From contig NZ_QAOX01000002.1 in NCBI RefSeq assembly GCF_003050935.1, positions 682,001 through 746,000 of the forward strand: a stretch of 64,000 nucleotides of DNA, written 5' to 3'. A model generated the notes under the pieces. The model saw nothing but the letters and a program-made list of their open reading frames with translations. It was not told where the DNA came from and did not search any database. The position numbers and the translations under genes are program-made. Shown in pieces: positions 1 through 64,000 of this stretch. How positions within the stretch are numbered: position 1 is the first letter of the stretch; every line of letters starts with the position of its first letter. This DNA comes from Luteibacter sp. OK325. GTDB lineage: Bacteria > Pseudomonadota > Gammaproteobacteria > Xanthomonadales > Rhodanobacteraceae.

Positions 1-684
1 CTTCCAGTCACCCGTCAGGTTGCTGTTGATGCCCGCCCCACTCCACGCCCCGTGATACCCATTGAAATCCAGCGGCCGCGCGGTCTGGATGTCCACCACG
101 CCACCGATGTCGACCTCGGAGATATCCGCGGAAGAGGTCTTGTTGACCTGGGCGACACTGATGATTTCAGACGGTAGTACATCGAAGTTGAAGGCACGCG
201 AACCGGAGGCGGTAGCCATCGGCCGGCCGTTGATGGTGACGGCGACGAATTCGGGACCGAAGCCGCGCACGGCGATCTGGCTGGACTCACCGCCACTGCG
301 GTTCACCGATACGCCAGGAACTCGCTGGAGCGCGTCGGCCACATTGGGGTCGGGAAACTTGCCCGCTTCTTCCGCTGAAATGGAGTCGACGACGTTGACC
401 GAGTCCTGCTTGATCGCCTGCGCGCGCTGGAGCGCCGCCAGCTGGCCGGTGACAGCCACACCTTCAAGCTCGGTTACTTTCTTCTCGTCGTTCTTGCCCT
501 TGGCAGGCTTGGCCGCCTTATCAGGCGTCGCCGCTGATTGCGCTTCTGCCGGAGCCGCCCCTGGTCCTTGCGCTGCTGCTGGTGCTGTCTGTGCATACCC
601 TGGTGCGCCGTAACCGACCATCCAGGCGACACCCGTTGCCACAAGCGACCGCCGCACGGCGACCGCCAATTTCGTTAGCTGCAT
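1..684 (-). CDS. TonB-dependent receptor, N-terminal part (cut by window edge)
   Basis: Frame open from the ATG at 684 to the window edge (228 codons, no stop), so this is the N-terminal third of an outer-membrane TonB-dependent receptor. The translation shows a signal peptide ending near GYAQ, an Ala/Pro/Lys-rich linker, then a plug domain with the TonB-Xanth-Caul hallmarks: a VAVTG segment, KFPDPNVADALQRVPGV, an IAVRGFGPEF block, and the stretch leading to DIGGVVDIQT. It would import a ligand, probably an oligosaccharide, into the periplasm. It is divergent from the GH95 fucosidase, with which it shares the 685-1012 control region, so a fucosylated glycan is a reasonable guess. The barrel and the true length are not visible. 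Confidence 0.9.
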   Translation of the reverse strand, partial: MQLTKLAVAVRRSLVATGVAWMVGYGAPGYAQTAPAAAQGPGAAPAEAQSAATPDKAAKPAKGKNDEKKVTELEGVAVTGQLAALQRAQAIKQDSVNVVDSISAEEAGKFPDPNVADALQRVPGVSVNRSGGESSQIAVRGFGPEFVAVTINGRPMATASGSRAFNFDVLPSEIISVAQVNKTSSADISEVDIGGVVDIQTARPLDFNGYHGAWSGAGINSNLTGDWK

Positions 685-933
685 GGCTACCCTCCCCCAC
701 TCTGTGGAATATCCCCGTCCAACGAGCACATACAGCTTGCCGTCCCACGCCCACCAGCACCGTTACCCACAACGACACCACGAAGGCTCGACATCCCAGT
801 CACCCCTACCCCTGAAAGACCGGCCCGCTGCTACCGTCTATTTGTAGTATTTAATGATTATGCCTAGCTTCACCCGCGCAACAAGCTGCGGCGCAGCATG
901 AAAAAGTCCGGTATCCAGGCGGCCGAAGAATTC

Positions 934-963
934 TTGACATCGCGGCCTGAGCCGGTCTAGGTT
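934..963 (+). promoter_or_regulatory. Candidate sigma70 promoter of GH95
   Basis: Perfect -35 TTGACA at 934-939, an 18-nt spacer, and a weak -10 (TAGGTT, 958-963). It is followed at once by the palindromic operator, the usual layout for repression at the initiation region. Inferred from sequence only. Confidence 0.5.
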
Positions 964-980
964 CATTTGTCCTACAAATG
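964..980. promoter_or_regulatory. GntR/FadR-type palindromic operator
   Basis: CATTTGT-CCT-ACAAATG is a perfect 7-bp inverted repeat with a 3-nt centre. Its core TTGTCCTACAA fits the TNGTNNNACNA consensus of the FadR subfamily of GntR regulators. It lies directly downstream of the candidate -10 and 36 nt before the GH95 start. No GntR gene is in the window, so the regulator would be encoded elsewhere. Confidence 0.55.
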
Positions 981-1015
981 GATTTCCCGGTGCAGCTGCA
1001 CCTAAAGGGGCGTTG

Positions 1016-3460
1016 ATGACTACCGAAGATCAGCAGACTTACCTCGATCAAGCGCCTTCCGAACCGATGGATCGGCGCCGATTCCTGAGAATGACCGGCG
1101 CGATGGCCGCGGTGTTGCCATGGATTGGCCTGCCGAGGTTTGCCGAAAGTCATCCCGTGCAGCGCCCCGCTGGGCCCATGCCGGCATCGGAAGCAAGGCA
1201 TACCCTTTGGTACAAGACGCCTGCACCCGAGTCGAACGTGCTGCGCGAAGGCTTGCCTATCGGTAACGGACGCCTGGGTGCACTGGTCGGAGGCGACCCC
1301 GCGTCGAGTTTCCTCTATCTCACTGATGCCTCCATGTGGCTGGGCAAGCGTGATGTAGTTCTCGGAAACGACGGACAGTTTGAATACACCACCGGGTACT
1401 TCGGTAGCCTGGTGATGTTGGCCAAGTTGTATCTGTCGGTGGAAGGCCATGAGGCCGCAAATATCACCGGGTATCGTCGCGAGCTGGATCTGGACCAGGG
1501 AACCATCCGCGTTTCGTATCGGAAAGATGGTGTCGCGTATACGTGTGAAGTCTTCGCCAGCCACCCTGATGACATGATCGCCGTCCGTCTATCGCAGGCA
1601 GGCGGCGGCCTATATAACGGTTCGGTTCAGTTGCGTGGCATGCATGGCGAGACCTCTCGCGCACAGACCGACCATGGGGCGACCGACAGCGCAGCCAGCC
1701 ATTTCGAAGGTGTCCTGGACAATGGCCTCAGGTATGCGGCGAACGTCATGGCCGTTGCGACGGCCGGGACCGTAAAGGCAGACGTAAAAGGACTCCACTT
1801 TACGAACTGCAGTGCGCTTACCGTCATATTCTGCGGTGGCACCAACTACACGCCCGACCTGGCGAAGAACTACATGGATGCGTCGCTCGATCCATTGAAG
1901 CTATCGATACAGAAAACAAAAGCCGCCGCCCTGCAGACGCCGGCCGTGTTGTTGCATACGCATGTAGCCGACTACCGTGCCTTGTTCGACACGATGCGTG
2001 TCGACCTCGGTGCATCGACGAAAGCACAGCGCGAAATGGACACGTGGACACGCCTGCAGGCGCGGGCAACTGCCGACTCCCCTGCGGATCCGGAACTGGA
2101 GGCGTCCTATCTGCAGTTCGGGCGCTATCTGACGATCGCCGGTTCACGTGATAGCTTGCCGACCGGCTTGCAAGGCCTCTGGCTGAGCGACAACTCCCCT
2201 CCCTGGATGGCTGACTATCACAGCGACATCAATATCCAGATGAACTACTGGCTGCCCGATCGCGCCGGCCTGCCTTCCTGCTTCGATGCCTTGACCGACT
2301 ACTGCCTCAGCCAGGTGGAATCCTGGACAGCCATTACGCAGAAGTACTACAACGATCCACGCAACGGGTATCGCAATAGTTCGGGCAAGATCGCCGGCTG
2401 GACCATGGGCATTTCCACCAATATCTACGGCGGCGGGGGTTGGCGATGGCACCCGGCCGGGAATGCGTGGCTGTGCAATAGCCTATGGCAGCACTATCAA
2501 TACAACCTGGATCGCAGCTACCTCGCGCGCATCTATCCCTTCTTCAAGGGCGCTTGCGAGTTCTGGGAATCCCGGTTGATCAGCGTGAGCGTGAAAGACC
2601 CGGCGACCGGCCTTGCACGCGATGTCCTTATCGACGACGCGGACTGGTCGCCAGAGCACGGCCCGACCAGCGCCAAGGGCAACACGTATTCGCAGGAGTT
2701 GGTCTGGGACCTGTTCGAGAATTATCGCCAGGCGAGCTCGCTACTGGGCAAGGACGCGGACTATGCCGCGTCCATAACGACGCTGCAGGCGCGGCTCTAC
2801 CTGCCCCAGGTCAGCAGCAAGACCGGCTGGCTGGAAGAATGGATGACGCCGGACGACCTGGGTGAACCGCAGCACCGGCACTTGTCTCCGCTGATCGGCT
2901 TTTTCCCCGGCGATCGCATTCGGACCGACGACAGCCCGCCTGCGCTGATCGAAGGAGTTACCCGGCTGCTCGAGGCACGAGGCACGGGCAGCTACGGCTG
3001 GGCTGGTGCCTGGCGTGCGATCTGCTGGGCACGCCTCAGGCAAGCTGAGAAGGCCTATCGGCTGTTGCTCACCAACCTGTTGCCATCGAAGAACCATAGC
3101 AACGGCACCGCGCAGAATTTCTTCGATGTGTACAACATCGACGCCGATACCGATTGCTTTCAGATCGACGCCAACTTCGGCACGCCCACGGCCATGCTCG
3201 AGATGCTGATGTCGTCACGGCCCGGCATGATCGAGCTGTTGCCGGCGTTGCCCAAGGCATGGGCGGCATCGGGCAGCGTGACGGGCATCGGTGCGCGCGG
3301 TGGTTTCCGGGTCGACCTGTCCTGGAGAAGCGGCAAACTCGCATCCGTCACGGTGCGAAGCATCGGCGGCGAACAGACACGCCTGAAATGGGGCGCATGG
3401 ACGAAGACGATTACGCTCCGCCCAGGCACATCGATCACCATCGACCCTCACGCGGCCTGA
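1016..3460 (+). CDS. GH95 alpha-L-fucosidase, Tat-exported
   Basis: 814 aa. The ATG at 1016 is preferred over a TTG at 1013 because AAGGGG (1005-1010) lies 5 nt upstream. The N-terminus has a twin-arginine signal (R20-R22, F23, L24 before a hydrophobic stretch), unusual next to the Sec signals of the neighbouring hydrolases. Family GH95 hydrolyses terminal alpha-1,2-L-fucose with inversion; some members are alpha-L-galactosidases. Supporting blocks: LPIGNGRLGALV near the N-terminus, the LQGLW and NIQMNYW region (N406, N410), an SPE segment with the expected acid E547, and FQIDANFG with the expected base D718, followed by the LLPALPKAW C-terminal signature. On xyloglucan it would remove fucose from side chains, which fits the downstream operon. 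Confidence 0.92.
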   Translation: MTTEDQQTYLDQAPSEPMDRRRFLRMTGAMAAVLPWIGLPRFAESHPVQRPAGPMPASEARHTLWYKTPAPESNVLREGLPIGNGRLGALVGGDPASSFLYLTDASMWLGKRDVVLGNDGQFEYTTGYFGSLVMLAKLYLSVEGHEAANITGYRRELDLDQGTIRVSYRKDGVAYTCEVFASHPDDMIAVRLSQAGGGLYNGSVQLRGMHGETSRAQTDHGATDSAASHFEGVLDNGLRYAANVMAVATAGTVKADVKGLHFTNCSALTVIFCGGTNYTPDLAKNYMDASLDPLKLSIQKTKAAALQTPAVLLHTHVADYRALFDTMRVDLGASTKAQREMDTWTRLQARATADSPADPELEASYLQFGRYLTIAGSRDSLPTGLQGLWLSDNSPPWMADYHSDINIQMNYWLPDRAGLPSCFDALTDYCLSQVESWTAITQKYYNDPRNGYRNSSGKIAGWTMGISTNIYGGGGWRWHPAGNAWLCNSLWQHYQYNLDRSYLARIYPFFKGACEFWESRLISVSVKDPATGLARDVLIDDADWSPEHGPTSAKGNTYSQELVWDLFENYRQASSLLGKDADYAASITTLQARLYLPQVSSKTGWLEEWMTPDDLGEPQHRHLSPLIGFFPGDRIRTDDSPPALIEGVTRLLEARGTGSYGWAGAWRAICWARLRQAEKAYRLLLTNLLPSKNHSNGTAQNFFDVYNIDADTDCFQIDANFGTPTAMLEMLMSSRPGMIELLPALPKAWAASGSVTGIGARGGFRVDLSWRSGKLASVTVRSIGGEQTRLKWGAWTKTITLRPGTSITIDPHAA

Positions 3461-3492
3461 TCGCTCGCAATGAAAGGGCACGTCCGCTGCCG

Positions 3493-3516
3493 TTGCAGGA
3501 GCCGCTTCAGCGGCGA
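3493..3516 (+). repeat. REP-type repeat
   Basis: A copy of the GCAGGAGCCGC-loop-GCGGCGA type lies in the 120-bp gap between the convergent GH95 and GH29 genes. Its hairpin core is GCCGCT-TC-AGCGGC. It shares the (T)GnAGGAGCCGnnn-nnCGGCGA layout with the cluster at 19631-19740, so it belongs to a dispersed family. Confidence 0.55.
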
Positions 3517-3580
3517 ATCCTCAGCGCAGCTATAGCGACGCGAGGCCGAAGGCGAGCCCGCCCCGGAACATGCGATGAAG

Positions 3581-5194
3581 CTATTTTTCGAGCCGGAACA
3601 CATACGCATACCGCCCCACCGGCTTCACCGGCAATGTCAGACGCAAACCATCCATCTCCTGCGCCCACGGCACGGTCTTACCGTCGGCTAGCATCGTGAC
3701 CTTGCGCACGCGATCGTCCGCTGTCACCGAACGAATCTTCAGCGTGCCATCGCTCGGCCAGCCTAGCGCGATCGCATACAGGACGCCGTCGCGTGTCGTG
3801 AACCGGATGTCCTGCGCGGTGAATGGCTGGCTCTTCCCTTCCTGCATCGTGCCCGCAACGTTATGCGTCGGACCCTCGCCGAACACCCGCCATGGCCTGG
3901 ACGCATAAATGGCCTCGCCATTGATCTTGAGCCAACCGCCGATAGCGAGCAGCGTCGTACGCTCTTCGTCGGTAATCGAACCGTCGGCGCGGGGTCCGAT
4001 ATTGAGCAGCAGGTTTCCATTCTTGCTGACAACATCCGCCAGCGTATGGATCACGGTCTCGGGCGACTTGTAGGTGTCGCCTTTGACATAGCTCCACGAG
4101 CCGTTGCCCAGCGATGTATCGGTCTGCCAGTGGGAGGGATGGATACCGTCTAGCTGGCCGCGCTCCACGTCCAGCGTGCCGGCGCCCTCGGGAAAGGCGC
4201 CCAGCTTGTAGTCGACCACGACACCGCCGCGTTTCGCCCCTTCGTTGTAGTAGTAAGCAAGCACCGGCGGCAACGCATTACGGAAGGAAGGGTGCCCGAT
4301 CCACCAGTCGAAATAGATCAGGTCGGGGTGATAGCGCTCGACGATTTCCGCGGTGCGAGCCGTCCAGTCGTCCAGCCACGCCTGCGATACGTACGTCCAG
4401 TCGGCTGCCAGGTCGAGGTCGCCGCGCGTGGCGACGTGCGCATGGGCCGGACCATAAAATGCGGCATAGCGCGGGTCGTTCACGTCCGAAGCGATCGTCC
4501 GGCCGTTATCGAAGAACCAGTCGTGCTCCGCGCGGTGCGAGGACAGCCCCAGGTGCATGCCCTCGGCGCGGATGGCAGCGGCCAGCTCACCGACGATGTC
4601 GCGATGCGGCCCCATCTTCTTTGCCGTCCAATCCGATAACTGGCTGTCGTACATCGCAAATCCATCGTGATGCTCGGCCACCGGCACGACGTAACGCGCA
4701 CCGGCCTCGCGGAACAGCGTGGCCCAGGCGCGCGCATCGAAGCGCGGCGCCTTGAACAACGGGATCAGGTCCTTGTAACCAAAGCGGTCCTGTGTCCCGT
4801 ATGTCGCGATGTGGTGCGCGAACTCCGGCGTCCCCGGCTTGTACATGTTGCGCGAGTACCACTCGTTGCCGAACTCGGGAACCGTATAGATGCCCCAGTG
4901 GATGAAGATGCCGAACTTCGCATCCTCGTACCACGTCGGTGCGCGATAGCCCTGCAGCGAGGCCCAGTCCGCGCGGAAAGGCCCCTGGGTGGCGCCTTCG
5001 GCCACGCGCCCCAGCAAGCGATGACGTTCCGCGTCGAACGCCTTACCCGACTCATGCCAGACCTGGTCGATGGTTTCCGCACTGTTGGTGCCGGCGGTCG
5101 GCGCCGCGACCTGCGCATGCGATGCACAGGAGGCAAACAAGGCAGCCGCCAGGAACCCGCGCAGGAAACCGGTGACCGAATCAGGCATGCGCAT
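3581..5194 (-). CDS. GH29 alpha-L-fucosidase, secreted
   Basis: 537 aa from ATG at 5194 (a second in-frame ATG is 6 nt inside). A signal peptide is followed by likely cleavage near SHAQ; a weak lipobox-like FASC is also present, so lipidation is not excluded. GH29 features: WYEDAKFGIFIHWG (H99, W100) with YSRNMY, an EHHDGFAMYDS block, and PDLIYFDWW with the expected retaining nucleophile D296. The C-terminus has a beta-sandwich-like region (FTTRDGVLYAIALGWPSDG). It cleaves terminal alpha-L-fucose with retention, a mechanism and fold unrelated to GH95. It is convergent with GH95 and divergent from the xyloglucan operon, across a 393-bp region with a dyad. Which fucosyl linkage it prefers cannot be read from the sequence. 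Confidence 0.93.
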   Translation of the reverse strand: MRMPDSVTGFLRGFLAAALFASCASHAQVAAPTAGTNSAETIDQVWHESGKAFDAERHRLLGRVAEGATQGPFRADWASLQGYRAPTWYEDAKFGIFIHWGIYTVPEFGNEWYSRNMYKPGTPEFAHHIATYGTQDRFGYKDLIPLFKAPRFDARAWATLFREAGARYVVPVAEHHDGFAMYDSQLSDWTAKKMGPHRDIVGELAAAIRAEGMHLGLSSHRAEHDWFFDNGRTIASDVNDPRYAAFYGPAHAHVATRGDLDLAADWTYVSQAWLDDWTARTAEIVERYHPDLIYFDWWIGHPSFRNALPPVLAYYYNEGAKRGGVVVDYKLGAFPEGAGTLDVERGQLDGIHPSHWQTDTSLGNGSWSYVKGDTYKSPETVIHTLADVVSKNGNLLLNIGPRADGSITDEERTTLLAIGGWLKINGEAIYASRPWRVFGEGPTHNVAGTMQEGKSQPFTAQDIRFTTRDGVLYAIALGWPSDGTLKIRSVTADDRVRKVTMLADGKTVPWAQEMDGLRLTLPVKPVGRYAYVFRLEK

Positions 5195-5587
5195 GCTGTA
5201 TTTCTCCCCACCCGCGCCCCCGCGCGGTCGTGGGGTTGGAAACTACAGGCAAGAGGGTAGCGAATGTACGTTTGCGGCAAACGCAAACGAATAAACGTCA
5301 ATCCCGAGAGCAATTTCGTAATTGTGCGCAAGAACGCATCCCCCCAGCATGCAGCCCAGTCGCATGCCGCCCGTCGAAGAGGGGCGACGGTCTGCGATCC
5401 GGGGCCATGGCGTCGGGAGCTCAGTGAGGACACCGGTTGGGTACTGGATGTCCGTTGGGGAGCCCACCGCTTTCAGGTAAAGGGTTTCGCCGCGCGCAAA
5501 TAAGGCGCGCGGGTGGGTCACTGTGGCAAACATCCGGCGAGCACAGCCTCCCGGAACGAAGAACACATTTCGGGGAGAGTCAAAAGA
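5195..5587. other. Divergent control region, GH29 / xyloglucan operon
   Basis: 393 bp with no supported gene. It holds the dyad at 5269-5289, a 7-bp GC hairpin (CGCGCGC, 5491-5497, with GCGCGCG, 5505-5511) in the likely 5' leader of the receptor mRNA, and GGGGAGAG (5572-5579) as ribosome-binding site. No convincing -35/-10 pair was found. Confidence 0.55.
5269..5289. promoter_or_regulatory. Dyad, candidate operator of the xyloglucan locus
   Basis: CGTTTGCG-GCAAA-CGCAAACG is a perfect 8-bp inverted repeat with a 5-nt centre. Overlapping it, CGTTTGC-G-GCAAACG forms a second perfect 7-bp repeat. The half-sites resemble LacI-family operators, though the spacing is not the classical one. It sits 75 nt from the GH29 start and about 300 nt before the receptor. 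Confidence 0.45.
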
Positions 5588-8386
5588 ATGAATCACCGGT
5601 CCGTACAGACCAGGGGTCAGCGCGCCGACCAGCGCCTGACCATCGCCCGCTTGTCCGCGGGTATCGCTATTGCCATCGCCTTGATGCATGCGCCCGTGCA
5701 CGCACAGGATGCTTCGCCCGCCAAGCCGGCTACGGAGCCGAAGAAGACCGAGGGGCAAAAGAAGGCCGAGGCGAACAAGCAGGTCGATCCTACCGCCACC
5801 GAGTTGGGCGGGATCACCGTGACCGGCGTGCGCGCCAGTCTCGAGTCGGCGGCACAGATCAAGCAGAACGCGGACCAGATCGTCGATTCGATCGTGGCCG
5901 AAGACATCGGCAAGCTGCCTGACAGTAATGTCGCCGAGGCGCTCCAGCGTATTTCGGGCATCCAGATCGACCGCAACTACGGCGAAGGCAGCAGCATCGC
6001 CATTCGCGGCCTGACCCAGGTACGCACCGAGGTCAACGGCCGTGACGCGTTCACCGCCAATGGCGGTCGCGCACTGAGTTTCGAGGACGTACCGTCGGAA
6101 CTGCTCGCCGGCATCGACGTCTACAAGAACCCCTCGGCGGAAATTATCGAGGGGGGTCTGGGCGGCACGGTGAACCTGCGCACGCACAAGCCCTTCGATT
6201 TCGACGGCCGCAAGATCGCCGTCACCGGCGAATATGACTACGCCGACCTGGCCAGCAAGGGCAATCCGTCCGCCTCCGGCCTCTTCAGCAACCGCTGGAA
6301 TACCGATATCGGCGAATTCGGCGTGCTGCTCGACGTCGCCTACCAGAAGCATGCGTTCCGCCAGGATGTCGTTTCGACCGAACCGTTCTACCAGGTCAAT
6401 GAAGGCACCGGCGGCCCGGACACGATCTATCCGGGCTACGAAGGCAAGACCCTCAACGTGCCACACGGTGGCGGCGTTGGCGAAACCAATGGCGACCGCA
6501 AGCGCCTGGGCACCGCGCTGGCATTGCAGTGGCGCCCGAACGGCGACTCCGAGGTGTACCTGCAAGGGCTGCGCTCGGACTATAAGTTCCAGTGGAAGGA
6601 CTATTCGGTTTTCGGATACAGCAGCGCGAACGGCATGGTTCCCCAGCCCGGCGCACCCTTCCAGTTCGGTCCCAACGGCGACTTCCAGAGCGGCACGTTC
6701 AGCGGTACGACCGACGCCGCGAGCGGCGCGTATACCCCCGGCATCCCGGTCGACTCCAACTCCAGCCTGGCGACCCGTCACTCCAAGACCACCGACATAT
6801 CCTGGGGCGGTTCGTGGAATGCGACGAACTCGCTCACGCTGAGCACGGACTTCCAGTACATCAAGGCCACCACGGACCAGCTTCGTTACATCCTCAACGC
6901 GCACACCACGGCACCGTCGATGTTCCAGGACATCTCCGGCGGCGTTCCGATCCTTACCGTCCCACAGGGCTCGCTCACCGACCCCTCGACCCAGCAGATG
7001 GGCTTCGCGCTGGACGATCGGGACAAGAGCAAGGGCCGCGAGTTCGCGTGGCGCGCCGATGCCGAGTACACCCTCGACAGCGACTTCTTCCAGTCCGTGA
7101 AGTTCGGCGTACGCACCACGGACCGCAAGGCCGACACGGAAACGACCGGCTACCGCTTCAGCTACCTCGGCAGGGACCTTTCGTCGCTTCCGTCGTCGGA
7201 CTGGATCATCAATTCGTATGACGATTTCTTCCGTGGCAAAGCGAATACCTTCGGTGAAACCATCGCGCCGAACCCAGCCCTGCTATCGGACTATCCGGGC
7301 TCGCTCACGGCACTCGGCATCACCGATCCACTGACCTACAACGCGTTCCTGGCCAACCACCAGACCGAGAAGACTTACGCGGGCTACGGCGTGCTTCGCT
7401 TCGGCTGGCGCATGTGGGACATTCCGGTCGACGGCAACATCGGCATGCGCGGCGTTCGTACCAAGGTGGGGACCTCGGGCTTCATGTCCAATCCCGACGG
7501 TAGCGGCACGTACTCGCCGCTCGACGTCAGCAGCACGTACAACTCGTACCTGCCCAGCCTGAACCTCAATATCCACCTGACCGACACGCTGCAGTGGCGC
7601 TTCGCGGCATCGAAGGCGCTGACCCGTCCGAACTTCGACCAGCTCAACCCGACGCTTTCGCTGTCCACGCCGGATGCGAGCGGTGCCAACGCCCTCACCG
7701 GCTCCGCGGGCAATCCCAACCTCCAGCCGATGAAGGCCAAGCAGTACGACACGTCGCTGGAGTGGTATTACAACCCCACCAGCATGCTGTATGGCGCGCT
7801 GTTCTATAAGAGCGTCGATGGTTTCATTGCCAACGGCGTCTTCAACGAAACCTATAACGGACAGGTCTACCAGGTCACGCGCCCGGTGAACGGCGATAAC
7901 GGCGTGATCAAGGGCGCCGAGGCCGGTTACCAGACCTTCTTCGATTTCCTGCCCGATCCCTTCAACGGCCTGGGTGTGCAGGCGAACTACACCTATGTGT
8001 ACAGCAAGGCTCCGAGCCCGAGCGCGACCGATACCTCCGGCCGTCCCTTGCAGGTTCCCCTGGAAGGCCTGTCTAAGAACAGCTACAACCTCATCCTGAT
8101 GTACGAGAAAGGCCCGATTTCCACGCGTATCGCGTACAACTGGCGTAGCCAGTGGGTGGAAACGACAGCCGGCAACGGCACGGGCAACCTGCCTATCTAC
8201 GACAAGTCGTTCGGCCAGGTGGATGCATCGGTTACCTACCATGTCACCGATGCGTTCTCGCTCACCGGTGCCGCAGTGAACCTGACCAACACGAAGCGAG
8301 CGACCATCTTCGGTCTGGATACGCGTCCGCGCGATGTGCAGATCAACGATCGTCTGTTCAGTCTGAAGGCACAGTTCACATTCTGA
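5588..8386 (+). CDS. TonB-dependent receptor of the xyloglucan locus
   Basis: 932 aa, start ATG 5588 with GGGGAGAG 8 nt upstream. It has a signal peptide ending near VHAQ, a Lys/Glu-rich linker, the plug (GGITVTGVRASL, KLPDSNVAEALQRISGI, AIRGL, and GGLGGTVNLRT), then a long beta-barrel ending in an aromatic residue (FTF), as outer-membrane proteins do. This is the TonB-Xanth-Caul subfamily. It is first in a run with GH74, CE20-like, GH35, GH3 and GH31 genes, so it is inferred to import xyloglucan oligosaccharides using TonB-ExbBD energy. No sigma/anti-sigma signalling domain is visible. A hairpin follows the stop. Confidence 0.93.
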   Translation: MNHRSVQTRGQRADQRLTIARLSAGIAIAIALMHAPVHAQDASPAKPATEPKKTEGQKKAEANKQVDPTATELGGITVTGVRASLESAAQIKQNADQIVDSIVAEDIGKLPDSNVAEALQRISGIQIDRNYGEGSSIAIRGLTQVRTEVNGRDAFTANGGRALSFEDVPSELLAGIDVYKNPSAEIIEGGLGGTVNLRTHKPFDFDGRKIAVTGEYDYADLASKGNPSASGLFSNRWNTDIGEFGVLLDVAYQKHAFRQDVVSTEPFYQVNEGTGGPDTIYPGYEGKTLNVPHGGGVGETNGDRKRLGTALALQWRPNGDSEVYLQGLRSDYKFQWKDYSVFGYSSANGMVPQPGAPFQFGPNGDFQSGTFSGTTDAASGAYTPGIPVDSNSSLATRHSKTTDISWGGSWNATNSLTLSTDFQYIKATTDQLRYILNAHTTAPSMFQDISGGVPILTVPQGSLTDPSTQQMGFALDDRDKSKGREFAWRADAEYTLDSDFFQSVKFGVRTTDRKADTETTGYRFSYLGRDLSSLPSSDWIINSYDDFFRGKANTFGETIAPNPALLSDYPGSLTALGITDPLTYNAFLANHQTEKTYAGYGVLRFGWRMWDIPVDGNIGMRGVRTKVGTSGFMSNPDGSGTYSPLDVSSTYNSYLPSLNLNIHLTDTLQWRFAASKALTRPNFDQLNPTLSLSTPDASGANALTGSAGNPNLQPMKAKQYDTSLEWYYNPTSMLYGALFYKSVDGFIANGVFNETYNGQVYQVTRPVNGDNGVIKGAEAGYQTFFDFLPDPFNGLGVQANYTYVYSKAPSPSATDTSGRPLQVPLEGLSKNSYNLILMYEKGPISTRIAYNWRSQWVETTAGNGTGNLPIYDKSFGQVDASVTYHVTDAFSLTGAAVNLTNTKRATIFGLDTRPRDVQINDRLFSLKAQFTF

Positions 8387-8397
8387 CCATGCAAGAC

Positions 8398-8426
8398 CCG
8401 ACAGCCCGCTCTGAGCGGGCTGTCGG
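8398..8426 (+). terminator. Perfect 13-bp hairpin between receptor and GH74
   Basis: CCGACAGCCCGCT (8398-8410) pairs perfectly with AGCGGGCTGTCGG (8414-8426) around a 3-nt loop. No U-tract follows (CATGCTATAGC), so full intrinsic termination is doubtful. It may instead be a partial terminator or an RNA-stabilising stem that sets receptor expression above that of the enzymes. Confidence 0.6.
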
Positions 8427-8451
8427 CATGCTATAGCTTTCGGGGAGAAGG

Positions 8452-10662
8452 ATGGGCAGCTACCGATACAGGCGGTCATGGGGGAGCGCGTTGCTGACAA
8501 TCGGGGCCGGACTTCTGTCGGGCGGCCTGCTCGCCGCAACCGCCGCGCGCGACGCCATTCCCTACACATGGAACAGCGTGCGTATCGGTGGCGGTGGCTA
8601 CGTCAGCGGCCTTTCCTGCCACCCGCATGTGCAGGGCCTGTGCTATGCGCGCACCGATGTCGGCGGCGCATACCGATGGGACGCGACAGCCAAACGCTGG
8701 ATACCGCTCACCGACTGGATCGATGCGGACGATTTCAACCTGGCAGGCATCGACAGCCTCGCACTCGATCCCTCCGACCCCGAGCGGCTCTACCTGGCCG
8801 CCGGCACTTACACGACGGAGAAGGTCGGCAACGGCGCGATCCTCCGTTCCGACGATCGCGGGGCGACGTTCCAGCGCACCGATCTGCCTTTCAAGCTCGG
8901 TGGTAACGAACTGGGGCGAGGCAACGGCGAACGCTTGTCCGTGAATCCCGCCGATGGCCACCAGCTCATGTTCGGCTCCCGCGGAGCCGGTCTGTGGCGC
9001 AGCGACGACCGCGGCGCCACCTGGGCGCACGTCGACAGCTTTCCCGCCGTCGCCACGGCCCTGTCGTCCACGGCGGCGAATAGCTGGCGCCGGCAATCCA
9101 TCGGCATCGTTTTTACCGTCTACGACACGGCGACCATCTATGCCGGTGTGTCGACACGCGAAACCTCCGTGTTCGAATCCCGCGACGGCGGAAAGGCATG
9201 GAAACCCGTCCCAGGACAGCCGACCGGCCTGCGCCCGACCCATATGCGTGCCGACGGTCGCGGCGGCTGGTACCTGACCTATGGGGATGAACCCGGTCCG
9301 GACAGCATGAACGACGGCGCGATATGGCATTACCAGCCGTCGAATCACGCCTGGACGGATGTGACGCCGATTCCGCGCGATGACAAGCCCAGCGGTTTCG
9401 GCTGGGGAGATATCGCTGTCGACATGAAGAACCCTGCCCGTTTGCTGGCGAGCACGCATGCCCACTACAAGCCGGCCAACGACCTGTTGTTTCGAAGCAC
9501 CGATGCCGGCAAGCACTGGACGGAGGTGTTCGCCCGCTCCGACTTCGAACACGACACCGCTACCTGGACCCGCGATCACGTGCCGCATTGGATGACCACG
9601 GTCGTCATCGACCCGTTCGACAGTGATCACGCGATGTTCGTCACCGGCTACGGTATCTGGGCCTCGCGAAACCTGCAGGCCTTTGACAGTGGGGCGCGGG
9701 TGTCATGGTGGTTCCAGGACGAAGGTCTCGAGGAAACCGTACCGCTCGGACTGGTGAGTCCCGCCAAAGGTCCGCCACTCATCAGCGCCGTAGGCGACCT
9801 TGACGGGTTTCGTCATGACGACTTGACCCGTGCGCCGCTGCAGCTCGCCGGTCCGCCGCGCTACATGAACTCCGAAAGCATCGATGTCGCGGGCCAGGCA
9901 CAAGACATCGTCGTTCGCGCAGGACGCATCCGCGGAACGCCCACGGCGGTGCGTGCGGCTTACTCCACGGATGGCGGTCAGTCGTGGCAAGCCTTCGCCA
10001 GCGAACCCGCGGACGGCGACGGCGCAGGAAGCATCGCCGTCGCCGCCGACGGTGCCTCCGTTCTATGGATCCCCAAACAGGCGAACGCCGCGTGGTTGAC
10101 CGTCGACCACGGGGTGCACTGGACGCGGGTCGCCGGTGTACCGGCAAGCTCACGCGTTTTTGCCGACCGCGTCGATCCGAAACGCCTCTACGCATGGTCG
10201 GCGACGGACAGCCAGCTCTACATCAGCCGCGATGGGGGCCGTCGGTTTACGGCCCTTACCGGCAGCCTCGCCGCCGCAGTGGTGGGCGAAGCCGGCGAGG
10301 CATTCGCTGCACCGGGCAGAGCCGGTGACCTGTGGTTCGCCAGCCCGGCTCATGGACTCATTCACGGGAACAGTGACGGCCGACTGATCGGCCGTGCTCC
10401 GCATATCGATGTCGCCGACTCGCTGGGTTTCGGCAAGCCGGCATCTGGAAGCACCACGCCCACGTTGTTCGTCGCCGGTAAGCGCGAAGGAAAACGCGGT
10501 CTCTATCGCTCGACCGACAACGGTGCGAGCTGGGTAAGACTCAATGACGACGCACACCAGTTTGGACGCATTGGCCACGTCACCGGCGATCCGCGCCTCT
10601 TCGGACGCGTGTACTTCGCCACGGGAGGCCGGGGAATCTTCTATGGCGATGAACGCAACTAA
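8452..10662 (+). CDS. GH74 xyloglucanase, secreted
   Basis: 736 aa with an N-terminal hydrophobic signal. The mature start (YTWNSVRIGGGGYVSG) and ARTDVGGAYRW are typical of GH74, a two-propeller family cutting the beta-1,4-glucan backbone of xyloglucan with inversion. Several Asp-box repeats (S-x-D-x-G-x-T/S-W) occur, for example RSDDRGATF, RSDDRGATW and RSTDAGKHW. Likely catalytic pair: D69 in RTDVGG and D387 in VVIDPFD, by analogy with characterised members. It makes the first cut on the polymer, outside the cell or at the surface. Whether it acts endo or at chain ends cannot be decided here. It overlaps the next gene by 20 nt. Confidence 0.93.
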   Translation: MGSYRYRRSWGSALLTIGAGLLSGGLLAATAARDAIPYTWNSVRIGGGGYVSGLSCHPHVQGLCYARTDVGGAYRWDATAKRWIPLTDWIDADDFNLAGIDSLALDPSDPERLYLAAGTYTTEKVGNGAILRSDDRGATFQRTDLPFKLGGNELGRGNGERLSVNPADGHQLMFGSRGAGLWRSDDRGATWAHVDSFPAVATALSSTAANSWRRQSIGIVFTVYDTATIYAGVSTRETSVFESRDGGKAWKPVPGQPTGLRPTHMRADGRGGWYLTYGDEPGPDSMNDGAIWHYQPSNHAWTDVTPIPRDDKPSGFGWGDIAVDMKNPARLLASTHAHYKPANDLLFRSTDAGKHWTEVFARSDFEHDTATWTRDHVPHWMTTVVIDPFDSDHAMFVTGYGIWASRNLQAFDSGARVSWWFQDEGLEETVPLGLVSPAKGPPLISAVGDLDGFRHDDLTRAPLQLAGPPRYMNSESIDVAGQAQDIVVRAGRIRGTPTAVRAAYSTDGGQSWQAFASEPADGDGAGSIAVAADGASVLWIPKQANAAWLTVDHGVHWTRVAGVPASSRVFADRVDPKRLYAWSATDSQLYISRDGGRRFTALTGSLAAAVVGEAGEAFAAPGRAGDLWFASPAHGLIHGNSDGRLIGRAPHIDVADSLGFGKPASGSTTPTLFVAGKREGKRGLYRSTDNGASWVRLNDDAHQFGRIGHVTGDPRLFGRVYFATGGRGIFYGDERN

Positions 10663-12598
10663 TCGAAGGCTCGCGCCGCTTGCCGGGGCGTGCCTGCTGT
10701 TCTGCCTGCCCATGGTCGCCCATGCGCAGCTCGACCTCCCACTGGTCTACACCAACGGTGCCGTTCTTCAACGCGACCAGCCCATGCATGTCCTGGGCTG
10801 GTCGACGCCCGGATCGACCGTGCGTGCCACCTTCGACGGAAAATCGGCCAGGGCGAACGCAGGGTCCGACGGTCACTTCGACATCGCCCTCCCCGCGCAC
10901 AAGGCCGGCGGCCCGTACGTCCTCACCGTCGACAACGGCAAGGAGCACCGCGATATAAGCGACGTTCTCGTCGGCGACGTCTGGCTCTGCTCCGGTCAGT
11001 CGAACATGGAATTCATGGTGTTGCAGACACGCGATGCAACCCGTGAAATCGCCAACGGCACCGACCCCGCCATCCGCCACTTCAAGATCCCCAATTCATG
11101 GGCGGCCACGCCCGACGAGCATCTTGCCGGCGGCGAGTGGGCTGCCGCGTCACCCGCGACCGTCGGCAGGTTTTCCGCCGCATGCTGGTTCTTCGCACGC
11201 GAGATGAAGGCGAAGAGCGGCGTGGCGCAAGGCCTGATCAACAGCACCTGGGGCGGAAGCCGCATCGAAGCGTGGATGAACGCGTCTAGCGCGGGGGTTC
11301 GCGCCGAGGATGTCGCCGCGCACATGAAGCAGATGGACGCCGACGAACAGGTCAAGACGGACGAAACGCGCCAACACCTCGCTCGCTGGGACCAGACCAC
11401 ACCGCCTGGCGGAACGACGTGGGCTTTGCCCGATCTGGACACGAAAGACTGGGTGCCAATTAACGTCCCCGGCTACTGGGAAGACCAGGGCTATTACGGC
11501 ATGGACGGCACGGCGTGGTATCGCACCACGTTCACGCTGTCGGCACGGCAGGCGGCCAAAGGCATCACGCTCGGTCTCGGCACGATCGACGATTCCGACA
11601 CCAGCTTCGTCAATGGAACGCAGGTCGGCGCAACGCAGGCCCGATGGAACGATATACGTGCCTATCGCGTCGCACCCGGGAATCTCCATGCGGGGACGAA
11701 CACGATTGCCGTCAAGGTCGAGGACCTCGCAAACAACGGTGGCATCTACGGCGATGCAAACCTGCTTTACATCCAGACATACGACGGTGAAAAGCACCCG
11801 CTGAAAGGACCGTGGCTGTTCCACCCGGATGCCGTCACGGTAACCGCCACCACAGGACGAAACGAGCTCGCAACGCTGCTCTACAACAAGATGATCCACC
11901 CGATCGTCGGCTACCCGCTGCGCGGCGTGCTCTGGTACCAGGGTGAAGCGAACGCCAATCCACGTGAGGCGCTCGCTTACCGTGAACAGTTCGCGGGCCT
12001 GATCCGCCAGTGGCGAGGCGAGTGGAAGCAACCCGCCCTGCCCTTCGTCTGGGTGCAGCTGGCCAACTGGATTTCCGGCATCGACACCGCCGATGAGAGC
12101 CCGTGGGCCGAACTGCGCGAATCGCAATCGGCGAACCTGGCGCTACCGGCGACCGCTGAGGCCGTCATCATCGACATCGGCAATCCGAAAGACATCCACC
12201 CGACGAACAAGCAGGATGTCGGGCATCGACTTGCGCTCGCCATGCGCCATGCAGCGTTCGGCGACACCGCTACGTGGTCGGGTCCGCGCTATCGCAATCT
12301 GAAGATCGACGGCGCGAACGCCATCGTGGGTTTCGACCTGTATGGCGGGCAGCTCGCCGTCCGCGGCGGTGGCCTTCCCGAAGGTTTCGAGGTCGCGGGT
12401 GACGACCAGCACTTCCACCCTGCCACGGCACGCATCGAAGGCAGCAGCATCGTCGTTTCCAATGCCGAGGTCGGCCATCCGGTCGCCGTACGTTACGGCT
12501 GGAGCGACAACCCCGAACACGCCAACGTGACGAATGAGCAAGGCCTGCCCGCCTCGCCATTCCGTACGGAAGGCGCGATCCAACGGAGTACCCCATGA
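10643..12598 (+). CDS. SGNH acetylesterase, CE20-like (xyloglucan acetylesterase)
   Basis: 651 aa. The start at 10643 fits GGGGAA 6 nt upstream and puts a signal peptide (ending VAHAQ) at the N-terminus; the gene overlaps the GH74 3' end by 20 nt. It has the sialate O-acetylesterase/SGNH layout: CSGQSNMEFM (nucleophile S120), GGSRIEAWM, WYQGEANA, and DIHPTNK with D517 and H519. A beta-jelly-roll segment (about residues 250-375, with WYRTTFTLS and GTNTIAVKVED) interrupts the hydrolase fold, as in CE20 xyloglucan acetylesterases of Xanthomonas. It would remove acetyl groups from side-chain galactose so that GH35 can act. Substrate is inferred from context; other O-acetyl glycans are possible. 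Confidence 0.85.
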   Translation: MAMNATNRRLAPLAGACLLFCLPMVAHAQLDLPLVYTNGAVLQRDQPMHVLGWSTPGSTVRATFDGKSARANAGSDGHFDIALPAHKAGGPYVLTVDNGKEHRDISDVLVGDVWLCSGQSNMEFMVLQTRDATREIANGTDPAIRHFKIPNSWAATPDEHLAGGEWAAASPATVGRFSAACWFFAREMKAKSGVAQGLINSTWGGSRIEAWMNASSAGVRAEDVAAHMKQMDADEQVKTDETRQHLARWDQTTPPGGTTWALPDLDTKDWVPINVPGYWEDQGYYGMDGTAWYRTTFTLSARQAAKGITLGLGTIDDSDTSFVNGTQVGATQARWNDIRAYRVAPGNLHAGTNTIAVKVEDLANNGGIYGDANLLYIQTYDGEKHPLKGPWLFHPDAVTVTATTGRNELATLLYNKMIHPIVGYPLRGVLWYQGEANANPREALAYREQFAGLIRQWRGEWKQPALPFVWVQLANWISGIDTADESPWAELRESQSANLALPATAEAVIIDIGNPKDIHPTNKQDVGHRLALAMRHAAFGDTATWSGPRYRNLKIDGANAIVGFDLYGGQLAVRGGGLPEGFEVAGDDQHFHPATARIEGSSIVVSNAEVGHPVAVRYGWSDNPEHANVTNEQGLPASPFRTEGAIQRSTP

Positions 12599-14193
12599 AA
12601 CGAAGCACACTGACCAGCGCGCTGCTGATTTCACTGGCGACCTGCGCCACCAGCTGGGCCAGCGACACGCCGCGCGTGGTGAGCGAACAAGGACGCCATG
12701 CGCTGATGGTCGACGGCAAACCGTTCCTCGTCCTCGGTGCACAGGTGAACAACTCAAGCGCATGGCCCGCGATGATGGGCAAAGTCTGGCCTGCGATCGA
12801 GCAACTGCATGCCAATACCGTGCAGGTTCCCATCGCATGGGAGCAGATCGAGCCGACCGAAGGCCGTTACGACTTCAGCTTCCTCGACACCCTGGTTAAC
12901 CAGGCACGCGAGCACAACGTTCGCCTCGTGTTGCTGTGGTTCGCCACGTGGAAGAACAACGGTCCGAACTACGCACCCGCCTGGGTGAAGCTCGATAACA
13001 GCCGTTTCCCGCGCGTGATCAATCGCGATGGCAAGACCCTGGGATCGCTATCACCCCATGCTCCCGCCACGCTGGACGCCGACCGCACGGCCTTCGTCGA
13101 GTTGATGAAGCACCTGCGCGATATCGACGGCGACCGCCACACCGTCATCATGATGCAGGTGGAGAACGAATCGGGTACCTACGGTACCGACCGCGACCAC
13201 TCACCGACGGCCGACAAGCTCTTCGCAGGCGCGGTGCCCGATGCCCTGCTGAAGCGCGACGGAAAGAAGCCCGGCACCTGGCAGCAGGTTTACGGTGCCG
13301 ATGCGGCAGAGTTCTTCCACGCCTGGTCGGTCGCCCACTACATCGAGCAGGTCGCCCATGCAGGCAAGGCGGTGTACGAACTTCCCATGTACGCCAACGC
13401 GGCCCTGCGCGATCCGTTCAAACCCGGGCCGCCGGGTGGCTACTCCAGCGGCGGTCCCACCGACAACGTGCTCGATGTGTGGAAGACGGCGGCACCCTCG
13501 CTCGACCTGCTGGCTCCGGATATCTACATGCCGGACTACGAACGCTATACCGCCGTGCTCGATCGCTACGCCCGTCCGGATAATGCCCTGTTCGTCGCCG
13601 AAACCGGCAATGCGAAGCCGTATGCGCGCTATGTGTTCGCCGCGCTGGGCGAGCGGGCCATCGGCTTCTCGCCATTCGGCATGGACTTCACCGGCTACTC
13701 GAACTACCCGCTCGGCGCCCGCAAGGTCGACAGCGAGACGATCGACGCCTTCGCCGACAACTACAAGCTGATCGAACCCCTGGCCGGCGTACTCGCCGAG
13801 CTGTCCTGGCAGGGCAAGGTCTGGGGCGTGGCCGAACCGGTCGACCGGCACACCCAGGATATCGACCTGGGCGCCTGGTCAGCACACATCGGCTACGGCC
13901 AGCCGCAGTTCGGTGTCGATCCGGCGCCCGGCAATGCCGAACCCGTCGGCGGCGTGCTGATCGGCCAGATCGGCAAGGACGAGTACCTCGTCACCGGCCG
14001 CCAGGCCCGCGTGAACTTCGGCAACGGCAAAGCCGACGCGCGGCGCAACTTCATGCTTGCGCGCGTCGAGGAAGGCCATTACGAGAACGGCCGCTGGGTG
14101 TTTGATCGCCTGTGGAACGGCGACCAGACCGACTACGGCCTCAACTTCACCGACGTGCCGCAGGTGCTGCACGTCAAGCTCGCTACGTTCTGA
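12595..14193 (+). CDS. GH35 beta-galactosidase, periplasmic
   Basis: 532 aa; its ATG overlaps the esterase stop by 4 nt (ATGA), implying translational coupling. Signal peptide ending near SWAS. The TIM barrel carries QVENESG (acid/base E192) and LFVAETGN (nucleophile E336). The C-terminal part resembles the DUF5597 region found in this GH35 group. The short form and its neighbours match the xyloglucan-type beta-galactosidase of Cellvibrio japonicus (Bgl35A), which removes galactose from XLXG-type oligosaccharides. It acts after defucosylation and deacetylation and before GH31. Export signal and context put it in the periplasm. Confidence 0.92.
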   Translation: MKRSTLTSALLISLATCATSWASDTPRVVSEQGRHALMVDGKPFLVLGAQVNNSSAWPAMMGKVWPAIEQLHANTVQVPIAWEQIEPTEGRYDFSFLDTLVNQAREHNVRLVLLWFATWKNNGPNYAPAWVKLDNSRFPRVINRDGKTLGSLSPHAPATLDADRTAFVELMKHLRDIDGDRHTVIMMQVENESGTYGTDRDHSPTADKLFAGAVPDALLKRDGKKPGTWQQVYGADAAEFFHAWSVAHYIEQVAHAGKAVYELPMYANAALRDPFKPGPPGGYSSGGPTDNVLDVWKTAAPSLDLLAPDIYMPDYERYTAVLDRYARPDNALFVAETGNAKPYARYVFAALGERAIGFSPFGMDFTGYSNYPLGARKVDSETIDAFADNYKLIEPLAGVLAELSWQGKVWGVAEPVDRHTQDIDLGAWSAHIGYGQPQFGVDPAPGNAEPVGGVLIGQIGKDEYLVTGRQARVNFGNGKADARRNFMLARVEEGHYENGRWVFDRLWNGDQTDYGLNFTDVPQVLHVKLATF

Positions 14194-14204
14194 AGGAAGG
14201 CACG

Positions 14205-16718
14205 ATGCTGAAGAAAGCACTTACCGTCGCGTTACTGACGGGACTCGCCGCGGGTTCGGCGGTCGCACAGATCGCCTCCGTCGACGACACAGCGGTGGAT
14301 CGGCGTGTCGACGCCATGCTCGGCAAACTGACTCTCGAACAGAAGGTATCCCTGCTCGGCGGCGTGGAGAATTTCTATGTCCGTCCGGTTCCCGAGATCG
14401 GCCTGGCGAAGCTCACCATGTCCGACGGCCCGTTCGGCGTTCGCGCGCCCGGCCCATCGACGGCTTATGCCGCGGGAATCGGCCTTGCCGCGAGCTTCGA
14501 TCCTGAACTGGCCCAGCGCGTCGGCACGGCCATGGGCCGCGATGCGCGCGCCCGCGGTGTGAACTTCCTGCTCGGCCCTGGCGTGAACCTCTATCGGGCG
14601 CCGCAGAACGGCCGCAACATGGAGTACTACGGCGAAGATCCACTGCTGGCTGGCAGGATCGCCGTCGGGCTGATCAAAGGTGTACAGGGCGAAGGCGTCG
14701 TCGCCACCGTGAAGCATTTCGCGGCGAACAACTCCGAGTACGACCGCCGCCACCTCGACACCGTCATCGACGAGCGCACCCTGCGCGAACTCTACCTTCC
14801 CGCGTTCGAGATGGCCGTCAAGGAAGGCCACGTCGGCGCGGTGATGACCAGCTACAACCTCGTCAACGGCAATTATCTCTCCGAAAACAAACCCATCAGC
14901 CACGACATCCTCAAGGGCGAATGGGGTTTCCGCGGCATGCTGATTTCCGACTGGGAGGCAACCCACGACGGCATCAAGGCGTTCCAGGCCGGGCTCGATC
15001 TGGAGATGCCGGCCGCCACGGCGATGAAACCGGAGACGATACTTCCGGCGCTGCGTGACGGCCGCCTGACCGAAGCCGCCCTGGACGACAAAGTCCGCCG
15101 CATCCTGCGCACCGCCGCGCGCTTCGGCTTCCTCGACCGGGACCAGAAAGACAGCACGCTGCCCCTGTTCGACCCACAGAACAACAAAGCCGCGCTGGAC
15201 TCCGCGCGCGAAGCACTCGTTCTTCTCAAGAACGACAAGGTCCTTCCGCTCGACGCAAACACCATCCACACGATCGCCGTCATCGGACCGGCCGCCCATC
15301 CGGGCAGCGCCAGCGCGGGCGGCAGCTCGCATATCGACACCTTTCGTACGCAGAGCATCCTGACCGGCCTGACCGATCGCCTGGGCGGCAAGGTTCGCGT
15401 GCTCTACGCCCGGGGCCTGCCCTCCCCCGAGCAGGTCTTCAAGCAGGAAGCCTTCGTCACCACGAACGGCACGCCCGGATTGAAACGCGAGACCTTCGCC
15501 AACGCCAACTTCGACGGCAAGCCCACGGCCAGCGATGTGGACGGCAAGATCGACCAGTGGAAGCCGGAACTGTGGACCACGCCCGCCGTCGACCGGACCA
15601 GCATCCGTTGGAGCGGCCGTTTCGTACCGAAGACGTCCGGCCGCTTTCTGTTCCTGTCCGCCGCCGCGAGCAAGGACACGTACACCCTGTTTATCGACGG
15701 CAAGCCTGTCACGACGCAGCCGGAGCGTGAGGGCCAGGCGCCGCTGTACGCGACGGTCGAGCTTCAGGCAGGCAAGGCCGTCGACATTCGCCTCGATTAC
15801 AAGCCGGACGTCAGCTATAGCCGCATGGGCCTGGGCGTGGTGTCGCTCGACGAGCTGATCTCCGCCGATGCACGCAAGATTGCCGCATCGGCCGACGCCG
15901 CCGTCGTGGCTGTCGGTTTCGATCCCACCTCGGAAAGCGAAGCTTACGATCGCACCTTCGATCTGCCGTGGGGCCAGGAAGCCCTGATCGAAGCGGTGGC
16001 CAAGGCCAATCCCAGAACGGTCGTTACCGTCACGTCCGGTGGCGCGTATGCCACGGACCGCTGGCTCGCCAAGGTCCCCGTGCTGTTGCAGAACTGGTAC
16101 CCCGGCCAGGAAGGCGGGCAGGCTATCGCGGAAGTCCTTTTCGGCGATCGCGCGCCCGAAGGCAAGCTACCCATCAGTTTCGAACATCGCTTCGCCGATA
16201 ACCCGGTCCACGACTTCTATGACGCGCCCGCCCATCCTGCTGGCACCAACCCCACCGTCAAGTACGGTGAAAGCGTGTTCCTCGGTTATCGCTGGTATAC
16301 GAGCAATCCAGGCAAGGCGCAGCCGCTTTATGCCTTCGGCTACGGCCTGACCTATACGAGCTTCCGTTTCGCCAACCTGACGCTGTCCGCGACGCAGGCC
16401 CATGCGGGCGACAGCATCACGGTCGATGTCGATGTCACCAACACCGGTTCACGCGATGGCGCGGACGTGGTGCAGGTCTACGTCGGCGATCCGTCGGCGA
16501 AGGTCGCCCGTCCGGCGAAGGAGCTCAAGGGGTTCGAGAAAGTACGACTGGCTCCCGGCCAGACGCGACATGTCTCGCTCACCCTCGACCGCCGCGCCTT
16601 CGCTTACTACGACGTAAAACGCCACGACTGGCAGATCGACACCGGCCGCTTCAAGGTCTATGTCGGCGACGCCTCTGACCATACGCCGCTCGCGGCTGAC
16701 CTTACGCTCGGAAACTGA
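14205..16718 (+). CDS. GH3 beta-glucosidase with PA14 domain
   Basis: 837 aa; ATG at 14205 with GAAGGAAGG upstream, 11 nt after the GH35 stop. The frame extends further upstream, but only this start gives a signal peptide (ending SAVAQ). Domains: GH3 N-terminal barrel with KHFAANNSE and ISDWEATHDG (nucleophile D249); the alpha/beta domain with an SEAYDR segment (expected acid/base E579); a PA14 insertion at about 422-540 (GRFLFLSAAASKDTYTLFID); and a C-terminal fibronectin-III-like domain. It would release glucose from the unwrapped cello-oligosaccharide backbone. PA14 probably shapes the active-site rim or binds sugar, as in the yeast-type PA14 beta-glucosidases. Confidence 0.92.
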   Translation: MLKKALTVALLTGLAAGSAVAQIASVDDTAVDRRVDAMLGKLTLEQKVSLLGGVENFYVRPVPEIGLAKLTMSDGPFGVRAPGPSTAYAAGIGLAASFDPELAQRVGTAMGRDARARGVNFLLGPGVNLYRAPQNGRNMEYYGEDPLLAGRIAVGLIKGVQGEGVVATVKHFAANNSEYDRRHLDTVIDERTLRELYLPAFEMAVKEGHVGAVMTSYNLVNGNYLSENKPISHDILKGEWGFRGMLISDWEATHDGIKAFQAGLDLEMPAATAMKPETILPALRDGRLTEAALDDKVRRILRTAARFGFLDRDQKDSTLPLFDPQNNKAALDSAREALVLLKNDKVLPLDANTIHTIAVIGPAAHPGSASAGGSSHIDTFRTQSILTGLTDRLGGKVRVLYARGLPSPEQVFKQEAFVTTNGTPGLKRETFANANFDGKPTASDVDGKIDQWKPELWTTPAVDRTSIRWSGRFVPKTSGRFLFLSAAASKDTYTLFIDGKPVTTQPEREGQAPLYATVELQAGKAVDIRLDYKPDVSYSRMGLGVVSLDELISADARKIAASADAAVVAVGFDPTSESEAYDRTFDLPWGQEALIEAVAKANPRTVVTVTSGGAYATDRWLAKVPVLLQNWYPGQEGGQAIAEVLFGDRAPEGKLPISFEHRFADNPVHDFYDAPAHPAGTNPTVKYGESVFLGYRWYTSNPGKAQPLYAFGYGLTYTSFRFANLTLSATQAHAGDSITVDVDVTNTGSRDGADVVQVYVGDPSAKVARPAKELKGFEKVRLAPGQTRHVSLTLDRRAFAYYDVKRHDWQIDTGRFKVYVGDASDHTPLAADLTLGN

Positions 16719-16720
16719 TC

Positions 16721-19573
16721 ATGAAGCCAACCAGCCTCGTTACCCTGCTCCTTACACCGCTCGCCGCTGCACTGCTCGCCAGTTGCGCGTCGTCGCCATC
16801 GGCCCAGGCCACGCCGCCGGCCAGCCACGTGACGCGCATCGCGGACGGTGCCGTCGTTGCTGTCGATCACTCGACACAGAAGGTACGCCTGCAACTCGTA
16901 TCGCCGAAGATCGTGCATGTCACGGTCGCGCCGGACGGCAACTTCAACCTGCCCGCTAGCCTGATGGCGGTCAGGACGGGCGGCGATGGATCGTTCTCGC
17001 TCGATGAGTCCGGTGCCGAGGTCGTCCTGAAGACACCGGCCCTCGAAGCCCATGTCTCCACCAACGATGGCACTGTCCGCTTTACCGATGCACAGGGAAA
17101 AGCGATCCTTGCCGAACGCAGCGGCGGCCGCAGCTTTACGGCGACGACTGTCGAAGGCAAACCGTTCGTCGCGGTTCGCCAGCGTTTCGAATCACCCGAC
17201 GACGAAGCGTTCTACGGCCTGGGTCAACACCAGAACCGCCAGATGAACTACAAAGGCGAGGATGTCGAACTCGCCCAGCACAATATGGACGTCGGCGTGC
17301 CGTTCGTCGTCTCCACGCGCAATTACGGATTGCTATGGGACAACAACTCGATCACGCGTTTCGGTGATCCGCGCGAGTACCCGCTGGCCGGCCAGACGCT
17401 GAAGTTCTACGACGCCGATGGCAAGGAAGGTGGCCTGACCGCCCGTTACTACGCCGGTAAAACACTCAAGGCGACGCGCGTCGAGCACGAGGTCAACTAC
17501 GCCTACATCAAGGACCTGACGACCTGGCCGGCCGAGCCGACGGCAAAGAAAACCGATCGGGTGGTCTGGGAAGGTTCGATCGAAACCTCGTCCTCGGGTG
17601 AGCAGAAGTTCCGGTTGTACTCGTCCAGCTATGCGAAGGTCACCATCGACGGCAAGGTGGTCTACGACGACTGGCGCCAGAACTGGAACCCCTGGTATCA
17701 CAACATCCGCTTGCCGATGGACGCCGGCACGAAGCACACGATCAAGATCGAGTGGAAACCAAACGAAGGCTATATCGCGCTCTACCATCTCGACCCACAG
17801 CCTGCCGCGGAGCAGCGCGATCTCTCCCTGTATTCGGAGGTGGGTCACGCGGTCGATTACTACTTCGTTTCCGGCTCGAATCTCGACGACGTCGTTTCCG
17901 GCTACCGCACCGTTACTGGCAAGGCACCGGTGCTGCCGCGCTGGGCCTACGGTTTCTGGCAGAGCCGCGAGCGCTACAAGACGCAGAAGGAAATCGTCGA
18001 CACCGCGACCCAGTACCGAAAGCGTGGCCTGCCGCTGGACAACGTCGTCGAGGACTGGAGCTACTGGCCCGAGAACGCGTGGGGCTCGCACGAGTTCGAC
18101 GCCACGCGCTTTCCCGATCCGAAGGGCATGATGAAACAACTGCACGACATGCACGTGCAGCTGATGATTTCCGTATGGCCGAAGTTCTATCCGGAAACGA
18201 AGAACTACAAGGAACTGGACGCCAAGGGTTACATCTACCGCCGCAACGTCGAAAAGGGCGAGCGCGACTGGATCGGCAAGGGCTACCTCAACTCCATCTA
18301 CGACCCGTACGCGAAGGAAGCGCGAGACATCTACTGGCGGCAGATCCAGGAGAACCTCGGCGTGCTCGGCATCGATGGGTGGTGGCTCGACGCCTCCGAG
18401 CCCGACATTCATTCGAACCTCGATATCGCCGAGCGCAAGCTACGCATGGGCCCGACGGCTCAAGGCCCGGGTGCCGCGTTCTTCAACTCCTTCCCGCTGA
18501 TGCATACGACAGGCGTCTATGAGGGCCAGCGTGCCAGTGCGCCGGATCGGCGCGTCTTCATCCTCACGCGTTCGTCGTTCGCCGGTCAGCAGCGCAATGC
18601 TGCCGCCACATGGAGTGGCGACGTCGCATCGCGCTGGAGCAACCTGCACGACCAGATATCGGCGGGCGTGAACTTCTCGCTCGCGGGCATTCCGAACTGG
18701 ACGACCGATATCGGTGGCTTCGCGCTGGAACCGCGCTACGAGAAGCCCGGTGCGGCCGACCTGAAAGAATGGCGCGAGCTCAATCTTCGCTGGTTCCAGT
18801 TCGGCACGTTCACTCCCCTGTTCCGCTCGCACGGCCAGTTCCCGTATCGCGAGATTTTCAATCTCGCGCCGAAGGGTTCGGACGTCTACGAGTCCCTCGC
18901 GTGGTATGACCGCCTCCGTTATCGCCTGATGCCGTACATCTACACCCTCGCCGGCGATACCTGGCAGAACGACGGCACCATCATGCGTGGCCTGGTGATG
19001 GACTTCCCGAACGACACCAGGGTGCGCACCATCGACGACGAGTTCATGTTCGGTCCGGCCTTCCTGGTCGCCCCGGTGCACGAATACGGTGCGCGCAGCC
19101 GCACGGTCTATCTGCCTGCCGGCTCGGACTGGTACGACTTCCAGACAGGCAAGCGCCATGCCGGTGGCACGACCATCGACGCCGACGCACCACTCAACCG
19201 CATGCCGCTGTTCGTTCGCGCCGGCGCCATTGTTCCGGTTGGCCCGGCGATCCAGTACACCGGGCAGAAGCCCGATGCGCCGATCACGGTTTATATCTAC
19301 CCCGGCCACGACGGCAGCTTCTCGCTCTACGAGGATGAAGGAACCAATTACGGCTACGAGAAAGGCGCCTCCAGCCGCATTCCCATGACGTACGACGATG
19401 CGACGCATACGCTCCACCTGGGCGAACGCCAGGGCAGCTTCCCCGGCATGGTGGAGAAGCGTCGGTTCCGCGTGCGTCAGCTTGCGGAGAAGGCGCGGCC
19501 CGGCGTGGATTTCGAAGCAAGGGCCGACAAGGAAGTGGACTACACGGGACAGGCGGTGACGATCCAGCTTTAA
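16721..19573 (+). CDS. GH31 alpha-xylosidase with PA14 domain, lipoprotein
   Basis: 950 aa, beginning 2 nt after the GH3 stop. The signal peptide has a good lipobox (L19-A20-S21-C22), so the enzyme is probably membrane-anchored. A PA14 insertion (about residues 240-370, with VVWEGSIET and YAKVTIDGKVVYDDW) precedes the barrel, as in Cellvibrio Xyl31A. GH31 motifs: GWWLDASEPD with nucleophile D557, and WSGDVASRW with acid/base D634. It would remove alpha-1,6-xylose from the non-reducing end of xyloglucan oligosaccharides, alternating with the GH3 glucosidase. An alpha-glucosidase role is possible for GH31 in general, but the PA14 insertion and neighbours favour xylosidase. Confidence 0.92.
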   Translation: MKPTSLVTLLLTPLAAALLASCASSPSAQATPPASHVTRIADGAVVAVDHSTQKVRLQLVSPKIVHVTVAPDGNFNLPASLMAVRTGGDGSFSLDESGAEVVLKTPALEAHVSTNDGTVRFTDAQGKAILAERSGGRSFTATTVEGKPFVAVRQRFESPDDEAFYGLGQHQNRQMNYKGEDVELAQHNMDVGVPFVVSTRNYGLLWDNNSITRFGDPREYPLAGQTLKFYDADGKEGGLTARYYAGKTLKATRVEHEVNYAYIKDLTTWPAEPTAKKTDRVVWEGSIETSSSGEQKFRLYSSSYAKVTIDGKVVYDDWRQNWNPWYHNIRLPMDAGTKHTIKIEWKPNEGYIALYHLDPQPAAEQRDLSLYSEVGHAVDYYFVSGSNLDDVVSGYRTVTGKAPVLPRWAYGFWQSRERYKTQKEIVDTATQYRKRGLPLDNVVEDWSYWPENAWGSHEFDATRFPDPKGMMKQLHDMHVQLMISVWPKFYPETKNYKELDAKGYIYRRNVEKGERDWIGKGYLNSIYDPYAKEARDIYWRQIQENLGVLGIDGWWLDASEPDIHSNLDIAERKLRMGPTAQGPGAAFFNSFPLMHTTGVYEGQRASAPDRRVFILTRSSFAGQQRNAAATWSGDVASRWSNLHDQISAGVNFSLAGIPNWTTDIGGFALEPRYEKPGAADLKEWRELNLRWFQFGTFTPLFRSHGQFPYREIFNLAPKGSDVYESLAWYDRLRYRLMPYIYTLAGDTWQNDGTIMRGLVMDFPNDTRVRTIDDEFMFGPAFLVAPVHEYGARSRTVYLPAGSDWYDFQTGKRHAGGTTIDADAPLNRMPLFVRAGAIVPVGPAIQYTGQKPDAPITVYIYPGHDGSFSLYEDEGTNYGYEKGASSRIPMTYDDATHTLHLGERQGSFPGMVEKRRFRVRQLAEKARPGVDFEARADKEVDYTGQAVTIQL

Positions 19574-19598
19574 CCCTTCCCTGAGTCACTTCTTGGCG

Positions 19599-19625
19599 AG
19601 CCGGCCTTCGGGCCGGCTTTTTTTT
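19599..19625 (+). terminator. Rho-independent terminator of the xyloglucan operon
   Basis: AGCCGGCC-TTCG-GGCCGGCT, an 8-bp stem on a stable UUCG tetraloop, followed by eight T (19618-19625), 26 nt after the GH31 stop. Confidence 0.9.
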
Positions 19626-19630
19626 GCTCG

Positions 19631-19740
19631 TGTAGGAGCCGGCCATGCCGGCGATGGCCCATGTGGGAGCCGGCTATGCCGGCGATGGACTCTCCCGCTA
19701 AACCGCTCCGTTGGCTTTCGCCGATGAATCGGCTCCTACA
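19631..19740. repeat. REP cluster: two direct copies and one inverted
   Basis: Two near-identical units, 19631-19657 (TGTAGGAGCCGGCCATG...) and 19662-19688 (TGTGGGAGCCGGCTATG...), each form a GCCGGC hairpin ending CGGCGATGG. A third, inverted unit at 19718-19740 reads TGTAGGAGCCGATTCATCGGCGA on the minus strand. Direct plus inverted units form a REPIN-like array right after the operon terminator. They are typical of extragenic elements mobilised by a RAYT transposase, none of which is in the window. Confidence 0.75.
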
Positions 19741-19868
19741 GGGGCGTTGCCCGGTCCTAAGCGGCGGTCGATTCGTCAGGCCCGCCATTTCACGCGGTGA
19801 CGACATGCCTACCAGCTTCATCGGTGCATCCCCCTGCCCGGCTATCTGGCTACCCAAGGAGCCTGACG

Positions 19869-20867
19869 ATGATGCTTCGTCCCACCCTTTTGGCTCTCGC
19901 AGCTACTGTCATGACGTTGCCGGCCGTGGCCAGGGACATCACGCTGCTCAACGTGTCCTACGATCCCACGCGCGAGCTCTATAAAGCGGTGAACACGGCC
20001 TTCGTGACTGAGTGGAAGGCAAAGCACGGCGACACCGTCACCATCCAGATGTCCCATGGCGGCTCCGGCAAGCAGGCGCGTGCGGTCGTCGACGGATTAC
20101 CCGCCGATGTCGTGACGCTCGCCCTCGCCTATGACATCGACGCCGTGGCCGACCGTGGCCTGCTGGGCAAGGACTGGCAAACACGCTTGCCGGAAAATGC
20201 CTCGCCCTATACGTCGACCATCGTCTTCCTCGTCCGCAAGGGCAACCCGAAGAACATTCGCGACTGGGGTGACCTGGTCAAGAACGGGGTCCAGGTCGTC
20301 ACCCCCAATCCCAAGACATCCGGCGGCGCCCGCTGGAACTTCCTTGCCGCCTGGGGCTACGCGCTCAAGCTACCCGGTGGCAACGACGACAAAGCCAGGG
20401 CCTTCGTCAAGACACTCTTCCAGCACGTGCCGGTGCTCGATACGGGAGCACGGGGTGCCACGACAACGTTTACCCAGCGCGGCATCGGTGACGTGCTTGT
20501 CGCCTGGGAAAACGAGGCGCTGCTGGCGAAGAAGGAAGCCGGTGGCGAACAGTTCGACATCGTCATCCCGTCCATCACGATCCTTGCCGAGCCACCGGTG
20601 GCTGTCGTCGACAAGAACGCGGCCGAACGCGGCACACGCGAGGTCGCGGATGCCTACCTCAAATTCCTGTACTCGCCCCAGGCCCAGGACATCGAAGCAC
20701 GCAACTTCTACCGCCCACGCTCGCCCGAGGTGGCCGCGAAGTACGCCGCGCAGTTCCCGCAGGTGAAGACCTTCACCCTGGCTGAGGTGTTCGGCGACTG
20801 GCGCAAGGCCCAGGCGAAGTTCTTTGCCGATGGCGCCATCTTCGACCAGATCGGCCCGGGCAACTGA
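19869..20867 (+). CDS. sbp: Sulfate-binding protein of ABC transporter
   Basis: 332 aa. Start ATG 19869 with AAGGAG (19856-19861) 7 nt upstream gives a clean signal peptide ending [18 protein letters not shown] at the mature N-terminus, [21 protein letters not shown] and [12 protein letters not shown] are signatures of the sulfate/thiosulfate-binding family (Sbp/CysP). It captures sulfate in the periplasm and delivers it to CysTW. First gene of a four-gene operon; the permease gene starts 2 nt after its stop. Confidence 0.95.
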
Positions 20868-20869
20868 CC

Positions 20870-21694
20870 ATGCGCCGAAGGGTCCTGCCCGGCTTCGGAT
20901 TGAGCCTCGGGTTTGCAGTCACCTACCTTGGCCTCATTGTGCTGCTGCCGCTCGCGGCCCTGGCATGGAAGGCATCGGATGTCGGTTTGGCCGGCATCCT
21001 GAAGTTGCTCGCATCGCCCCGCACGCTGGCGGCGCTCAAGTTGAGTTTCGGTGGTGCGCTGTTGGCCGCCGGCCTCAATGTCGTGGTCGGCCTGATGGTG
21101 ACATGGGCGCTCGTCCGCTATCGCTTCCCCGGCCGGCGAATACTGGACGCTCTTATCGACCTGCCATTCGCGCTGCCCACCGCCGTGGCCGGCATTGCGC
21201 TGACAGCCATCTATGCGCCTAACGGCTGGTTCGGTCGCTGGCTGGTCCCGCTGGGCATCCAGGTCGCTTACACGCCGCTTGGCGTGCTTCTCGCGATGGT
21301 ATTCGTCGGTTTCCCCTTTGTCGTGCGCACGCTCCAACCGGTGTTGCAGTCGCTGGAACGGGAAGTGGAAGACGCCGCCGAGACCCTCGGGGCGACCGGT
21401 CTGCAGACCTTCCTCAGGGTGGTTCTGCCCACGCTGGTGCCGACCCTGCTGACCGGCTTTGCCCTGGCGCTGGCCCGGGCCGTGGGCGAGTACGGCTCGG
21501 TGATCTTCATTGCCGGCAATATCCCCCTGCGCTCGGAAATCGCACCCCTGCTCATCGTCCAACGCCTCGATGAATTCGACTACGCCACGGCGGCGGCCCT
21601 GGGCGTGGTCATGCTGACGTTTTCGCTTGTTCTCCTCGTCCTGGTTTCCGCGCTGCAGCGTTGGACCCGGCGATGGGCGGAGCAGTCCGCATGA
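20870..21694 (+). CDS. cysT: Sulfate ABC transporter permease CysT
   Basis: 274 aa inner-membrane protein with about six hydrophobic segments and the permease loop EDAAETLGATGLQTFLRVVLPTL (EAA motif) that contacts the ATPase. IDLPFALPTAVAGIALTAIY and VGEYGSVIFIAGNIP are characteristic of CysT/CysU. Pairs with CysW; its stop overlaps the cysW start as ATGA (21691-21694). Confidence 0.94.
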   Translation: MRRRVLPGFGLSLGFAVTYLGLIVLLPLAALAWKASDVGLAGILKLLASPRTLAALKLSFGGALLAAGLNVVVGLMVTWALVRYRFPGRRILDALIDLPFALPTAVAGIALTAIYAPNGWFGRWLVPLGIQVAYTPLGVLLAMVFVGFPFVVRTLQPVLQSLEREVEDAAETLGATGLQTFLRVVLPTLVPTLLTGFALALARAVGEYGSVIFIAGNIPLRSEIAPLLIVQRLDEFDYATAAALGVVMLTFSLVLLVLVSALQRWTRRWAEQSA

Positions 21695-22539
21695 CGGCGG
21701 GACGCCCCGGGCGGCCGGCAAGTGCCATGCGACGTCTTGGCCGGGCGTCGATCATCGTGGCCTCCATACTCTTTCTCTGTCTCTTCCTCGTGGTGCCGCT
21801 GGCTTCCGTGTTTGTCGAGGCGTTCCGCCAGGGAGCCCACGCTTTCGTTGAGAGCATCGACCAGCCCGAGGCGATGGCTGCCATCCGGCTGACCTTGCTG
21901 GTGGCGGTCATCACCGTGCCGCTCAACGTGGTATTCGGGCTCGCCGCCGCATGGGCCATGACCCGGTTCCAATTCCGGGGGAAGGCATTGCTCGGTGCGC
22001 TCATCGACTTGCCGCTGTCGGTATCACCGGTGGTCTCTGGCCTGCTGTACGTCCTTATGTTCGGCGCGCAGGGCTGGTTCGGGCCCTGGTTGGCGACGCA
22101 TGGAGTGAAGATTATCTTCGCCGTTCCCGGCCTCGTTCTCGCCACGATCTTCATCACGCTGCCCTTCGTCGCGCGCGAACTGATACCTCTGATGCAGGCC
22201 CAGGGAAGCGAAGAGGAAGAAGTCGCACGCGTGCTCGGCGCAAGCGGCCTGCAGACGTTTTTCCGGGTGACGCTTCCCAATATCCGTTGGGCCCTGCTCT
22301 ACGGTGTATTGCTCTGTAACGCACGCGCCATGGGCGAGTTCGGTGCGGTGTCCGTCGTTTCCGGACACATTCGCGGGCTCACAACCACCATGCCGCTGGA
22401 AGTGGAGATGCGCTACAACGAGTACAACTACGTCGGCGCCTTCGCCATCGCTTCGTTGCTTGCCCTGTTGGCCCTTCTTACCCTGGCGCTGAAATCCGCC
22501 CTGGAATGGCGTTATCAAGCCGCTGAGAATCATCGATGA
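21691..22539 (+). CDS. cysW: Sulfate ABC transporter permease CysW
   Basis: 282 aa. The ATG at 21691 is chosen because it overlaps the cysT stop by 4 nt; an upstream TTG in frame lies inside cysT. Six hydrophobic segments, the EAA loop [23 protein letters not shown], and the CysW signatures [21 protein letters not shown] and [17 protein letters not shown] are present. Forms the transmembrane channel with CysT. Confidence 0.94.
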
Positions 22540-23657
22540 CACTCGCTCTCAAACGGCTGAGCCGCCACTTTCCCGACATCGCCGCGCTCGACGACGTGAG
22601 TCTCGACATTGCCCCGGGAGAATTCGTCGCGCTCGTCGGGCCCTCCGGGTCGGGCAAGACGACCTTGTTGCGTATCCTCGCCGGGCTCGACTATCCCGAT
22701 GAAGGGAGCGTCACCCAGAACGGGCAGGACTTCCTGGCCGCCAGTGCAAGGGAACGCAATGTGGGCCTCGTGTTCCAGCACTATGCGTTGTTCGGTCACC
22801 TGACCGTGCGCGAGAACGTGGCCTTCGGTCTGCGTGTGCGGCCCAGGCGTCGCCGCCCTTCACGTGACCAGATCCGCGTGCGCGTCGACGAGTTGTTGAA
22901 GCGCGTGCAGCTGGCGGAACTGGGCAACCGCTATCCGAGCCAGCTCTCCGGTGGCCAGCGCCAGCGCGTCGCCCTCGCACGTGCATTGGCCGTCGAGCCT
23001 GACGTCTTGCTGCTCGACGAGCCCTTCGGTGCACTCGATGCACAGGTACGCACCGCCCTGCGCCGTTGGCTGCGTGAGCTGCACGAGGAGCTCGGCCTGA
23101 CCACCGTGTTCGTGACCCACGACCAGGAGGAAGCGCTCGAGCTTGCCGATCGCATCGTGGTCATGAACAAGGGTCGCATCGAGCAGGTGGGTCGACCACA
23201 CGAGGTCTACAAGGATCCGGAGACGCCCTTCGTCTGTGAATTCATCGGCCGGACGAACCGCATTGCGCTGGAGCGGCGAGCGAACACGTGGGGCGCGGGA
23301 AGTTGGTCGCTTCCGGCAGGCGCGTCGGGCGGGCTGTTTCACTCCGCCGTGGGTTACGTCAGGCCGGAGCATCTGTCCCTGTCGGTACCAGAAGGTCAGC
23401 CGGCTTGGGAGGCGCGACTGCGGCACGTCTATCTCGCGGGAAGCATCGCGCATCTGGACATCTACGTGGCGGACATCGATCAGACCCTTGAAGTCGACGT
23501 GGCCAGTGAGGATCTGGGTCGAGGGGCGCTCACGCCCGGGGCCGTCTTGCGCGTCGCGCCGACGAGGCTGGTCACCTTCCCGCTCGGTGACGGCCCCGCC
23601 GGCGCGCCCGTTCTCGGCGAGCGCTGGATCATGCGTGGTCCGAATTCCACGTCATAA
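22536..23657 (+). CDS. cysA: Sulfate ABC transporter ATPase CysA
   Basis: 373 aa; ATG overlaps the cysW stop (ATGA, 22536-22539). Walker [11 protein letters not shown]-loop FQHYALF, ABC signature [15 protein letters not shown], Walker [13 protein letters not shown] and the H-loop VTHDQEEA are all intact. A C-terminal TOBE-like region follows (about 240 onward). It energises sulfate uptake. The operon ends 8 nt from the convergent phospholipase gene with no visible terminator. Confidence 0.95.
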
Positions 23658-23665
23658 CCGCTACA

Positions 23666-24802
23666 TCACTTCACGGCAGCATCCAGCGCAGCGTCCTTGC
23701 ACTGCCCTTTCTTCGTCAGAATCGGGTTGCAACGAACCGTCACGCCACCGGGGAATCCCACCGAGTAACCGTGCTCCGACGGCTCGCCCGCCGGGTAGTC
23801 CGTGCTGATCAGCTGCGCACCGCTTGCCAGGACCACGTCACGACGCGAACCGTCGTTCTTCAGGCCCTGCCCCTGGGCGGGATCGTCGGTACGCGCACGC
23901 ACGATATAGCCACGACGCACCAGCCCATCGATGTCTTCGGCCGAGCACTCGTTGCATTCGGTGAAGGCAGCGTCCTCGGCGCCCGGCGTGGCGTTGGTGA
24001 AGATCAGGCGGCCACGCAGCGACGGATGGCCTTCGCTGTAGACACCTTCCATCTTCCGCTGATCGAGCAGGAAGACCACCTTGCCACGTGCCTTGTTCAC
24101 GGTGGGCCAGCCACCCTGGCGCACGGCTTCATCCAGGCTCGCGTGCCCACCGCGCACATCATCGGGTACGACCATCTCGTTGCGCGGGAAGACCGAAGCG
24201 ATCTCCGCATCCAGCGCATCGAACACGGCCGGGGTGAACGGCTCCGGTGTCACCGTCGGGATCTTCACCTTCAGCGGTTCCTGCTTGGTCTCGACCAGCA
24301 CGAACAGGGGCGTGTGCCCCGGGTGCGCCTTCGACCACGCGCGAAGTTCGGCCAGGCACGCGGTGAACGGCTGGCAGGTGCTGCGCTGGTCCACGCCCTG
24401 GATGTGCATCACCTTGAAACCCGGCTTCTCCCAGGTGCCCGGCGCCGCCGTCGGCGGATCAGCCGGAAGGCCATTGAGCGCGATCATGTGATCCATCGCG
24501 GGATCGAGGTACAGGCCACCCTTGGCGTCCGAGAACACGTCCAGTTCCACCTGACGCACGCCGTCGTCGAGCTGGCGGGTCAGCGACGGATGGCTATAGT
24601 CGATCGCGAAGAATTCCTTCGGTGCTTCTTTCTGCATCACGCGCCTGGCGCTGGGCGCGAAACCCGCGTGATAACTGTTGTGCGTACCGATGACCTGGAT
24701 CTGGTTGATATGGATCTCGCTCGTGGCGGCAAGCAACGACGCCGATGCGACAAGGGACGAGGCTGCAGCGAATGGCAGCAGGTAGGAACGTAGGGAAGCC
24801 AT
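23666..24802 (-). CDS. Ca-dependent phosphatidylinositol-specific phospholipase C, secreted
   Basis: 378 aa from ATG 24802 (GAGGA 5 nt upstream) with a signal peptide. IQVIGTHNSYH (H41, H45) and VRQVELDVFSD near the N-terminus, VLVETKQEP in the middle, and the late LISTDYPAG segment match the calcium-dependent PI-PLC-C1 family (Streptomyces-type), which cleaves phosphoinositides by general acid-base catalysis without the eukaryotic accessory domains. It is the third gene of the TonB receptor-GH92-PLC operon, 17 nt after GH92. In that setting it may cut the phosphodiester of GPI or phosphoinositol-mannan glycans rather than act on membranes; that role is inference. Confidence 0.82.
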   Translation of the reverse strand: MASLRSYLLPFAAASSLVASASLLAATSEIHINQIQVIGTHNSYHAGFAPSARRVMQKEAPKEFFAIDYSHPSLTRQLDDGVRQVELDVFSDAKGGLYLDPAMDHMIALNGLPADPPTAAPGTWEKPGFKVMHIQGVDQRSTCQPFTACLAELRAWSKAHPGHTPLFVLVETKQEPLKVKIPTVTPEPFTPAVFDALDAEIASVFPRNEMVVPDDVRGGHASLDEAVRQGGWPTVNKARGKVVFLLDQRKMEGVYSEGHPSLRGRLIFTNATPGAEDAAFTECNECSAEDIDGLVRRGYIVRARTDDPAQGQGLKNDGSRRDVVLASGAQLISTDYPAGEPSEHGYSVGFPGGVTVRCNPILTKKGQCKDAALDAAVK

Positions 24803-24819
24803 GAATATCCTCGGGTAGA

Positions 24820-27066
24820 TCAGCGGCTATGGCGTTTGCAAAGGGCGAAGTCGGCGTCGGACAACGACGGCGGCGGCGAGGTCGTACCCCAGCGCGACGG
24901 CGTCGGACCCATTACCAGATCCAGCGTGCCGCCTCCGGCGATCTGGCCGTGGCGGAACCACGCGGCGTCGAGCGGCTGGCCATTGAGCGTGGCCGACTGC
25001 ACGTAGCGGTTCGTGCCATCCGGCGTGAAGTTCTCGGCGTGGACACGGAAAGTCTTGCCACCGCCAAGATCGATCGTCGACTCGCGGAACGACGGCGTAC
25101 CGATCAGGTACACGTCCTGGCCCGGGTTCGGATAGAAACCCATCGACTGGAAGGCGTACCAGCTGGACATGGCGCCGGAGTCATCGTTACCCGGGATGCC
25201 ACCACGATCCGCGCCGAAGGCCCGATGCAGGAACGTGGTGACACGATCGGCGGTGAGGTCCGGACGGCCGGCCCAGATATAGAGGTCCGGGATCAGGAAG
25301 CCCGGTTCGTTCGTGATGTCGAAATGCAGGTGGTCGAAGACCGTATCCAGGCGCTTCACGAAGGCCTCGTTGCCGCCCGACATCGCGATCAGCTTGCGTA
25401 CGTCCTGCGGGGCGTACAGCGAATACGTCCAAAGGTCCGCTTCATAGTAGAAGTCCGGCCACGTGCCGCGGCGGACCAGGTACTGCGGTGCCCAGGTGCC
25501 ATCTTCATTGCGCGGACGAAGGAAGCCGGTGACGCCTTCCTGCTCGCTCGTCGCGTCCCACAGGTTCGCCCAGTTGCCGGCGTGCGCGCGGTAGAGCTTC
25601 GCTTCGTCGTCATGACCCAGGCCACACGCCACTTCAGCGATGCTGAAGTCGTTGTATGCGTATTCCACGGTGCGCGAGCCAGCGCGCTCCGTCGGCTGGG
25701 CCACGTAGCCGAGACGGTTGTACGTTTCCAGACCGCCACGTCCTTCCTTGCGCGCGTCGGCGGGCGCCACCGTGGCGTCCTTCACCATGGCCTTGAATGC
25801 CGTCGCGTAGTCGATGCCGGTGAGACCCTTGACGTACGCATCCGCCACCAGCACGTTCGCGTTGCTGCCACCCTGGGTACGACCGTTGTCGTTACCGACG
25901 CGCGCATCGGGCATGTAGCCGGCATGGCGGAAGGTATCCACCAGCGACCGCACGATATCGCGCTGCACGTCCGGCGCGATCAGGGTGAGAAGCGGGCCCT
26001 GGCTGCGGAACGTATCCCAGATCGCCTGGAAGTCGTCGTAATACGGCTCGGCGGACTTCCACTTCGGGTTCTCACCCGTATGGTCCGACGGCATCATCAT
26101 CGTGTGGTAAAGCGCCGTATAGAACGTGCGGCGCTGGGTGTCGTCCGCACCGGCGATCTCGATGCGGCCGAGTGCCTTGTTCCATGCGGCAACGGCTGTC
26201 TGGTGCACGCCGTCGAAGTTCCAGCCGCGCGCCTCCTCCGTCGCATTGCGATGGGCCTGTGCCTCGCTCACGAAGGAAATACCGACCTTGGCCTGGATCG
26301 CCTGCCCGGCCTTCACCTGGTAATCGAACGAGGCACCGAGCGGCATGGCGCTGGTGGCGTGCACCGTCGACGACGCGCTCACGGTCTTGTCGAGCCATGT
26401 GCGTGTCGATGCCGCTGGTGTATCGACGATCATGTCCACGTAGACGTCATACGGGCCACCTTCGTTCCAGCCGCCGGCATAGTGCCCCACGCCGGCGATC
26501 TCGGTGGGCGAGACCACGCGCAGGTCGCCGCCCAGGAACTGCTGGGTCTCTTCCCCCGTACCCTTGTAGAGCAGGTCGAGGTCGAGCGTTACATGTCCGT
26601 CGCCGTCCTTGGCGAACGTATACCGATGCATACCCATACGCCGCGTGGCAGTCAGCTCCGCCTTCACCTGGTAGCGCGTCAGATCCACGGCGTAGTAACC
26701 CGGGCTGGCCATTTCATTCGCGCGTGGCGAATGGAAGGCGCCCGGTTCGAGATCGCCAGTGGTCGCAATCACACGAGCGTTCTCGTACTTGCCCGAACCA
26801 CCGCTCAGGTGCAGGTGGGAGAAACCGCGAATGTCGCCGGTGCTCTGGAAACCCTTGCGATAGCCGTAGTCACGCACGTCAGGACCGACCTTCACCATGC
26901 CGAAGGGCATCGTGGCGCCGACGAAGACCTCACCGAACCAGTCCGACCCAATGAACGGGTCGACGTCGGTGGCATGATCGGCAGCCATGGCGGCAGGTGC
27001 CGCCATGGCCAGGGAAGCGACGGCGACCGCGAGGGTACGCCGTGCGATGGAGTTGAGACTGTGCAT
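24820..27066 (-). CDS. GH92 alpha-mannosidase, secreted
   Basis: 748 aa; ATG 27066 with AAGGAAA upstream; signal peptide ending AMAAD. GH92 landmarks in order: VDPFIGSDWFGEVFVGATMPFGMVKVGPD, GFSHLHLSGG, YHTMMMPSD, WDTFRSQGPLLTL, ITNEPGF with the expected acid E587, and PGNDDSGAMSSWYAF with base aspartates D628/D629, followed by GFYPNPGQDVYLIGTP. GH92 enzymes are inverting, calcium-dependent exo-alpha-mannosidases (alpha-1,2/1,3/1,6/1,4 depending on subgroup). The residues after NEP (GF rather than N-H) differ from well-studied N-glycan mannosidases, so linkage is open. Sits 28 nt after the receptor and 17 nt before the PI-PLC. Confidence 0.93.
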   Translation of the reverse strand: MHSLNSIARRTLAVAVASLAMAAPAAMAADHATDVDPFIGSDWFGEVFVGATMPFGMVKVGPDVRDYGYRKGFQSTGDIRGFSHLHLSGGSGKYENARVIATTGDLEPGAFHSPRANEMASPGYYAVDLTRYQVKAELTATRRMGMHRYTFAKDGDGHVTLDLDLLYKGTGEETQQFLGGDLRVVSPTEIAGVGHYAGGWNEGGPYDVYVDMIVDTPAASTRTWLDKTVSASSTVHATSAMPLGASFDYQVKAGQAIQAKVGISFVSEAQAHRNATEEARGWNFDGVHQTAVAAWNKALGRIEIAGADDTQRRTFYTALYHTMMMPSDHTGENPKWKSAEPYYDDFQAIWDTFRSQGPLLTLIAPDVQRDIVRSLVDTFRHAGYMPDARVGNDNGRTQGGSNANVLVADAYVKGLTGIDYATAFKAMVKDATVAPADARKEGRGGLETYNRLGYVAQPTERAGSRTVEYAYNDFSIAEVACGLGHDDEAKLYRAHAGNWANLWDATSEQEGVTGFLRPRNEDGTWAPQYLVRRGTWPDFYYEADLWTYSLYAPQDVRKLIAMSGGNEAFVKRLDTVFDHLHFDITNEPGFLIPDLYIWAGRPDLTADRVTTFLHRAFGADRGGIPGNDDSGAMSSWYAFQSMGFYPNPGQDVYLIGTPSFRESTIDLGGGKTFRVHAENFTPDGTNRYVQSATLNGQPLDAAWFRHGQIAGGGTLDLVMGPTPSRWGTTSPPPSLSDADFALCKRHSR

Positions 27067-27094
27067 CGATGGACTTTCCTTTTAAGCCTGCCGA

Positions 27095-29275
27095 TCAGAA
27101 CGTGTAGGTAGCCTGCACGGTGTAGTTGCGACCTGCCAGGTAGTAGAAGGTCGGATCCTTGGCCAGGCCGTTGCCCTGGATGGCCGTGCGGTGGTCGAAC
27201 AGGTTATTGGTCGACAGTTGCAGTCTCAGGTCAGGCGTGAAGCGATAGCCGATGTTGAAGTTGGTGTAGTTGTAGGTCGGCAGCTTGGTGTTCGGGTTGT
27301 ACTTGGCACCACTGGTCTCGCCTGTGCCGGTAAAACGCGTGCCCACGTACTTGACCAGGAACGAGCCGTACAGCGGGCCCTGGTCGTAGATGAAGCCGAC
27401 ATCGGCCGTGGACATGGGCGAGTTGGAAATCTGCAGGTGCGTCGTCTTGGAGTACGCGCTGTTGATACTGCCGTTCGCCGTGAAGCTGAAGCCGGAATCG
27501 CCCAGGATGTGCGTCAGTTCACCTTCCACGCCCTTGTAGATCACGCCACCCTGGTTGGCGAACACGCTGATCAGCGAACCGCCCGGACCGATCGGCTCCT
27601 CGACGCTGCTCACCAGGTTGCCGAAGTCGATGTAATAGACATCGATGTCCGCCACGGTGGTCGGGGTCTTCCAGACCACACCGGCCTGGTAGTTCGTGGT
27701 CGTCTGCGGATCGATATGGCCGGCCGGACCCTGGATGATGTTGACCTTCGGCGCCTGGAAGCCCTTGGCCACCTGCGCATACGCCGCGAGGTTCGGCGAG
27801 AACCGGTAATTGGCCGCCACCGAGCCAAGCGTGGTGGCGAAGTGGCCATCACCGCCGACCGGCAGGAAGTTGGACACACCGTCGATCGTGCGATCGAACA
27901 CGATCTGCTTCACACCCGGCACGATGCTCAGGTTCTCCAGCGGCCGCCACTCGATCTCGAAGTAGCTCTGCGTCGTATTGGTGTGCTGGTTGGTATCGAT
28001 GATGTTGGCGTTCGGCTCGCCCTTGAGCACCTGCGGCGTCATCGTCGAGAGGTCGACCGTGACCTGGTCCTGCACCTGATAGGTGCGCTCGGCCCAGATG
28101 CCCGCCTTCAGGGTGCTCTCCAGCCAGTCGCTGCCGATGTCCTTCTCCGCCGTGAGGAAATCGCCGGCGGCGCGGTAACGGCTGTGGTTGATCGCACCGG
28201 GGACGCCACCGTTGGGCAGCAATGCGATGTTCGGCGTGTTGCCGAGCAGGTCCACGCCACCCGGACCGCTGTCACGCAGGCCGTAGGTATAGAACTTGTT
28301 GTCGATGCGCCAGCTGCCGTAGTCGCCATGCAGCTGAAGGTATTCGAAGTCCGCATGGCGGTCATCGATGTTGTAGTTGGCGAAGCCCTGCGAGGCGGGA
28401 TCCTGGTTAAGGCCGCCGAAGTCCAGCCCGAGGATGTCCGTCCGCTTCTTCGGTTGAGCGGTAAAGGTGTTCCATTTCACCTTGTTGTAGTCGGCCACCA
28501 GAGTCAGCGTCGTGTTGTCGCCCAGCGGCTGCTTCACCTTGAACAGGATATTGTCCTGCTTGAAGCCCGCATCATCGATCAGGCCATTGGATTCGATATG
28601 GCTGTAATTGACCGACGCCTCGGTGCCGATCTTGTTGAGCACGCCCGTATTGCCGTCGCCGGCGACCTGCCAGGTCGCACCGCTGCCATACATGGCGGAC
28701 ACCTCACCGGACGGCTTGTCGGTCGTGGGTGCCGAGTACAGCGCCACCGTGCCACCGAAGGTCGCATTGCCGAGGTTGCTCGCCGTGCCCGGGCCGCGGT
28801 CGACCACCACCTTGTCCAGCGAGGGGCCCGGGAAAAACGCCGTCGTCGCATGGCCGAAGGCGCCCGGATCGCCGAACGGGATGCCGTCGAAGGTCACGTC
28901 GTACTCGCCATCCTGGAAGCCGCGGATGGTGCCGCTCTTGCTGGAGAAGCCCGCTCCGTTGGGGGATGCATTCACCGCCGAGGGCGTGAGCTCCAGCAAC
29001 GCAAGGTAATCCGCCTTGGGTGTCGCGATCGTCTGGATGAAGTTCCGGCTCAGGACCGACTGCGGCTCGATCTCGAACAGATTGCCTTGCGTCGGCGCGA
29101 GTGCCGCCGCGCTGCCGGGCGGTGCGAGGTTAGGGTCGTCAATGCCGGCGGAAACCGCGACGCCCTGCAGGTTCGTCGTGTGTTTCGTGATATCCGCGTC
29201 CGTGGTTTCGGCGGCGGCGCTGATAGCGGCTGCGAGAGCAGCCAGACCAAATCCAAAACGTACAGCGTGATGCAT
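27095..29275 (-). CDS. TonB-dependent receptor of the mannoside/PLC locus
   Basis: 726 aa from ATG 29275; the frame stays open upstream but only this start yields a signal peptide (ending ISAAAE). The plug contains LLELTPSAVNASPNGAGF, GTIRGFQDGEYDVTFDGIPFG and VVVDRGPGTASNLGNATFGGTV; the barrel ends in QATYTF. It differs from the TonB-Xanth-Caul receptors at the left end of the window: no VTGxR block, and a shorter barrel. It is first in an operon with GH92 and PI-PLC and is divergent from a TetR gene, so its ligand is probably a mannose-containing product. Confidence 0.92.
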   Translation of the reverse strand: MHHAVRFGFGLAALAAAISAAAETTDADITKHTTNLQGVAVSAGIDDPNLAPPGSAAALAPTQGNLFEIEPQSVLSRNFIQTIATPKADYLALLELTPSAVNASPNGAGFSSKSGTIRGFQDGEYDVTFDGIPFGDPGAFGHATTAFFPGPSLDKVVVDRGPGTASNLGNATFGGTVALYSAPTTDKPSGEVSAMYGSGATWQVAGDGNTGVLNKIGTEASVNYSHIESNGLIDDAGFKQDNILFKVKQPLGDNTTLTLVADYNKVKWNTFTAQPKKRTDILGLDFGGLNQDPASQGFANYNIDDRHADFEYLQLHGDYGSWRIDNKFYTYGLRDSGPGGVDLLGNTPNIALLPNGGVPGAINHSRYRAAGDFLTAEKDIGSDWLESTLKAGIWAERTYQVQDQVTVDLSTMTPQVLKGEPNANIIDTNQHTNTTQSYFEIEWRPLENLSIVPGVKQIVFDRTIDGVSNFLPVGGDGHFATTLGSVAANYRFSPNLAAYAQVAKGFQAPKVNIIQGPAGHIDPQTTTNYQAGVVWKTPTTVADIDVYYIDFGNLVSSVEEPIGPGGSLISVFANQGGVIYKGVEGELTHILGDSGFSFTANGSINSAYSKTTHLQISNSPMSTADVGFIYDQGPLYGSFLVKYVGTRFTGTGETSGAKYNPNTKLPTYNYTNFNIGYRFTPDLRLQLSTNNLFDHRTAIQGNGLAKDPTFYYLAGRNYTVQATYTF

Positions 29276-29378
29276 TGCGTTGAAACTCCTGCCTGAATCG
29301 GCCGCGCGGTTACCCGCGACGGTCAGCTCTGTCGAGCCCGAAGGAATGGGATACGGAATGTTGGGGAGGGGTGGTGGA

Positions 29379-29402
29379 AAACAGTAGTTAACGCTACTGT
29401 TT
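29379..29402. promoter_or_regulatory. 24-bp TetR-type operator
   Basis: AAACAGTAG-TTAACG-CTACTGTTT: perfect 9-bp arms around 6 nt, 104 nt upstream of the receptor start and 150 nt upstream of the divergent TetR start. Length and symmetry suit a TetR dimer. Binding by the adjacent regulator, with control of both genes, is inferred from position. Confidence 0.65.
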
Positions 29403-29459
29403 GCATATGACAGAGCTTTGACGCTTACGTGGCACGCGACACGTTTCGTGCAGGTATCG

Positions 29460-29483
29460 CGCTGCAGCACGCACGCTGCAGCG
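29460..29483. promoter_or_regulatory. Second dyad in the TetR/receptor gap
   Basis: CGCTGCAG (29460-29467) and CTGCAGCG (29476-29483) form a perfect 8-bp inverted repeat with an 8-nt centre, 70 nt before the TetR start. It may be an accessory operator or an mRNA hairpin. Confidence 0.35.
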
Positions 29484-29552
29484 AAATAAGTATCATCTGG
29501 AACCAATTTGTCTTCGTTCAAAATCACGAAGACGCTCGCCGAGGTCTACCCC

Positions 29553-30302
29553 ATGAATAGCGCCACGCGTCGGAAGAAAGCCGATGCGCTTCCCGCGATC
29601 CCGCTGGACACCAAGCAACAACCGATGCAACAACGCTCGGTCGAAACCTTCGAGTTGATCCTCGAGGTCACCTCGCGCCTGCTCGGCGAAGTAGGCGTGG
29701 AACGTCTGTCGACGAATCTGGTTTGCGCGAAGGCCGGTATCTCGCCACCCGCGCTCTATCGGTACTTCCCGAACAAGTACGCCATCCTCAAGGAGCTCGG
29801 CGAGCGCCTGATGAAATGCCAGAACAAGGCGTACAGAGCCTGGCTGGAAGAGGAAAAGGCGCTCGACTACGACGGCTCGCGTGAAGCCAGCATTCGTGGC
29901 CTGCGTGACATGCAGGCGGCGATCAACGCGGCAACGCTCGCCTTTCCTGGCGCGGTATGGATCATGCGGGCGCTTCGCGCGGTACCCACGCTACGGCACA
30001 TTCGTCTGGCCTCACACGACGACGTGGCGGAGACGAGCTACGAAGGCCTGCGCGATCGCTACCCGAGCGCCGACCCGGCCGCCCTGCGTGTTGCGATGCG
30101 CCTGTCCACCGAAGTGATGTACGCGGCCACGGAAATGGCCGTGGACAATCCGACGATGGACAGCCATATCATCAATACCGAGGTCGCCGAAATGGTCGTG
30201 CGTTATTACGACAAGTTCGTCGAGGGCGAAGAACGCTATGCGGCCGCCGTGAAGAAGAGCAAGGTCAAGCGCTCAGCTGCGACATCAAAGTCAGTGCGTT
30301 AG
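29553..30302 (+). CDS. TetR-family regulator
   Basis: 249 aa from ATG 29553 (in-frame codons upstream lack an ATG). After a basic N-terminal arm of about 25 residues, the HTH region reads STNLVCAKAGISPPALYRYFPNKYAILKELGERL, the classical TetR_N signature. The C-terminal ligand domain is alpha-helical and the tail is Lys-rich. It is divergent from the receptor-GH92-PLC operon, with a 24-bp palindrome between them, so it is the likely local repressor, relieved by a small glycan or lipid-derived ligand (inference). Confidence 0.88.
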   Translation: MNSATRRKKADALPAIPLDTKQQPMQQRSVETFELILEVTSRLLGEVGVERLSTNLVCAKAGISPPALYRYFPNKYAILKELGERLMKCQNKAYRAWLEEEKALDYDGSREASIRGLRDMQAAINAATLAFPGAVWIMRALRAVPTLRHIRLASHDDVAETSYEGLRDRYPSADPAALRVAMRLSTEVMYAATEMAVDNPTMDSHIINTEVAEMVVRYYDKFVEGEERYAAAVKKSKVKRSAATSKSVR

Positions 30303-30533
30303 GTATCGCCTCGCCCCGCGCCGTGTTGTCGAAGATGCACCAGACGACGGCGCCCTTCTCCTCCCACGCCAAAACGACGTTGAGAGGTAGTTTCCTCATG
30401 AGAATGTGGAGCCGCCGTCATCCCTGCTTGTTTATAGTCCGGGCGAGTCTTCAGCTCGCAACGTGACTTCCGGCAGGGTATCCCACGCGCCACCGCGGTT
30501 ACGCTCGGCGTTTCCCCTCCCCGGAACGCCATC

Positions 30534-31265
30534 ATGCTTCGTGCGCTTGCCCTCGCCTGCTGCTTCGCCGCCCTTCCCGCCATCGCCGCGGACACCGTCC
30601 CGACCGCCGCCGAGAAGGCGCAGGGTTGGCAATCGCTTTTCGACGGCAAGACGCTGCAGGGCTGGCACTCCTTCGGTCAGAAGGGCACGGGCAAGGACTG
30701 GAGCGTCGTCGACGGCGCGATCCAGCTCGACCGTGATCTCAAAGCGCCCGACGCCGACTTCGCGGATCTCGTCACCGAGAAAGAATACGAGAACTTCGAC
30801 CTCAAGCTCGACTGGAAGATGACTGCCTGCGCCGATGCTGGTGTGATCTTCAACGTCAAGGAATCGCCGAAGTACAAATACACCTGGGAAACCGGGCCCG
30901 AGATGCAGATCGCCGACCTCGTGTGCACCAAGCCGGACAGCTATACGCTGTACGAACGCTCCGGTGACCTCTTCGACCTGATCTCCTCGGACATCGAGAA
31001 CGTCAACGAGCACGGCCACTGGAACGCCATCGAGATCATCGTCGACCACGGCCACGTGCAGTTCTTCCAGAACGGACACAAGACCGTCGACACCACCCTG
31101 TGGACGCCGGAATGGACCGCCCTTGTCGGAAAGACGAAGTTCGCGAAGATGGAAGATTACGCACGCTTCCACAAAGGCCGTATCGCGCTGCAGGGCGGCG
31201 AAGACAAGGGCGTGCCGCCCATCCAGATAGCGTTTCGCAACATCCGGATTAAAGAGCTGAACTGA
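30534..31265 (+). CDS. Secreted DUF1080 (3-keto-disaccharide hydrolase-like) protein
   Basis: 243 aa with a Sec signal (cut near AIAAD). GWQSLFDGKTLQGWHSFGQKG at the mature start, NFDLKLDWKM, DAGVIFNVKE, GPEMQIAD, NEHGHWNAIEIIVDHGHVQFFQNG and GRIALQGG are the conserved strands of the DUF1080/PF06439 concanavalin-like fold; members have been linked to hydrolysis of 3-keto-glycosides. No 3-dehydrogenase gene is nearby, so the substrate is unknown. The start codon has only a weak GGAA upstream. The 231-bp gap before it holds a TATAGT (30433-30438) without a clear -35. Confidence 0.85.
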   Translation: MLRALALACCFAALPAIAADTVPTAAEKAQGWQSLFDGKTLQGWHSFGQKGTGKDWSVVDGAIQLDRDLKAPDADFADLVTEKEYENFDLKLDWKMTACADAGVIFNVKESPKYKYTWETGPEMQIADLVCTKPDSYTLYERSGDLFDLISSDIENVNEHGHWNAIEIIVDHGHVQFFQNGHKTVDTTLWTPEWTALVGKTKFAKMEDYARFHKGRIALQGGEDKGVPPIQIAFRNIRIKELN

Positions 31266-31275
31266 GAGGCGGCCT

Positions 31276-31674
31276 TCAGCCTGCCACAGAAAAGTCGATC
31301 TCAACTTCGATCCTCGTGGCATTCGCCACGGGACGCACCTGATTGTTCGCCTCTTTCGACAGAGACACCAATCCGTACTGCGACATGTTTGCCAGCGTTC
31401 GAGAGAGGTTGCCTTGCTGACGCCCTGTGGTCCGCGCCAACTCGCTTACCGACGCCGGATGGGTCTCCTGGATGACCTTCAGAAGCCCAATATTCTCTGG
31501 GCTAAGGAGCTGAGCAAGCGCCTGAGTCGAGGTGATCCAAACCTTGGGGTCGTGGTCAGACGGCTTCAAAGCACCCGAGGCGATATCAATCGTCCTCTTG
31601 CGGATAGCCTCCTTCGAACTCACGCCAATCCGAAGCACCTTCTCTTCGACCTTGATTTCTTGAACCTCAATCAT
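31276..31674 (-). CDS. Winged-helix antitoxin of TA pair
   Basis: 132 aa. The ATG at 31674 overlaps the stop of the upstream toxin gene by 4 nt (ATGA). The N-terminal half (VQEIKVEEKVLRIGVSSKEAI) has no recognised family. The C-terminal half has a MarR/ArsR-like winged helix: ENIGLLKVIQETHPASVSELARTTGRQQGNLSRTLANMSQYGLVSL. Such DNA-binding partners neutralise the toxin and autorepress. The pair is in AT-richer DNA than its neighbours, which suggests horizontal gain. It converges on the DUF1080 gene with a 10-nt gap. Confidence 0.7.
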   Translation of the reverse strand: MIEVQEIKVEEKVLRIGVSSKEAIRKRTIDIASGALKPSDHDPKVWITSTQALAQLLSPENIGLLKVIQETHPASVSELARTTGRQQGNLSRTLANMSQYGLVSLSKEANNQVRPVANATRIEVEIDFSVAG

Positions 31675-32051
31675 GACGGTATCTCCTTAAGGAGCGCAGC
31701 GTCCACAGCCTTCCAGAAATCAGCAACAAGCTCACCGGGGCTGTTGAACTCATAATGGACCGCTGATGGGTTGGGCCGTCCAGTGTAGACATGCTCGTGA
31801 TCGAAGCTGATGACGCGTCCGGCGTACTTGTAAGGGCTTCCAGCAAGCGGAATGCCATGCGCATTGTCGAAGCCGAGAATTCGCGGCCCACCCGGTCGAT
31901 GAAGGCTCAACGAGTAGCGGATACCGTGGGGAATCCGGTCTGTTGGTGTTACGTGGTGAACTTCAAACTTCACCCAATAAAGCTCATCTAGAATGACCCT
32001 TTCGCCATCGAGATTGAGGAGCGCATCGAGGTCGTTCTTTGTCGAACTCAT
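31671..32051 (-). CDS. DUF6516/TumE-family toxin
   Basis: 126 aa from ATG 32051. The central segment HHVTPTDRIPHGIRYSLSLHRPGGPRILGFDNAHG is typical of the DUF6516 (TumE) proteins annotated as toxins of type II systems and found beside winged-helix antitoxins. The toxin gene comes first, opposite to most type II modules. No signal peptide or membrane segment. The mode of action is not known from the sequence; the conserved Arg/His/Asp residues would be compatible with an RNase. Family call rests on recalled motifs, not on a search. Confidence 0.65.
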   Translation of the reverse strand: MSSTKNDLDALLNLDGERVILDELYWVKFEVHHVTPTDRIPHGIRYSLSLHRPGGPRILGFDNAHGIPLAGSPYKYAGRVISFDHEHVYTGRPNPSAVHYEFNSPGELVADFWKAVDAALLKEIPS

Positions 32052-32055
32052 GGTA

Positions 32056-32083
32056 ACTATATCATCCGATGATATGAAGTCAA
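32056..32083 (-). promoter_or_regulatory. Promoter of the TA operon, near-leaderless
   Basis: On the minus strand TTGACT (-35, 32083-32078), a 16-nt spacer and TATAGT (-10, 32061-32056) precede the toxin ATG by only 4 nt. Initiation 6-8 nt after the -10 would fall on or just inside the start codon, so the mRNA would be leaderless, with no room for a ribosome-binding site. Confidence 0.6.
32059..32075. promoter_or_regulatory. TA operator palindrome
   Basis: ATATCATC-C-GATGATAT: perfect 8-bp arms with a single central base, covering the spacer and the upstream part of the -10 box. This is the position expected for autorepression by the antitoxin or the toxin-antitoxin complex. Confidence 0.7.
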
Positions 32084-32185
32084 GCGAAGCACAGTCAGCT
32101 AGATCAACGTATCAAGACGACTTGAAGTTTTCTGTAGGCACAGCCCCTGAGGCACCCGTAAATCAGCCCGTTGTCGTACAGACGA

Positions 32186-32219
32186 AAAAAGCCGCGCTCC
32201 TTCCAGAACGCGGCTTTTT
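32186..32219. terminator. Bidirectional terminator downstream of the S8 protease
   Basis: AAAAAGCCGCG and CGCGGCTTTTT flank a 12-nt loop. The A-run and T-run make it work on either strand; it ends the minus-strand adhesin-protease operon 32 nt after the protease stop. Confidence 0.85.
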
Positions 32220-32250
32220 AACGAGATCAGAAATCCCTCCCCCTCGTCGA

Positions 32251-34134
32251 TCAGCGCACGTAAGTAGCCAACACGGTGACGTTCTCCATGTCCTTGACCG
32301 CCGAGAGCCGCACGAACCACGTCCCCGCCACCGGCGCGTTGACGATCACGCTTTCGGTGTTGCCCGGATGCACGGAGCGCGCCGTAGCATCCGAGCCGTC
32401 CGCTGCCGGTGCCGCGCCTGCCTTGACGAACAGGGAAGCATCGCCGGTGCCGCCAATACTGCGAATGATCAGGTTCCGTGCCCCGGCCGGCACGTCGATG
32501 GAAAACACCGCGGACCCACCTGCCGCGCGCAATACCGGCGTGGAGAGCGCACCGGGTACGAGGACCGTGATCTGCTCGGGCAGCTGTACGCCGGTGACCG
32601 TGGCGACAGCCCGCTGGGCGTCGAGGATGCCACTGCCGACAAACTTGTCAGGCGTGCGCGGAAAGGGCCGTGTGCTCGCTGCCAGCATGGCCTTGATGTC
32701 GGAGGGTGCCGGCCGCGGCAGGCTCATCCGGCTTGCGGCGTCGAGCATCAGGGCGACCGTGGCCGCCACGTGCGGCGTCGCCTGTGAGGTGCCGGCCATG
32801 CCGGCATAGGTCACTCCGCCGTCTGCAATCGAAATCGGCGTGGTGAGCCCACTGTTGTACGCCGCCCAGATAAAGCCGTCGGGATTGGCGACGGTGCCGT
32901 TGGGTGCGTCATTCGTATAGATGCCACCGCCCGGTGCGGCCAGGGTCACCGTACTGCCGTAGTTCGAGTAAAACGCACGGCGCCCCGTGATCCCGGTGGC
33001 ACCCACGGTGACGACGCCCGGGCAACTCGCCGGCGTGTAATTGGCCGCGTCATCCGAGGAATTGCCCGCGGCGACCACGACCGTCGTGCCAAGGCCGATC
33101 GCCAGGTTGATGGCGTCCCGCGTCACACTGTCGTCGACGCACGCGCCACCTCCGCCGAGGCTCATGTTGATGACATCGGCCCGATGGGTGTTGTCGGGAA
33201 CGCTGTCGACCTGACCTCCAGCGGCCCAGACAATGGCGTCCGCGATGTCGGAGGTGTACCCGCCGCAATGACCCAGCGCACGGATAGGCAGGACTTTCGC
33301 TCCCGGCGCCACACCGGCTGTGCCGATAGCGTTGTTCGTCCGCTCGGCAATGACGCCGGCGACGTTGCTGCCGTGCCAGGTACTCGATTCGGGCGGGTGA
33401 TCGATGTCCGTGCATTCGGAGAGCCATGGTTCTGCATTGGTCCAGTCGCCAAGATCCCAGCCGCCAGCGACACGTCCGTCGGAGACACGGCCAGAAACGA
33501 AGCTGTCCACAATGAAGTCGTATCCCGCCGAGGCGAGGTTCGTGTCGAGGTCGTCGTGCTCGGTGATGCCGGTGTCGATGACGGCCACGGTGACGCCGGT
33601 GCCATCGACACCGGGAAAGCTGTCCCACACGGCAGGCAGGTTCATGCCACCCGTGGCGTTGGTCAGGTCCCACTGGGCGACGGCGAAGTACTCATCGTCA
33701 GGCACCGCGGCAGCCCGATTCACCTTTGTCGCATGCATCATCAGGTCGGGTTCGACATGTAGCACGGCAGGATCCGCCGCGATGGCCCGCATCACGCTCG
33801 ACGCTTCGGAAGAAGCCAACGCACGGGAGAACTTCACTACCGTGCCTCCGACCGCCATCTGACGCAACGCGCGAGCCGTGACGGGGACGGTACGGCCAGT
33901 CGTCGGAATGGCACGGGCAAGCGCCGCGGTGATGTTCTGCACAACCGCATCAGCACGCGTGCGCTCGTTGCTGCCGGCGCGGTAGCGAACAATGAAACGG
34001 TCGTAATGGCCAGTGGCCTGGATGCCGGTGACATCGGCCTTCCGGTCGGTCACCGCCGCTGCCGCACTCGCCGGGAAGGCAGTAAGGATGGCGAGGGCAA
34101 GCGCGGCGGGAATGAAAACACGAACAGGATTCAT
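32251..34134 (-). CDS. Subtilisin-like S8 serine protease, secreted
   Basis: 627 aa. The ATG at 34134 has GAGGA 8 nt upstream; a GTG 15 nt earlier is less likely. Signal peptide ending near ASAAA; an N-terminal propeptide (about 30-145, YDRFIVRYR to HVEPDLMMH) resembles inhibitor I9-type prodomains. Catalytic triad: D187 in VAVIDTGI, H254 in WHGSNVAG, S450 in GTSQATPH; oxyanion N358 in AAGNSS. A C-terminal beta domain (about 540-627) of pre-peptidase C-terminal type follows and is often removed on export. It is 11 nt downstream of the trimeric adhesin gene and probably cotranscribed, which suggests processing or release of the adhesin. Confidence 0.93.
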   Translation of the reverse strand: MNPVRVFIPAALALAILTAFPASAAAAVTDRKADVTGIQATGHYDRFIVRYRAGSNERTRADAVVQNITAALARAIPTTGRTVPVTARALRQMAVGGTVVKFSRALASSEASSVMRAIAADPAVLHVEPDLMMHATKVNRAAAVPDDEYFAVAQWDLTNATGGMNLPAVWDSFPGVDGTGVTVAVIDTGITEHDDLDTNLASAGYDFIVDSFVSGRVSDGRVAGGWDLGDWTNAEPWLSECTDIDHPPESSTWHGSNVAGVIAERTNNAIGTAGVAPGAKVLPIRALGHCGGYTSDIADAIVWAAGGQVDSVPDNTHRADVINMSLGGGGACVDDSVTRDAINLAIGLGTTVVVAAGNSSDDAANYTPASCPGVVTVGATGITGRRAFYSNYGSTVTLAAPGGGIYTNDAPNGTVANPDGFIWAAYNSGLTTPISIADGGVTYAGMAGTSQATPHVAATVALMLDAASRMSLPRPAPSDIKAMLAASTRPFPRTPDKFVGSGILDAQRAVATVTGVQLPEQITVLVPGALSTPVLRAAGGSAVFSIDVPAGARNLIIRSIGGTGDASLFVKAGAAPAADGSDATARSVHPGNTESVIVNAPVAGTWFVRLSAVKDMENVTVLATYVR

Positions 34135-34145
34135 GATGAAGGTCC

Positions 34146-36536
34146 TCACAGGTCGACACCAAAGCCGATGCCGGCGGAATTCTCGGAGCCGCTGAAAGCG
34201 CCGCCGATGCTCATGCGGGTGCGTTCACCCAGTTGCGTGGCGTAACCGACCGACAATGCGCGCTCACCACCCTGGACACCTGCGCCAACGGCGACGCGTC
34301 CACCGGAGGTGCTCGCGCCCGCCGCGTTGATGGCCATCTGCGTGCTTGCGGCACCCATCGCGCCGATACGGTCGACGCGGCGGTCGATGGTGCGGAAGCG
34401 ATCGTCGAGCTGACTCTTCATCGAGTCGAAGCGCTGATCGGTATACGCCTTGGCACTACCCAGCGTTGTTGCATCCTGGCTATCGGCATACGACTTCGCC
34501 GACTGGAGGGCCTGATCGACCTGGCCGACATTCGCGGCGTCGGTCGGCGTGGTGCCCGCCGCCACGTTGGTCACGCGGCGCTGAAGCGTGGCCGAGCCGA
34601 CCGAGACCGAATCGGCGTCCGCCGCCACGGATCCCGCACCGAGGGCAACGCTGTTGGCGCCCGAGGCCGAAGCCCCCTGCCCGACAGCAGTCGCCGAGGG
34701 TGCACTCACATGGGTATCGGCGCCGATCGCAACCGCATTGGTCGCGGTCGCATCGATCGTCGCGTTGCTACCCACCGCCGTGCTGCCATCGGCGCCGACG
34801 GTGGCGTTCTTGCCGATAGCCGTGTCGCGGCCATCGGTCGCCATGCTTCCGTCACCCACTGAGACGCCGTTGCCGTGGCCATGCCCCGGACCCTGACCGC
34901 CGTTGCCGCCGCCCGCCTGCTGGAGATCTCGGATGCTGTTCAGCGCCCCGGTCAGCGATCCGTCGAGAGCCGCAAACGCGCCACCGACGTCACTATAGGC
35001 ATTGCCCTGGATGAGATAGCTCGGTGCGGTCACGCCCTGGAGCCCGTAGGTCGCGCCACCGCCGAAGGCCGTGGCGATCGATGCGCCATTCTGTGACGCG
35101 CCGCCCGAGACCCCTGCAATGGCATCCGTGAGCTGCCCGACGTTGACCGCATCGGTCGCTTCACTGCCTGCAGCCACATTGGTGATCTGCCGGTCCAGCA
35201 TGGCGTGCTGGAAGCCCATGCTATCGGTCCATGTCGTTGCCGCACCCACGGATACCGAGTTGTCACGGTCGGCCATGGAGCCCTGGCCAAGGGCCACGCT
35301 GTTGGTACCGAGCACCATGGCGTTGCTGCCAATCGCAATGCCGCCCAGGCCGAAGGCGCGCGAACCATCGCCGATGGCGATGGCATAGTCCGCGTCCTCG
35401 TCGGGCGACGCGCCGGCCGCTTTTGACTTGACGCAGATCAGGCAACCGCCAGGGTCGCCGGGATCGCCGCTGCCCGGCTGCGACGGCCGCTGTCCGCCAG
35501 TCATGGCGTTCGAACCCAGGGCGATGCTACCGACGCCGCGCGTCTGCGAATACGAGCCTGCGGAGATCGCGTAATCGTCCTGGGCCCAGCCGCCTCCGAC
35601 AGCGAGCGATGCGTAGCCGTCGGCCAGCGACGCCGTCCCCAACGCGCTGGAGTTGCCACCATAGGCGTGTGCATAGGTGCCCACCGCGGAGTCGGCACCG
35701 AACTGGCTCGAGGCGATGGCAGCCTCACCGACGGCGAGCTGGTTGTCGCCGGTGGTGTAAGCGCCCGTGCCGATGGCGGCAGATCCCTCTCCCGACGCAC
35801 GCGCGTTATTACCGACGGCGAGCGACCAGCGCGACGACGCCTCCGCGCCGTAGCCAATGGCCTCGGACAGAAGGTCGTCCGCATGCGCGTAGTTACCTAT
35901 GGCCATCGACGCCGGGCCCGTTGCCTGTGCCTGCAGGCCAATGGCGACGCCCTGATCACCCGAGGCATTGGCTCCCACGCCAAGAGCGAGGCCATAGTCG
36001 GCCTGCGCCGTGGCACCGGATCCGACAGCGACACCCGCATAGCCACTGGCCGTGGTCGTCGCCTCGATCAGGTGATCCCCGGTGGGATCCGGAATGCTCG
36101 CAGCCCCGCCCAGCGCCATAGCGCCCGTATTCGACGAAACGCTGCCATAGCCGAGGGCCACGCTGCTGTCACCGGTGGCGGTGGCAAATGCGCCAATAGC
36201 AGACGCGTTGAGGCCGCCGGCAAAGCTGAAGGCACCAAGGGCCAGCGCATTGTCGGCGAAGGCCTGGCTTGCGTAACCAAAGGCGCTGCTGCTGTTGCCA
36301 AGCGCGCTGCTTGATGCCCCAATGGCGACCGAGCCCGTGCCGGGTTCCGCATAGGCGTCATCCGATCCATCATTCGCGCCATCAACGGCAACATAGGTGC
36401 TGCCGGCAGCGGCTGCCCTGGTCGCCGCAGCAACATGGGCCTTCGGAGTCTCCGCGGCCATGGCGAAGGCAGGCGCAGTCATGGCCAGCGCCATTGCAAA
36501 ACGCAGGCGCCCGAACGTCTCAGGTAGTTGCTTCAC
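34146..36536 (-). CDS. Trimeric autotransporter adhesin (YadA-like)
   Basis: 796 aa starting with GTG 36536 (GGGAG 6 nt upstream). Signal peptide ending FAMAAE. Residues about 65-350 and 380-440 are many 14-residue YadA-type head repeats (AxAxGxxSxAxG); two neck segments (ITNVAAGSEATDAVNVGQL and VTNVAAGTTPTDAANVGQV); a short coiled-coil stalk (LQSAKSYADSQDATTLGSAKAY..SMKSQLDDRF); and a C-terminal membrane anchor of about 75 residues ending GIGFGVDL. It forms a surface homotrimer for attachment or biofilm. Odd feature: a Gly/Pro/Asp-rich insertion in the head with a C365-L-I-C368 pair. It is operonic with the S8 protease and divergent from a histidine kinase. Confidence 0.93.
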   Translation of the reverse strand: MKQLPETFGRLRFAMALAMTAPAFAMAAETPKAHVAAATRAAAAGSTYVAVDGANDGSDDAYAEPGTGSVAIGASSSALGNSSSAFGYASQAFADNALALGAFSFAGGLNASAIGAFATATGDSSVALGYGSVSSNTGAMALGGAASIPDPTGDHLIEATTTASGYAGVAVGSGATAQADYGLALGVGANASGDQGVAIGLQAQATGPASMAIGNYAHADDLLSEAIGYGAEASSRWSLAVGNNARASGEGSAAIGTGAYTTGDNQLAVGEAAIASSQFGADSAVGTYAHAYGGNSSALGTASLADGYASLAVGGGWAQDDYAISAGSYSQTRGVGSIALGSNAMTGGQRPSQPGSGDPGDPGGCLICVKSKAAGASPDEDADYAIAIGDGSRAFGLGGIAIGSNAMVLGTNSVALGQGSMADRDNSVSVGAATTWTDSMGFQHAMLDRQITNVAAGSEATDAVNVGQLTDAIAGVSGGASQNGASIATAFGGGATYGLQGVTAPSYLIQGNAYSDVGGAFAALDGSLTGALNSIRDLQQAGGGNGGQGPGHGHGNGVSVGDGSMATDGRDTAIGKNATVGADGSTAVGSNATIDATATNAVAIGADTHVSAPSATAVGQGASASGANSVALGAGSVAADADSVSVGSATLQRRVTNVAAGTTPTDAANVGQVDQALQSAKSYADSQDATTLGSAKAYTDQRFDSMKSQLDDRFRTIDRRVDRIGAMGAASTQMAINAAGASTSGGRVAVGAGVQGGERALSVGYATQLGERTRMSIGGAFSGSENSAGIGFGVDL

Positions 36537-36690
36537 TTCTAGCTCCCTAACGGAATTACACGTTGGCCCCGTCGGTTGCCCCCCGGCATCCCTCCCCGAA
36601 CGGTGGCCCTGTGTCCTGTCTTTCCGGCATTGCGCCGGCCGTCACATCGTAGGGATGTCATCACCTCGTCACACGCACCGAGTGTCACCG

Positions 36691-38388
36691 ATGCTAACCA
36701 AACCTAACTGGATGCGAAGACTCGATCAGCGCTACGCGCCCGCACTCAGATGGCTGATGCTGTTCATCCTCGTCACCGTGCCGGCGAGCTGGGCGTATCA
36801 CCTCGGCGTGGTGCGCACTCCCCTTCGCCACGATGTGACGATCGATGTCGCCGCTGACGTCGTTGTCTGGACGGCCGCCGCGATTTCCCTCTGGCTCATA
36901 CAGAAGGGTCACGTCCGTCGCGCAACGACCCTTTTCGTGGGCGCCATGTTGATCGCGCTGACGACGATGTACGTGAGCATCGGGCTGACGCGGCAGTTGC
37001 TCGACCAGACCTATCCGGTGCTCACCATCGTGCTTGGCGGCCTTGTGCTGGGGCGACGCGCACTCTGGACCATCTATGGGCTGCTTACCCTCATGTTCTG
37101 CGCAGGTGGCATCGTCGATGTGATCAATCTGACACAGGCCGCCTATGCTCGCCCGTGGATAGGTGCCGCCAACCTGCCGTCGCTGATGATGAGCTACTTC
37201 GCCATCACCTTCGTCGTCGACCGCTGCGTCTCCGCCTTGCGCGACGAGATGCACGCACGGGAACAGGCGCAGGAAGGCCTGCTCCACGCCCAGAAGATGG
37301 AAACGGTCGGACGCCTTGCCAGCGGGGTCGCACACGACTTCAACAATGTCCTTGCCGTCATCTCCGGTTACGCCGAGCAGATGCGGACCACACCCGCCCC
37401 CGGGCCCATGAAAGACGCCGTGCAGGGCATCGCCCTTGCCGCGCGGCGCGGCGCAGCTGTGAGCCGCAAGCTCCTGACCTTCAGTCGACGCGAAGCCATA
37501 CGCCCCGAGGTGGTCGACATCGTTGCAGCTTGGGAGGAAGCCGCACCCATGTTGCGACAGTTGTTCGTCGACACGCATGTCGTTTCGTTCGACCAAGGCC
37601 TACCGCATCCGGCCCATGTACTCATCGACCGTGCGCAGTTCGAACTCTCGCTGCTCAACATCGCCGCCAATGCGCGCGACGCGATGCCCGGAGGCGGCCG
37701 CTTCGAGGCGACGCTACGGCAATGGCAGGACGGAGGCGTCGACGGCGTCGCTGTCGAGCTTCGCGATACCGGCTCAGGCATGAGCGAAGCAGTCCGCCAG
37801 CGCATCTTCGAGCCCTATTTCACCACCAAGCCCATCGGCGCCGGGACGGGCCTCGGCCTCGCCGTCGTTCGCGACGCCTTCATGGCAAGTGGTGGCTGGG
37901 TGCAGGTCGACAGCGTTCCAGGCGAGGGCTCGTCTTTTCGGCTCTGGCTTCCCATGGTCGACAGCATGCACGACGGGAGCAGAAAACAGGCGCCTGAGAC
38001 CCGGCCAGAAAGAGCACCGCGCGTGCTGGTGGTCGAAGACGACGAGGAACTCCGGGCGCTTCTTATGGATGCGTTCGACGATGCCGGCTGTGTCGCCATC
38101 GGCAAGGCGACGGGCGAGGAAGCCACCGTGTTACTCGACGACCCTGGCTACACGTTCGATGTCGTCGTCAGTGACTGCCATGCGCCGGGGAATCCGGATG
38201 GCCAACTCGCATGGCTGGAAACCACCCAACTGCCGGTCGTCCTTATCTCGGCCCATGGCGCTGCAGAAGCCGAACGCCTGCAGCGCTTCGGTGTGGACAT
38301 CCACTGCCTGCCCAAGCCTTTTGTGCCCACGGTGCTGGTCGATACCGTCCGTCGCCTGGTGCGCCGACCTCAGGTCATCATGACGTAA
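36691..38388 (+). CDS. Membrane hybrid histidine kinase with C-terminal receiver
   Basis: 565 aa from ATG 36691; ATGs at 36655 and 36712 are in-frame alternatives and no strong ribosome site decides. Six hydrophobic segments fill residues 20-180. Then HisKA with H215 in ASGVAHDFNNVLA (the H-DFNN subclass), an ATPase domain (N327 in LNIAANARDAM, D359-T-G-S-G, FTTK, GTGLGLAVV), and a receiver (ED at 449-451, phospho-acceptor D495, K542). The sensory part has no recognised periplasmic domain, so the signal may lie in the membrane. It is divergent from the adhesin operon and overlaps the convergent response regulator by 19 nt. Confidence 0.9.
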   Translation: MLTKPNWMRRLDQRYAPALRWLMLFILVTVPASWAYHLGVVRTPLRHDVTIDVAADVVVWTAAAISLWLIQKGHVRRATTLFVGAMLIALTTMYVSIGLTRQLLDQTYPVLTIVLGGLVLGRRALWTIYGLLTLMFCAGGIVDVINLTQAAYARPWIGAANLPSLMMSYFAITFVVDRCVSALRDEMHAREQAQEGLLHAQKMETVGRLASGVAHDFNNVLAVISGYAEQMRTTPAPGPMKDAVQGIALAARRGAAVSRKLLTFSRREAIRPEVVDIVAAWEEAAPMLRQLFVDTHVVSFDQGLPHPAHVLIDRAQFELSLLNIAANARDAMPGGGRFEATLRQWQDGGVDGVAVELRDTGSGMSEAVRQRIFEPYFTTKPIGAGTGLGLAVVRDAFMASGGWVQVDSVPGEGSSFRLWLPMVDSMHDGSRKQAPETRPERAPRVLVVEDDEELRALLMDAFDDAGCVAIGKATGEEATVLLDDPGYTFDVVVSDCHAPGNPDGQLAWLETTQLPVVLISAHGAAEAERLQRFGVDIHCLPKPFVPTVLVDTVRRLVRRPQVIMT

Positions 38389-39056
38389 CCGGTGCCCCTC
38401 ACGGTGCGAAGTGGCAGGGCCTCGCCGGTGGCATCGGCAATCTTGCTGCGCAGACGGTGGACCATCATCTCGAGGCGGTGCGGATCGAAATCGTAGATGT
38501 CCTCTGACAATGCCGCGGCCATGTCGGCACGAGGAACAACCGCCCCCGGCACCTCCATCAGCAGGCCGAGCACCTTGCGCTCGGCCACATTGAGCGCGAT
38601 GCGCCTGCCGTTCGGGGCAACGAGGCACCAGCCTCCGACGGTGAGCTGCCAGACGTTATCGACAAGTGGCTCGGGACGAAGGCGACGAAGCACACTGTGC
38701 AAAGTAGCAACGAGCTCGTCGAGGTCGACCGGTTTGGCCAGATAGGCGTCCGCACCCTCGTTGAGGCCGCGCACCCGGTCGGTCGTCGCATCGCGGCTGG
38801 TGAGCATCACGATACCGATTCGCATCGTGCGGTGAAGCTCGCGCGCCAGTTCAAAACCGTTTGCATCCGGCAAGCCGACGTCGAGGATCACGATGTCATA
38901 CGGGGCCTTCTGCATCGCACCCCTGAGTGCCGCGGCAGAGCCGAACCCATCACAGTGGAAGCCGTGGGCAAGCAGCCACGGCATGAGAATGTCATCGCGA
39001 AGGGCGTCATCGTCTTCGACGAGCGCGATATGGGGCGGTGTCACGGGTATAGGCAT
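38370..39056 (-). CDS. OmpR/PhoB-type response regulator
   Basis: 228 aa from ATG 39056 (an ATG at 39086 is in frame; neither has a clear ribosome site). Receiver with E-D-D-D near 14-17, phospho-acceptor D59 in DIVILDVGLP, T86 in VMLTSRD and K108; C-terminal winged helix with NVAERKVLGLLMEVPG and LEMMVHRLRSKI..TVRGTGYVM. It is the likely partner of the hybrid kinase, whose 3' end it overlaps tail to tail, and a candidate controller of the adhesin-protease operon. Confidence 0.92.
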   Translation of the reverse strand: MPIPVTPPHIALVEDDDALRDDILMPWLLAHGFHCDGFGSAAALRGAMQKAPYDIVILDVGLPDANGFELARELHRTMRIGIVMLTSRDATTDRVRGLNEGADAYLAKPVDLDELVATLHSVLRRLRPEPLVDNVWQLTVGGWCLVAPNGRRIALNVAERKVLGLLMEVPGAVVPRADMAAALSEDIYDFDPHRLEMMVHRLRSKIADATGEALPLRTVRGTGYVMMT

Positions 39057-39087
39057 CGGGCATGGATAACCATCCAACCCGGGCATG

Positions 39088-39915
39088 TCAACCAGTCAAC
39101 GCCGTTTTACCCAACACATAGCGCTCGATCGCGACGGCAACGCCGTCCTCGTTGTTGCTGGTGGTCACATGATCCGCCACAGCCTTGACGGCATCGATCG
39201 CATTACCCATGGCCACCGCGACCCCGGCGAACTCGAGCATCACCAGGTCGTTCTCCTGGTCGCCGATCGCCATGATCCGCTCCGGGGCAACGCCAAGATG
39301 CGCCGCCAACGTTTCGAGTGCCCTGCCCTTGCCGGCTTCCGGGTGAAGGATCTCGAGGAAATCGGCGGCGCTCTTCACCACCGTATAGCGCTGCATGAGT
39401 TCGGGCGGAAGGTTGGCGATGGCCCTGTCGAGGACAGCTTCGTCGTCCACCATCATGAACTTCCGGAAGCGCCATGCCGGATCTACCTGTTCCACGGAAC
39501 GGTAGATCAACGGTGTGCGTGAGATGTACGCATCGCGCACCGTGTGCGAGCTGATGTCCGCATTCGGCGTCATCATGCTCCGCTCGTAGAGCACATGAAA
39601 ATGCACGCCGAGGTCCCGTGCGACTTTCTCGCAGTAAATGAAATCGTCGTAGCCGAGCGTGGTTTCCGCCACAGATCTCGTGCCTGCGGCGTTTTGTATC
39701 ACAGCGCCGTTGAACGTAATGCAGTAATCGTCCTCGCCAGCCAGGCCGAGTTGCTCCAGGTATTCCTCGATGCCTGAGAAGGGTCGCCCGGTCGCCAGGA
39801 CAATGCGGACGCCCTGGGCGCGCACGGCGGCAATGGCCTTCTTCACCCGAGGCGAGATGGCGTGGTGGGAGTCAAGCAGCGTGCCGTCCATGTCGATGGC
39901 AATCAGGTCGATCAT
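39088..39915 (-). CDS. HAD-superfamily Cof-type phosphatase
   Basis: 275 aa cytosolic protein. Motif I DMDGTLLDS (D8, D10), motif II LATGRP, a C2B-type cap in the middle, and motif III/IV with K and GDQENDLVML are complete. This is the Cof/YidA branch that dephosphorylates sugar phosphates or flavin/pyridoxal phosphates. No neighbour narrows the substrate. It lies 31 nt downstream of the response-regulator coding start on the same strand but is read toward it, that is, upstream of it in transcription. Confidence 0.9.
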   Translation of the reverse strand: MIDLIAIDMDGTLLDSHHAISPRVKKAIAAVRAQGVRIVLATGRPFSGIEEYLEQLGLAGEDDYCITFNGAVIQNAAGTRSVAETTLGYDDFIYCEKVARDLGVHFHVLYERSMMTPNADISSHTVRDAYISRTPLIYRSVEQVDPAWRFRKFMMVDDEAVLDRAIANLPPELMQRYTVVKSAADFLEILHPEAGKGRALETLAAHLGVAPERIMAIGDQENDLVMLEFAGVAVAMGNAIDAVKAVADHVTTSNNEDGVAVAIERYVLGKTALTG

Positions 39916-40007
39916 CGGAGGTGTTCGGTAGGGGGATGCGATATGTTACTGCATTGCACCAAATGCGCACGGAGCCCGAGCGGCTGGTCTCCAGAAATGT
40001 CGTGATG

Positions 40008-40394
40008 CTAAAGAGGTTGGCTGCAAGCCATCGCATCGGAGCGCGGGAGCACCGCCGAGCGCTGCAGATGGCCCTCACCCCATAAGCGCACCGATTCAAT
40101 GATCGGCAGCAACGTCTGCCCGTAGGGTGTCAGCTGGTAGATCACCGGCGCAGGGACCGCGCCGGTCGGCGTCCGATCGACGATGCCATCGGCTTCGAGT
40201 TCGCGCAGCTGTTCCGTCAGCACCTTATGGGAAATGGGTGCGGCGCGCCGCTCTAGCCCCGCGAAATGCAGCTCGCCATGTGCAAGCCAATACAGGATCG
40301 TCAGTTTCCACTTGCCACCGATCGCCCCGAAGGCCGCCGAAAGCGGACAACCTTCGATCTGGGCATGGTTACCTGTAGGTGCCTTCTTGTTCAT
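40008..40394 (-). CDS. HxlR-family regulator
   Basis: 128 aa from ATG 40394 with GAGGGG just upstream. C16 in EGCPLSAAFGAIGGKWKLTILYWL, PISHKVLTEQLRELEADGIV and YQLTPYGQTLLPI are the HxlR/MarR-like winged-helix signature. The single N-terminal Cys is the residue used for redox or aldehyde sensing in HxlR/HypR proteins. It is divergent from the small secreted protein gene at 40446 with 51 nt between starts, so both promoters must be interleaved and the regulator probably controls both. Confidence 0.88.
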   Translation of the reverse strand: MNKKAPTGNHAQIEGCPLSAAFGAIGGKWKLTILYWLAHGELHFAGLERRAAPISHKVLTEQLRELEADGIVDRTPTGAVPAPVIYQLTPYGQTLLPIIESVRLWGEGHLQRSAVLPRSDAMACSQPL

Positions 40395-40445
40395 GGTCCC
40401 CTCGCCATCGCATCCTTCCCGCATCTCGCCGAACGGGACAAGACA

Positions 40446-41030
40446 ATGCTGAACACCCTGCAACACCGCTCCAGCAGTGCGTTCCTCTGGGTGGCGTTGC
40501 TGACTATGGTCGCCCTGGCCATGCCTTCGCAAGCCTCCCCCAGCGTTGGCCCGGTGGACGGGCAGCACGACTTCGACTGGGAGATTGGCACCTGGAAGAC
40601 CGAGCTGCGCCGGCTTGCAAAGCCGCTGTCCGGGTCAAGCGAATGGGTCGAATACAGCGGAACCACGGTCGTGCGAAAAGTTCTGGACGGCCGTGCGAAC
40701 CTGGTCGAGTTGCGGGTGAAAGGCCCCTCCGGGCAGATCGAGGGCATGAGCCTGCGTCTCTACAACCCACAGACCAGGCAGTGGAGCCTGAACTTCGCAA
40801 GCGCGCGCAATGGCGTCATGACCGAGCCTGTGTATGGCGGATTTCGGGATGGTCGCGGTGAGTTCTTCGGGCAGGACAGTCTCGATGGCCGGGCTATCTT
40901 CGTGCGGTTTGTCATCTCGAAGGTCACGGATGCCTCGTGGCGTTTTGAACAGTCTTACTCGGAGGATGGTGGGCGCACCTGGGAATTGAACTGGGTCGCG
41001 ACCGATACTCGCGTCCCGGCCGATATGTGA
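40446..41030 (+). CDS. Small secreted protein, DUF1579-like
   Basis: 194 aa; ATG 40446. A signal peptide (cut near PSQAS) precedes a compact beta-rich domain: HDFDWEIGTWKTELRRL, NLVELRVKGPSGQIEGMSLRLYNPQTRQWSLNF, GRGEFFGQDSLDGRAIFVRF, WRFEQSYSEDGGRTWELNW. The pattern resembles DUF1579/lipocalin-like proteins, for which no enzymatic role is established. Divergent from the HxlR regulator and likely its target. Confidence 0.7.
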   Translation: MLNTLQHRSSSAFLWVALLTMVALAMPSQASPSVGPVDGQHDFDWEIGTWKTELRRLAKPLSGSSEWVEYSGTTVVRKVLDGRANLVELRVKGPSGQIEGMSLRLYNPQTRQWSLNFASARNGVMTEPVYGGFRDGRGEFFGQDSLDGRAIFVRFVISKVTDASWRFEQSYSEDGGRTWELNWVATDTRVPADM

Positions 41031-41097
41031 CGCACGTTCCAAGCCGCGCTCGCGTCGAGTGGCACGATGCTCTCCCCTCCCCCGAGCGACGCCCCCC

Positions 41098-42654
41098 ATG
41101 ATCCGCGCTCCGTACACACGATTCATTGCATCGGCAGCCCTTGCACTCGCTGCCTGTAACACGCACGCCACAAATGTCCTCGACCCATGGGTAGGAACCT
41201 GGGGCGTAGCTCCGCAGTCCTACACGGGTGATGGCGCTCCCACTGGCAAGACCCTACGCCAGATCGTGCATACCAGCATCGCCGGCACGGCCCTGCGCAT
41301 CACGGTGTCGAATCTCTATGGCAACGGGCCGTTGACCTTGTCGAACGTTCACGGTGCACTCGCCACGACAGGTTCTACCGTCGATGCTGGCACGGACCAC
41401 GTCCTGACCTTCAACGGTCTCTCCTCAGTCACGCTTGCACCCGGTCAGGCGATCACCAGCGACGGCATCGACTTCCCTGTTCCGGCCCTAGGCAACGTGG
41501 CCGTGAGTTTCTTCGTTGCCCAGGCGCCGTCCACTTTCACGGGACATTCCTTCAGCCAGCAGGATCGCTATGTGGCCGACGGCGATGTCGCGGGCAACCC
41601 GACCATCAATGCGACTGCTATCGGCGACTATGAGTTCCTGACCAATGTCGACGTGCAGAGCCAGACGACCCGTGGTGCGGTCGTGGCGATCGGTGCATCG
41701 ATCACCGATGGTTACGCGTCGACCTATGGGGCCAACCATCGCTGGCCGAACCGGCTCGCCGAGCGCCTGCAAGCTGCCGGTATCGATGTCGGTGTCATCA
41801 ATGAAGGCATCAGCGGAAACAACCTCTTTGCGGATGGCTCCGGCGAGAGCGGGCTCAAACGCTTTGGCCGCGATGCCCTGGGTCAGGCAGGCGTTCGTTG
41901 GGTGATCTTCTCCGACGATCCGCTGAACGACCTCGGCAGCGGCAATCCCCAGGCGACGGTACCGGGCGTGATCGCGGCGATGCAGTCACTCATCGACAGC
42001 ACACATGCCAAGGGAGTCCGCTTCGCCTGCTCGACGCTCACCCCGTGGGAGGGATCCTCGAGCTGGACCGCCGCGCGTGAAATCGTGCGCCAGGGCATCA
42101 ATGCCTGGATCAAGGGTCCGGATTCCACCTGCGACGCGGTCGTCGATCAGGATGCGGCCACGCATGACCCGGCACGTCCCACAGCGTTCCTGCCCGCCTA
42201 TGACTCCGGTGACCACCTTCATCCCAATGATGCGGGTTACGTCGCCATTGCCGGCGCCGTGAATCTCGCACTGTTTACCCCCGTCAGCCTGGCGACGGTA
42301 ACGGCACCGACCGGCTGCGGTGCTTTCCAACCCGGTAATGGGCTGAAGCCCGGCCAGACGCTTCAATCCTGCGACGGGCGCTTCACGCTCCTCCTTCAGA
42401 ACGACGGCAACCTGGTTCTCTATAAGGGTTCGTCGCAGCCGCTCTGGTCCACTGGCACCGTCAACCAGGACAGCGCGCAGCTCGAGCTGACGCCGTCGGG
42501 TGACTTCGTGCTCTACGGCGAACTCGGTGAATCGCTGTGGCGATCGGGCAACGCGGGCCAGACGGCGGCGCAGGCGTTCTTGCAGGGCGACGGAAACCTC
42601 GTCATCTACGGGCCGACATCGGCTGTGTGGGCGTCGAATACGGCGGGTCAATGA
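41098..42654 (+). CDS. Lipoprotein SGNH hydrolase with C-terminal bulb-lectin domain
   Basis: 518 aa from ATG 41098; the signal peptide has a lipobox L17-A18-A19-C20. After an N-terminal beta domain (about 30-190), the SGNH domain shows block I VVAIGASITDGYAS, EGISGNN, a DDPLND block, and D-H-L-H-P-N-D with the catalytic Asp/His. The C-terminal 110 residues form a B-type (mannose-binding, bulb lectin) beta-prism: two QxDGNLVxY motifs (LLQNDGNLVLY, FLQGDGNLVIY) and a degenerate third (PSGDFVLYG). The layout suggests an esterase, probably of acetylated or acylated polysaccharide, tethered to a membrane and guided by mannose binding. Substrate is unknown. Confidence 0.85.
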   Translation: MIRAPYTRFIASAALALAACNTHATNVLDPWVGTWGVAPQSYTGDGAPTGKTLRQIVHTSIAGTALRITVSNLYGNGPLTLSNVHGALATTGSTVDAGTDHVLTFNGLSSVTLAPGQAITSDGIDFPVPALGNVAVSFFVAQAPSTFTGHSFSQQDRYVADGDVAGNPTINATAIGDYEFLTNVDVQSQTTRGAVVAIGASITDGYASTYGANHRWPNRLAERLQAAGIDVGVINEGISGNNLFADGSGESGLKRFGRDALGQAGVRWVIFSDDPLNDLGSGNPQATVPGVIAAMQSLIDSTHAKGVRFACSTLTPWEGSSSWTAAREIVRQGINAWIKGPDSTCDAVVDQDAATHDPARPTAFLPAYDSGDHLHPNDAGYVAIAGAVNLALFTPVSLATVTAPTGCGAFQPGNGLKPGQTLQSCDGRFTLLLQNDGNLVLYKGSSQPLWSTGTVNQDSAQLELTPSGDFVLYGELGESLWRSGNAGQTAAQAFLQGDGNLVIYGPTSAVWASNTAGQ

Positions 42655-42679
42655 AGGCTTCGCCGATCAGGTCGCGAGT

Positions 42680-43246
42680 CTATGGCTGCGGCGTGACGGT
42701 CGGTTTTCCATCCACCAGCTCAAACCGAAACGCATAGTCGAGACTGAAGGGCGCATTTTTACGTTTCTGGGACATGTTTCCCCGGGCATCCTCGACGTCC
42801 TCAACCACCGTCATCGGCGTGAACTGCCAGCGGAGGACCGCTTCCCGGCAGGCGGCGAAGAAGGCTGCGTGGGACGGCGTCGAGGCCACATCCAGATCTC
42901 TGACATCGGTGACGTGGCCCTGTTCGTCGATGATCGCTTTCACGTGAATGCTGACTGGCGGAAGCTGCTGGCCGACCATGGACGCCGGATAGACCGGCGC
43001 ATCGCGAGCGATGGGCTGCGCCCCAAAAGCGTGTTCGCTGTGTTTGAGCTGGTAAGCCCCCGACGAAGCCGTCGGAACAACGCTGTAACTGACAGCACCG
43101 GCTTTATCGGGAGTTTGTCCCTTCACGGGAGGGGACGTAGCGGTTTGGCAGCCCGTTAGCGCGAGGAAACCCCCGAGCAACATGCACCCAAAGAAGACGC
43201 TAACGGAAGTCGAACCCTGCTCACGCAACTGGTTGCCCTGAAGCAT
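42680..43246 (-). CDS. Lipoprotein with TonB C-terminal-like domain
   Basis: 188 aa from ATG 43246. A late hydrophobic segment ends in a lipobox (LALTGC, C33). Residues about 80-165 (APVYPASMVGQQLPPVSIHVKAIIDEQGHVTDVRDLDVAS...FFAACREAVLRWQFTP) match the TonB_C/energy-transducer pattern of two strands and a helix. Genuine TonB proteins have an N-terminal transmembrane anchor and a Pro-rich spacer; here both are replaced by a lipid anchor and a short spacer, so coupling to ExbBD is doubtful. The upstream gap 43247-43501 has only small GC hairpins. Confidence 0.72.
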   Translation of the reverse strand: MLQGNQLREQGSTSVSVFFGCMLLGGFLALTGCQTATSPPVKGQTPDKAGAVSYSVVPTASSGAYQLKHSEHAFGAQPIARDAPVYPASMVGQQLPPVSIHVKAIIDEQGHVTDVRDLDVASTPSHAAFFAACREAVLRWQFTPMTVVEDVEDARGNMSQKRKNAPFSLDYAFRFELVDGKPTVTPQP

Positions 43247-43501
43247 TTTCTATCCCCATGTTGACCGATGTGGAATGGCAGCCCGAGGGCCGGCGTCCGG
43301 CCTGGCACACCGGTGCATCCTAGCCGTATTTCTGTGGGGTCAGAAACTTGATCTGATGGCGAACCCCAGGGAGCGCCGTGCTGCACCAGCTACCCGGACA
43401 TGTGATGATCCGACCGCCGGATCTGCCGCGAAAGCTGGCCAGGGGTATCCGGCCCACCTTCTCTGTCGATCCTAGGCGCTGGAACCATCCGGGGACTCTT
43501 C

Positions 43502-44788
43502 ATGCGTTTGCTCTTGGTTCTGGCAGGAATGGCTATCGGGTTTATAGCGGCTCCCATCTGGGCGCAGACGCCCGACCTCTCGCCCCTGGCAACCCAACTC
43601 GAAAAAGTCCGCCACTCCCACGGCATAAACGAGGAGCGCGATGCCGGACCCGAGTTCACGCCGGTGAAACAGGCATTGCGCGCATGGGTGGAGCAGCAGC
43701 TACCTCCGGCACCCGGCACGAGCATGCCGGATGGCACGACCTACTACCTGGCGTCCGACGACTTGACGCCGCTGAGTGCGCGGCTGAACCAGACACTGGA
43801 TGCGGCCAGACTGACTTGCGGCCGACCGGACTCGAAGGAGTACAGGTGTGGTGCCGATCCCACGCGCACGGAGGACCAGCGGGGGTATCTCGACGAGGTC
43901 CGCATCGCCCGCCTCGACGATCGCTACCTTCTGGTGGTGACAGGTGTGGGCATGAACTGCGGTTTCGACCAGTCGGCTTATGTCTACGAACAGGGGCCGG
44001 ATCACCATTGGCGCCTGCTGATCAGTATCGAGCAGGACCGCTATGGCAAGGACGAATACAAGCCCCAGCATTTTCTCTCGCTCGCGACATCCCCTTCGGA
44101 CACGGCATGGAACGAACCTGCACCGCCGCCCCTCGTGGTTACGCTCGGCTACTCGCCCTGGTGTTCATCGAACTGGCAAGTCCTTTACACGACACTGTGG
44201 CAGGCATCCAGGAGCACGACGACCCCGCCCGCTCTGATAGATCGGGAGGATTCGCTCTATATGGGCGATGACTTTGTTGCCGCAGCGCACCTGGCGAACA
44301 ACGACCTGCTTGTGCAGTTCATGGGCTCCAGCATCGACGGCATTGCGCTGGTCCGGCCGCATATCCTCCATTATCGAATCGGGCCGAATCATGTAGTCAC
44401 GCGTATTGCGCCTGCCGCCCTCGACCCTCAGGCCTTCGTCGATGAGTGGATGACCACTCCCTGGGCGGACGCATCCCGCTGGTTACCTCCATCCGCCGAG
44501 AGAACCGCATTGGCAAAGTTGCACGCCGAAGAGAGACGCGGCCCCCTCACCGGTGAGGTCGACGGCCCTCCCACGCGTTGCCGCAAGTCCACGTCCCTGT
44601 GGCAGGTGACCTTCAATGAGGACACCGATGGGAATCTCGTACCGCGGTATTTCAAGGTCCAGTGGACGGCCCCGTACGACTTCAACCTGGTTGCCTCTTC
44701 CACCAAACCCTTTCCGGGCTGTGACGAGAAGGCGGCGCCCCAATCGACCGTAGGGACGTTGTTTCCGCGTCAGGGGTGGACGCCGTGA
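43502..44788 (+). CDS. Unrecognised secreted protein
   Basis: 428 aa with a clear signal peptide (MRLLLVLAGMAIGFIAAPIWAQ). I do not recognise the family. It contains paired cysteines (TCGR..YRCG, MNCG, WCSS, TRCRK, PGCD) likely to form disulfides in the periplasm, many Trp/Tyr residues and no membrane helix, repeat or catalytic motif I can name. The central YLLVVTGVGMNCGFDQSAYVYEQG and LVVTLGYSPWCSSNWQVLYTTLWQ strands suggest a beta-rich fold. GC content and start are normal for the region, and the neighbours give no functional clue. Confidence 0.75.
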   Translation: MRLLLVLAGMAIGFIAAPIWAQTPDLSPLATQLEKVRHSHGINEERDAGPEFTPVKQALRAWVEQQLPPAPGTSMPDGTTYYLASDDLTPLSARLNQTLDAARLTCGRPDSKEYRCGADPTRTEDQRGYLDEVRIARLDDRYLLVVTGVGMNCGFDQSAYVYEQGPDHHWRLLISIEQDRYGKDEYKPQHFLSLATSPSDTAWNEPAPPPLVVTLGYSPWCSSNWQVLYTTLWQASRSTTTPPALIDREDSLYMGDDFVAAAHLANNDLLVQFMGSSIDGIALVRPHILHYRIGPNHVVTRIAPAALDPQAFVDEWMTTPWADASRWLPPSAERTALAKLHAEERRGPLTGEVDGPPTRCRKSTSLWQVTFNEDTDGNLVPRYFKVQWTAPYDFNLVASSTKPFPGCDEKAAPQSTVGTLFPRQGWTP

Positions 44789-44823
44789 GTCGCCGTGAAG
44801 GAGACAAACTCAGGAGCCATTCA

Positions 44824-44839
44824 TATACTGATGAGTATA
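44824..44839. promoter_or_regulatory. Dyad with promoter-like sequence
   Basis: TATACT-GATG-AGTATA, perfect 6-bp arms, overlaps a TATAGT (44836-44841). It may be the operator-promoter of the decayed toxin-antitoxin remnant downstream, or of a short transcript ending at the 44926-44953 terminator. Confidence 0.35.
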
Positions 44840-44925
44840 GTTATTCCCAAGGCAGCCGAGAGGCGCCCGGTCCCAGGCATTTAGCGGTTCCCCTGCCGCA
44901 TTGCATTGACGGATTACTCCAGAAG

Positions 44926-44953
44926 AGCCCACGGCCCCCTCCGTGGGCTTTTT
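44926..44953 (+). terminator. Rho-independent terminator
   Basis: AGCCCACGG-CCCCCT-CCGTGGGCT, a 9-bp stem followed by a T-run (44949-44953), 138 nt after the stop of the secreted-protein gene. It could end that mRNA or a short RNA starting near 44845. Confidence 0.8.
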
Positions 44954-45010
44954 CTCGTCTCACGATCCCTGCCCCTTATCCTGCCCCTCAAAGAGCTAGG
45001 CGGTTCTTGC

Positions 45011-45187
45011 CGCATTTTCACGTGTGAATTAGACGCCTTCGGCGACTTTCTGGACGACCTGGCAGCAGCGGCTGCCGCCAAGGTACTCGGCGTCATCGAG
45101 AAGCTGGAGAAGGGCCATAAGAGCGGTTTGAAGCCCTTGGGCGAGGGCCTGGCGGAATGGCGCATTGATTGGGGGCCAGGTATTCGG
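45011..45187 (+). pseudogene. RelE/HigB-like toxin remnant
   Basis: The frame reads RIFTCELDAFGDFLDDL..AKVLGVIEKLEKG..LKPLGEGLAEWRIDWGPGIR, matching the core of phage-derived Gp49/HigB-type toxins (FxDxL, AKxLxxIxxLExG, KPLGxGLxELRIxxGPG-R). The usual VYF..GxxxVLLxGGxKxxQ C-terminus is absent: a low-complexity Asp/His run replaces it. No ATG with a ribosome site precedes the match. It is read as a decayed gene. Similarity is from recalled family patterns. Confidence 0.45.
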
Positions 45188-45230
45188 CACGATGACGATG
45201 ACGAGGACGGGAAGAACGAACACCACGACG

Positions 45231-45407
45231 ATGACGGTAGACCCGCGGGTGCGCATCATTGCGCGCCTGCGCCGCGATCCAGATTTTGCGATGGCCACGG
45301 TGGGCGAAGCTGTCGAAATGCTGGCCGATGGCCATGCGTCGGACGAGGTCGCCTGTGCTCATCGCTCAACCTGCACGCGAACCGCCAACAGCTTCAGCCC
45401 CCGATGA
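45231..45407 (+). pseudogene. HigA-like antitoxin remnant
   Basis: Reading from ATG 45231, DPRVRIIARLRRDPDFAMATVGEAVEMLADGHASDEVA aligns without gaps to the small antidote family pattern ARxxRDPxFAxxxxxEAxxxxxxG. It is in a different frame from the toxin remnant, in the expected toxin-then-antitoxin order. The C-terminus that normally follows (LRDxVNATxGF) is missing, and the last 49 nt overlap the end of the sigma-factor gene on the other strand. Confidence 0.4.
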
Positions 45408-45928
45408 ATACCAACCTTGATGGCTGATTCCGATAAGCCACTGCATCGGGCCGCCTCTGCCACGGAGAGGCCCTGCAGTTTCACCAGCTCGATCGGCACG
45501 CGATGACGATCAGGCAAGGCCTCAAGCAAGCCGGCCACATCCCGGCGAGCATCTGCCGCTTCTACATCCGACTTGCCGAAATGTAACTCGTCATCGACCA
45601 CCTCATGCAATGCCTCGCGCCGGGCATGGCGACGAAAGAAGTCCATGAGCTTGTAACGAGCGATAGCCCTCGCCCAGGTGGTTAACGGCCGGTTGCTTTG
45701 GTAGGTGTGCAGCGCGTCATGCACAGCCAGCAGAGTCTCCTGAAGAATATCTTCGACATCATCGAGACGATGCGGAAGTCGCCGGCGAAGGAAGGTGCGC
45801 AGATGCCCGGACAGCCCATCGAGGAACTGGCAATACACGAAGGCATCGCCAGCCAGCCCGAAGAGCAGTTGCCGCTTTAACCTGGCCTCTAGGGACCCAT
45901 AAGAGTCCTGGAGCGAAGGCACCGCCAT
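45359..45928 (-). CDS. ECF-type sigma factor
   Basis: 189 aa. Region 2: SGHLRTFLRRRLPHRLDDVEDILQETLLAVHDALHTYQSNRPLTTWARAIARYKLMDFFRR; region 4: LLEALPDRHRVPIELVKLQGLSVAEAARCSGLSESAIKVGIHRGLKLL. This is the extracytoplasmic-function group. It is 20 nt downstream of the cytochrome P460 gene and in the same direction, so they are probably cotranscribed. Sigma factors of this type usually have a membrane anti-sigma gene immediately downstream; here only a short frame overlaps its stop and no multi-helix protein follows, so the factor seems to lack its usual partner. Confidence 0.9.
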   Translation of the reverse strand: MAVPSLQDSYGSLEARLKRQLLFGLAGDAFVYCQFLDGLSGHLRTFLRRRLPHRLDDVEDILQETLLAVHDALHTYQSNRPLTTWARAIARYKLMDFFRRHARREALHEVVDDELHFGKSDVEAADARRDVAGLLEALPDRHRVPIELVKLQGLSVAEAARCSGLSESAIKVGIHRGLKLLAVRVQVER

Positions 45929-45948
45929 ACCGTCGTCTCTCGACCACC

Positions 45949-46521
45949 TTACTTTCTTAGTACGGGGTAGCCCTGAACATAGATCCAGTCGGTGTCTTTG
46001 GCCGGAACGTGGCAGCCCTGGCAGTCGGTGTGATAGTCGGTGGATGTGGTTTTCTTGGTGTCCCCAGCGTCAAACCACGACCAGCCCCAACCATCTCCCC
46101 AAAGTTTGTTGCCCGGATGACTGTTCTTTTCATCCTTGATCATCACGAACCACCCCATCAGCTTCTCCGAGTGGCTGACAATTCCAGTGGTCATCGGCGC
46201 CGTCCCGGTCTCGTAGACTTCCTTTACCAGCACATCACCATCCGAGAACTTGCCGTTCTTCTTGTAGCCATCGACCGCCTTGGGCGACGCATAGACTGAA
46301 TGAATCTGGGCCGCGCCATCTTTTCCCTTGGGCGCCGCGACGGACCAGGAGCCAAGGTAGTCGTATGAGGTTCGATAGCCCTCCGGCACATGCAGGGCAC
46401 CGGAGGCGTCCGCAATCGATGCCGGAGCAGCGGCGACCTTCTCCTTGGCGTTGACGGGCGCAACGAGCGTGGCGATGGACAGGGCAAGCGACGCCATCGC
46501 GACGGATACTTTCCGGATCAT
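45949..46521 (-). CDS. Cytochrome P460 family protein
   Basis: 190 aa from ATG 46521 (GAGGA 7-8 nt upstream; longer frames lack a ribosome site). Signal peptide ending VNAKE. Typical P460 blocks: DYLGSWSV, IHSVYASPKAVDGYKKNGKFSDGDVLVKEV, WFVMIKDEKN, WGDGWGWSWF, and the c-type haem motif C167-Q-G-C-H171 followed by VPAKDTDWIYVQGYPVL. P460 proteins bind haem covalently through CxxCH plus a Lys or Met cross-link and oxidise hydroxylamine or bind NO. Periplasmic. Coupled to the downstream ECF sigma gene. Activity versus NO defence cannot be told apart here. Confidence 0.88.
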   Translation of the reverse strand: MIRKVSVAMASLALSIATLVAPVNAKEKVAAAPASIADASGALHVPEGYRTSYDYLGSWSVAAPKGKDGAAQIHSVYASPKAVDGYKKNGKFSDGDVLVKEVYETGTAPMTTGIVSHSEKLMGWFVMIKDEKNSHPGNKLWGDGWGWSWFDAGDTKKTTSTDYHTDCQGCHVPAKDTDWIYVQGYPVLRK

Positions 46522-46697
46522 CGGGGGTTCCTCTGAGTTAAAGGTGCGTGTTCGTACAGCCCGGCGAGATTGCCAGCCATCGTGGGAAGAGCAACTGGAC
46601 CCCGACATGGGAGCGACGTCCTCGTTATCACCCCTAGTGAACCCGCGATCGCCCATCCGGGATAGCCCCGAACGAGTCTACGTATCGGCGTTCGTTC

Positions 46698-47333
46698 TCA
46701 ATCGCCCGCGCGAGCCAGTGCGTAGTCGCCACCCGTATCGACAGCACGCCGATAGGCCGGACGCGCTTGCAGGAGACGAATCCACGTATCCAGCGCCGGA
46801 TAGTCGTTACGATCGACCAGAAGCGCTGCCACTTCGGCCACGAAGCTCATTTGAACATCGGCCGCGGTGAACAACTCGCCCAACAGGAACGGGCCGTCTT
46901 GCAGCGACGTATCGATGTAGCTCAGGTGAAGATGAAGCTCGGACGCGACGAGATTCTTCAGAGGCTGCCACTTACGGTCGAGCCTGTTCACCGTACCTTT
47001 CATGATCAGTGGCAGCGACGCCGAGCCTTCGGCGTAGTGCAACCAGTGGACATACTGATCGTAGTCGTCGGTTTCCGGGGCGGGCGTCAGACGTCCCTTC
47101 CCGTGCCGACGAATGATGTAGTCGATGATCGCCCCCGACTCGGCAATGGTTCTGCCGTCATCCGTCACGATGGGCGACTTCCCCAGTGGATGAATCGCCT
47201 TGAGCGACTCGGGAGCCATCCCTGTCCTGGCGTCACGCTCATAATGCTGGATTCGGTACGGCACGCCGAGCTCTTCGAGAAGCCAGGCGATTCGGTGCGA
47301 TCGGGAGTTATTGAGGTGATGGACAGTCAACAT
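46698..47333 (-). CDS. Glutathione S-transferase
   Basis: 211 aa from ATG 47333. N-terminal thioredoxin-like domain with HHLNNSRSHRIAWLLEELGVPY, GKSPIVTDDGRTIAESGAIIDYI (cis-Pro and the ES pair binding glutathione), and an all-helical C-terminal domain with FTAADVQMSF. The SRSHR segment is at the position of the Ser/Cys activating residue in bacterial GSTs. It conjugates electrophiles to glutathione in the cytosol. Last gene of the run from the quinone oxidoreductase, 22 nt after azoR. Confidence 0.92.
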   Translation of the reverse strand: MLTVHHLNNSRSHRIAWLLEELGVPYRIQHYERDARTGMAPESLKAIHPLGKSPIVTDDGRTIAESGAIIDYIIRRHGKGRLTPAPETDDYDQYVHWLHYAEGSASLPLIMKGTVNRLDRKWQPLKNLVASELHLHLSYIDTSLQDGPFLLGELFTAADVQMSFVAEVAALLVDRNDYPALDTWIRLLQARPAYRRAVDTGGDYALARAGD

Positions 47334-47355
47334 CAGCTGGCTCCGTTCATGAAAC

Positions 47356-47964
47356 CTATCCCATGACCGTAAAGTCGATCGCCGCAAGCGCTTCGTTCCG
47401 CGCGCGGGTCGCCTGGTCAGGGTCGAGAAAAGCGGTGGCCTGCACGGCGAGGAAATGCAGGGTCTTCAAACCCATGCTACCCAGCACCACCGACAGATAC
47501 GGCGTAAGAAAATCGGGCTGATTGGCACGCTCGCCGCTAAAGACGCCACCGGAAGCGATGCCGATAAATACCGGGCGATCCTGGAGCATGCCCACCTTCC
47601 CTGCCGGCGTCGACATGAACGTGCGACCGGCGCGCAGCACCTGGTCGATCCACGCCTTGAAAACCGACGGAACGGTCAAGTTGTTCATGGGCGTCCCGAT
47701 GACAACCACGTCGGCCGCCTCGATCTCCTGAATAAGCACTTCGGAAAGGTCCAGAGAGCCCTTCGGTGGTGCTGCCAGGGTAGCTGGCGTCGACAGAGCG
47801 GTCGCGTAGTCGGGCGAAGCATGCGGCAGTGGTGCGGTGCCGAGGTCTCGCCGGCAGATGCTCGCGCCGGGCGTGGCCTCGAGAAGCATCTTGACGATGG
47901 CCGCTGAAAGATCGCGGCTGTGCGATCCCGGACGCGGGCTGCAGTCGATATGGAGAATATTCAT
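47356..47964 (-). CDS. azoR: FMN-dependent NADH:quinone/azo reductase
   Basis: 202 aa flavodoxin-fold protein. HIDCSPRPGSHSRDLS binds the FMN phosphate; IGTPMNNLTVPSVFKAWIDQVLRAGRTF is the AzoR signature. It reduces quinones and azo compounds by two electrons, avoiding semiquinones. It lies between the AhpD-like pair and the glutathione transferase with short gaps (19 and 22 nt), consistent with one electrophile-defence transcript. Confidence 0.92.
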   Translation of the reverse strand: MNILHIDCSPRPGSHSRDLSAAIVKMLLEATPGASICRRDLGTAPLPHASPDYATALSTPATLAAPPKGSLDLSEVLIQEIEAADVVVIGTPMNNLTVPSVFKAWIDQVLRAGRTFMSTPAGKVGMLQDRPVFIGIASGGVFSGERANQPDFLTPYLSVVLGSMGLKTLHFLAVQATAFLDPDQATRARNEALAAIDFTVMG

Positions 47965-47983
47965 GCCAAATCCATCTCCATGG

Positions 47984-48526
47984 TCAGATCGATCCCGCCG
48001 GTGTAACGGCGGGATAATCCTTCTCGGGATCGAACACGTTGTTGAGGAAGTTCGTCAGCGAGTACACGGCCACCAGCGCAACGATTTCCATGAGATTCGC
48101 ATCCGTGTAGCCGGCATCGCGGACGGCCTGCAGATCGGCGTCACCGACCTGGCCACGATGCTCGATGACTTTCCGTGCAAACTGGACAGCCGCATCCCGC
48201 TTCGGGTCGCTTGCATGGCCCTTCCGGGCGAGAATGATTTCGTCGGCCGGCAGCTTCGCCATGCTGGCTGCAAGGCTATGAACCGCCAGGCAGTAGTTGC
48301 AGCCATTCACCTCGGACACCGCGAGGCTGATGACTTCCCGCGTCTTCACGTCGAGCGCCCTGTTCAACGCCCCGCGAAGGGTCGCCCAGGCGTTGAATGC
48401 GATCGGACTCTGCGCAAAGGTCGCCAGCATGTTCGGCGTGAACCCGATGCTCCTGGTGAACATATCGAGAGCCGGCTTCGAATCCGCCGGCACGTGCTCC
48501 GGACTCAGCGCAGTAGTCCTGGGCAT
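47984..48526 (-). CDS. AhpD-like carboxymuconolactone-decarboxylase-family protein, copy 2
   Basis: 180 aa. ALDVKTREVISLAVSEVNGCNYCLAVHS carries the C-x-x-C...H active site of AhpD-type peroxidase-related enzymes, all-helical and cytosolic. MPRTTALSPEHVPADSK and SLTNFLNNVFDPEKDYPAVTP are shared with the preceding gene, which it closely resembles along the full length: a recent tandem duplication (1 nt between the genes). Function is probably reduction of organic peroxides or a disulfide relay; the donor is unknown. Confidence 0.9.
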   Translation of the reverse strand: MPRTTALSPEHVPADSKPALDMFTRSIGFTPNMLATFAQSPIAFNAWATLRGALNRALDVKTREVISLAVSEVNGCNYCLAVHSLAASMAKLPADEIILARKGHASDPKRDAAVQFARKVIEHRGQVGDADLQAVRDAGYTDANLMEIVALVAVYSLTNFLNNVFDPEKDYPAVTPAGSI

Positions 48527-48527
48527 G

Positions 48528-49073
48528 TCAGATCGCCCCAGCCGGCGTAACGGCGGGAAAATCCTTCTCGTGATCGAACACGTTATTGAAGAAGTTCGTC
48601 AGCGAGTACATGGCCACCAGTGCGACGATCTCCATGATATTCGCGTCCGTGTAGCCGGCATCGCGGACAGCCTTCAGATCCGCGTCACCGACGTTGCCGC
48701 GAGTCTCGATGACTTTCTTCGCAAACTGGACCGCGGCGTCCCGCTTCGGTTCGGTCGCATGCCCCTTCCGGGCCAGAATGATTTCATCGGCCGGCAGCTT
48801 GGCCATGTGTTCGGCGGTAAAGCTGTGAACGGTCAGGCAGTAATTACAGCCATTCACCTCGGACACGGCAAGGCCGATGCTGTCACGCGTCTTCACGTCG
48901 AGCGCCTTGCTCATGGAGCCGAGCAGCGTGGCCCACGCGTTGAACGCGATCGGGCTTTTTGCGAAGGCGGTCATCATGTTTGGCGTGAACCCGATGTTCT
49001 TGGTGAATGCATCGAGCGTCGACTTGGATTCGGCCGGCACCTGGTCCGGGGTCAGAGCGGTAATTCGTGACAT
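48528..49073 (-). CDS. AhpD-like carboxymuconolactone-decarboxylase-family protein, copy 1
   Basis: 181 aa paralog of the next gene, roughly three quarters identical by eye, with one extra residue after the C-N-Y-C motif (FTAEHMAKL against LAAS-MAKL). It keeps the C-x-x-C-x-x-x-H site. Preceded by nitroreductase with a 35-nt gap. Retention of two intact copies suggests dosage or distinct partners. Confidence 0.9.
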   Translation of the reverse strand: MSRITALTPDQVPAESKSTLDAFTKNIGFTPNMMTAFAKSPIAFNAWATLLGSMSKALDVKTRDSIGLAVSEVNGCNYCLTVHSFTAEHMAKLPADEIILARKGHATEPKRDAAVQFAKKVIETRGNVGDADLKAVRDAGYTDANIMEIVALVAMYSLTNFFNNVFDHEKDFPAVTPAGAI

Positions 49074-49108
49074 CGTAGTTATCCTGGTATCAGTGATTTG
49101 ATGAACGC

Positions 49109-49726
49109 TTAAACGAGATTGAGCACTTCGGTAATCGGGCGGCGCGGCTTCTGTGCCCAGTTTCCCGAGCGCTCCGTGCCGATGGACAGCAACATGACCG
49201 GTACTTCGTCCTTCGTGAGGCCGAACTCGCGGTGTACCGCTTCATCATCGAAACCGATCATCGGCGTCGAACCCAGGCCCATCGAGCGGGCGGCGTAGAT
49301 CATCGCCGCGGCACCGAACGTGGCGGTGCGTACGGCCTCGTCGCGCTGACGCTGCGGGTACGCCATGTATAGATCGCGTGCGGGGATTTCCCATTCCTGA
49401 ACCATCGTTTCCGGCATGACACCAGACGCCACCAGGGGAGCAAGGCGATCCGGAATGACACTGGAATCGGCCAGCTGGCCGCAGACGATGAAGGTGACAG
49501 CCGCGTCCGTGATGGCCGGCTGACTCCAGGCGATGGGACTCAACCGGGCCTTGGCCTCAGGCGAGCGAACGGCGATGAAGCGCCAGTTCTGCAGGTGAAA
49601 GGAGGTCGGCGCGGTGGTGCCGATTCGCACGAGCTCGCGGATATCGTCGTCACTCAAGGTGGCGGCAGGATCGTAGTACTTGGCGGCGGTGCGACTGAGG
49701 ATGGTTTCGATGACGGCGTTATTCAT
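49109..49726 (-). CDS. Nitroreductase-family oxidoreductase
   Basis: 205 aa. RTAAKYYDPAATLSDDDIRELVRIGTTAPTSFHLQNWRFIAV is the FMN-binding N-terminal signature; TFGAAAMIYAARSMGLGSTPMIGFD and PVMLLSIG follow in the usual places. NAD(P)H-dependent reduction of nitro compounds, quinones or alpha,beta-unsaturated carbonyls. Second in the redox run after the quinone oxidoreductase (102-nt gap, which may hold its own promoter). Confidence 0.92.
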   Translation of the reverse strand: MNNAVIETILSRTAAKYYDPAATLSDDDIRELVRIGTTAPTSFHLQNWRFIAVRSPEAKARLSPIAWSQPAITDAAVTFIVCGQLADSSVIPDRLAPLVASGVMPETMVQEWEIPARDLYMAYPQRQRDEAVRTATFGAAAMIYAARSMGLGSTPMIGFDDEAVHREFGLTKDEVPVMLLSIGTERSGNWAQKPRRPITEVLNLV

Positions 49727-49828
49727 GATGATTCCGATAGGTAAAGGGAGTACGTAGCGCTACGAGAGCACTTGCTTCTGTTCTTTCAGTGATAGACGCA
49801 CCGAGGTACGGTGCCGGCCTTCCGGCGA

Positions 49829-50743
49829 TTAACGAATGCGGATGACCGTCTTGCCTTTGCGTCGCTCGGTCGAGTTGAAGGTGGCGATGGCGTTGTCGAG
49901 GTTCGAAACGTCGCCGATGTTCGTCCGCAGTCGTCCGTCTCGAACGCGCTCGACAATCTCACTCAGCTGGGCGCGATCGGCCTCAACAACGAAATCGATC
50001 ACCCGGCAGCCATCAGGCAGGTCCTCGTACGGTCCGATGACGGACACCAGCGTTCCTCCGGATCGAAGCAGGCGCGCCGATCGTTTCCCGACATCGCCAC
50101 CGATGACATCAAACACAAGGTCAACGCTGCCGATGTCTTCCAGCGACTCGTTGCCCAGGTCGACGAACTCGTGTGCGCCGAAGTCAAGCGCGGCCTGGCG
50201 GTCAGCGGCACGTCCGGTGCCGATCACGTAAGCGCCGAACTCCCGGGCGAGTTGCGCCACCATCGACCCGACCGCGCCGGCTGCGCCGTGCGCAATCACC
50301 CGCTGTCCCGCCTGAAGGCGGCCGTGCACGAACAGGCCCTGCCATGCTGTCAGCCCCGAAATCGGTAAGCTCGCACCCACCGTGAAGTCGACATCGTTCG
50401 GCAGCGGAGCGAGGTTGCGTGCCTCGATGGCTGTGTACTCCGCGAGGGTGCCGTCGCGATACCAGTCCGCAAGGCCGACCACCCGCTGTCCGATCGAGAA
50501 CCCCGTCGTGCCGTAGCCAATAGCGGTAACCACGCCAGCAAGCTCGTGCCCGAGGATCGCCGGCGTCCTGTCGCGGTCGAGCCGATCGGTCCAGGTCGAA
50601 GGCCACTCCGCCTCGGTGTTGACGAAGCCCGACGCATGCACCTGAACAACGACATCATTGATCGCCGCTTGCGGTTCGGTCCGCTCCATCAGTTTCATCC
50701 CGGCCGCTCCCGCAGCCTGGTCGGTTACCACGATCGCTTTCAT
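49829..50743 (-). CDS. NADPH:quinone oxidoreductase, MDR family
   Basis: 304 aa medium-chain dehydrogenase/reductase. GHELAGVVTAIGYGTTGFSIGQRVVGL, LPISGLTAWQGLF and HGAAGAVGSMVAQLAREFGAYVIGTGR (nucleotide-binding AxxGxxG) are the zeta-crystallin/quinone oxidoreductase signature; the structural-zinc cysteines are missing, so it is a zinc-independent type. First gene of the redox run, 154 nt downstream of the AraC regulator on the same strand. Confidence 0.92.
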   Translation of the reverse strand: MKAIVVTDQAAGAAGMKLMERTEPQAAINDVVVQVHASGFVNTEAEWPSTWTDRLDRDRTPAILGHELAGVVTAIGYGTTGFSIGQRVVGLADWYRDGTLAEYTAIEARNLAPLPNDVDFTVGASLPISGLTAWQGLFVHGRLQAGQRVIAHGAAGAVGSMVAQLAREFGAYVIGTGRAADRQAALDFGAHEFVDLGNESLEDIGSVDLVFDVIGGDVGKRSARLLRSGGTLVSVIGPYEDLPDGCRVIDFVVEADRAQLSEIVERVRDGRLRTNIGDVSNLDNAIATFNSTERRKGKTVIRIR

Positions 50744-50897
50744 CGGAATGGGCTCCTCGGTTTGTCGATGCTCTTCAGCATGGGTCGTTCTCGGCGGCGT
50801 TGGCTCGATGAAGAGTGTCCGCCGGAACGCCGTGCAGAGGATCCGGCAGTGGAATCCGTTCTTCCACTAACCGTCGACCGCCCTCGACCCGCCCCGA

Positions 50898-51848
50898 CTA
50901 AGCGGTAGACGAACGGTATTCCGACGGGTCCATGCCAAAGACCTTGCGAAAGGCGCGGGCAAAGCTGCTGCGGCTTTCATACCCTGTGTTGCGGACGACC
51001 TGTTCGATGGGAACCTGCCCTGTCTGAAGCTGCTCGGCTGCCTGACGCATCCTCAGGTCGCGCAACACGTTCATTGGCGGCTGGCCTACCACGTCGGTAA
51101 ACCGCGCCATGAAAGCCGATCGCCCCAGGTACGCACTTTGGGCTAATGAATTGACGGTATGCGGTGCGCCAGGATTGCTCGCCATCTCGGCGAAAGCACG
51201 GGCGATCTGAGGGTCGCGCAGGAGCGAGAACCGCTCCACCCAGACGTTGTTGGAATGCAACGAGCGACGAAGAATGTTGACGATGACCAGCTTGAGTAGC
51301 GCCGAGCTCATGGCACCCGAGCCGACCTCCTGGGTGACCAGCTCGCCAATGGCACTCTTGAGCATCGTGTCCAGCCGATCGACTTCGGAGAACTGTTCCA
51401 CGATCGGCGTGGTCAGCGTGCCGAACAGGTTCACCGCCGAGCCATAACAGGCGTCGAAGTACCCACAGATGAGCATCACCTCCGGATCGCCTTCTCCAGC
51501 GACGATATGGAGGATCGAGTCTTTCGACACGGCAACCAGCAGGCCGTCGACGGTGCGCAGGTTCTGCATCCCTCGGTGGAAGCCATCCGCCTCGATGCGG
51601 AACGGCGCATTCGGTGGAACGATGACCAGGGTGTGGGGCTTGAGTTCGATGGGCGGGCTTCCCTTGATCACCAGGCGCCCGCTACCGCGGATGTTGTAAT
51701 GGATACCCGGGGCGTTGATGCTCCCCATCTCAAGGCAGTAACCCTCGCTGACCAGGCACTCGGCGAGGGCAACGAAGCTCACCTCAAGACTCTTCAGGAG
51801 TCGGTTGAGGTCTTGAGGCGAAATACGTACGGCGGGTCCTGTCAGCAC
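50898..51848 (-). CDS. AraC-family regulator with cupin-type sensor
   Basis: 316 aa, GTG start at 51848 (GGGGT 6 nt before). The N-terminal two thirds match the AraC_binding/Cupin_6 type (GIHYNIRGSGRLVIKG, LVIVPPNAPFRI, VMLICGYFDACYGSAVN). The C-terminal HTH_18 domain has MASNPGAPHTVNSLAQSAYLGRSAFMARFTDVVGQPPMNVLRDLRMRQAAEQL and VVRNTGYESRSSFARAFRKVFGMDPSEYR. It is directly upstream of the quinone reductase run and is the natural candidate to activate it in response to an electrophile. Confidence 0.92.
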   Translation of the reverse strand: MLTGPAVRISPQDLNRLLKSLEVSFVALAECLVSEGYCLEMGSINAPGIHYNIRGSGRLVIKGSPPIELKPHTLVIVPPNAPFRIEADGFHRGMQNLRTVDGLLVAVSKDSILHIVAGEGDPEVMLICGYFDACYGSAVNLFGTLTTPIVEQFSEVDRLDTMLKSAIGELVTQEVGSGAMSSALLKLVIVNILRRSLHSNNVWVERFSLLRDPQIARAFAEMASNPGAPHTVNSLAQSAYLGRSAFMARFTDVVGQPPMNVLRDLRMRQAAEQLQTGQVPIEQVVRNTGYESRSSFARAFRKVFGMDPSEYRSSTA

Positions 51849-51894
51849 TGCGTCACCCCAAAAAGATCGCTGATCGATGAAGTGCAGGCAGCCG

Positions 51895-51935
51895 CCCTCT
51901 GGCTGTGCGCCTGATAAGGTCGCTCGGCCAGAGGG
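51895..51935. repeat. 9-bp inverted repeat between OsmC and AraC genes
   Basis: CCCTCTGGC (51895-51903) and GCCAGAGGG (51927-51935) are perfect complements with a 23-nt loop, 47 nt upstream of the AraC start. No T-run. It could be a weak terminator for the osmC-like gene or an operator. Confidence 0.35.
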
Positions 51936-52032
51936 TCGGCAGTGGCACTAAGATATTTAGCCAATTGCGGCCGTCTGTCCAGAATTCTAGAGTCTCACTC
52001 CAGTGTTGGACTAACGGACTCCGGCGACGGAC

Positions 52033-52578
52033 TCAGCGCGTGGTCCGGTCGTCCGAAACGCCTCTGTTTTCGCAGGCTTCCTTCATTAGCCGCATGTGAG
52101 TGCCTCTTCCAATGGCTGTGTCGAGCATGTCGGTTCCCTGAATCAATCGTGTCTCAATGTCCGATCCGCGCGCCATCGTCAGGTGGACCGGGCAGCGCAT
52201 GGCCACGTCCAGCAAGGCGTGGACCTGGACCGCGGTCAACGCCCCGACCATGTGGATCTCTTTAAGAAAGCGATCCTTCGATGCCAGGGCGGGTCGACCG
52301 TGACTGACCCGCACCACCAGCCGCTCCAGGGGCCATTCGCGCTCGGTGGCGTAACAGCGCATCGTCAACAGTGAACACGAACCCAAAGACGCGCTCAGCA
52401 GATCGAACGGCGTGGGTCCTGACCCAAGCCCGCCCGTACCGAAAGGCTCGTCCACCATGAAGGTGGACGACGCCGATCGAACGACGACCTGATAAGGCCC
52501 GTACCTTCCTTCGCCCATGTGGACCGACTCCGCGTCCGTGTCTCTCATTACTGTCGTCTCGGTCAGTGAGGTTTTCAC
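52033..52578 (-). CDS. OsmC/Ohr-family thiol peroxidase-like protein
   Basis: 181 aa if started at GTG 52578; ATG 52548 (171 aa) is equally possible, as neither has a clear ribosome site. GSGPTPFDLLSASLGSCSLLTMRCYATEREWPLERLVVRVSHGR and the later AMRCPVHLTMARG hold the two reactive cysteines of OsmC/Ohr proteins, which reduce organic hydroperoxides in the cytosol. Lies upstream of the AraC gene on the same strand and belongs functionally with the redox cluster. Confidence 0.9.
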   Translation of the reverse strand: MKTSLTETTVMRDTDAESVHMGEGRYGPYQVVVRSASSTFMVDEPFGTGGLGSGPTPFDLLSASLGSCSLLTMRCYATEREWPLERLVVRVSHGRPALASKDRFLKEIHMVGALTAVQVHALLDVAMRCPVHLTMARGSDIETRLIQGTDMLDTAIGRGTHMRLMKEACENRGVSDDRTTR

Positions 52579-52773
52579 AAGACGAACTGTAAGGAAGGCT
52601 CCGCGATCCCGGGTCCTGCAGCTGCGTCCAATAATCCGAAGATGCGCTCAAGACAGGCGACGCCACGTGTGTATCGCGGTGCGCATCCATACGGATGATT
52701 TAGACGATGTCTCGGATGATCGGTCGCCAAACCGCCAGCAAGATGGGCCGTAAGCCCATCTCCCCCGTGCCCC

Positions 52774-53613
52774 ATGACGATATCTCTCGCAACAAGCCTC
52801 CTTCCCGACCTCGCAAGCCCCGGCCGTATTCGTACCGGCATGGGGGGCTGGGTATTCGCGCCCTGGCGCGGCGTGTTCTATCCGGACCATCTCGTGCAGA
52901 AACGCGAGCTGGCGTACGCCAGCCGACAGGTCGCGTCGATCGAGATCAACAGCACGTATTACCGCGCACCCGAAGTGGCGACGTACCGAAAATGGGCGGC
53001 GGAAACGCCGGAGGGATTCATCTTCTCGGTCAAGGCGCCGCGCCATATCGTGCAGACGAAAAAGCTCGCGGCCGAGGGCGATCAGATCAAGCGCTTCGTC
53101 GAGGGTGCCAGCGCCCTGGGCGACCGGCTCGGCCCGGTCGTCTGGCAGCTCCTGGCCACGCGTCCGTTCGATGCCGACGACATGGCCGCCTTCCTCGACC
53201 TTCTGCCCGAAGAGGCCAATGGAGTGCCGTTGCGGCACGCAGTCGAGGTGCGCAACAAGAGCTTCATGGACGAGCGCTGGCTGCAACTGGCTCGGGACCG
53301 CGGTGTGGCCACCGTGTTCACCGACTCGCCGGAACACCCCTCCTTCGCTGATCTGACGGGACCCTTCGTCTACGCACGCCTGATGCGCAGTCGCGCGACT
53401 GAAACGAACGGGTATCCCGCGGAGGAACTGAAGGGCTGGGCGAAGCGCGCCGCGACATGGGCCTCCGGTGGCGATCCGCTCGGCCTTCCCCACGTAAGCG
53501 ACGCGCAGCCGAACGGCGCCCCCAGGGACGTCTTCGTCTATTTCATCTCGGCGGCGAAGGAGCGCAACCCCTCGGCCGCCATCGCGCTCGGCAAGCGCGT
53601 CGATAATGCCTGA
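52774..53613 (+). CDS. DUF72-family protein
   Basis: 279 aa. GMGGWVFAPWRGVFYPDHLVQKRELAYASRQVASIEINSTYY, FSVKAPRHIVQTKKL, AVEVRNKSFMDE and PFVYARLMRSR are the DUF72 TIM-barrel-like pattern. The function of this widespread family is not established. No signal peptide. It is divergent from the OsmC-like gene with about 195 nt between them; nothing recognisable was found in that gap. Confidence 0.88.
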   Translation: MTISLATSLLPDLASPGRIRTGMGGWVFAPWRGVFYPDHLVQKRELAYASRQVASIEINSTYYRAPEVATYRKWAAETPEGFIFSVKAPRHIVQTKKLAAEGDQIKRFVEGASALGDRLGPVVWQLLATRPFDADDMAAFLDLLPEEANGVPLRHAVEVRNKSFMDERWLQLARDRGVATVFTDSPEHPSFADLTGPFVYARLMRSRATETNGYPAEELKGWAKRAATWASGGDPLGLPHVSDAQPNGAPRDVFVYFISAAKERNPSAAIALGKRVDNA

Positions 53614-53643
53614 TCACCCCGGCACCGATCACGGATGCCTGGT

Positions 53644-54072
53644 TCAACCATTCAGGCCAGCAGAGCGGATGAACAGTTCGAACCAATGCTCTTTACCCTT
53701 CGCGTCGTGGTACTTGCGAAGCTCGGGGATGAGTTCATTTTCCTCGCACCACGCGGCGAAGGTCTTCCAGGCCGCGTTGTAGGGATGGGTCGGATTGCGG
53801 ATGTCGTATCCCGGCGTCCAGCGAAACGTCTGCAGAATCAGCGCGATGGTCGCGTTCTGACCCGCGCCCAGCTGTACCGGTTTGATTTCCGCGCCGGCCA
53901 GGATACGCGTCGTGAACTGCGTTTTCGCCGTGTCGAAGAACTCCAGCACCTGCCGGAGATCCTGCTGCGCACAAGGCCCTTGCTGGTCCGCCAGGAGTTC
54001 GAGGTCACGCATGCAGTCGGCTTTCGCACAGCGCTCGGTCACGCGAAGCATTGCGCCTAATGTTGCGCTCAT
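53644..54072 (-). CDS. Small protein of unknown function
   Basis: 142 aa, soluble, no signal peptide. I do not recognise the family. It is predicted helical at the N-terminus with a C-x4-C pair (RCAKADC) and a third Cys (GPCAQQD), then FRWTPGYDIRNPTHPYNAAWKTFAAWCEENELIPELRKYH. It lies between DUF72 (convergent, 30 nt) and the efflux operon (62 nt upstream of its outer-membrane gene end). Codon use looks normal for the region, supporting a real gene. Confidence 0.65.
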   Translation of the reverse strand: MSATLGAMLRVTERCAKADCMRDLELLADQQGPCAQQDLRQVLEFFDTAKTQFTTRILAGAEIKPVQLGAGQNATIALILQTFRWTPGYDIRNPTHPYNAAWKTFAAWCEENELIPELRKYHDAKGKEHWFELFIRSAGLNG

Positions 54073-54134
54073 ACAGAGAGTTCCGTTGGAATGGCACTGA
54101 AAGCGGACGGCCCGATACGCGAGCCGCCCGCACG

Positions 54135-55589
54135 TTATTTGACGGTCTGCTCCCAGCCGCCACCCAGAGTCCGGATCAGGTTCACCGTGGAAGTGGCTTG
54201 AACGCCGCGTAGCCGGACCGCGGTCAGGCGGCCTTGAAGGACCACCCGTTCCGTGTCGATGACATTGATATAGGCCGCGGAACCGTCTTCGTATTGCGTC
54301 TTCGACAGCTCGGCCGCGCGAGCAGATGCCGCCACCTCGTCGCCCTGGACGCGCGTCTGGTTTTCCAGGATACGCAGGTTGACCAGATTGTCTTCCACCT
54401 CCTGGAACGCCACCAGCACCTGTTGGCGGTATCTGGCTACGCTTTCGTCGTAGCGCGCCTTGGCGTTCGCGAGATTTCCCTTGCGCACGCCTCCGTCAAA
54501 AATGGGCATGCTCGCGGCAGTGCCTACAAGCGGCCCAAGTAGGAAGCTCCGGCTCGACCACTTGAACAAATCACTGAACGCCGACGATTCATAACCGCCC
54601 GTTCCCGTCAGGACCAACGACGGAAAGTAAGCGGCGCGGGCCACACCGATACGGGCGTTCTCGGCCGCCATCGCGCGTTCCGCCGCAGCAATGTCGGGCC
54701 GGCGTTCGAGCAGCGACGACGGCATCCCCGGCGGAATGGCCACCGCCACCGGCTCCAGGGGCCTGGGCGCGACGGCAAACTCCGAAGGTGGCTTGCCGAG
54801 CAGGACCGCCAGCGCGTGCTCCGAGGCAGCGCGTTGACGCTCCAGGGTCATCGCGTCCGAGGTGGCCGAGGCCAGTTCCGCTTTCGCTTGCGCCCATTCA
54901 AGGTCGCTCACCTCACCCGCTTCAGCGCGGTGCTGCACGAAAGTGAGCGCTTCGGTTCGAAGCTCCACGGCACGGCGATAGACTGCCTGCTCCGCGTCGA
55001 GCTCGCGCAGGTTGAAGTAGTTCTGTGCCACATCGGCCTGCAGGGCCAACTGAACCGAACGGAACAAGGCTTCACTTTGCTGCGTGTCCGCGTGGGCCGC
55101 GCGCACGGTGGAGGCCACGCGACCGAACAGATCCACTTCGTAGGAGATATTCGCTTGCGCCCGCCAGACGGTCTGCGCGTCCGGACGCTGAGCGCTCGCC
55201 GGAACACCCAACGAACCTGATGCGTTCTGTTGACGCGAAGGACCAAATCCCGCCGCTACGTTCGGAAAGCGGGCCGCACCCGTTACGCCCTCGATCGCTC
55301 GCGCTTCCTGCACGCGCGCCGCAGCCGCCGCAAGTTTCTGGTTGGCGGCAAGCGCCTGACCCTCCAGATCATCCAGCTGGCTGTCCTTGAAGACCTTCCA
55401 CCACTCGCCGCGGGCGGCACCGTCTGCGGGCATGGCGGTCTGCCAGGTGCCAACTTCTGCGGGGGTCAGCGCTTCCTTGAACGCGGAAGACTGGGGCGCG
55501 GACGGCACGCCGTACTTCGGGGCCAGCGAGCAACCGCTCGCGCCAGCCAACAGAAATCCGCCGCAGATCATCATCGCGAGGGTCTTCAT
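54135..55589 (-). CDS. RND efflux outer-membrane lipoprotein, NodT family
   Basis: 484 aa; lipobox A17-S18-G19-C20. Two TolC-like halves: ARVQEARAIEGVTGAARFPNVA, ISYEVDLFGRVASTVRAAHAD and later ERRPDIAAAERAMAAENARIGVARAAYFPSLVLTGTGG, AKARYDESVARYRQQVLVAFQEVEDNL. It forms the outer-membrane exit duct for the adaptor and pump encoded just upstream; its ATG overlaps the pump stop (ATGA). End of the operon, no clear terminator. Confidence 0.94.
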   Translation of the reverse strand: MKTLAMMICGGFLLAGASGCSLAPKYGVPSAPQSSAFKEALTPAEVGTWQTAMPADGAARGEWWKVFKDSQLDDLEGQALAANQKLAAAAARVQEARAIEGVTGAARFPNVAAGFGPSRQQNASGSLGVPASAQRPDAQTVWRAQANISYEVDLFGRVASTVRAAHADTQQSEALFRSVQLALQADVAQNYFNLRELDAEQAVYRRAVELRTEALTFVQHRAEAGEVSDLEWAQAKAELASATSDAMTLERQRAASEHALAVLLGKPPSEFAVAPRPLEPVAVAIPPGMPSSLLERRPDIAAAERAMAAENARIGVARAAYFPSLVLTGTGGYESSAFSDLFKWSSRSFLLGPLVGTAASMPIFDGGVRKGNLANAKARYDESVARYRQQVLVAFQEVEDNLVNLRILENQTRVQGDEVAASARAAELSKTQYEDGSAAYINVIDTERVVLQGRLTAVRLRGVQATSTVNLIRTLGGGWEQTVK

Positions 55590-58500
55590 GGTGCGCTCCC
55601 CGGGCCTGCATCCTCGATGCCGATGACGCGACCATTCTTCCCGTGCTTGTCCTCGAGACGGTGACCACCGGCCAGGCGTCGCAGCAGCACATAGAACACC
55701 GGCGTGAGCATCAGGCCGAAGAAGGTAACGCCGAGCATGCCGAAGAACACCGCGATGCCCATGGCATGACGCATTTCGGAACCCGCCCCCGATGACAGGA
55801 CCAGTGGCAATACACCCATGATGAACGCAATCGATGTCATCAGGATGGGACGCAGACGAAGCCGGCTAGCTTCAATCGCTGCCTCGACGATCGAGCGTCC
55901 TTGAATCTCCAGCTCCCGCGCAAACTCGACAATCAGGATCGCGTTCTTCGACGCCAGTCCCACCAATACCATCAGCCCCACCTGGGTGAAGATGTTGTTG
56001 TCGCCGTTGTCCAGCCAGACGCCAGCCAAGGCACAGAGCAGGCTCATCGGCACGATCAGGATCACCGCCAACGGAAGGGTCAGGCTCTCGTAGAGCGCCG
56101 CAAGGGTCAGGTAGACCAACAGGAGGCTCACCGGGAACACCACCAGCGAGGCGTTGCCGGCAATGATCTGCTGGTAGGTCAGGTCGGTCCATTCCAGCTT
56201 GAAGCCTCGGGGCAACACTTCAGCCGCAATACGCTCCACGGCCGCCTGCGCCTGCCCCGACGAATACCCCGGAGCCGGGCCGCCGTTCACGTCGGCGGCC
56301 AGATAGCCGTTGTAGCGCACCACTGATTCCGGGCCGAAGGTCGTCGACACCTTGACCAGTGACGCCAGCGGAATCATTTCGCCGGCTGCGTTACGCGTCT
56401 TCAATAATCCGATATCTTCAGGATGCGCGCGGAACGGCGCATCGGCCTGCACACGCACCTGGAAGACACGACCGAAGCGGTTGAAGTCGTTGACGTACTG
56501 GGAACCGAGATACACCTGCATGGTGTTGAAGACATCCGTCACGGCCACACCCAACTGCTTGGCGTTGTCGCGGTCGAGGTCCACCTTCAATTGCGGTACG
56601 TCGATCTGATAGTTGGAGAACGTGGGCCCGAGCTCGGGGGTCTTCGCCGCCTTCGCCAGGAACGCCTTCAAGGCATCGTTGAGCGCCGTGTAGCCCTGCG
56701 CTCCACGGTCTTCAATCTGGAACTTGAAACCGCCGAGGGTGCCCAGGCCGAGCACGGGCGGTGGCGGAAACACCGCGATGAACGCACCTTTTATGCTGGC
56801 GTACTTCTGGTTCAATGCCGCGGCGATCGCAGCCGCCGACTCAGCGTCACCGTGACGCTCCTTGAATGGCTTGAGCTTGATGAACATGACCACGGCGCTT
56901 GATGAATTCACGAACCCGTTAACCGACAAACCGGGATGCTGCACGGCGTGTTCGACACCGGGTTGCTTCAGTCCGATATCGCCCATCTCTCGAGTGATAG
57001 CCTCGGTGCGGTCCAACGACGCGCCGTTCGGAAGCTGGGCAATCGCAATGATGTATTCCTTATCCTGCGCCGGCACGAAGCCCCCGGGCACGATGTGGCC
57101 GAACAACGCCGCCGCGCCAAGCAAGAGCAGGTACACCAGCACCGTGCCACCCTTGTGGTGGATGACCCGGGTGACGGTACGACCGTAGCGTTCCGAACCA
57201 TTCCGGAAAACCCGATTGAATCCAGTAAAGAATCCGCCCAGCCCCTTGTCCATGACCCGGGTGAGCCAGTCGCGGGGCTCGTCCCGGCCCTTGAGCAAGA
57301 GGGCTGCCAGCGCCGGTGACAACGTGAGCGAATTGAACGCGGAGATCACCGTGGAAATAGCGATGGTCATGGCGAACTGCTTGTAGAACTGACCGGTCAG
57401 ACCCGACATGAAAGCCAAAGGGACGAATACCGCCACCAGCGTCAGCGCGATGGCGATGATGGGCCCGCTCACTTCGCTCATCGCCTGGTACGTCGCGTCC
57501 CGCGCCGATAACCCGGATTCGATGTTGCGCTCGACGTTCTCCACCACCACGATCGCATCGTCGACCACGATGCCGATCGCCAACACCATGCCAAAGAGCG
57601 ACAGCGCATTGATGGAATAGCCCAGCACCAGCAAGAGCGAGAATGTACCCACGATCGAGACGGGAACGGCCAGCAGAGGAATCAGCGATGCTCGCCAGGT
57701 CTGCAGAAACAGGATCACGACCAGCACCACCAGCGTGATCGCCTCGATGAGCGTATGCACCACGGCCTCGATGCTGGAGCGAACGAAGGTGGTCGGGTCG
57801 TACACAATGCTGTACTCGACGCCCGGCGGCATGTCGGTCTTGAGGTCCTTCATCGCCTCGCGGACGTCGTGTGAGACCTGAAGCGAGTTCGCTCCCGGAA
57901 GCTGGAAGATCCAGATTGCGGCCGCCTGCTTGTTGTCCAATAGCGCCCGGGAGCCAAATTCGGCGGCACCCAGCTCGACGCGCGCAACGTCCCGCAGGTG
58001 CGTAAGCGCGCCGTTCTGACTCTTGAGCACGATGTCGCGGAACTCGTCCTCCGACTGCAGGCGTCCCTTGGCGTTGATGCTCAGCTGGAGGGGAACCGCC
58101 CCCTCCATGGGTGCCCCGCCGATGACGCCCGCAGCCACCTGGACATTCTGTTCCCGGATGGCAGCGACGACATCTGCGGCACTGAGGTTGCGCTCGGCCA
58201 GCTTGCGAGGGTCCAGCCAAACGCGCATGGCGTAGTCGCCCGCGCCTTTGATGACCACCTGGCCGATGCCGGTGATTCGCTTCAGCCGTTCCTGTACGTT
58301 GATCAGCGCATAGTTGCGCAGGTAGGTCTGGTCATAGCGATTGTCGGGCGAGATCAGATGCACCGCGAGGGTCAGCGTGGGTGACGATTTGATCGTCGTC
58401 ACGCCGAGCAGCTGCACATCCGGCGGTAGTCGCGGCAGTGCCTGCGAGACGCGATTCTGAACGAGCTGCTGGGCCTTGTCCGGGTCGGTGCCCAGACGGA

Positions 58501-58786
58501 AGGTTACCGTCAAGGCCATGTTGCCGTCGCTGCTGGCCTGGGACTGCATGTAGAGCATGCCTTCCACGCCGTTGATCTGCTCCTCGAGCGGCGAAGCCAC
58601 CGTGTCTGCCAGCACCTTCGGGTTGGCGCCCGGGTAGGAGGCATACACCACCACCGATGGCGGAACGACTTCCGGGTACTCGGAAATCGGCAACTGAAAG
58701 ACCGCTATTACGCCCGCCAGCAGGATGAGCGTCGAGAGTACCCCCGCAAAAATCGGCCTATCGACGAAGAAGCGGGAGATGTTCAC
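55586..58786 (-). CDS. RND multidrug efflux pump, HAE1 family
   Basis: 1066 aa, GTG start overlapping the adaptor stop (GTGA). The N-terminus MNISRFFVDRPIFAGVLSTLILLAGVIAVFQLPISEYPEVVPP, FGMVLAIGIVVDDAIVVVENVER (TM4 aspartate pair DD for proton transfer), PGGFVPAQDKEYIIAIAQLP, and the second-half GLASKNAILIVEFARE are the HAE1 (AcrB/MexF-like) signatures. Twelve transmembrane helices and two large periplasmic loops are expected. It exports hydrophobic or amphiphilic compounds by proton antiport. A NarL-type two-component system and an AraC gene lie just upstream. Confidence 0.96.
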   Translation of the reverse strand: MNISRFFVDRPIFAGVLSTLILLAGVIAVFQLPISEYPEVVPPSVVVYASYPGANPKVLADTVASPLEEQINGVEGMLYMQSQASSDGNMALTVTFRLGTDPDKAQQLVQNRVSQALPRLPPDVQLLGVTTIKSSPTLTLAVHLISPDNRYDQTYLRNYALINVQERLKRITGIGQVVIKGAGDYAMRVWLDPRKLAERNLSAADVVAAIREQNVQVAAGVIGGAPMEGAVPLQLSINAKGRLQSEDEFRDIVLKSQNGALTHLRDVARVELGAAEFGSRALLDNKQAAAIWIFQLPGANSLQVSHDVREAMKDLKTDMPPGVEYSIVYDPTTFVRSSIEAVVHTLIEAITLVVLVVILFLQTWRASLIPLLAVPVSIVGTFSLLLVLGYSINALSLFGMVLAIGIVVDDAIVVVENVERNIESGLSARDATYQAMSEVSGPIIAIALTLVAVFVPLAFMSGLTGQFYKQFAMTIAISTVISAFNSLTLSPALAALLLKGRDEPRDWLTRVMDKGLGGFFTGFNRVFRNGSERYGRTVTRVIHHKGGTVLVYLLLLGAAALFGHIVPGGFVPAQDKEYIIAIAQLPNGASLDRTEAITREMGDIGLKQPGVEHAVQHPGLSVNGFVNSSSAVVMFIKLKPFKERHGDAESAAAIAAALNQKYASIKGAFIAVFPPPPVLGLGTLGGFKFQIEDRGAQGYTALNDALKAFLAKAAKTPELGPTFSNYQIDVPQLKVDLDRDNAKQLGVAVTDVFNTMQVYLGSQYVNDFNRFGRVFQVRVQADAPFRAHPEDIGLLKTRNAAGEMIPLASLVKVSTTFGPESVVRYNGYLAADVNGGPAPGYSSGQAQAAVERIAAEVLPRGFKLEWTDLTYQQIIAGNASLVVFPVSLLLVYLTLAALYESLTLPLAVILIVPMSLLCALAGVWLDNGDNNIFTQVGLMVLVGLASKNAILIVEFARELEIQGRSIVEAAIEASRLRLRPILMTSIAFIMGVLPLVLSSGAGSEMRHAMGIAVFFGMLGVTFFGLMLTPVFYVLLRRLAGGHRLEDKHGKNGRVIGIEDAGPGSAP

Positions 58787-59922
58787 GGCGTCTCACCCGT
58801 CATGGGGACCACGCTGGCTTTGACCGTGTCCCCGGGATGAACCCGCTGCAAGCCATTCACGATGATCTTCTCGCCCGGCTTCAGGCCGGAATCCACCACG
58901 CGCAGTCCGTCGACCATCGTGCCGGGGAAGATTTCCCGATACTGGGCACTGCCCTTCCCGTCCAGCACCAGGACAAACTTCTTCGCCTGGTCCGTAGAGA
59001 TGGCGCGATCGTCAATCAGAACGGCCGGGTGAGCCGCTCCGCCGCCGACGGCGACACGTGCGAACATCCCCGGGAGCAGCGTGCCGTCCGCATTGGCGAA
59101 TGTCGCACGCACCCGAATCGTGCCCGTCGTGCTATTCAACTGGTTGTCGACCGAAGCGATCTTGCCTATACGCGAGAAACCCGCTTCATTGACCAGACCG
59201 AGCCGAACCGGCACGTCGCGGCCGCCTGCGCGGCTCAGATACTTCAGATAGGTCTGTTCGTCCATATCGAAGCCCGCGTAGATCGGGTCTATCGATACGA
59301 GCGTGGTCAGCGGCACCGAACTAAGTCCCGCAGCCACGATGTTGCCCACCGTTTGCTCGGCACGGGACATGCGACCATCCACCGGCGCCACCATCTTCGT
59401 GTAGCCGAGGTTGACCTTCGCATCCTCGAGGGCGGCTTCTGCCGCCTTTACATTGGCTGTGGCTTCCAGGGCGCCGTTGGCGCGATCGTCAAAATCACGT
59501 TTCGAGATAGCGTTGCCCGACAGCAGCTTCTGGGCACGCGCAAAGTCATCGGAGGTGAACTTCTGCCGGGCGCGAGCCGCGGCCAACTGCGCGGCGGCGC
59601 GATCGACAGCGGCGGAGTACGTGCGGGGATCGATCAGAAATAGTGAATCGCCCTTCTTAACCGCCTGCCCGTCCTTGAAGTAGACGGCCATGATGGTGCC
59701 CGGGACCTGGGCACGGATGTCGACGTGATCGACAGCCTGCAACCGACCCGAGTAGTCCTGCCAGTCGGTGATCGATCTGTCGATAACAACCGCTACATCA
59801 ACGGCGGGCCCACCGCTCGTTGGTGGCGCCGCTTGCTTACTGCAAGCGGCGACGGATATTGCCAGGGCGAAAGGCAGACCCCAGCTTACGGCCTTAAGGA
59901 AAGGACCAGGAACGATATTCAT
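58783..59922 (-). CDS. RND periplasmic adaptor (membrane fusion protein), lipoprotein
   Basis: 379 aa; lipobox V24-A25-A26-C27. RLQAVDHVDIRAQVPGTIMAVYFKDGQAVKKGDSLFLIDPRTY (lipoyl half), a helical hairpin (AAAQLAAARARQKFTSDDFARAQKLLSGNAISKRDFDDR), KVNLGYTKMVAPVDGRMSRAEQTVGNIVAAG, and a beta-barrel domain. It links the RND pump to the NodT-type duct. First gene of the operon; 109 nt separate its start from the response-regulator 3' end. Confidence 0.95.
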   Translation of the reverse strand: MNIVPGPFLKAVSWGLPFALAISVAACSKQAAPPTSGGPAVDVAVVIDRSITDWQDYSGRLQAVDHVDIRAQVPGTIMAVYFKDGQAVKKGDSLFLIDPRTYSAAVDRAAAQLAAARARQKFTSDDFARAQKLLSGNAISKRDFDDRANGALEATANVKAAEAALEDAKVNLGYTKMVAPVDGRMSRAEQTVGNIVAAGLSSVPLTTLVSIDPIYAGFDMDEQTYLKYLSRAGGRDVPVRLGLVNEAGFSRIGKIASVDNQLNSTTGTIRVRATFANADGTLLPGMFARVAVGGGAAHPAVLIDDRAISTDQAKKFVLVLDGKGSAQYREIFPGTMVDGLRVVDSGLKPGEKIIVNGLQRVHPGDTVKASVVPMTGETP

Positions 59923-60031
59923 TGTTTATACCCTGCGGTGCGTCGCCGGCAGATGCGGCGATGCCTGGCAGTGTCGTGAGATCACGTCTCCGGCGATAGA
60001 ACTCCGAATGTCGCATTTGGACGACACGACA

Positions 60032-60664
60032 TCATGAAACGTCCAGGAAGCCCCGGACGATGGCGATCGTCACCGCATGCGTTCTGTCGTTGGCGTGGAG
60101 CTTGGCCAGGATCGACTTCATCCGTGTCTTGACGGTCTCCTCGGCCAGGCTCAGTTCCTCACCGATCTCGCGGTTACCCAGACCTTGCGACGCCAGGCGA
60201 AGAACGGCCAGTTCGCGCGTGCTCAACGGTTCGGCACCGCGATGGGCGCCCATGTCCTCGAGCGCATTAGGTGAAATGTGGCTGCGACCTACAAATGCCG
60301 AGCGAACGGTGGCAACGATTTCGTCGCTCGAGGCCGTCTTCAGCAGATAGGAAGTCGCGCCAAGCGCCATCGCGCGGGACACCCGAGCGTCGCCAAGGTA
60401 CGTTGTCAGCACCACAATGGAAGCATCCGGACAGGCGCTGCGAATGGCTTCGATAGCGTACGCGCCGTCGTAACGCGGCATCTGCAAGTCCATGATGACA
60501 ACGTCCGGACGTAACCTGGCGAAACTCTCCACCGCCTCGGCGCCGTCGGCCACCTCGCCCACGATCTTCATGTCCCTTTCTATCTCAAGCGTGGATCGAA
60601 GCCCCTCCCTCATCATGGGGTGGTCGTCGGCGATGAGTACCCGGATGATGATCTCGTGAGCCAT
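60032..60664 (-). CDS. NarL/LuxR-type response regulator
   Basis: 210 aa from ATG 60664. Receiver with DDHPMMREGL, phospho-acceptor D59 in DVVIMDLQMPRYDG, T87 and K109; then LSTRELAVLRLASQGLGNREIGEELSLAEETVKTRMKSILAKLHANDRTHAV, the LuxR HTH. It is upstream of the efflux operon on the same strand and may activate it. The likely kinase is encoded at 61783-62535 beyond the AraC gene, since that enzyme is of the HisKA_3 class that pairs with NarL regulators. Confidence 0.93.
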   Translation of the reverse strand: MAHEIIIRVLIADDHPMMREGLRSTLEIERDMKIVGEVADGAEAVESFARLRPDVVIMDLQMPRYDGAYAIEAIRSACPDASIVVLTTYLGDARVSRAMALGATSYLLKTASSDEIVATVRSAFVGRSHISPNALEDMGAHRGAEPLSTRELAVLRLASQGLGNREIGEELSLAEETVKTRMKSILAKLHANDRTHAVTIAIVRGFLDVS

Positions 60665-60851
60665 TACGTCTGGATTCCTTCGGCAATCGCACCGCACCCA
60701 TGGTGAGCCGGCATGTCGATCTTGCACGCATGTGACCGTGAGTGCAGCACCCGTTCGAGTGCTGCGGATTTCGACTCATTCGAGGCTTCGTCTGAAAGCC
60801 GAGTCGCTGGAGACTAGCGGAACGATTTCCAGGACGAGCGAGAAGGTTGTT

Positions 60852-61778
60852 ATGTCGAAGATCAGACAAAGTCACCGCATTGAACGCATCTTTGGTGTTC
60901 GGGGCATACAGGGATTCTCGGTCTTCACGCCCACGGGGCAGCCTCTCACGGTCATTGAACTCGAGTTGTTGCCAGGTCGCGGTGGATCAGGGCATGCGCC
61001 AACCAATGACGACGCGTACCTGATCGTTACCAATGTCGGAGCACCGTGCGGGATGAGCGTCGTCCGTGACATCCGCACCGTCTTTGATGACATCGTCCCG
61101 GTGGGTCGAACTATCGCTATCGATCTGGCACAACCGTTCGATGTCGCATGGTCCGGCCCCCTGCACGCGATTGCCGCCTACTTGCCTCGACACGCCATTT
61201 TCGAAGGGCATAAGGGCCTCGAGCAGCATTCCATCGTAGACAACACCGTGCTTGACGATGATTTGCTGGGCGCCATCATGGCCTGCCTCAGGCAGACGGC
61301 GGGACCATCGAACCCCCAGGCATTTGAATTGTTCGCACGCCAGCTCCTGGCGGCGGCCTGCTCCTGTCTTGCCCGCACCCACTCGGTCCTGATGAGCGAG
61401 CCGCGCTTGCGGCGCCTCGCCCTGTCGGATGAGCAGCGTCAGAGCGCTATCGATTACATTCTCTCCCATCTCGACTCCGCGTTCTCCATGCACCACGTTG
61501 CTGCCGTGTGCGGGTTGTCTTATCGCCTGTTCACTCGCGCATTCAGGCTATCGCTCGGAGCCTCCCCTCAGGACTGGACGAACGCCACGCGGGTGAATCG
61601 CGCCAAACGGCTCATGCAGGACCCCTCCTTGCGCCTGAGCGATATCGCGCTGATGGTCGGTTTCTGCGACCAGAGCCATCTGAATCGCGTGTTCTTTCGG
61701 TTCTGTGCGTGCACACCCGGCGAATGGCGACGAAACCACGAGCAAAAAAGAACGATCGAACAGCACGAACCCGCTTGA
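60852..61778 (+). CDS. AraC-family regulator
   Basis: 308 aa from ATG 60852 (AAGG 6 nt upstream). N-terminal AraC-binding-like region (VIELELLPGRGGSG, WSGPLHAIAAYLPRHAI) and C-terminal HTH_18: AIDYILSHLDSAFSMHHVAAVCGLSYRLFTRAFRLSLGASPQDWTNATRVNRAKRLMQDPSLRLSDIALMVGFCDQSHLNRVFFRFCACTPGEWRR. It is divergent from the response regulator and convergent with the kinase (4-nt gap between stops), so it is wedged within the two-component system. Target unknown; the efflux operon is a candidate. Confidence 0.92.
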   Translation: MSKIRQSHRIERIFGVRGIQGFSVFTPTGQPLTVIELELLPGRGGSGHAPTNDDAYLIVTNVGAPCGMSVVRDIRTVFDDIVPVGRTIAIDLAQPFDVAWSGPLHAIAAYLPRHAIFEGHKGLEQHSIVDNTVLDDDLLGAIMACLRQTAGPSNPQAFELFARQLLAAACSCLARTHSVLMSEPRLRRLALSDEQRQSAIDYILSHLDSAFSMHHVAAVCGLSYRLFTRAFRLSLGASPQDWTNATRVNRAKRLMQDPSLRLSDIALMVGFCDQSHLNRVFFRFCACTPGEWRRNHEQKRTIEQHEPA

Positions 61779-61782
61779 ACCG

Positions 61783-62535
61783 TCAGTGCCCAGGCACCTG
61801 AATCGGAATACGTAGAACGACACCGGTCCCGCTGTCGTTCTTCCGGAAAATAGTCAGCCTGGCGTCCAGGGCCGAAGCTCGCTCATACATGCCCACGATG
61901 CCAAAGTGGCCGTAGCGCTGTCGCTCGGTGACGACCCGGCTATCGATACCGCAACCATTGTCTTCGACGCGAACCGTGAGTGATCGATTCCGGAAGCACA
62001 ACCTGACCGTCAGCAGGTCGCAGCCCGAGTGCGTCACCGCATTGCGAATCGCCTCGCGCACTATGCCGAGCACGTCGTTGGCCACATCGCCGGGTAGCGT
62101 CCGCTCGCGACCCCTCACTTCAAACCGGAACCTGACCTGCCAAATCGCCGTCTCGACGTCGCCATCCCCTCGAATCAGGTCGGCGATGTATTGACGCTCC
62201 TTCCCGTTGTTTCGCAGTTGGAAAATCTTGTCGCGACCCTCGATCACGATGGCGCGCGTCTGCCGCGCGACCTCCCTGATCTGCTCGCGGCAGTCCTCGG
62301 ACAGGTCCTGGTCCTTGCCCCAGAGGTCAAGCCGAAGAAGTACCGCCTGGAAAGCCTGCAGCAGTGTGTCGTGCAAGTCGCGCGCGATGCGCTCGCGCTC
62401 CATCTGGCGGGCCTCCGACCACGCTCTGGTTCGCGCCCCGCGCTTTCCCACGCGGTCGCGGAGCACGACCCAGAACATGATGGCAGCCGTCACAGCATGA
62501 CCCGAGTACAACCACCATGGCCCTGATGAGGTCAT
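61783..62535 (-). CDS. HisKA_3-type sensor histidine kinase
   Basis: 250 aa from ATG 62535; an in-frame ATG at 62592 would add 19 residues. One N-terminal hydrophobic segment (GPWWLYSGHAVTAAIMFWVVL) and almost no sensory domain. The dimerisation segment ERERIARDLHDTLLQAFQAVLLRL has the phospho-acceptor H55; the ATPase shows REAIRNAVTHSGCD (N box), VEDNGCGID and GHFGIVGMYERA, then GTGVVLRIPI. It presumably phosphorylates the NarL-type regulator at 60032. Lacking a periplasmic domain, it may sense through its membrane helix or a partner. Confidence 0.9.
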   Translation of the reverse strand: MTSSGPWWLYSGHAVTAAIMFWVVLRDRVGKRGARTRAWSEARQMERERIARDLHDTLLQAFQAVLLRLDLWGKDQDLSEDCREQIREVARQTRAIVIEGRDKIFQLRNNGKERQYIADLIRGDGDVETAIWQVRFRFEVRGRERTLPGDVANDVLGIVREAIRNAVTHSGCDLLTVRLCFRNRSLTVRVEDNGCGIDSRVVTERQRYGHFGIVGMYERASALDARLTIFRKNDSGTGVVLRIPIQVPGH

Positions 62536-62592
62536 CTTGCCGCTGCAGATAAGGTTCTCATGGCGACGAGGGTGCCACGACCACCGGCGCAT

Positions 62593-62904
62593 TCCGTCCG
62601 CGATGTCGCACAAATCGTCCGAGTTTGCTTATCGGCGACGGCATACGGAAGAATGCGGTACGGCACCACGTCACCCGGTCGCTCGGCCAGGCCCTTCTCG
62701 AGGCCTTGCCGCCGGGCGATGCGCAGCTCCGTATTAATGTGGACGTGTCCTTAATTTTCTGTACTGCTTCGGCTTCTGGGTACGCATTCATGCATTGCAC
62801 TGCTGTAAAATGACCGCCTGCGCTTTCGAGCAGCGCACGCTCGCTGTTCGTACCGCCATCATTGTCCGTTTTGCTCGATACGCTTTGTACAGTCAGGAGT
62901 TACC
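62593..62904. other. Divergent gap, histidine kinase / permease
   Basis: 312 bp without a supported gene. AT-rich stretches near 62750-62812 (TTAATTTTCTGTACTGC, TGTAAAATGACC) are plausible promoter DNA for the permease, and AGGAG at 62895-62899 is its ribosome site. No clear operator or hairpin was seen. Confidence 0.5.
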
Positions 62905-64000
62905 GTGAGCCGTTCGGCCGTTGCGCAATCGCCAAAAACCCACAAGCTTTCCACCCAGTTCATCGTCTTCATGGTGCTCGCCGCTGCAGCACCGCTTGCC
63001 TCGATGATCGGCAATCTTCCCATCGCCATCTCGCGTGGCACGGGCGGGAACGTACCCGTCGCCTTCCTGATCGCAGGCTTGATCCTGGTCGCATTCACCA
63101 CGGGCTATGCCTTCATCGGCCGCCGGGTGGTCAGTACCGGTGCGTTCTATACCTATGTGTCCGAAGGCCTGGGTAAGCCGCTCGGCGTCGGGACCGCGTA
63201 TAGCGCGATCCTTTCGTATGGCGCGTTTACCTTTGGTCTCGCGGCGGCATGCGGGTATTTTGACGAGCAGGTGTCTATCGCGGTCGGCCACAGGGTCGAC
63301 TGGACGATCTGCGCCGCTGTGTCTGTCGTGCTCGCCGGCATCCTCAACTATCGGTCGATGGATGCTTCGACCAAACTGCTGGCGGTCATCATCATTGTCG
63401 AGAGCGCCGTGCTCGTCGTCTTCGATGTCAGCGTCATTGCCATAAAGGGATGGGCAGCCTTCCCGCTTGCATCCTTCGCGCCCAGCCAGTGGTTGGCCCC
63501 CGGCATAGGCGTCTCGCTGATGACGGCATTCACCTGCTTTGTCGGATTCGAATCCGGCGCCCTTTATTCAAAGGAAGCGGCTGATCCCGTACGAAGCATC
63601 CCGCTGGCCAGCTATGTCTCGGTCATCCTGATTGGTTCGTTTTACCTCTTGACCGCGTGGATCACCGTTGGCGCGCTCGGCGTCAGCGAGGCGAAAGCCA
63701 CGGCTGTCGCGCATGGCGGCACGCTCATTCTCGATCTCATCAAAGATTACGATGGGCAGACCGCATCCGATATCGCCGGTGTCCTGCTGTGTACGTCGAT
63801 GCTGGCGACCTATATCGCTATCCATGCCGCCGCCTCTCGCTACATCTTCGCGCTCGCTCGCGAAGGCTTGCTGCCGCGGATGCTGGCTCGGTTCGATGAG
63901 GTTCGCAATGTGCCGGTGGCGGGAACGATCACCATGTCGGTAGCGACTGTTATCTGCCTTGCTTGTATCGCTTCTACGCGAACCGATCCCTACGCGGCGA
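62905..64000 (+). CDS. APC-family amino-acid permease (cut by window edge)
   Basis: GTG start at 62905, 5 nt after AGGAG; the frame is open to the window end (365 codons). The translation begins with a short polar tail, then LSTQFIVFMVLAAAAPLASMIGNLPIAISRGTGGNVPVAFLIAGLILVAF, typical of the first helices of amino acid-polyamine-organocation transporters. GRRVVSTGAFYTYVSEGLGKPLG and the later TAFTCFVGFESGALYSKEAADPVRSIPLA match the conserved TM3 and TM6 regions. At least eight hydrophobic segments are visible. Substrate not deducible; the C-terminal helices are outside the window. Confidence 0.9.
   Translation, partial: MSRSAVAQSPKTHKLSTQFIVFMVLAAAAPLASMIGNLPIAISRGTGGNVPVAFLIAGLILVAFTTGYAFIGRRVVSTGAFYTYVSEGLGKPLGVGTAYSAILSYGAFTFGLAAACGYFDEQVSIAVGHRVDWTICAAVSVVLAGILNYRSMDASTKLLAVIIIVESAVLVVFDVSVIAIKGWAAFPLASFAPSQWLAPGIGVSLMTAFTCFVGFESGALYSKEAADPVRSIPLASYVSVILIGSFYLLTAWITVGALGVSEAKATAVAHGGTLILDLIKDYDGQTASDIAGVLLCTSMLATYIAIHAAASRYIFALAREGLLPRMLARFDEVRNVPVAGTITMSVATVICLACIASTRTDPYAA

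Follow-up and report, generated by a model that had tools for sequence, protein, structure and literature searches.

A TonB receptor, GH92 mannosidase and phospholipase C operon of Luteibacter sp. OK325 with a probable role in the utilization of mannosylated phosphoinositol lipids

Introduction

The TonB-receptor carbohydrate utilization loci of the Xanthomonadales are known as CUT loci, the GH92 loci of Bacteroides contain a SusC/D pair, and the iol operons of Bacillus and Caulobacter serve the use of free inositol. Among the phosphoinositide-specific phospholipases C (PI-PLC) of known structure are 3h4w/3h4x, which we take to be the Ca-dependent enzyme SaPLC1 of Streptomyces antibioticus, and 5fyo to 5fyr, presumably the PI-PLC of Pseudomonas sp. 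62186; we know of no receptor–mannosidase locus described for either enzyme. Mannosylated inositol lipids occur as phosphatidylinositol mannosides (PIM) in the envelope of mycobacteria and their kin. The mannosyl-inositol-phosphoceramides (MIPC) are plasma-membrane lipids of budding yeast, according to PMC11594620. No bacterial locus for the use of mannosylated inositol lipids was found in the literature searched.

Here we describe a locus of Luteibacter sp. OK325 which, like the CUT loci, clusters a receptor, a predicted exported glycosidase and a local regulator, but which contains a PLC as third member and probably targets a lipid head group. It has one TonB receptor gene, in contrast to the SusC/D pair of Bacteroides.

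Results and Discussion

Organization of the locus

Within the window, i.e., the whole analyzed stretch of 64,000 nucleotides, a minus-strand cluster at 23666-29275 carries the genes for a TonB receptor, a mannosidase of family GH92 and a PI-PLC of the PF16670 family. The features are as follows:

23666..24802, minus strand: Ca-dependent phosphoinositide-specific PLC, predicted to be exported, 378 aa
24820..27066, minus strand: GH92 exo-alpha-mannosidase of clade I, 748 aa
27095..29275, minus strand: TonB-dependent outer-membrane receptor, first gene of the operon, 726 aa
29381..29400, no strand: putative operator, palindrome ACAGTAG-N6-CTACTGT between the TetR and receptor genes
29553..30302, plus strand: TetR-family regulator, divergently oriented; translation could also start upstream, at the TTG at 29508

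The receptor ORF spans 27095-29527 on the minus strand, and the internal ATG at 29275 gives the 726 aa protein. The initial annotation had described three genes separated by 28 and 17 nt under a divergent TetR gene, and the ORF coordinates together with the Pfam matches bear this out (gaps at 27067-27094 between GH92 and receptor and at 24803-24819 between PLC and GH92). As a convergent plus-strand ORF (22536-23657, an ABC-type ATPase as judged by eye) lies only 8 nt from the end of the PLC gene, the cluster consists of three genes. All three proteins start with a hydrophobic leader-like stretch, again judged by eye. A sequence scan yielded no promoter of the sigma-70 type, and terminator-like sites were no more frequent than in shuffled sequence. 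From the spacing and the conserved gene order the three genes are probably co-transcribed. The operon itself contains neither a phosphoesterase gene nor any iol gene.

The receptor matches the TonB barrel (PF00593, 2.4e-32) and the Plug domain (PF07715, 7.9e-06), both above the cut-offs. It belongs to a receptor cluster of seven members (c6), every one of which is found in a locus with this GH92–PLC pair. The regulator has a TetR_N domain (PF00440, 1.8e-13), and a divergent ortholog accompanies the operon in all six of the other family loci that have it. A site related to the palindrome occurs in 7/7 aligned TetR–receptor intergenic regions, being degenerate in three of them (L041, L051, L062). 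When up to two mismatches were allowed, the palindrome had a single match in the 4.94 Mb genome, and with up to three mismatches 0.01 matches are expected in the window. The palindrome is a putative operator; both the binding of the TetR protein to it and a ligand of this protein are presumed.

The phospholipase and the mannosidase

In the Pfam search the PLC matched PI-PLC-C1 (PF16670) with an E-value of 8.1e-123 over profile positions 1-329 of 329, and no second PF16670 gene was found in this genome. Its relatives of known structure at an E-value of 0.001, namely 3h4w and 5fyo, are remote and match over about 107 and 133 query residues. The His-Asn / Glu-x-Asp / His pattern, whose residues presumably are the catalytic His residues and the Ca ligands, is common to the window PLC and both of these enzymes. 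H41, N42, E86, D88 and H133 are kept in 119/119 aligned PLC sequences; L145, in which the PLC reads in pieces, was left out of this count and of the tree and is included in the 117 loci discussed below. The predicted function of the window PLC is Ca-dependent phosphoinositide cleavage.

The mannosidase matches Glyco_hydro_92 (PF07971, 2.5e-151), the N domain PF17678 (2.8e-54) and TIGR01180 above its cut-off, and it is one of six GH92 genes of the genome. Its relatives in the PDB are 6f8z, 7zgm, 6f91 and 2wvx; from the residue numbering we take 6f8z, 6f91 and 2wvx to be the Bacteroides enzymes BT3130, BT3965 and BT3990. The window enzyme belongs to the same family as these three and shares their acid and base. 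E542 and D629, which align with positions 514 and 625 of the BT3990 chain, are invariant in 15 clade I sequences. The equivalent residues are the general acid Glu and the base Asp according to PMC5930347, which also ascribes the alpha-1,2 specificity of BT3990 to its 580-loop with His584 and Glu585 contacting the +1 sugar.

BT3990 has this 580-loop stretch, whereas the clade of the window enzyme does not. In our alignment the loop is absent from 19/19 rows of clade I and from all six rows of a second clade (clade II), and it is kept in 13 of 14 hand-picked background rows (five paralogues of the own genome and 9 of 29 family loci). The alignment was made without BT3990; in a separate comparison of the window enzyme with BT3990 the loop is located within a stretch that remained unaligned. 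PMC12858847 assigns a DED motif mostly to alpha-1,2 enzymes and NDD/NED to alpha-1,3 enzymes of GH92. We nevertheless dropped a linkage call from the Asn-Asp-Asp motif of the window enzyme because DED is also missing in 13/14 background rows, L006 alone carrying it.

The GH92 partners of the PLC form a distinct clade with 56-64% identity across phyla, while the own-genome paralogues reach at most 37%. In the tree this clade I spans two phyla. Four of its 19 members are not linked to a PLC (L209, L211, L212, L213), and two further clade I genes have a PLC at a distance of 11 and 21 kb. The loop-less clade II is found with the PLC in iol operons and also beside myo-inositol oxygenase (MIOX).

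Conservation of the pairing

The contig profile search for PLC loci confirmed 586 of 595 listed stretches, and the best 80 (79 distinct) were taken, so that fractions from this search describe the best-scoring loci only. Five of these loci duplicated family loci, with an identical 5 kb core, and were dropped, and five genomes with partial or low-scoring PLC matches were left out of the locus set. In the class-wide search at most two candidates per genome were scored, among the matches listed. Many loci end at contig edges and receptors were counted with our own profiles, so absences are to be read as lower bounds. Of 24 plasmid records with a PLC match, five were picked by eye and read.

The order TetR<TBDR>GH92>PLC is found in 7/39 family PLC loci from three genera, i.e., receptor, hydrolase and local regulator are co-located and conserved together. 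Paraburkholderia solisilvae has the order TBDR-GH92-PLC (791 bits for the Paraburkholderia receptor match), the Acidobacteriaceae Granulicella and Edaphobacter have PLC-receptor-GH92, and in L097 a single ORF fuses GH92 and a PLC with intact catalytic residues. Among the matches listed, GH92 lies within 6 kb of the PLC in 24/117 non-redundant loci versus 2.2-3.0 expected from the GH92 density in two genomes, and chance adjacency was rejected on this count; a receptor is found within the same distance in 84/117. As the loci are related, the binomial tail of this count exaggerates its weight, and the involvement of several PLC lineages is the better argument. On a quick PLC tree the presence of a GH92 partner, a label which we assigned from the gene content of the loci, requires eight gains or losses, at least six being forced by the starred branches. 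The partner GH92 clade thus appears to have been joined to several PLC lineages. The initial annotation had named a lack of conserved adjacency in relatives as a refutation; in the survey the pairing of GH92, PLC and receptor held up, with conserved examples from more than one phylum.

Links to inositol catabolism

G188 has a TBDR-PLC-PHP group together with two GH92 genes, embedded among IolC, IolD, IolE, IolB, MMSDH-type and IolG genes, and G205 has the same gene order. Genes for Iol enzymes surround PLC and GH92 in L068, L070 and L206; these loci share the Iol enzymes with the iol operons of Bacillus and Caulobacter but have a phospholipase, mannosidases and an outer-membrane receptor built in. 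On a Granulicella plasmid MIOX, GH92, receptor and PLC are grouped. MIOX is found within 6 kb of the PLC in 5/74 genome loci (best-scoring matches) and at about 7 kb in two of the five plasmid loci. Altogether no more than 9/117 PLC loci among the matches listed contain iol genes or MIOX. Phosphoesterases are partners as well: among the same matches a phytase-like HAP is near the PLC in 24/117 loci (fused to it in seven) and a PHP hydrolase in 18/117, four of them weak.

The genome of the window has an iol cluster elsewhere, with IolB above the NCBIfam cut-off and further genes recognized by our own profiles. Of the seven genomes that carry the operon, G021 and G074 have no IolB; MIOX is missing from all five family genomes tested, and neither was found in G074 and G601.

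Proposed function and alternatives

We consider it probable that the locus is a dedicated TetR-controlled operon for the utilization of mannosylated phosphoinositol lipids. An alpha-mannosidase, a PLC, phosphoesterases and iol enzymes make up a set suited to mannose attached directly to inositol phosphate, and the likeliest substrates are fungal lipids of the MIPC class or actinobacterial PIM. The exported PI-PLC would cut the inositol-phosphoryl bond of the glyco-inositol lipid, GH92 would strip alpha-mannose from the inositol (phosphate) either before PLC action or after uptake, and the TonB-dependent receptor would import the head group, the breakdown of which would be completed by phosphatases and an iol pathway whose genes lie at other sites in the genome. 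If true, this would account for PF16670 PLCs so often adjoining TonB-type receptors in Pseudomonadota and Acidobacteriota, would assign a function to the loop-less GH92 clades, whose specificity is so far undescribed, would provide enzymes for dissecting MIPC, PIM and related glycolipids and could reveal a route by which bacteria feed on fungal membranes.

Alternatively the two enzymes could serve separate food sources, GH92 acting on alpha-mannan of the fungal cell wall or on N-glycans and the PLC on phosphatidylinositol. Debris of fungi or plants would then induce both, with ecology as the sole link. GH92 genes are indeed common here and often multicopy (present in 82/117 sampled family genomes), and 93/117 PLC loci among the matches listed have no GH92 inside 6 kb, so the PLC also works without it. 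Yet the GH92–PLC fusion, the distinctness of the PLC-associated clades from the paralogues and the iol or MIOX genes beside the pair in some relatives speak against separate roles, and we regard this explanation as unlikely. We think it very improbable that the operon serves phosphate scavenging or membrane attack, with the mannosidase removing shielding sugars for a PLC that gains phosphate or damages membranes: the phytase-like and PHP partners are frequent, but so is the neighboring receptor, and neither the local TetR or LacI gene nor the ties of some relatives to the catabolism of inositol carbon fit well.

The initial annotation had also considered GPI anchors. In a system of this kind the PLC would free GPI-anchored mannoproteins, GH92 would trim the glycan and the receptor would import it. 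Some PI-PLCs do cut GPI anchors, and GPI cores carry alpha-mannose. The release of inositol from the core, however, requires an alpha-glucosaminidase, and the gene annotations of the iol loci and of the plasmid stretches include no such enzyme; moreover the outer GPI mannose is alpha-1,2-linked, yet the window GH92 is devoid of the BT3990 580-loop. GPI was therefore demoted as prime substrate and is improbable in our view. What stands of the earlier proposal is the mannosylated-phosphoinositide system, which the comparison supports well through adjacency in more than one phylum, the gene fusion and the iol/MIOX ties of some PLC loci, and a harvest of head groups from MIPC-type or PIM-type lipids is the best reading.

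More tentatively, the two loop-less GH92 clades could possibly be alpha-mannosyl-myo-inositol (phosphate) hydrolases of new specificity, which would unmask the inositol 2-hydroxyl needed by the cyclizing PI-PLC ahead of uptake and inositol catabolism, as parts of a recurrently reassembled system for glycosylated inositol lipids. Among the 26 PLC-linked GH92 rows the loop is retained in four (L090, L115, L068_4270, L070_4009). The GH92 genes near the PLC in L090, L115 and Hymenobacter (L150, L153) may be there by chance or represent another enzyme type.

Organization and regulation of the operon

The initial annotation had described a TonB receptor (TBDR), a GH92 mannosidase and a PI-phospholipase C (PLC) as one operon with a divergent TetR gene. 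All checkable details of this description, that is ORF positions, domain matches and the intergenic gaps of 17 and 28 nt, proved to be correct.

Features of the operon and its flank
23666-24802, minus strand: PI-PLC ORF (PF16670, 8.1e-123)
24820-27066, minus strand: GH92 ORF (N domain 2.8e-54, catalytic domain 2.5e-151)
27095-29527, minus strand: TonB receptor ORF with ATG at 29275 (barrel 2.4e-32, plug 7.9e-06)
Divergent from the receptor: TetR gene (domain match 1.8e-13)
30534-31265, plus strand: 3-keto-disaccharide hydrolase-like gene, next after TetR

Of all genes in the 4.94 Mb genome only the PLC matches PF16670, and six match GH92. In none of the six other family loci that carry this operon was the 3-keto-disaccharide hydrolase-like gene found at the corresponding place. 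The region between TetR and the receptor contains a palindrome common to the aligned loci (AACAGTAG-N6-CTACTGTT in the window), which is degenerate in three of the seven loci. Allowing up to two mismatches it has one match in the genome, as would be expected for a dedicated regulator, and TetR may bind to it.

Both enzymes keep their predicted catalytic residues. His41, Asn42, Glu86, Asp88 and His133 are invariant across 119 aligned PLC domains, which is the pattern of the Ca-dependent PI-PLCs; a sequence comparison found 3h4w and 5fyo as related solved structures. According to the alignment the GH92 protein retains the general acid E542 and the base D629; PMC5930347 assigns both roles in BT3130 and in BT3965, and for BT3990 it names the acid.

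Conservation of the gene neighbourhood

PF16670 is present in 10 of the 23 genomes of the genus and in 40 of the 233 genomes of the family Rhodanobacteraceae, with strong full-length matches in 35 of these 40. The 35 genomes yielded 39 PLC places including the window, and the other 38 loci were analyzed. The adjacency of GH92, PLC and receptor, from which a common utilization system had been proposed, is conserved in relatives: seven of the 39 loci (window included), spread over three genera, show the order TetR<TBDR>GH92>PLC, and further cases lie outside the family. With the window left out, a receptor is found within 6 kb of the PLC in 34/38 family loci, a phytase-like histidine acid phosphatase (HAP) in 15/38 and a CehA/McbA-type PHP hydrolase in 14/38, the latter two names being taken from one representative each.

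At E <= 1e-150, ten of the 233 family genomes encode GH92 of the window type, seven of them in window-type operons. In genomes G188 and G205 it lies about 11 and 21 kb from the PLC on the same contig, and in G165 (85% complete) it is present and a PLC was not found. It is rare in the class: for 369 genomes sampled, the matches listed include a single one of this type, from the genome of the window.

We scanned the named genomes with the PLC alignment and used the best 79 distinct loci, from which five duplicates were then removed. GH92 is located within 6 kb of the PLC in 24 of 117 loci (8/38 family, 15/74 best-scoring genome and 1/5 plasmid loci) compared to 2.2-3.0 expected from the GH92 density, a comparison that does not give a clean probability because the loci are related to one another. 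In Paraburkholderia solisilvae the genes TBDR-GH92-PLC come directly after those for ExbD and a TonB-type protein. The order PLC-receptor-GH92 is found in Granulicella mallensis, Granulicella sp. S190 and Edaphobacter lichenicola, with an OMP_b-brl_4 receptor identified by Pfam in G. mallensis and E. lichenicola and by a profile of our own in S190. Four Gluconacetobacter loci combine a TBDR, a PLC-HAP fusion and GH92. In a MAG (L097:272-3757) one frame of 1162 codons encodes GH92 (residues 58-783) and PLC (812-1158), and in trees both parts cluster with Acidobacteriota homologues.

Among the Acetobacteraceae, PLC-HAP fusions were seen at loci L124, L125, L126, L129, L136, L137 and L141. In Xanthomonas nasturtii (L145:9749-12600) the PLC frame appears split into several pieces, and so does that of the receptor behind it. 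Two Hymenobacter loci (L150 and L153) have, about 5 kb from the PLC, a GH92 with Gln replacing the general acid Glu; the mannose-phosphate uncapping enzyme CcMan5 also has Gln at this place.

Link to inositol catabolism

In G188 and G205 a group of genes for the PLC, a TBDR, a PHP hydrolase, a fructokinase-like protein and two GH92 proteins is flanked by IolE/IolB/MMSDH and RpiR/IolG. IolC and IolD lie upstream of it in G188, together with a sugar-type ABC transporter; the binding protein of this transporter resembles a rhizopine SBP with a score below the cut-off. The gene order of G205 is the same. IolE, IolB and IolG exceed the NCBIfam cut-offs in both genomes, as do IolC and IolD in G188 and MMSDH in G205. 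On a Granulicella tundricola plasmid myo-inositol oxygenase (MIOX), GH92, LacI, receptor and PLC adjoin (Pfam), and a Catenovulum plasmid carries PLC, metallophosphoesterase, TonB receptor and MIOX. In 5/74 best-scoring genome loci MIOX is found within 6 kb of the PLC, and in 2/5 plasmid loci about 7 kb away. It is the single MIOX match in four of the five genomes, the fifth having three. An acidobacterial PLC outside the counted loci (G605:C3:102121-107926) has MIOX about 4 kb off. The genome of the window itself contains an iol cluster, on a different contig from the operon.

Several results weigh against the inositol link: iol genes or MIOX are found in only 9/117 PLC loci, IolB is missing in two of the seven genomes carrying the window-type operon and MIOX was not found in any of five family genomes tested.

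PLC-associated GH92 clades

The window GH92 is 56-64% identical to six PLC partners (five acidobacterial-type, one Paraburkholderia) and at most 37% identical to the five other GH92 proteins of its genome; the remaining PLC-neighbour GH92 proteins reach 43% (L138) or less than 37%. The GH92 tree contains two PLC-associated clades. Clade I is the window type, with 13 of its 19 rows PLC-linked and four members unlinked to PLC. Clade II includes one GH92 from each iol operon and the Gluconacetobacter proteins, and the G. tundricola plasmid GH92 matches it at 56-59% (blastp). A loop preceding the NEP motif is absent from all 19 clade I and all six clade II rows and present in 13/14 background rows; 4/26 PLC-linked rows retain it. 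By numbering, the 580-loop of BT3990 (PMC5930347) maps to the missing stretch. Placed on the PLC tree (a quick tree), the clade I label requires eight changes, at least six being forced by starred branches, and the pairing has therefore been gained or lost repeatedly.

Possible substrates

The recurrent partners, namely alpha-mannosidase, PI-PLC, phosphoesterase, inositol catabolism and outer-membrane receptor, would form the set needed for the use of lipid-borne mannose-inositol phosphate. The use of GPI cores and plant GIPCs would require further glycosidases, and none was seen among the annotated genes. PI-PLC chemistry proceeds via the inositol 2-hydroxyl, which bears mannose in several mannosyl-inositol lipids. 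For this reason GH92 may act before the PLC, with demannosylation first and cleavage after. Mannose linked to inositol phosphate is found in the MIPC-type lipids of fungi (PMC11594620) and in PIMs, and we infer that these are the candidate substrates. No description of the TBDR-GH92-PLC combination was found in the full-text literature searched, which was largely without subscription papers, and for broader queries none appeared among the titles and abstract openings listed.

Other features of the window

A xyloglucan-type cluster (1013-19573) lies beside the operon and comprises GH95, a GH29 fucosidase (minus strand), a TonB receptor, a GH74-like protein with BNR repeats, SASA esterase, GH35, GH3 and GH31 with PA14. 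A YadA-type trimeric autotransporter adhesin (34146-36494) adjoins an S8-like serine protease gene, named by eye (32251-34149), and at 41059-42654 a GDSL lipase carries a C-terminal D-mannose-binding B_lectin domain.
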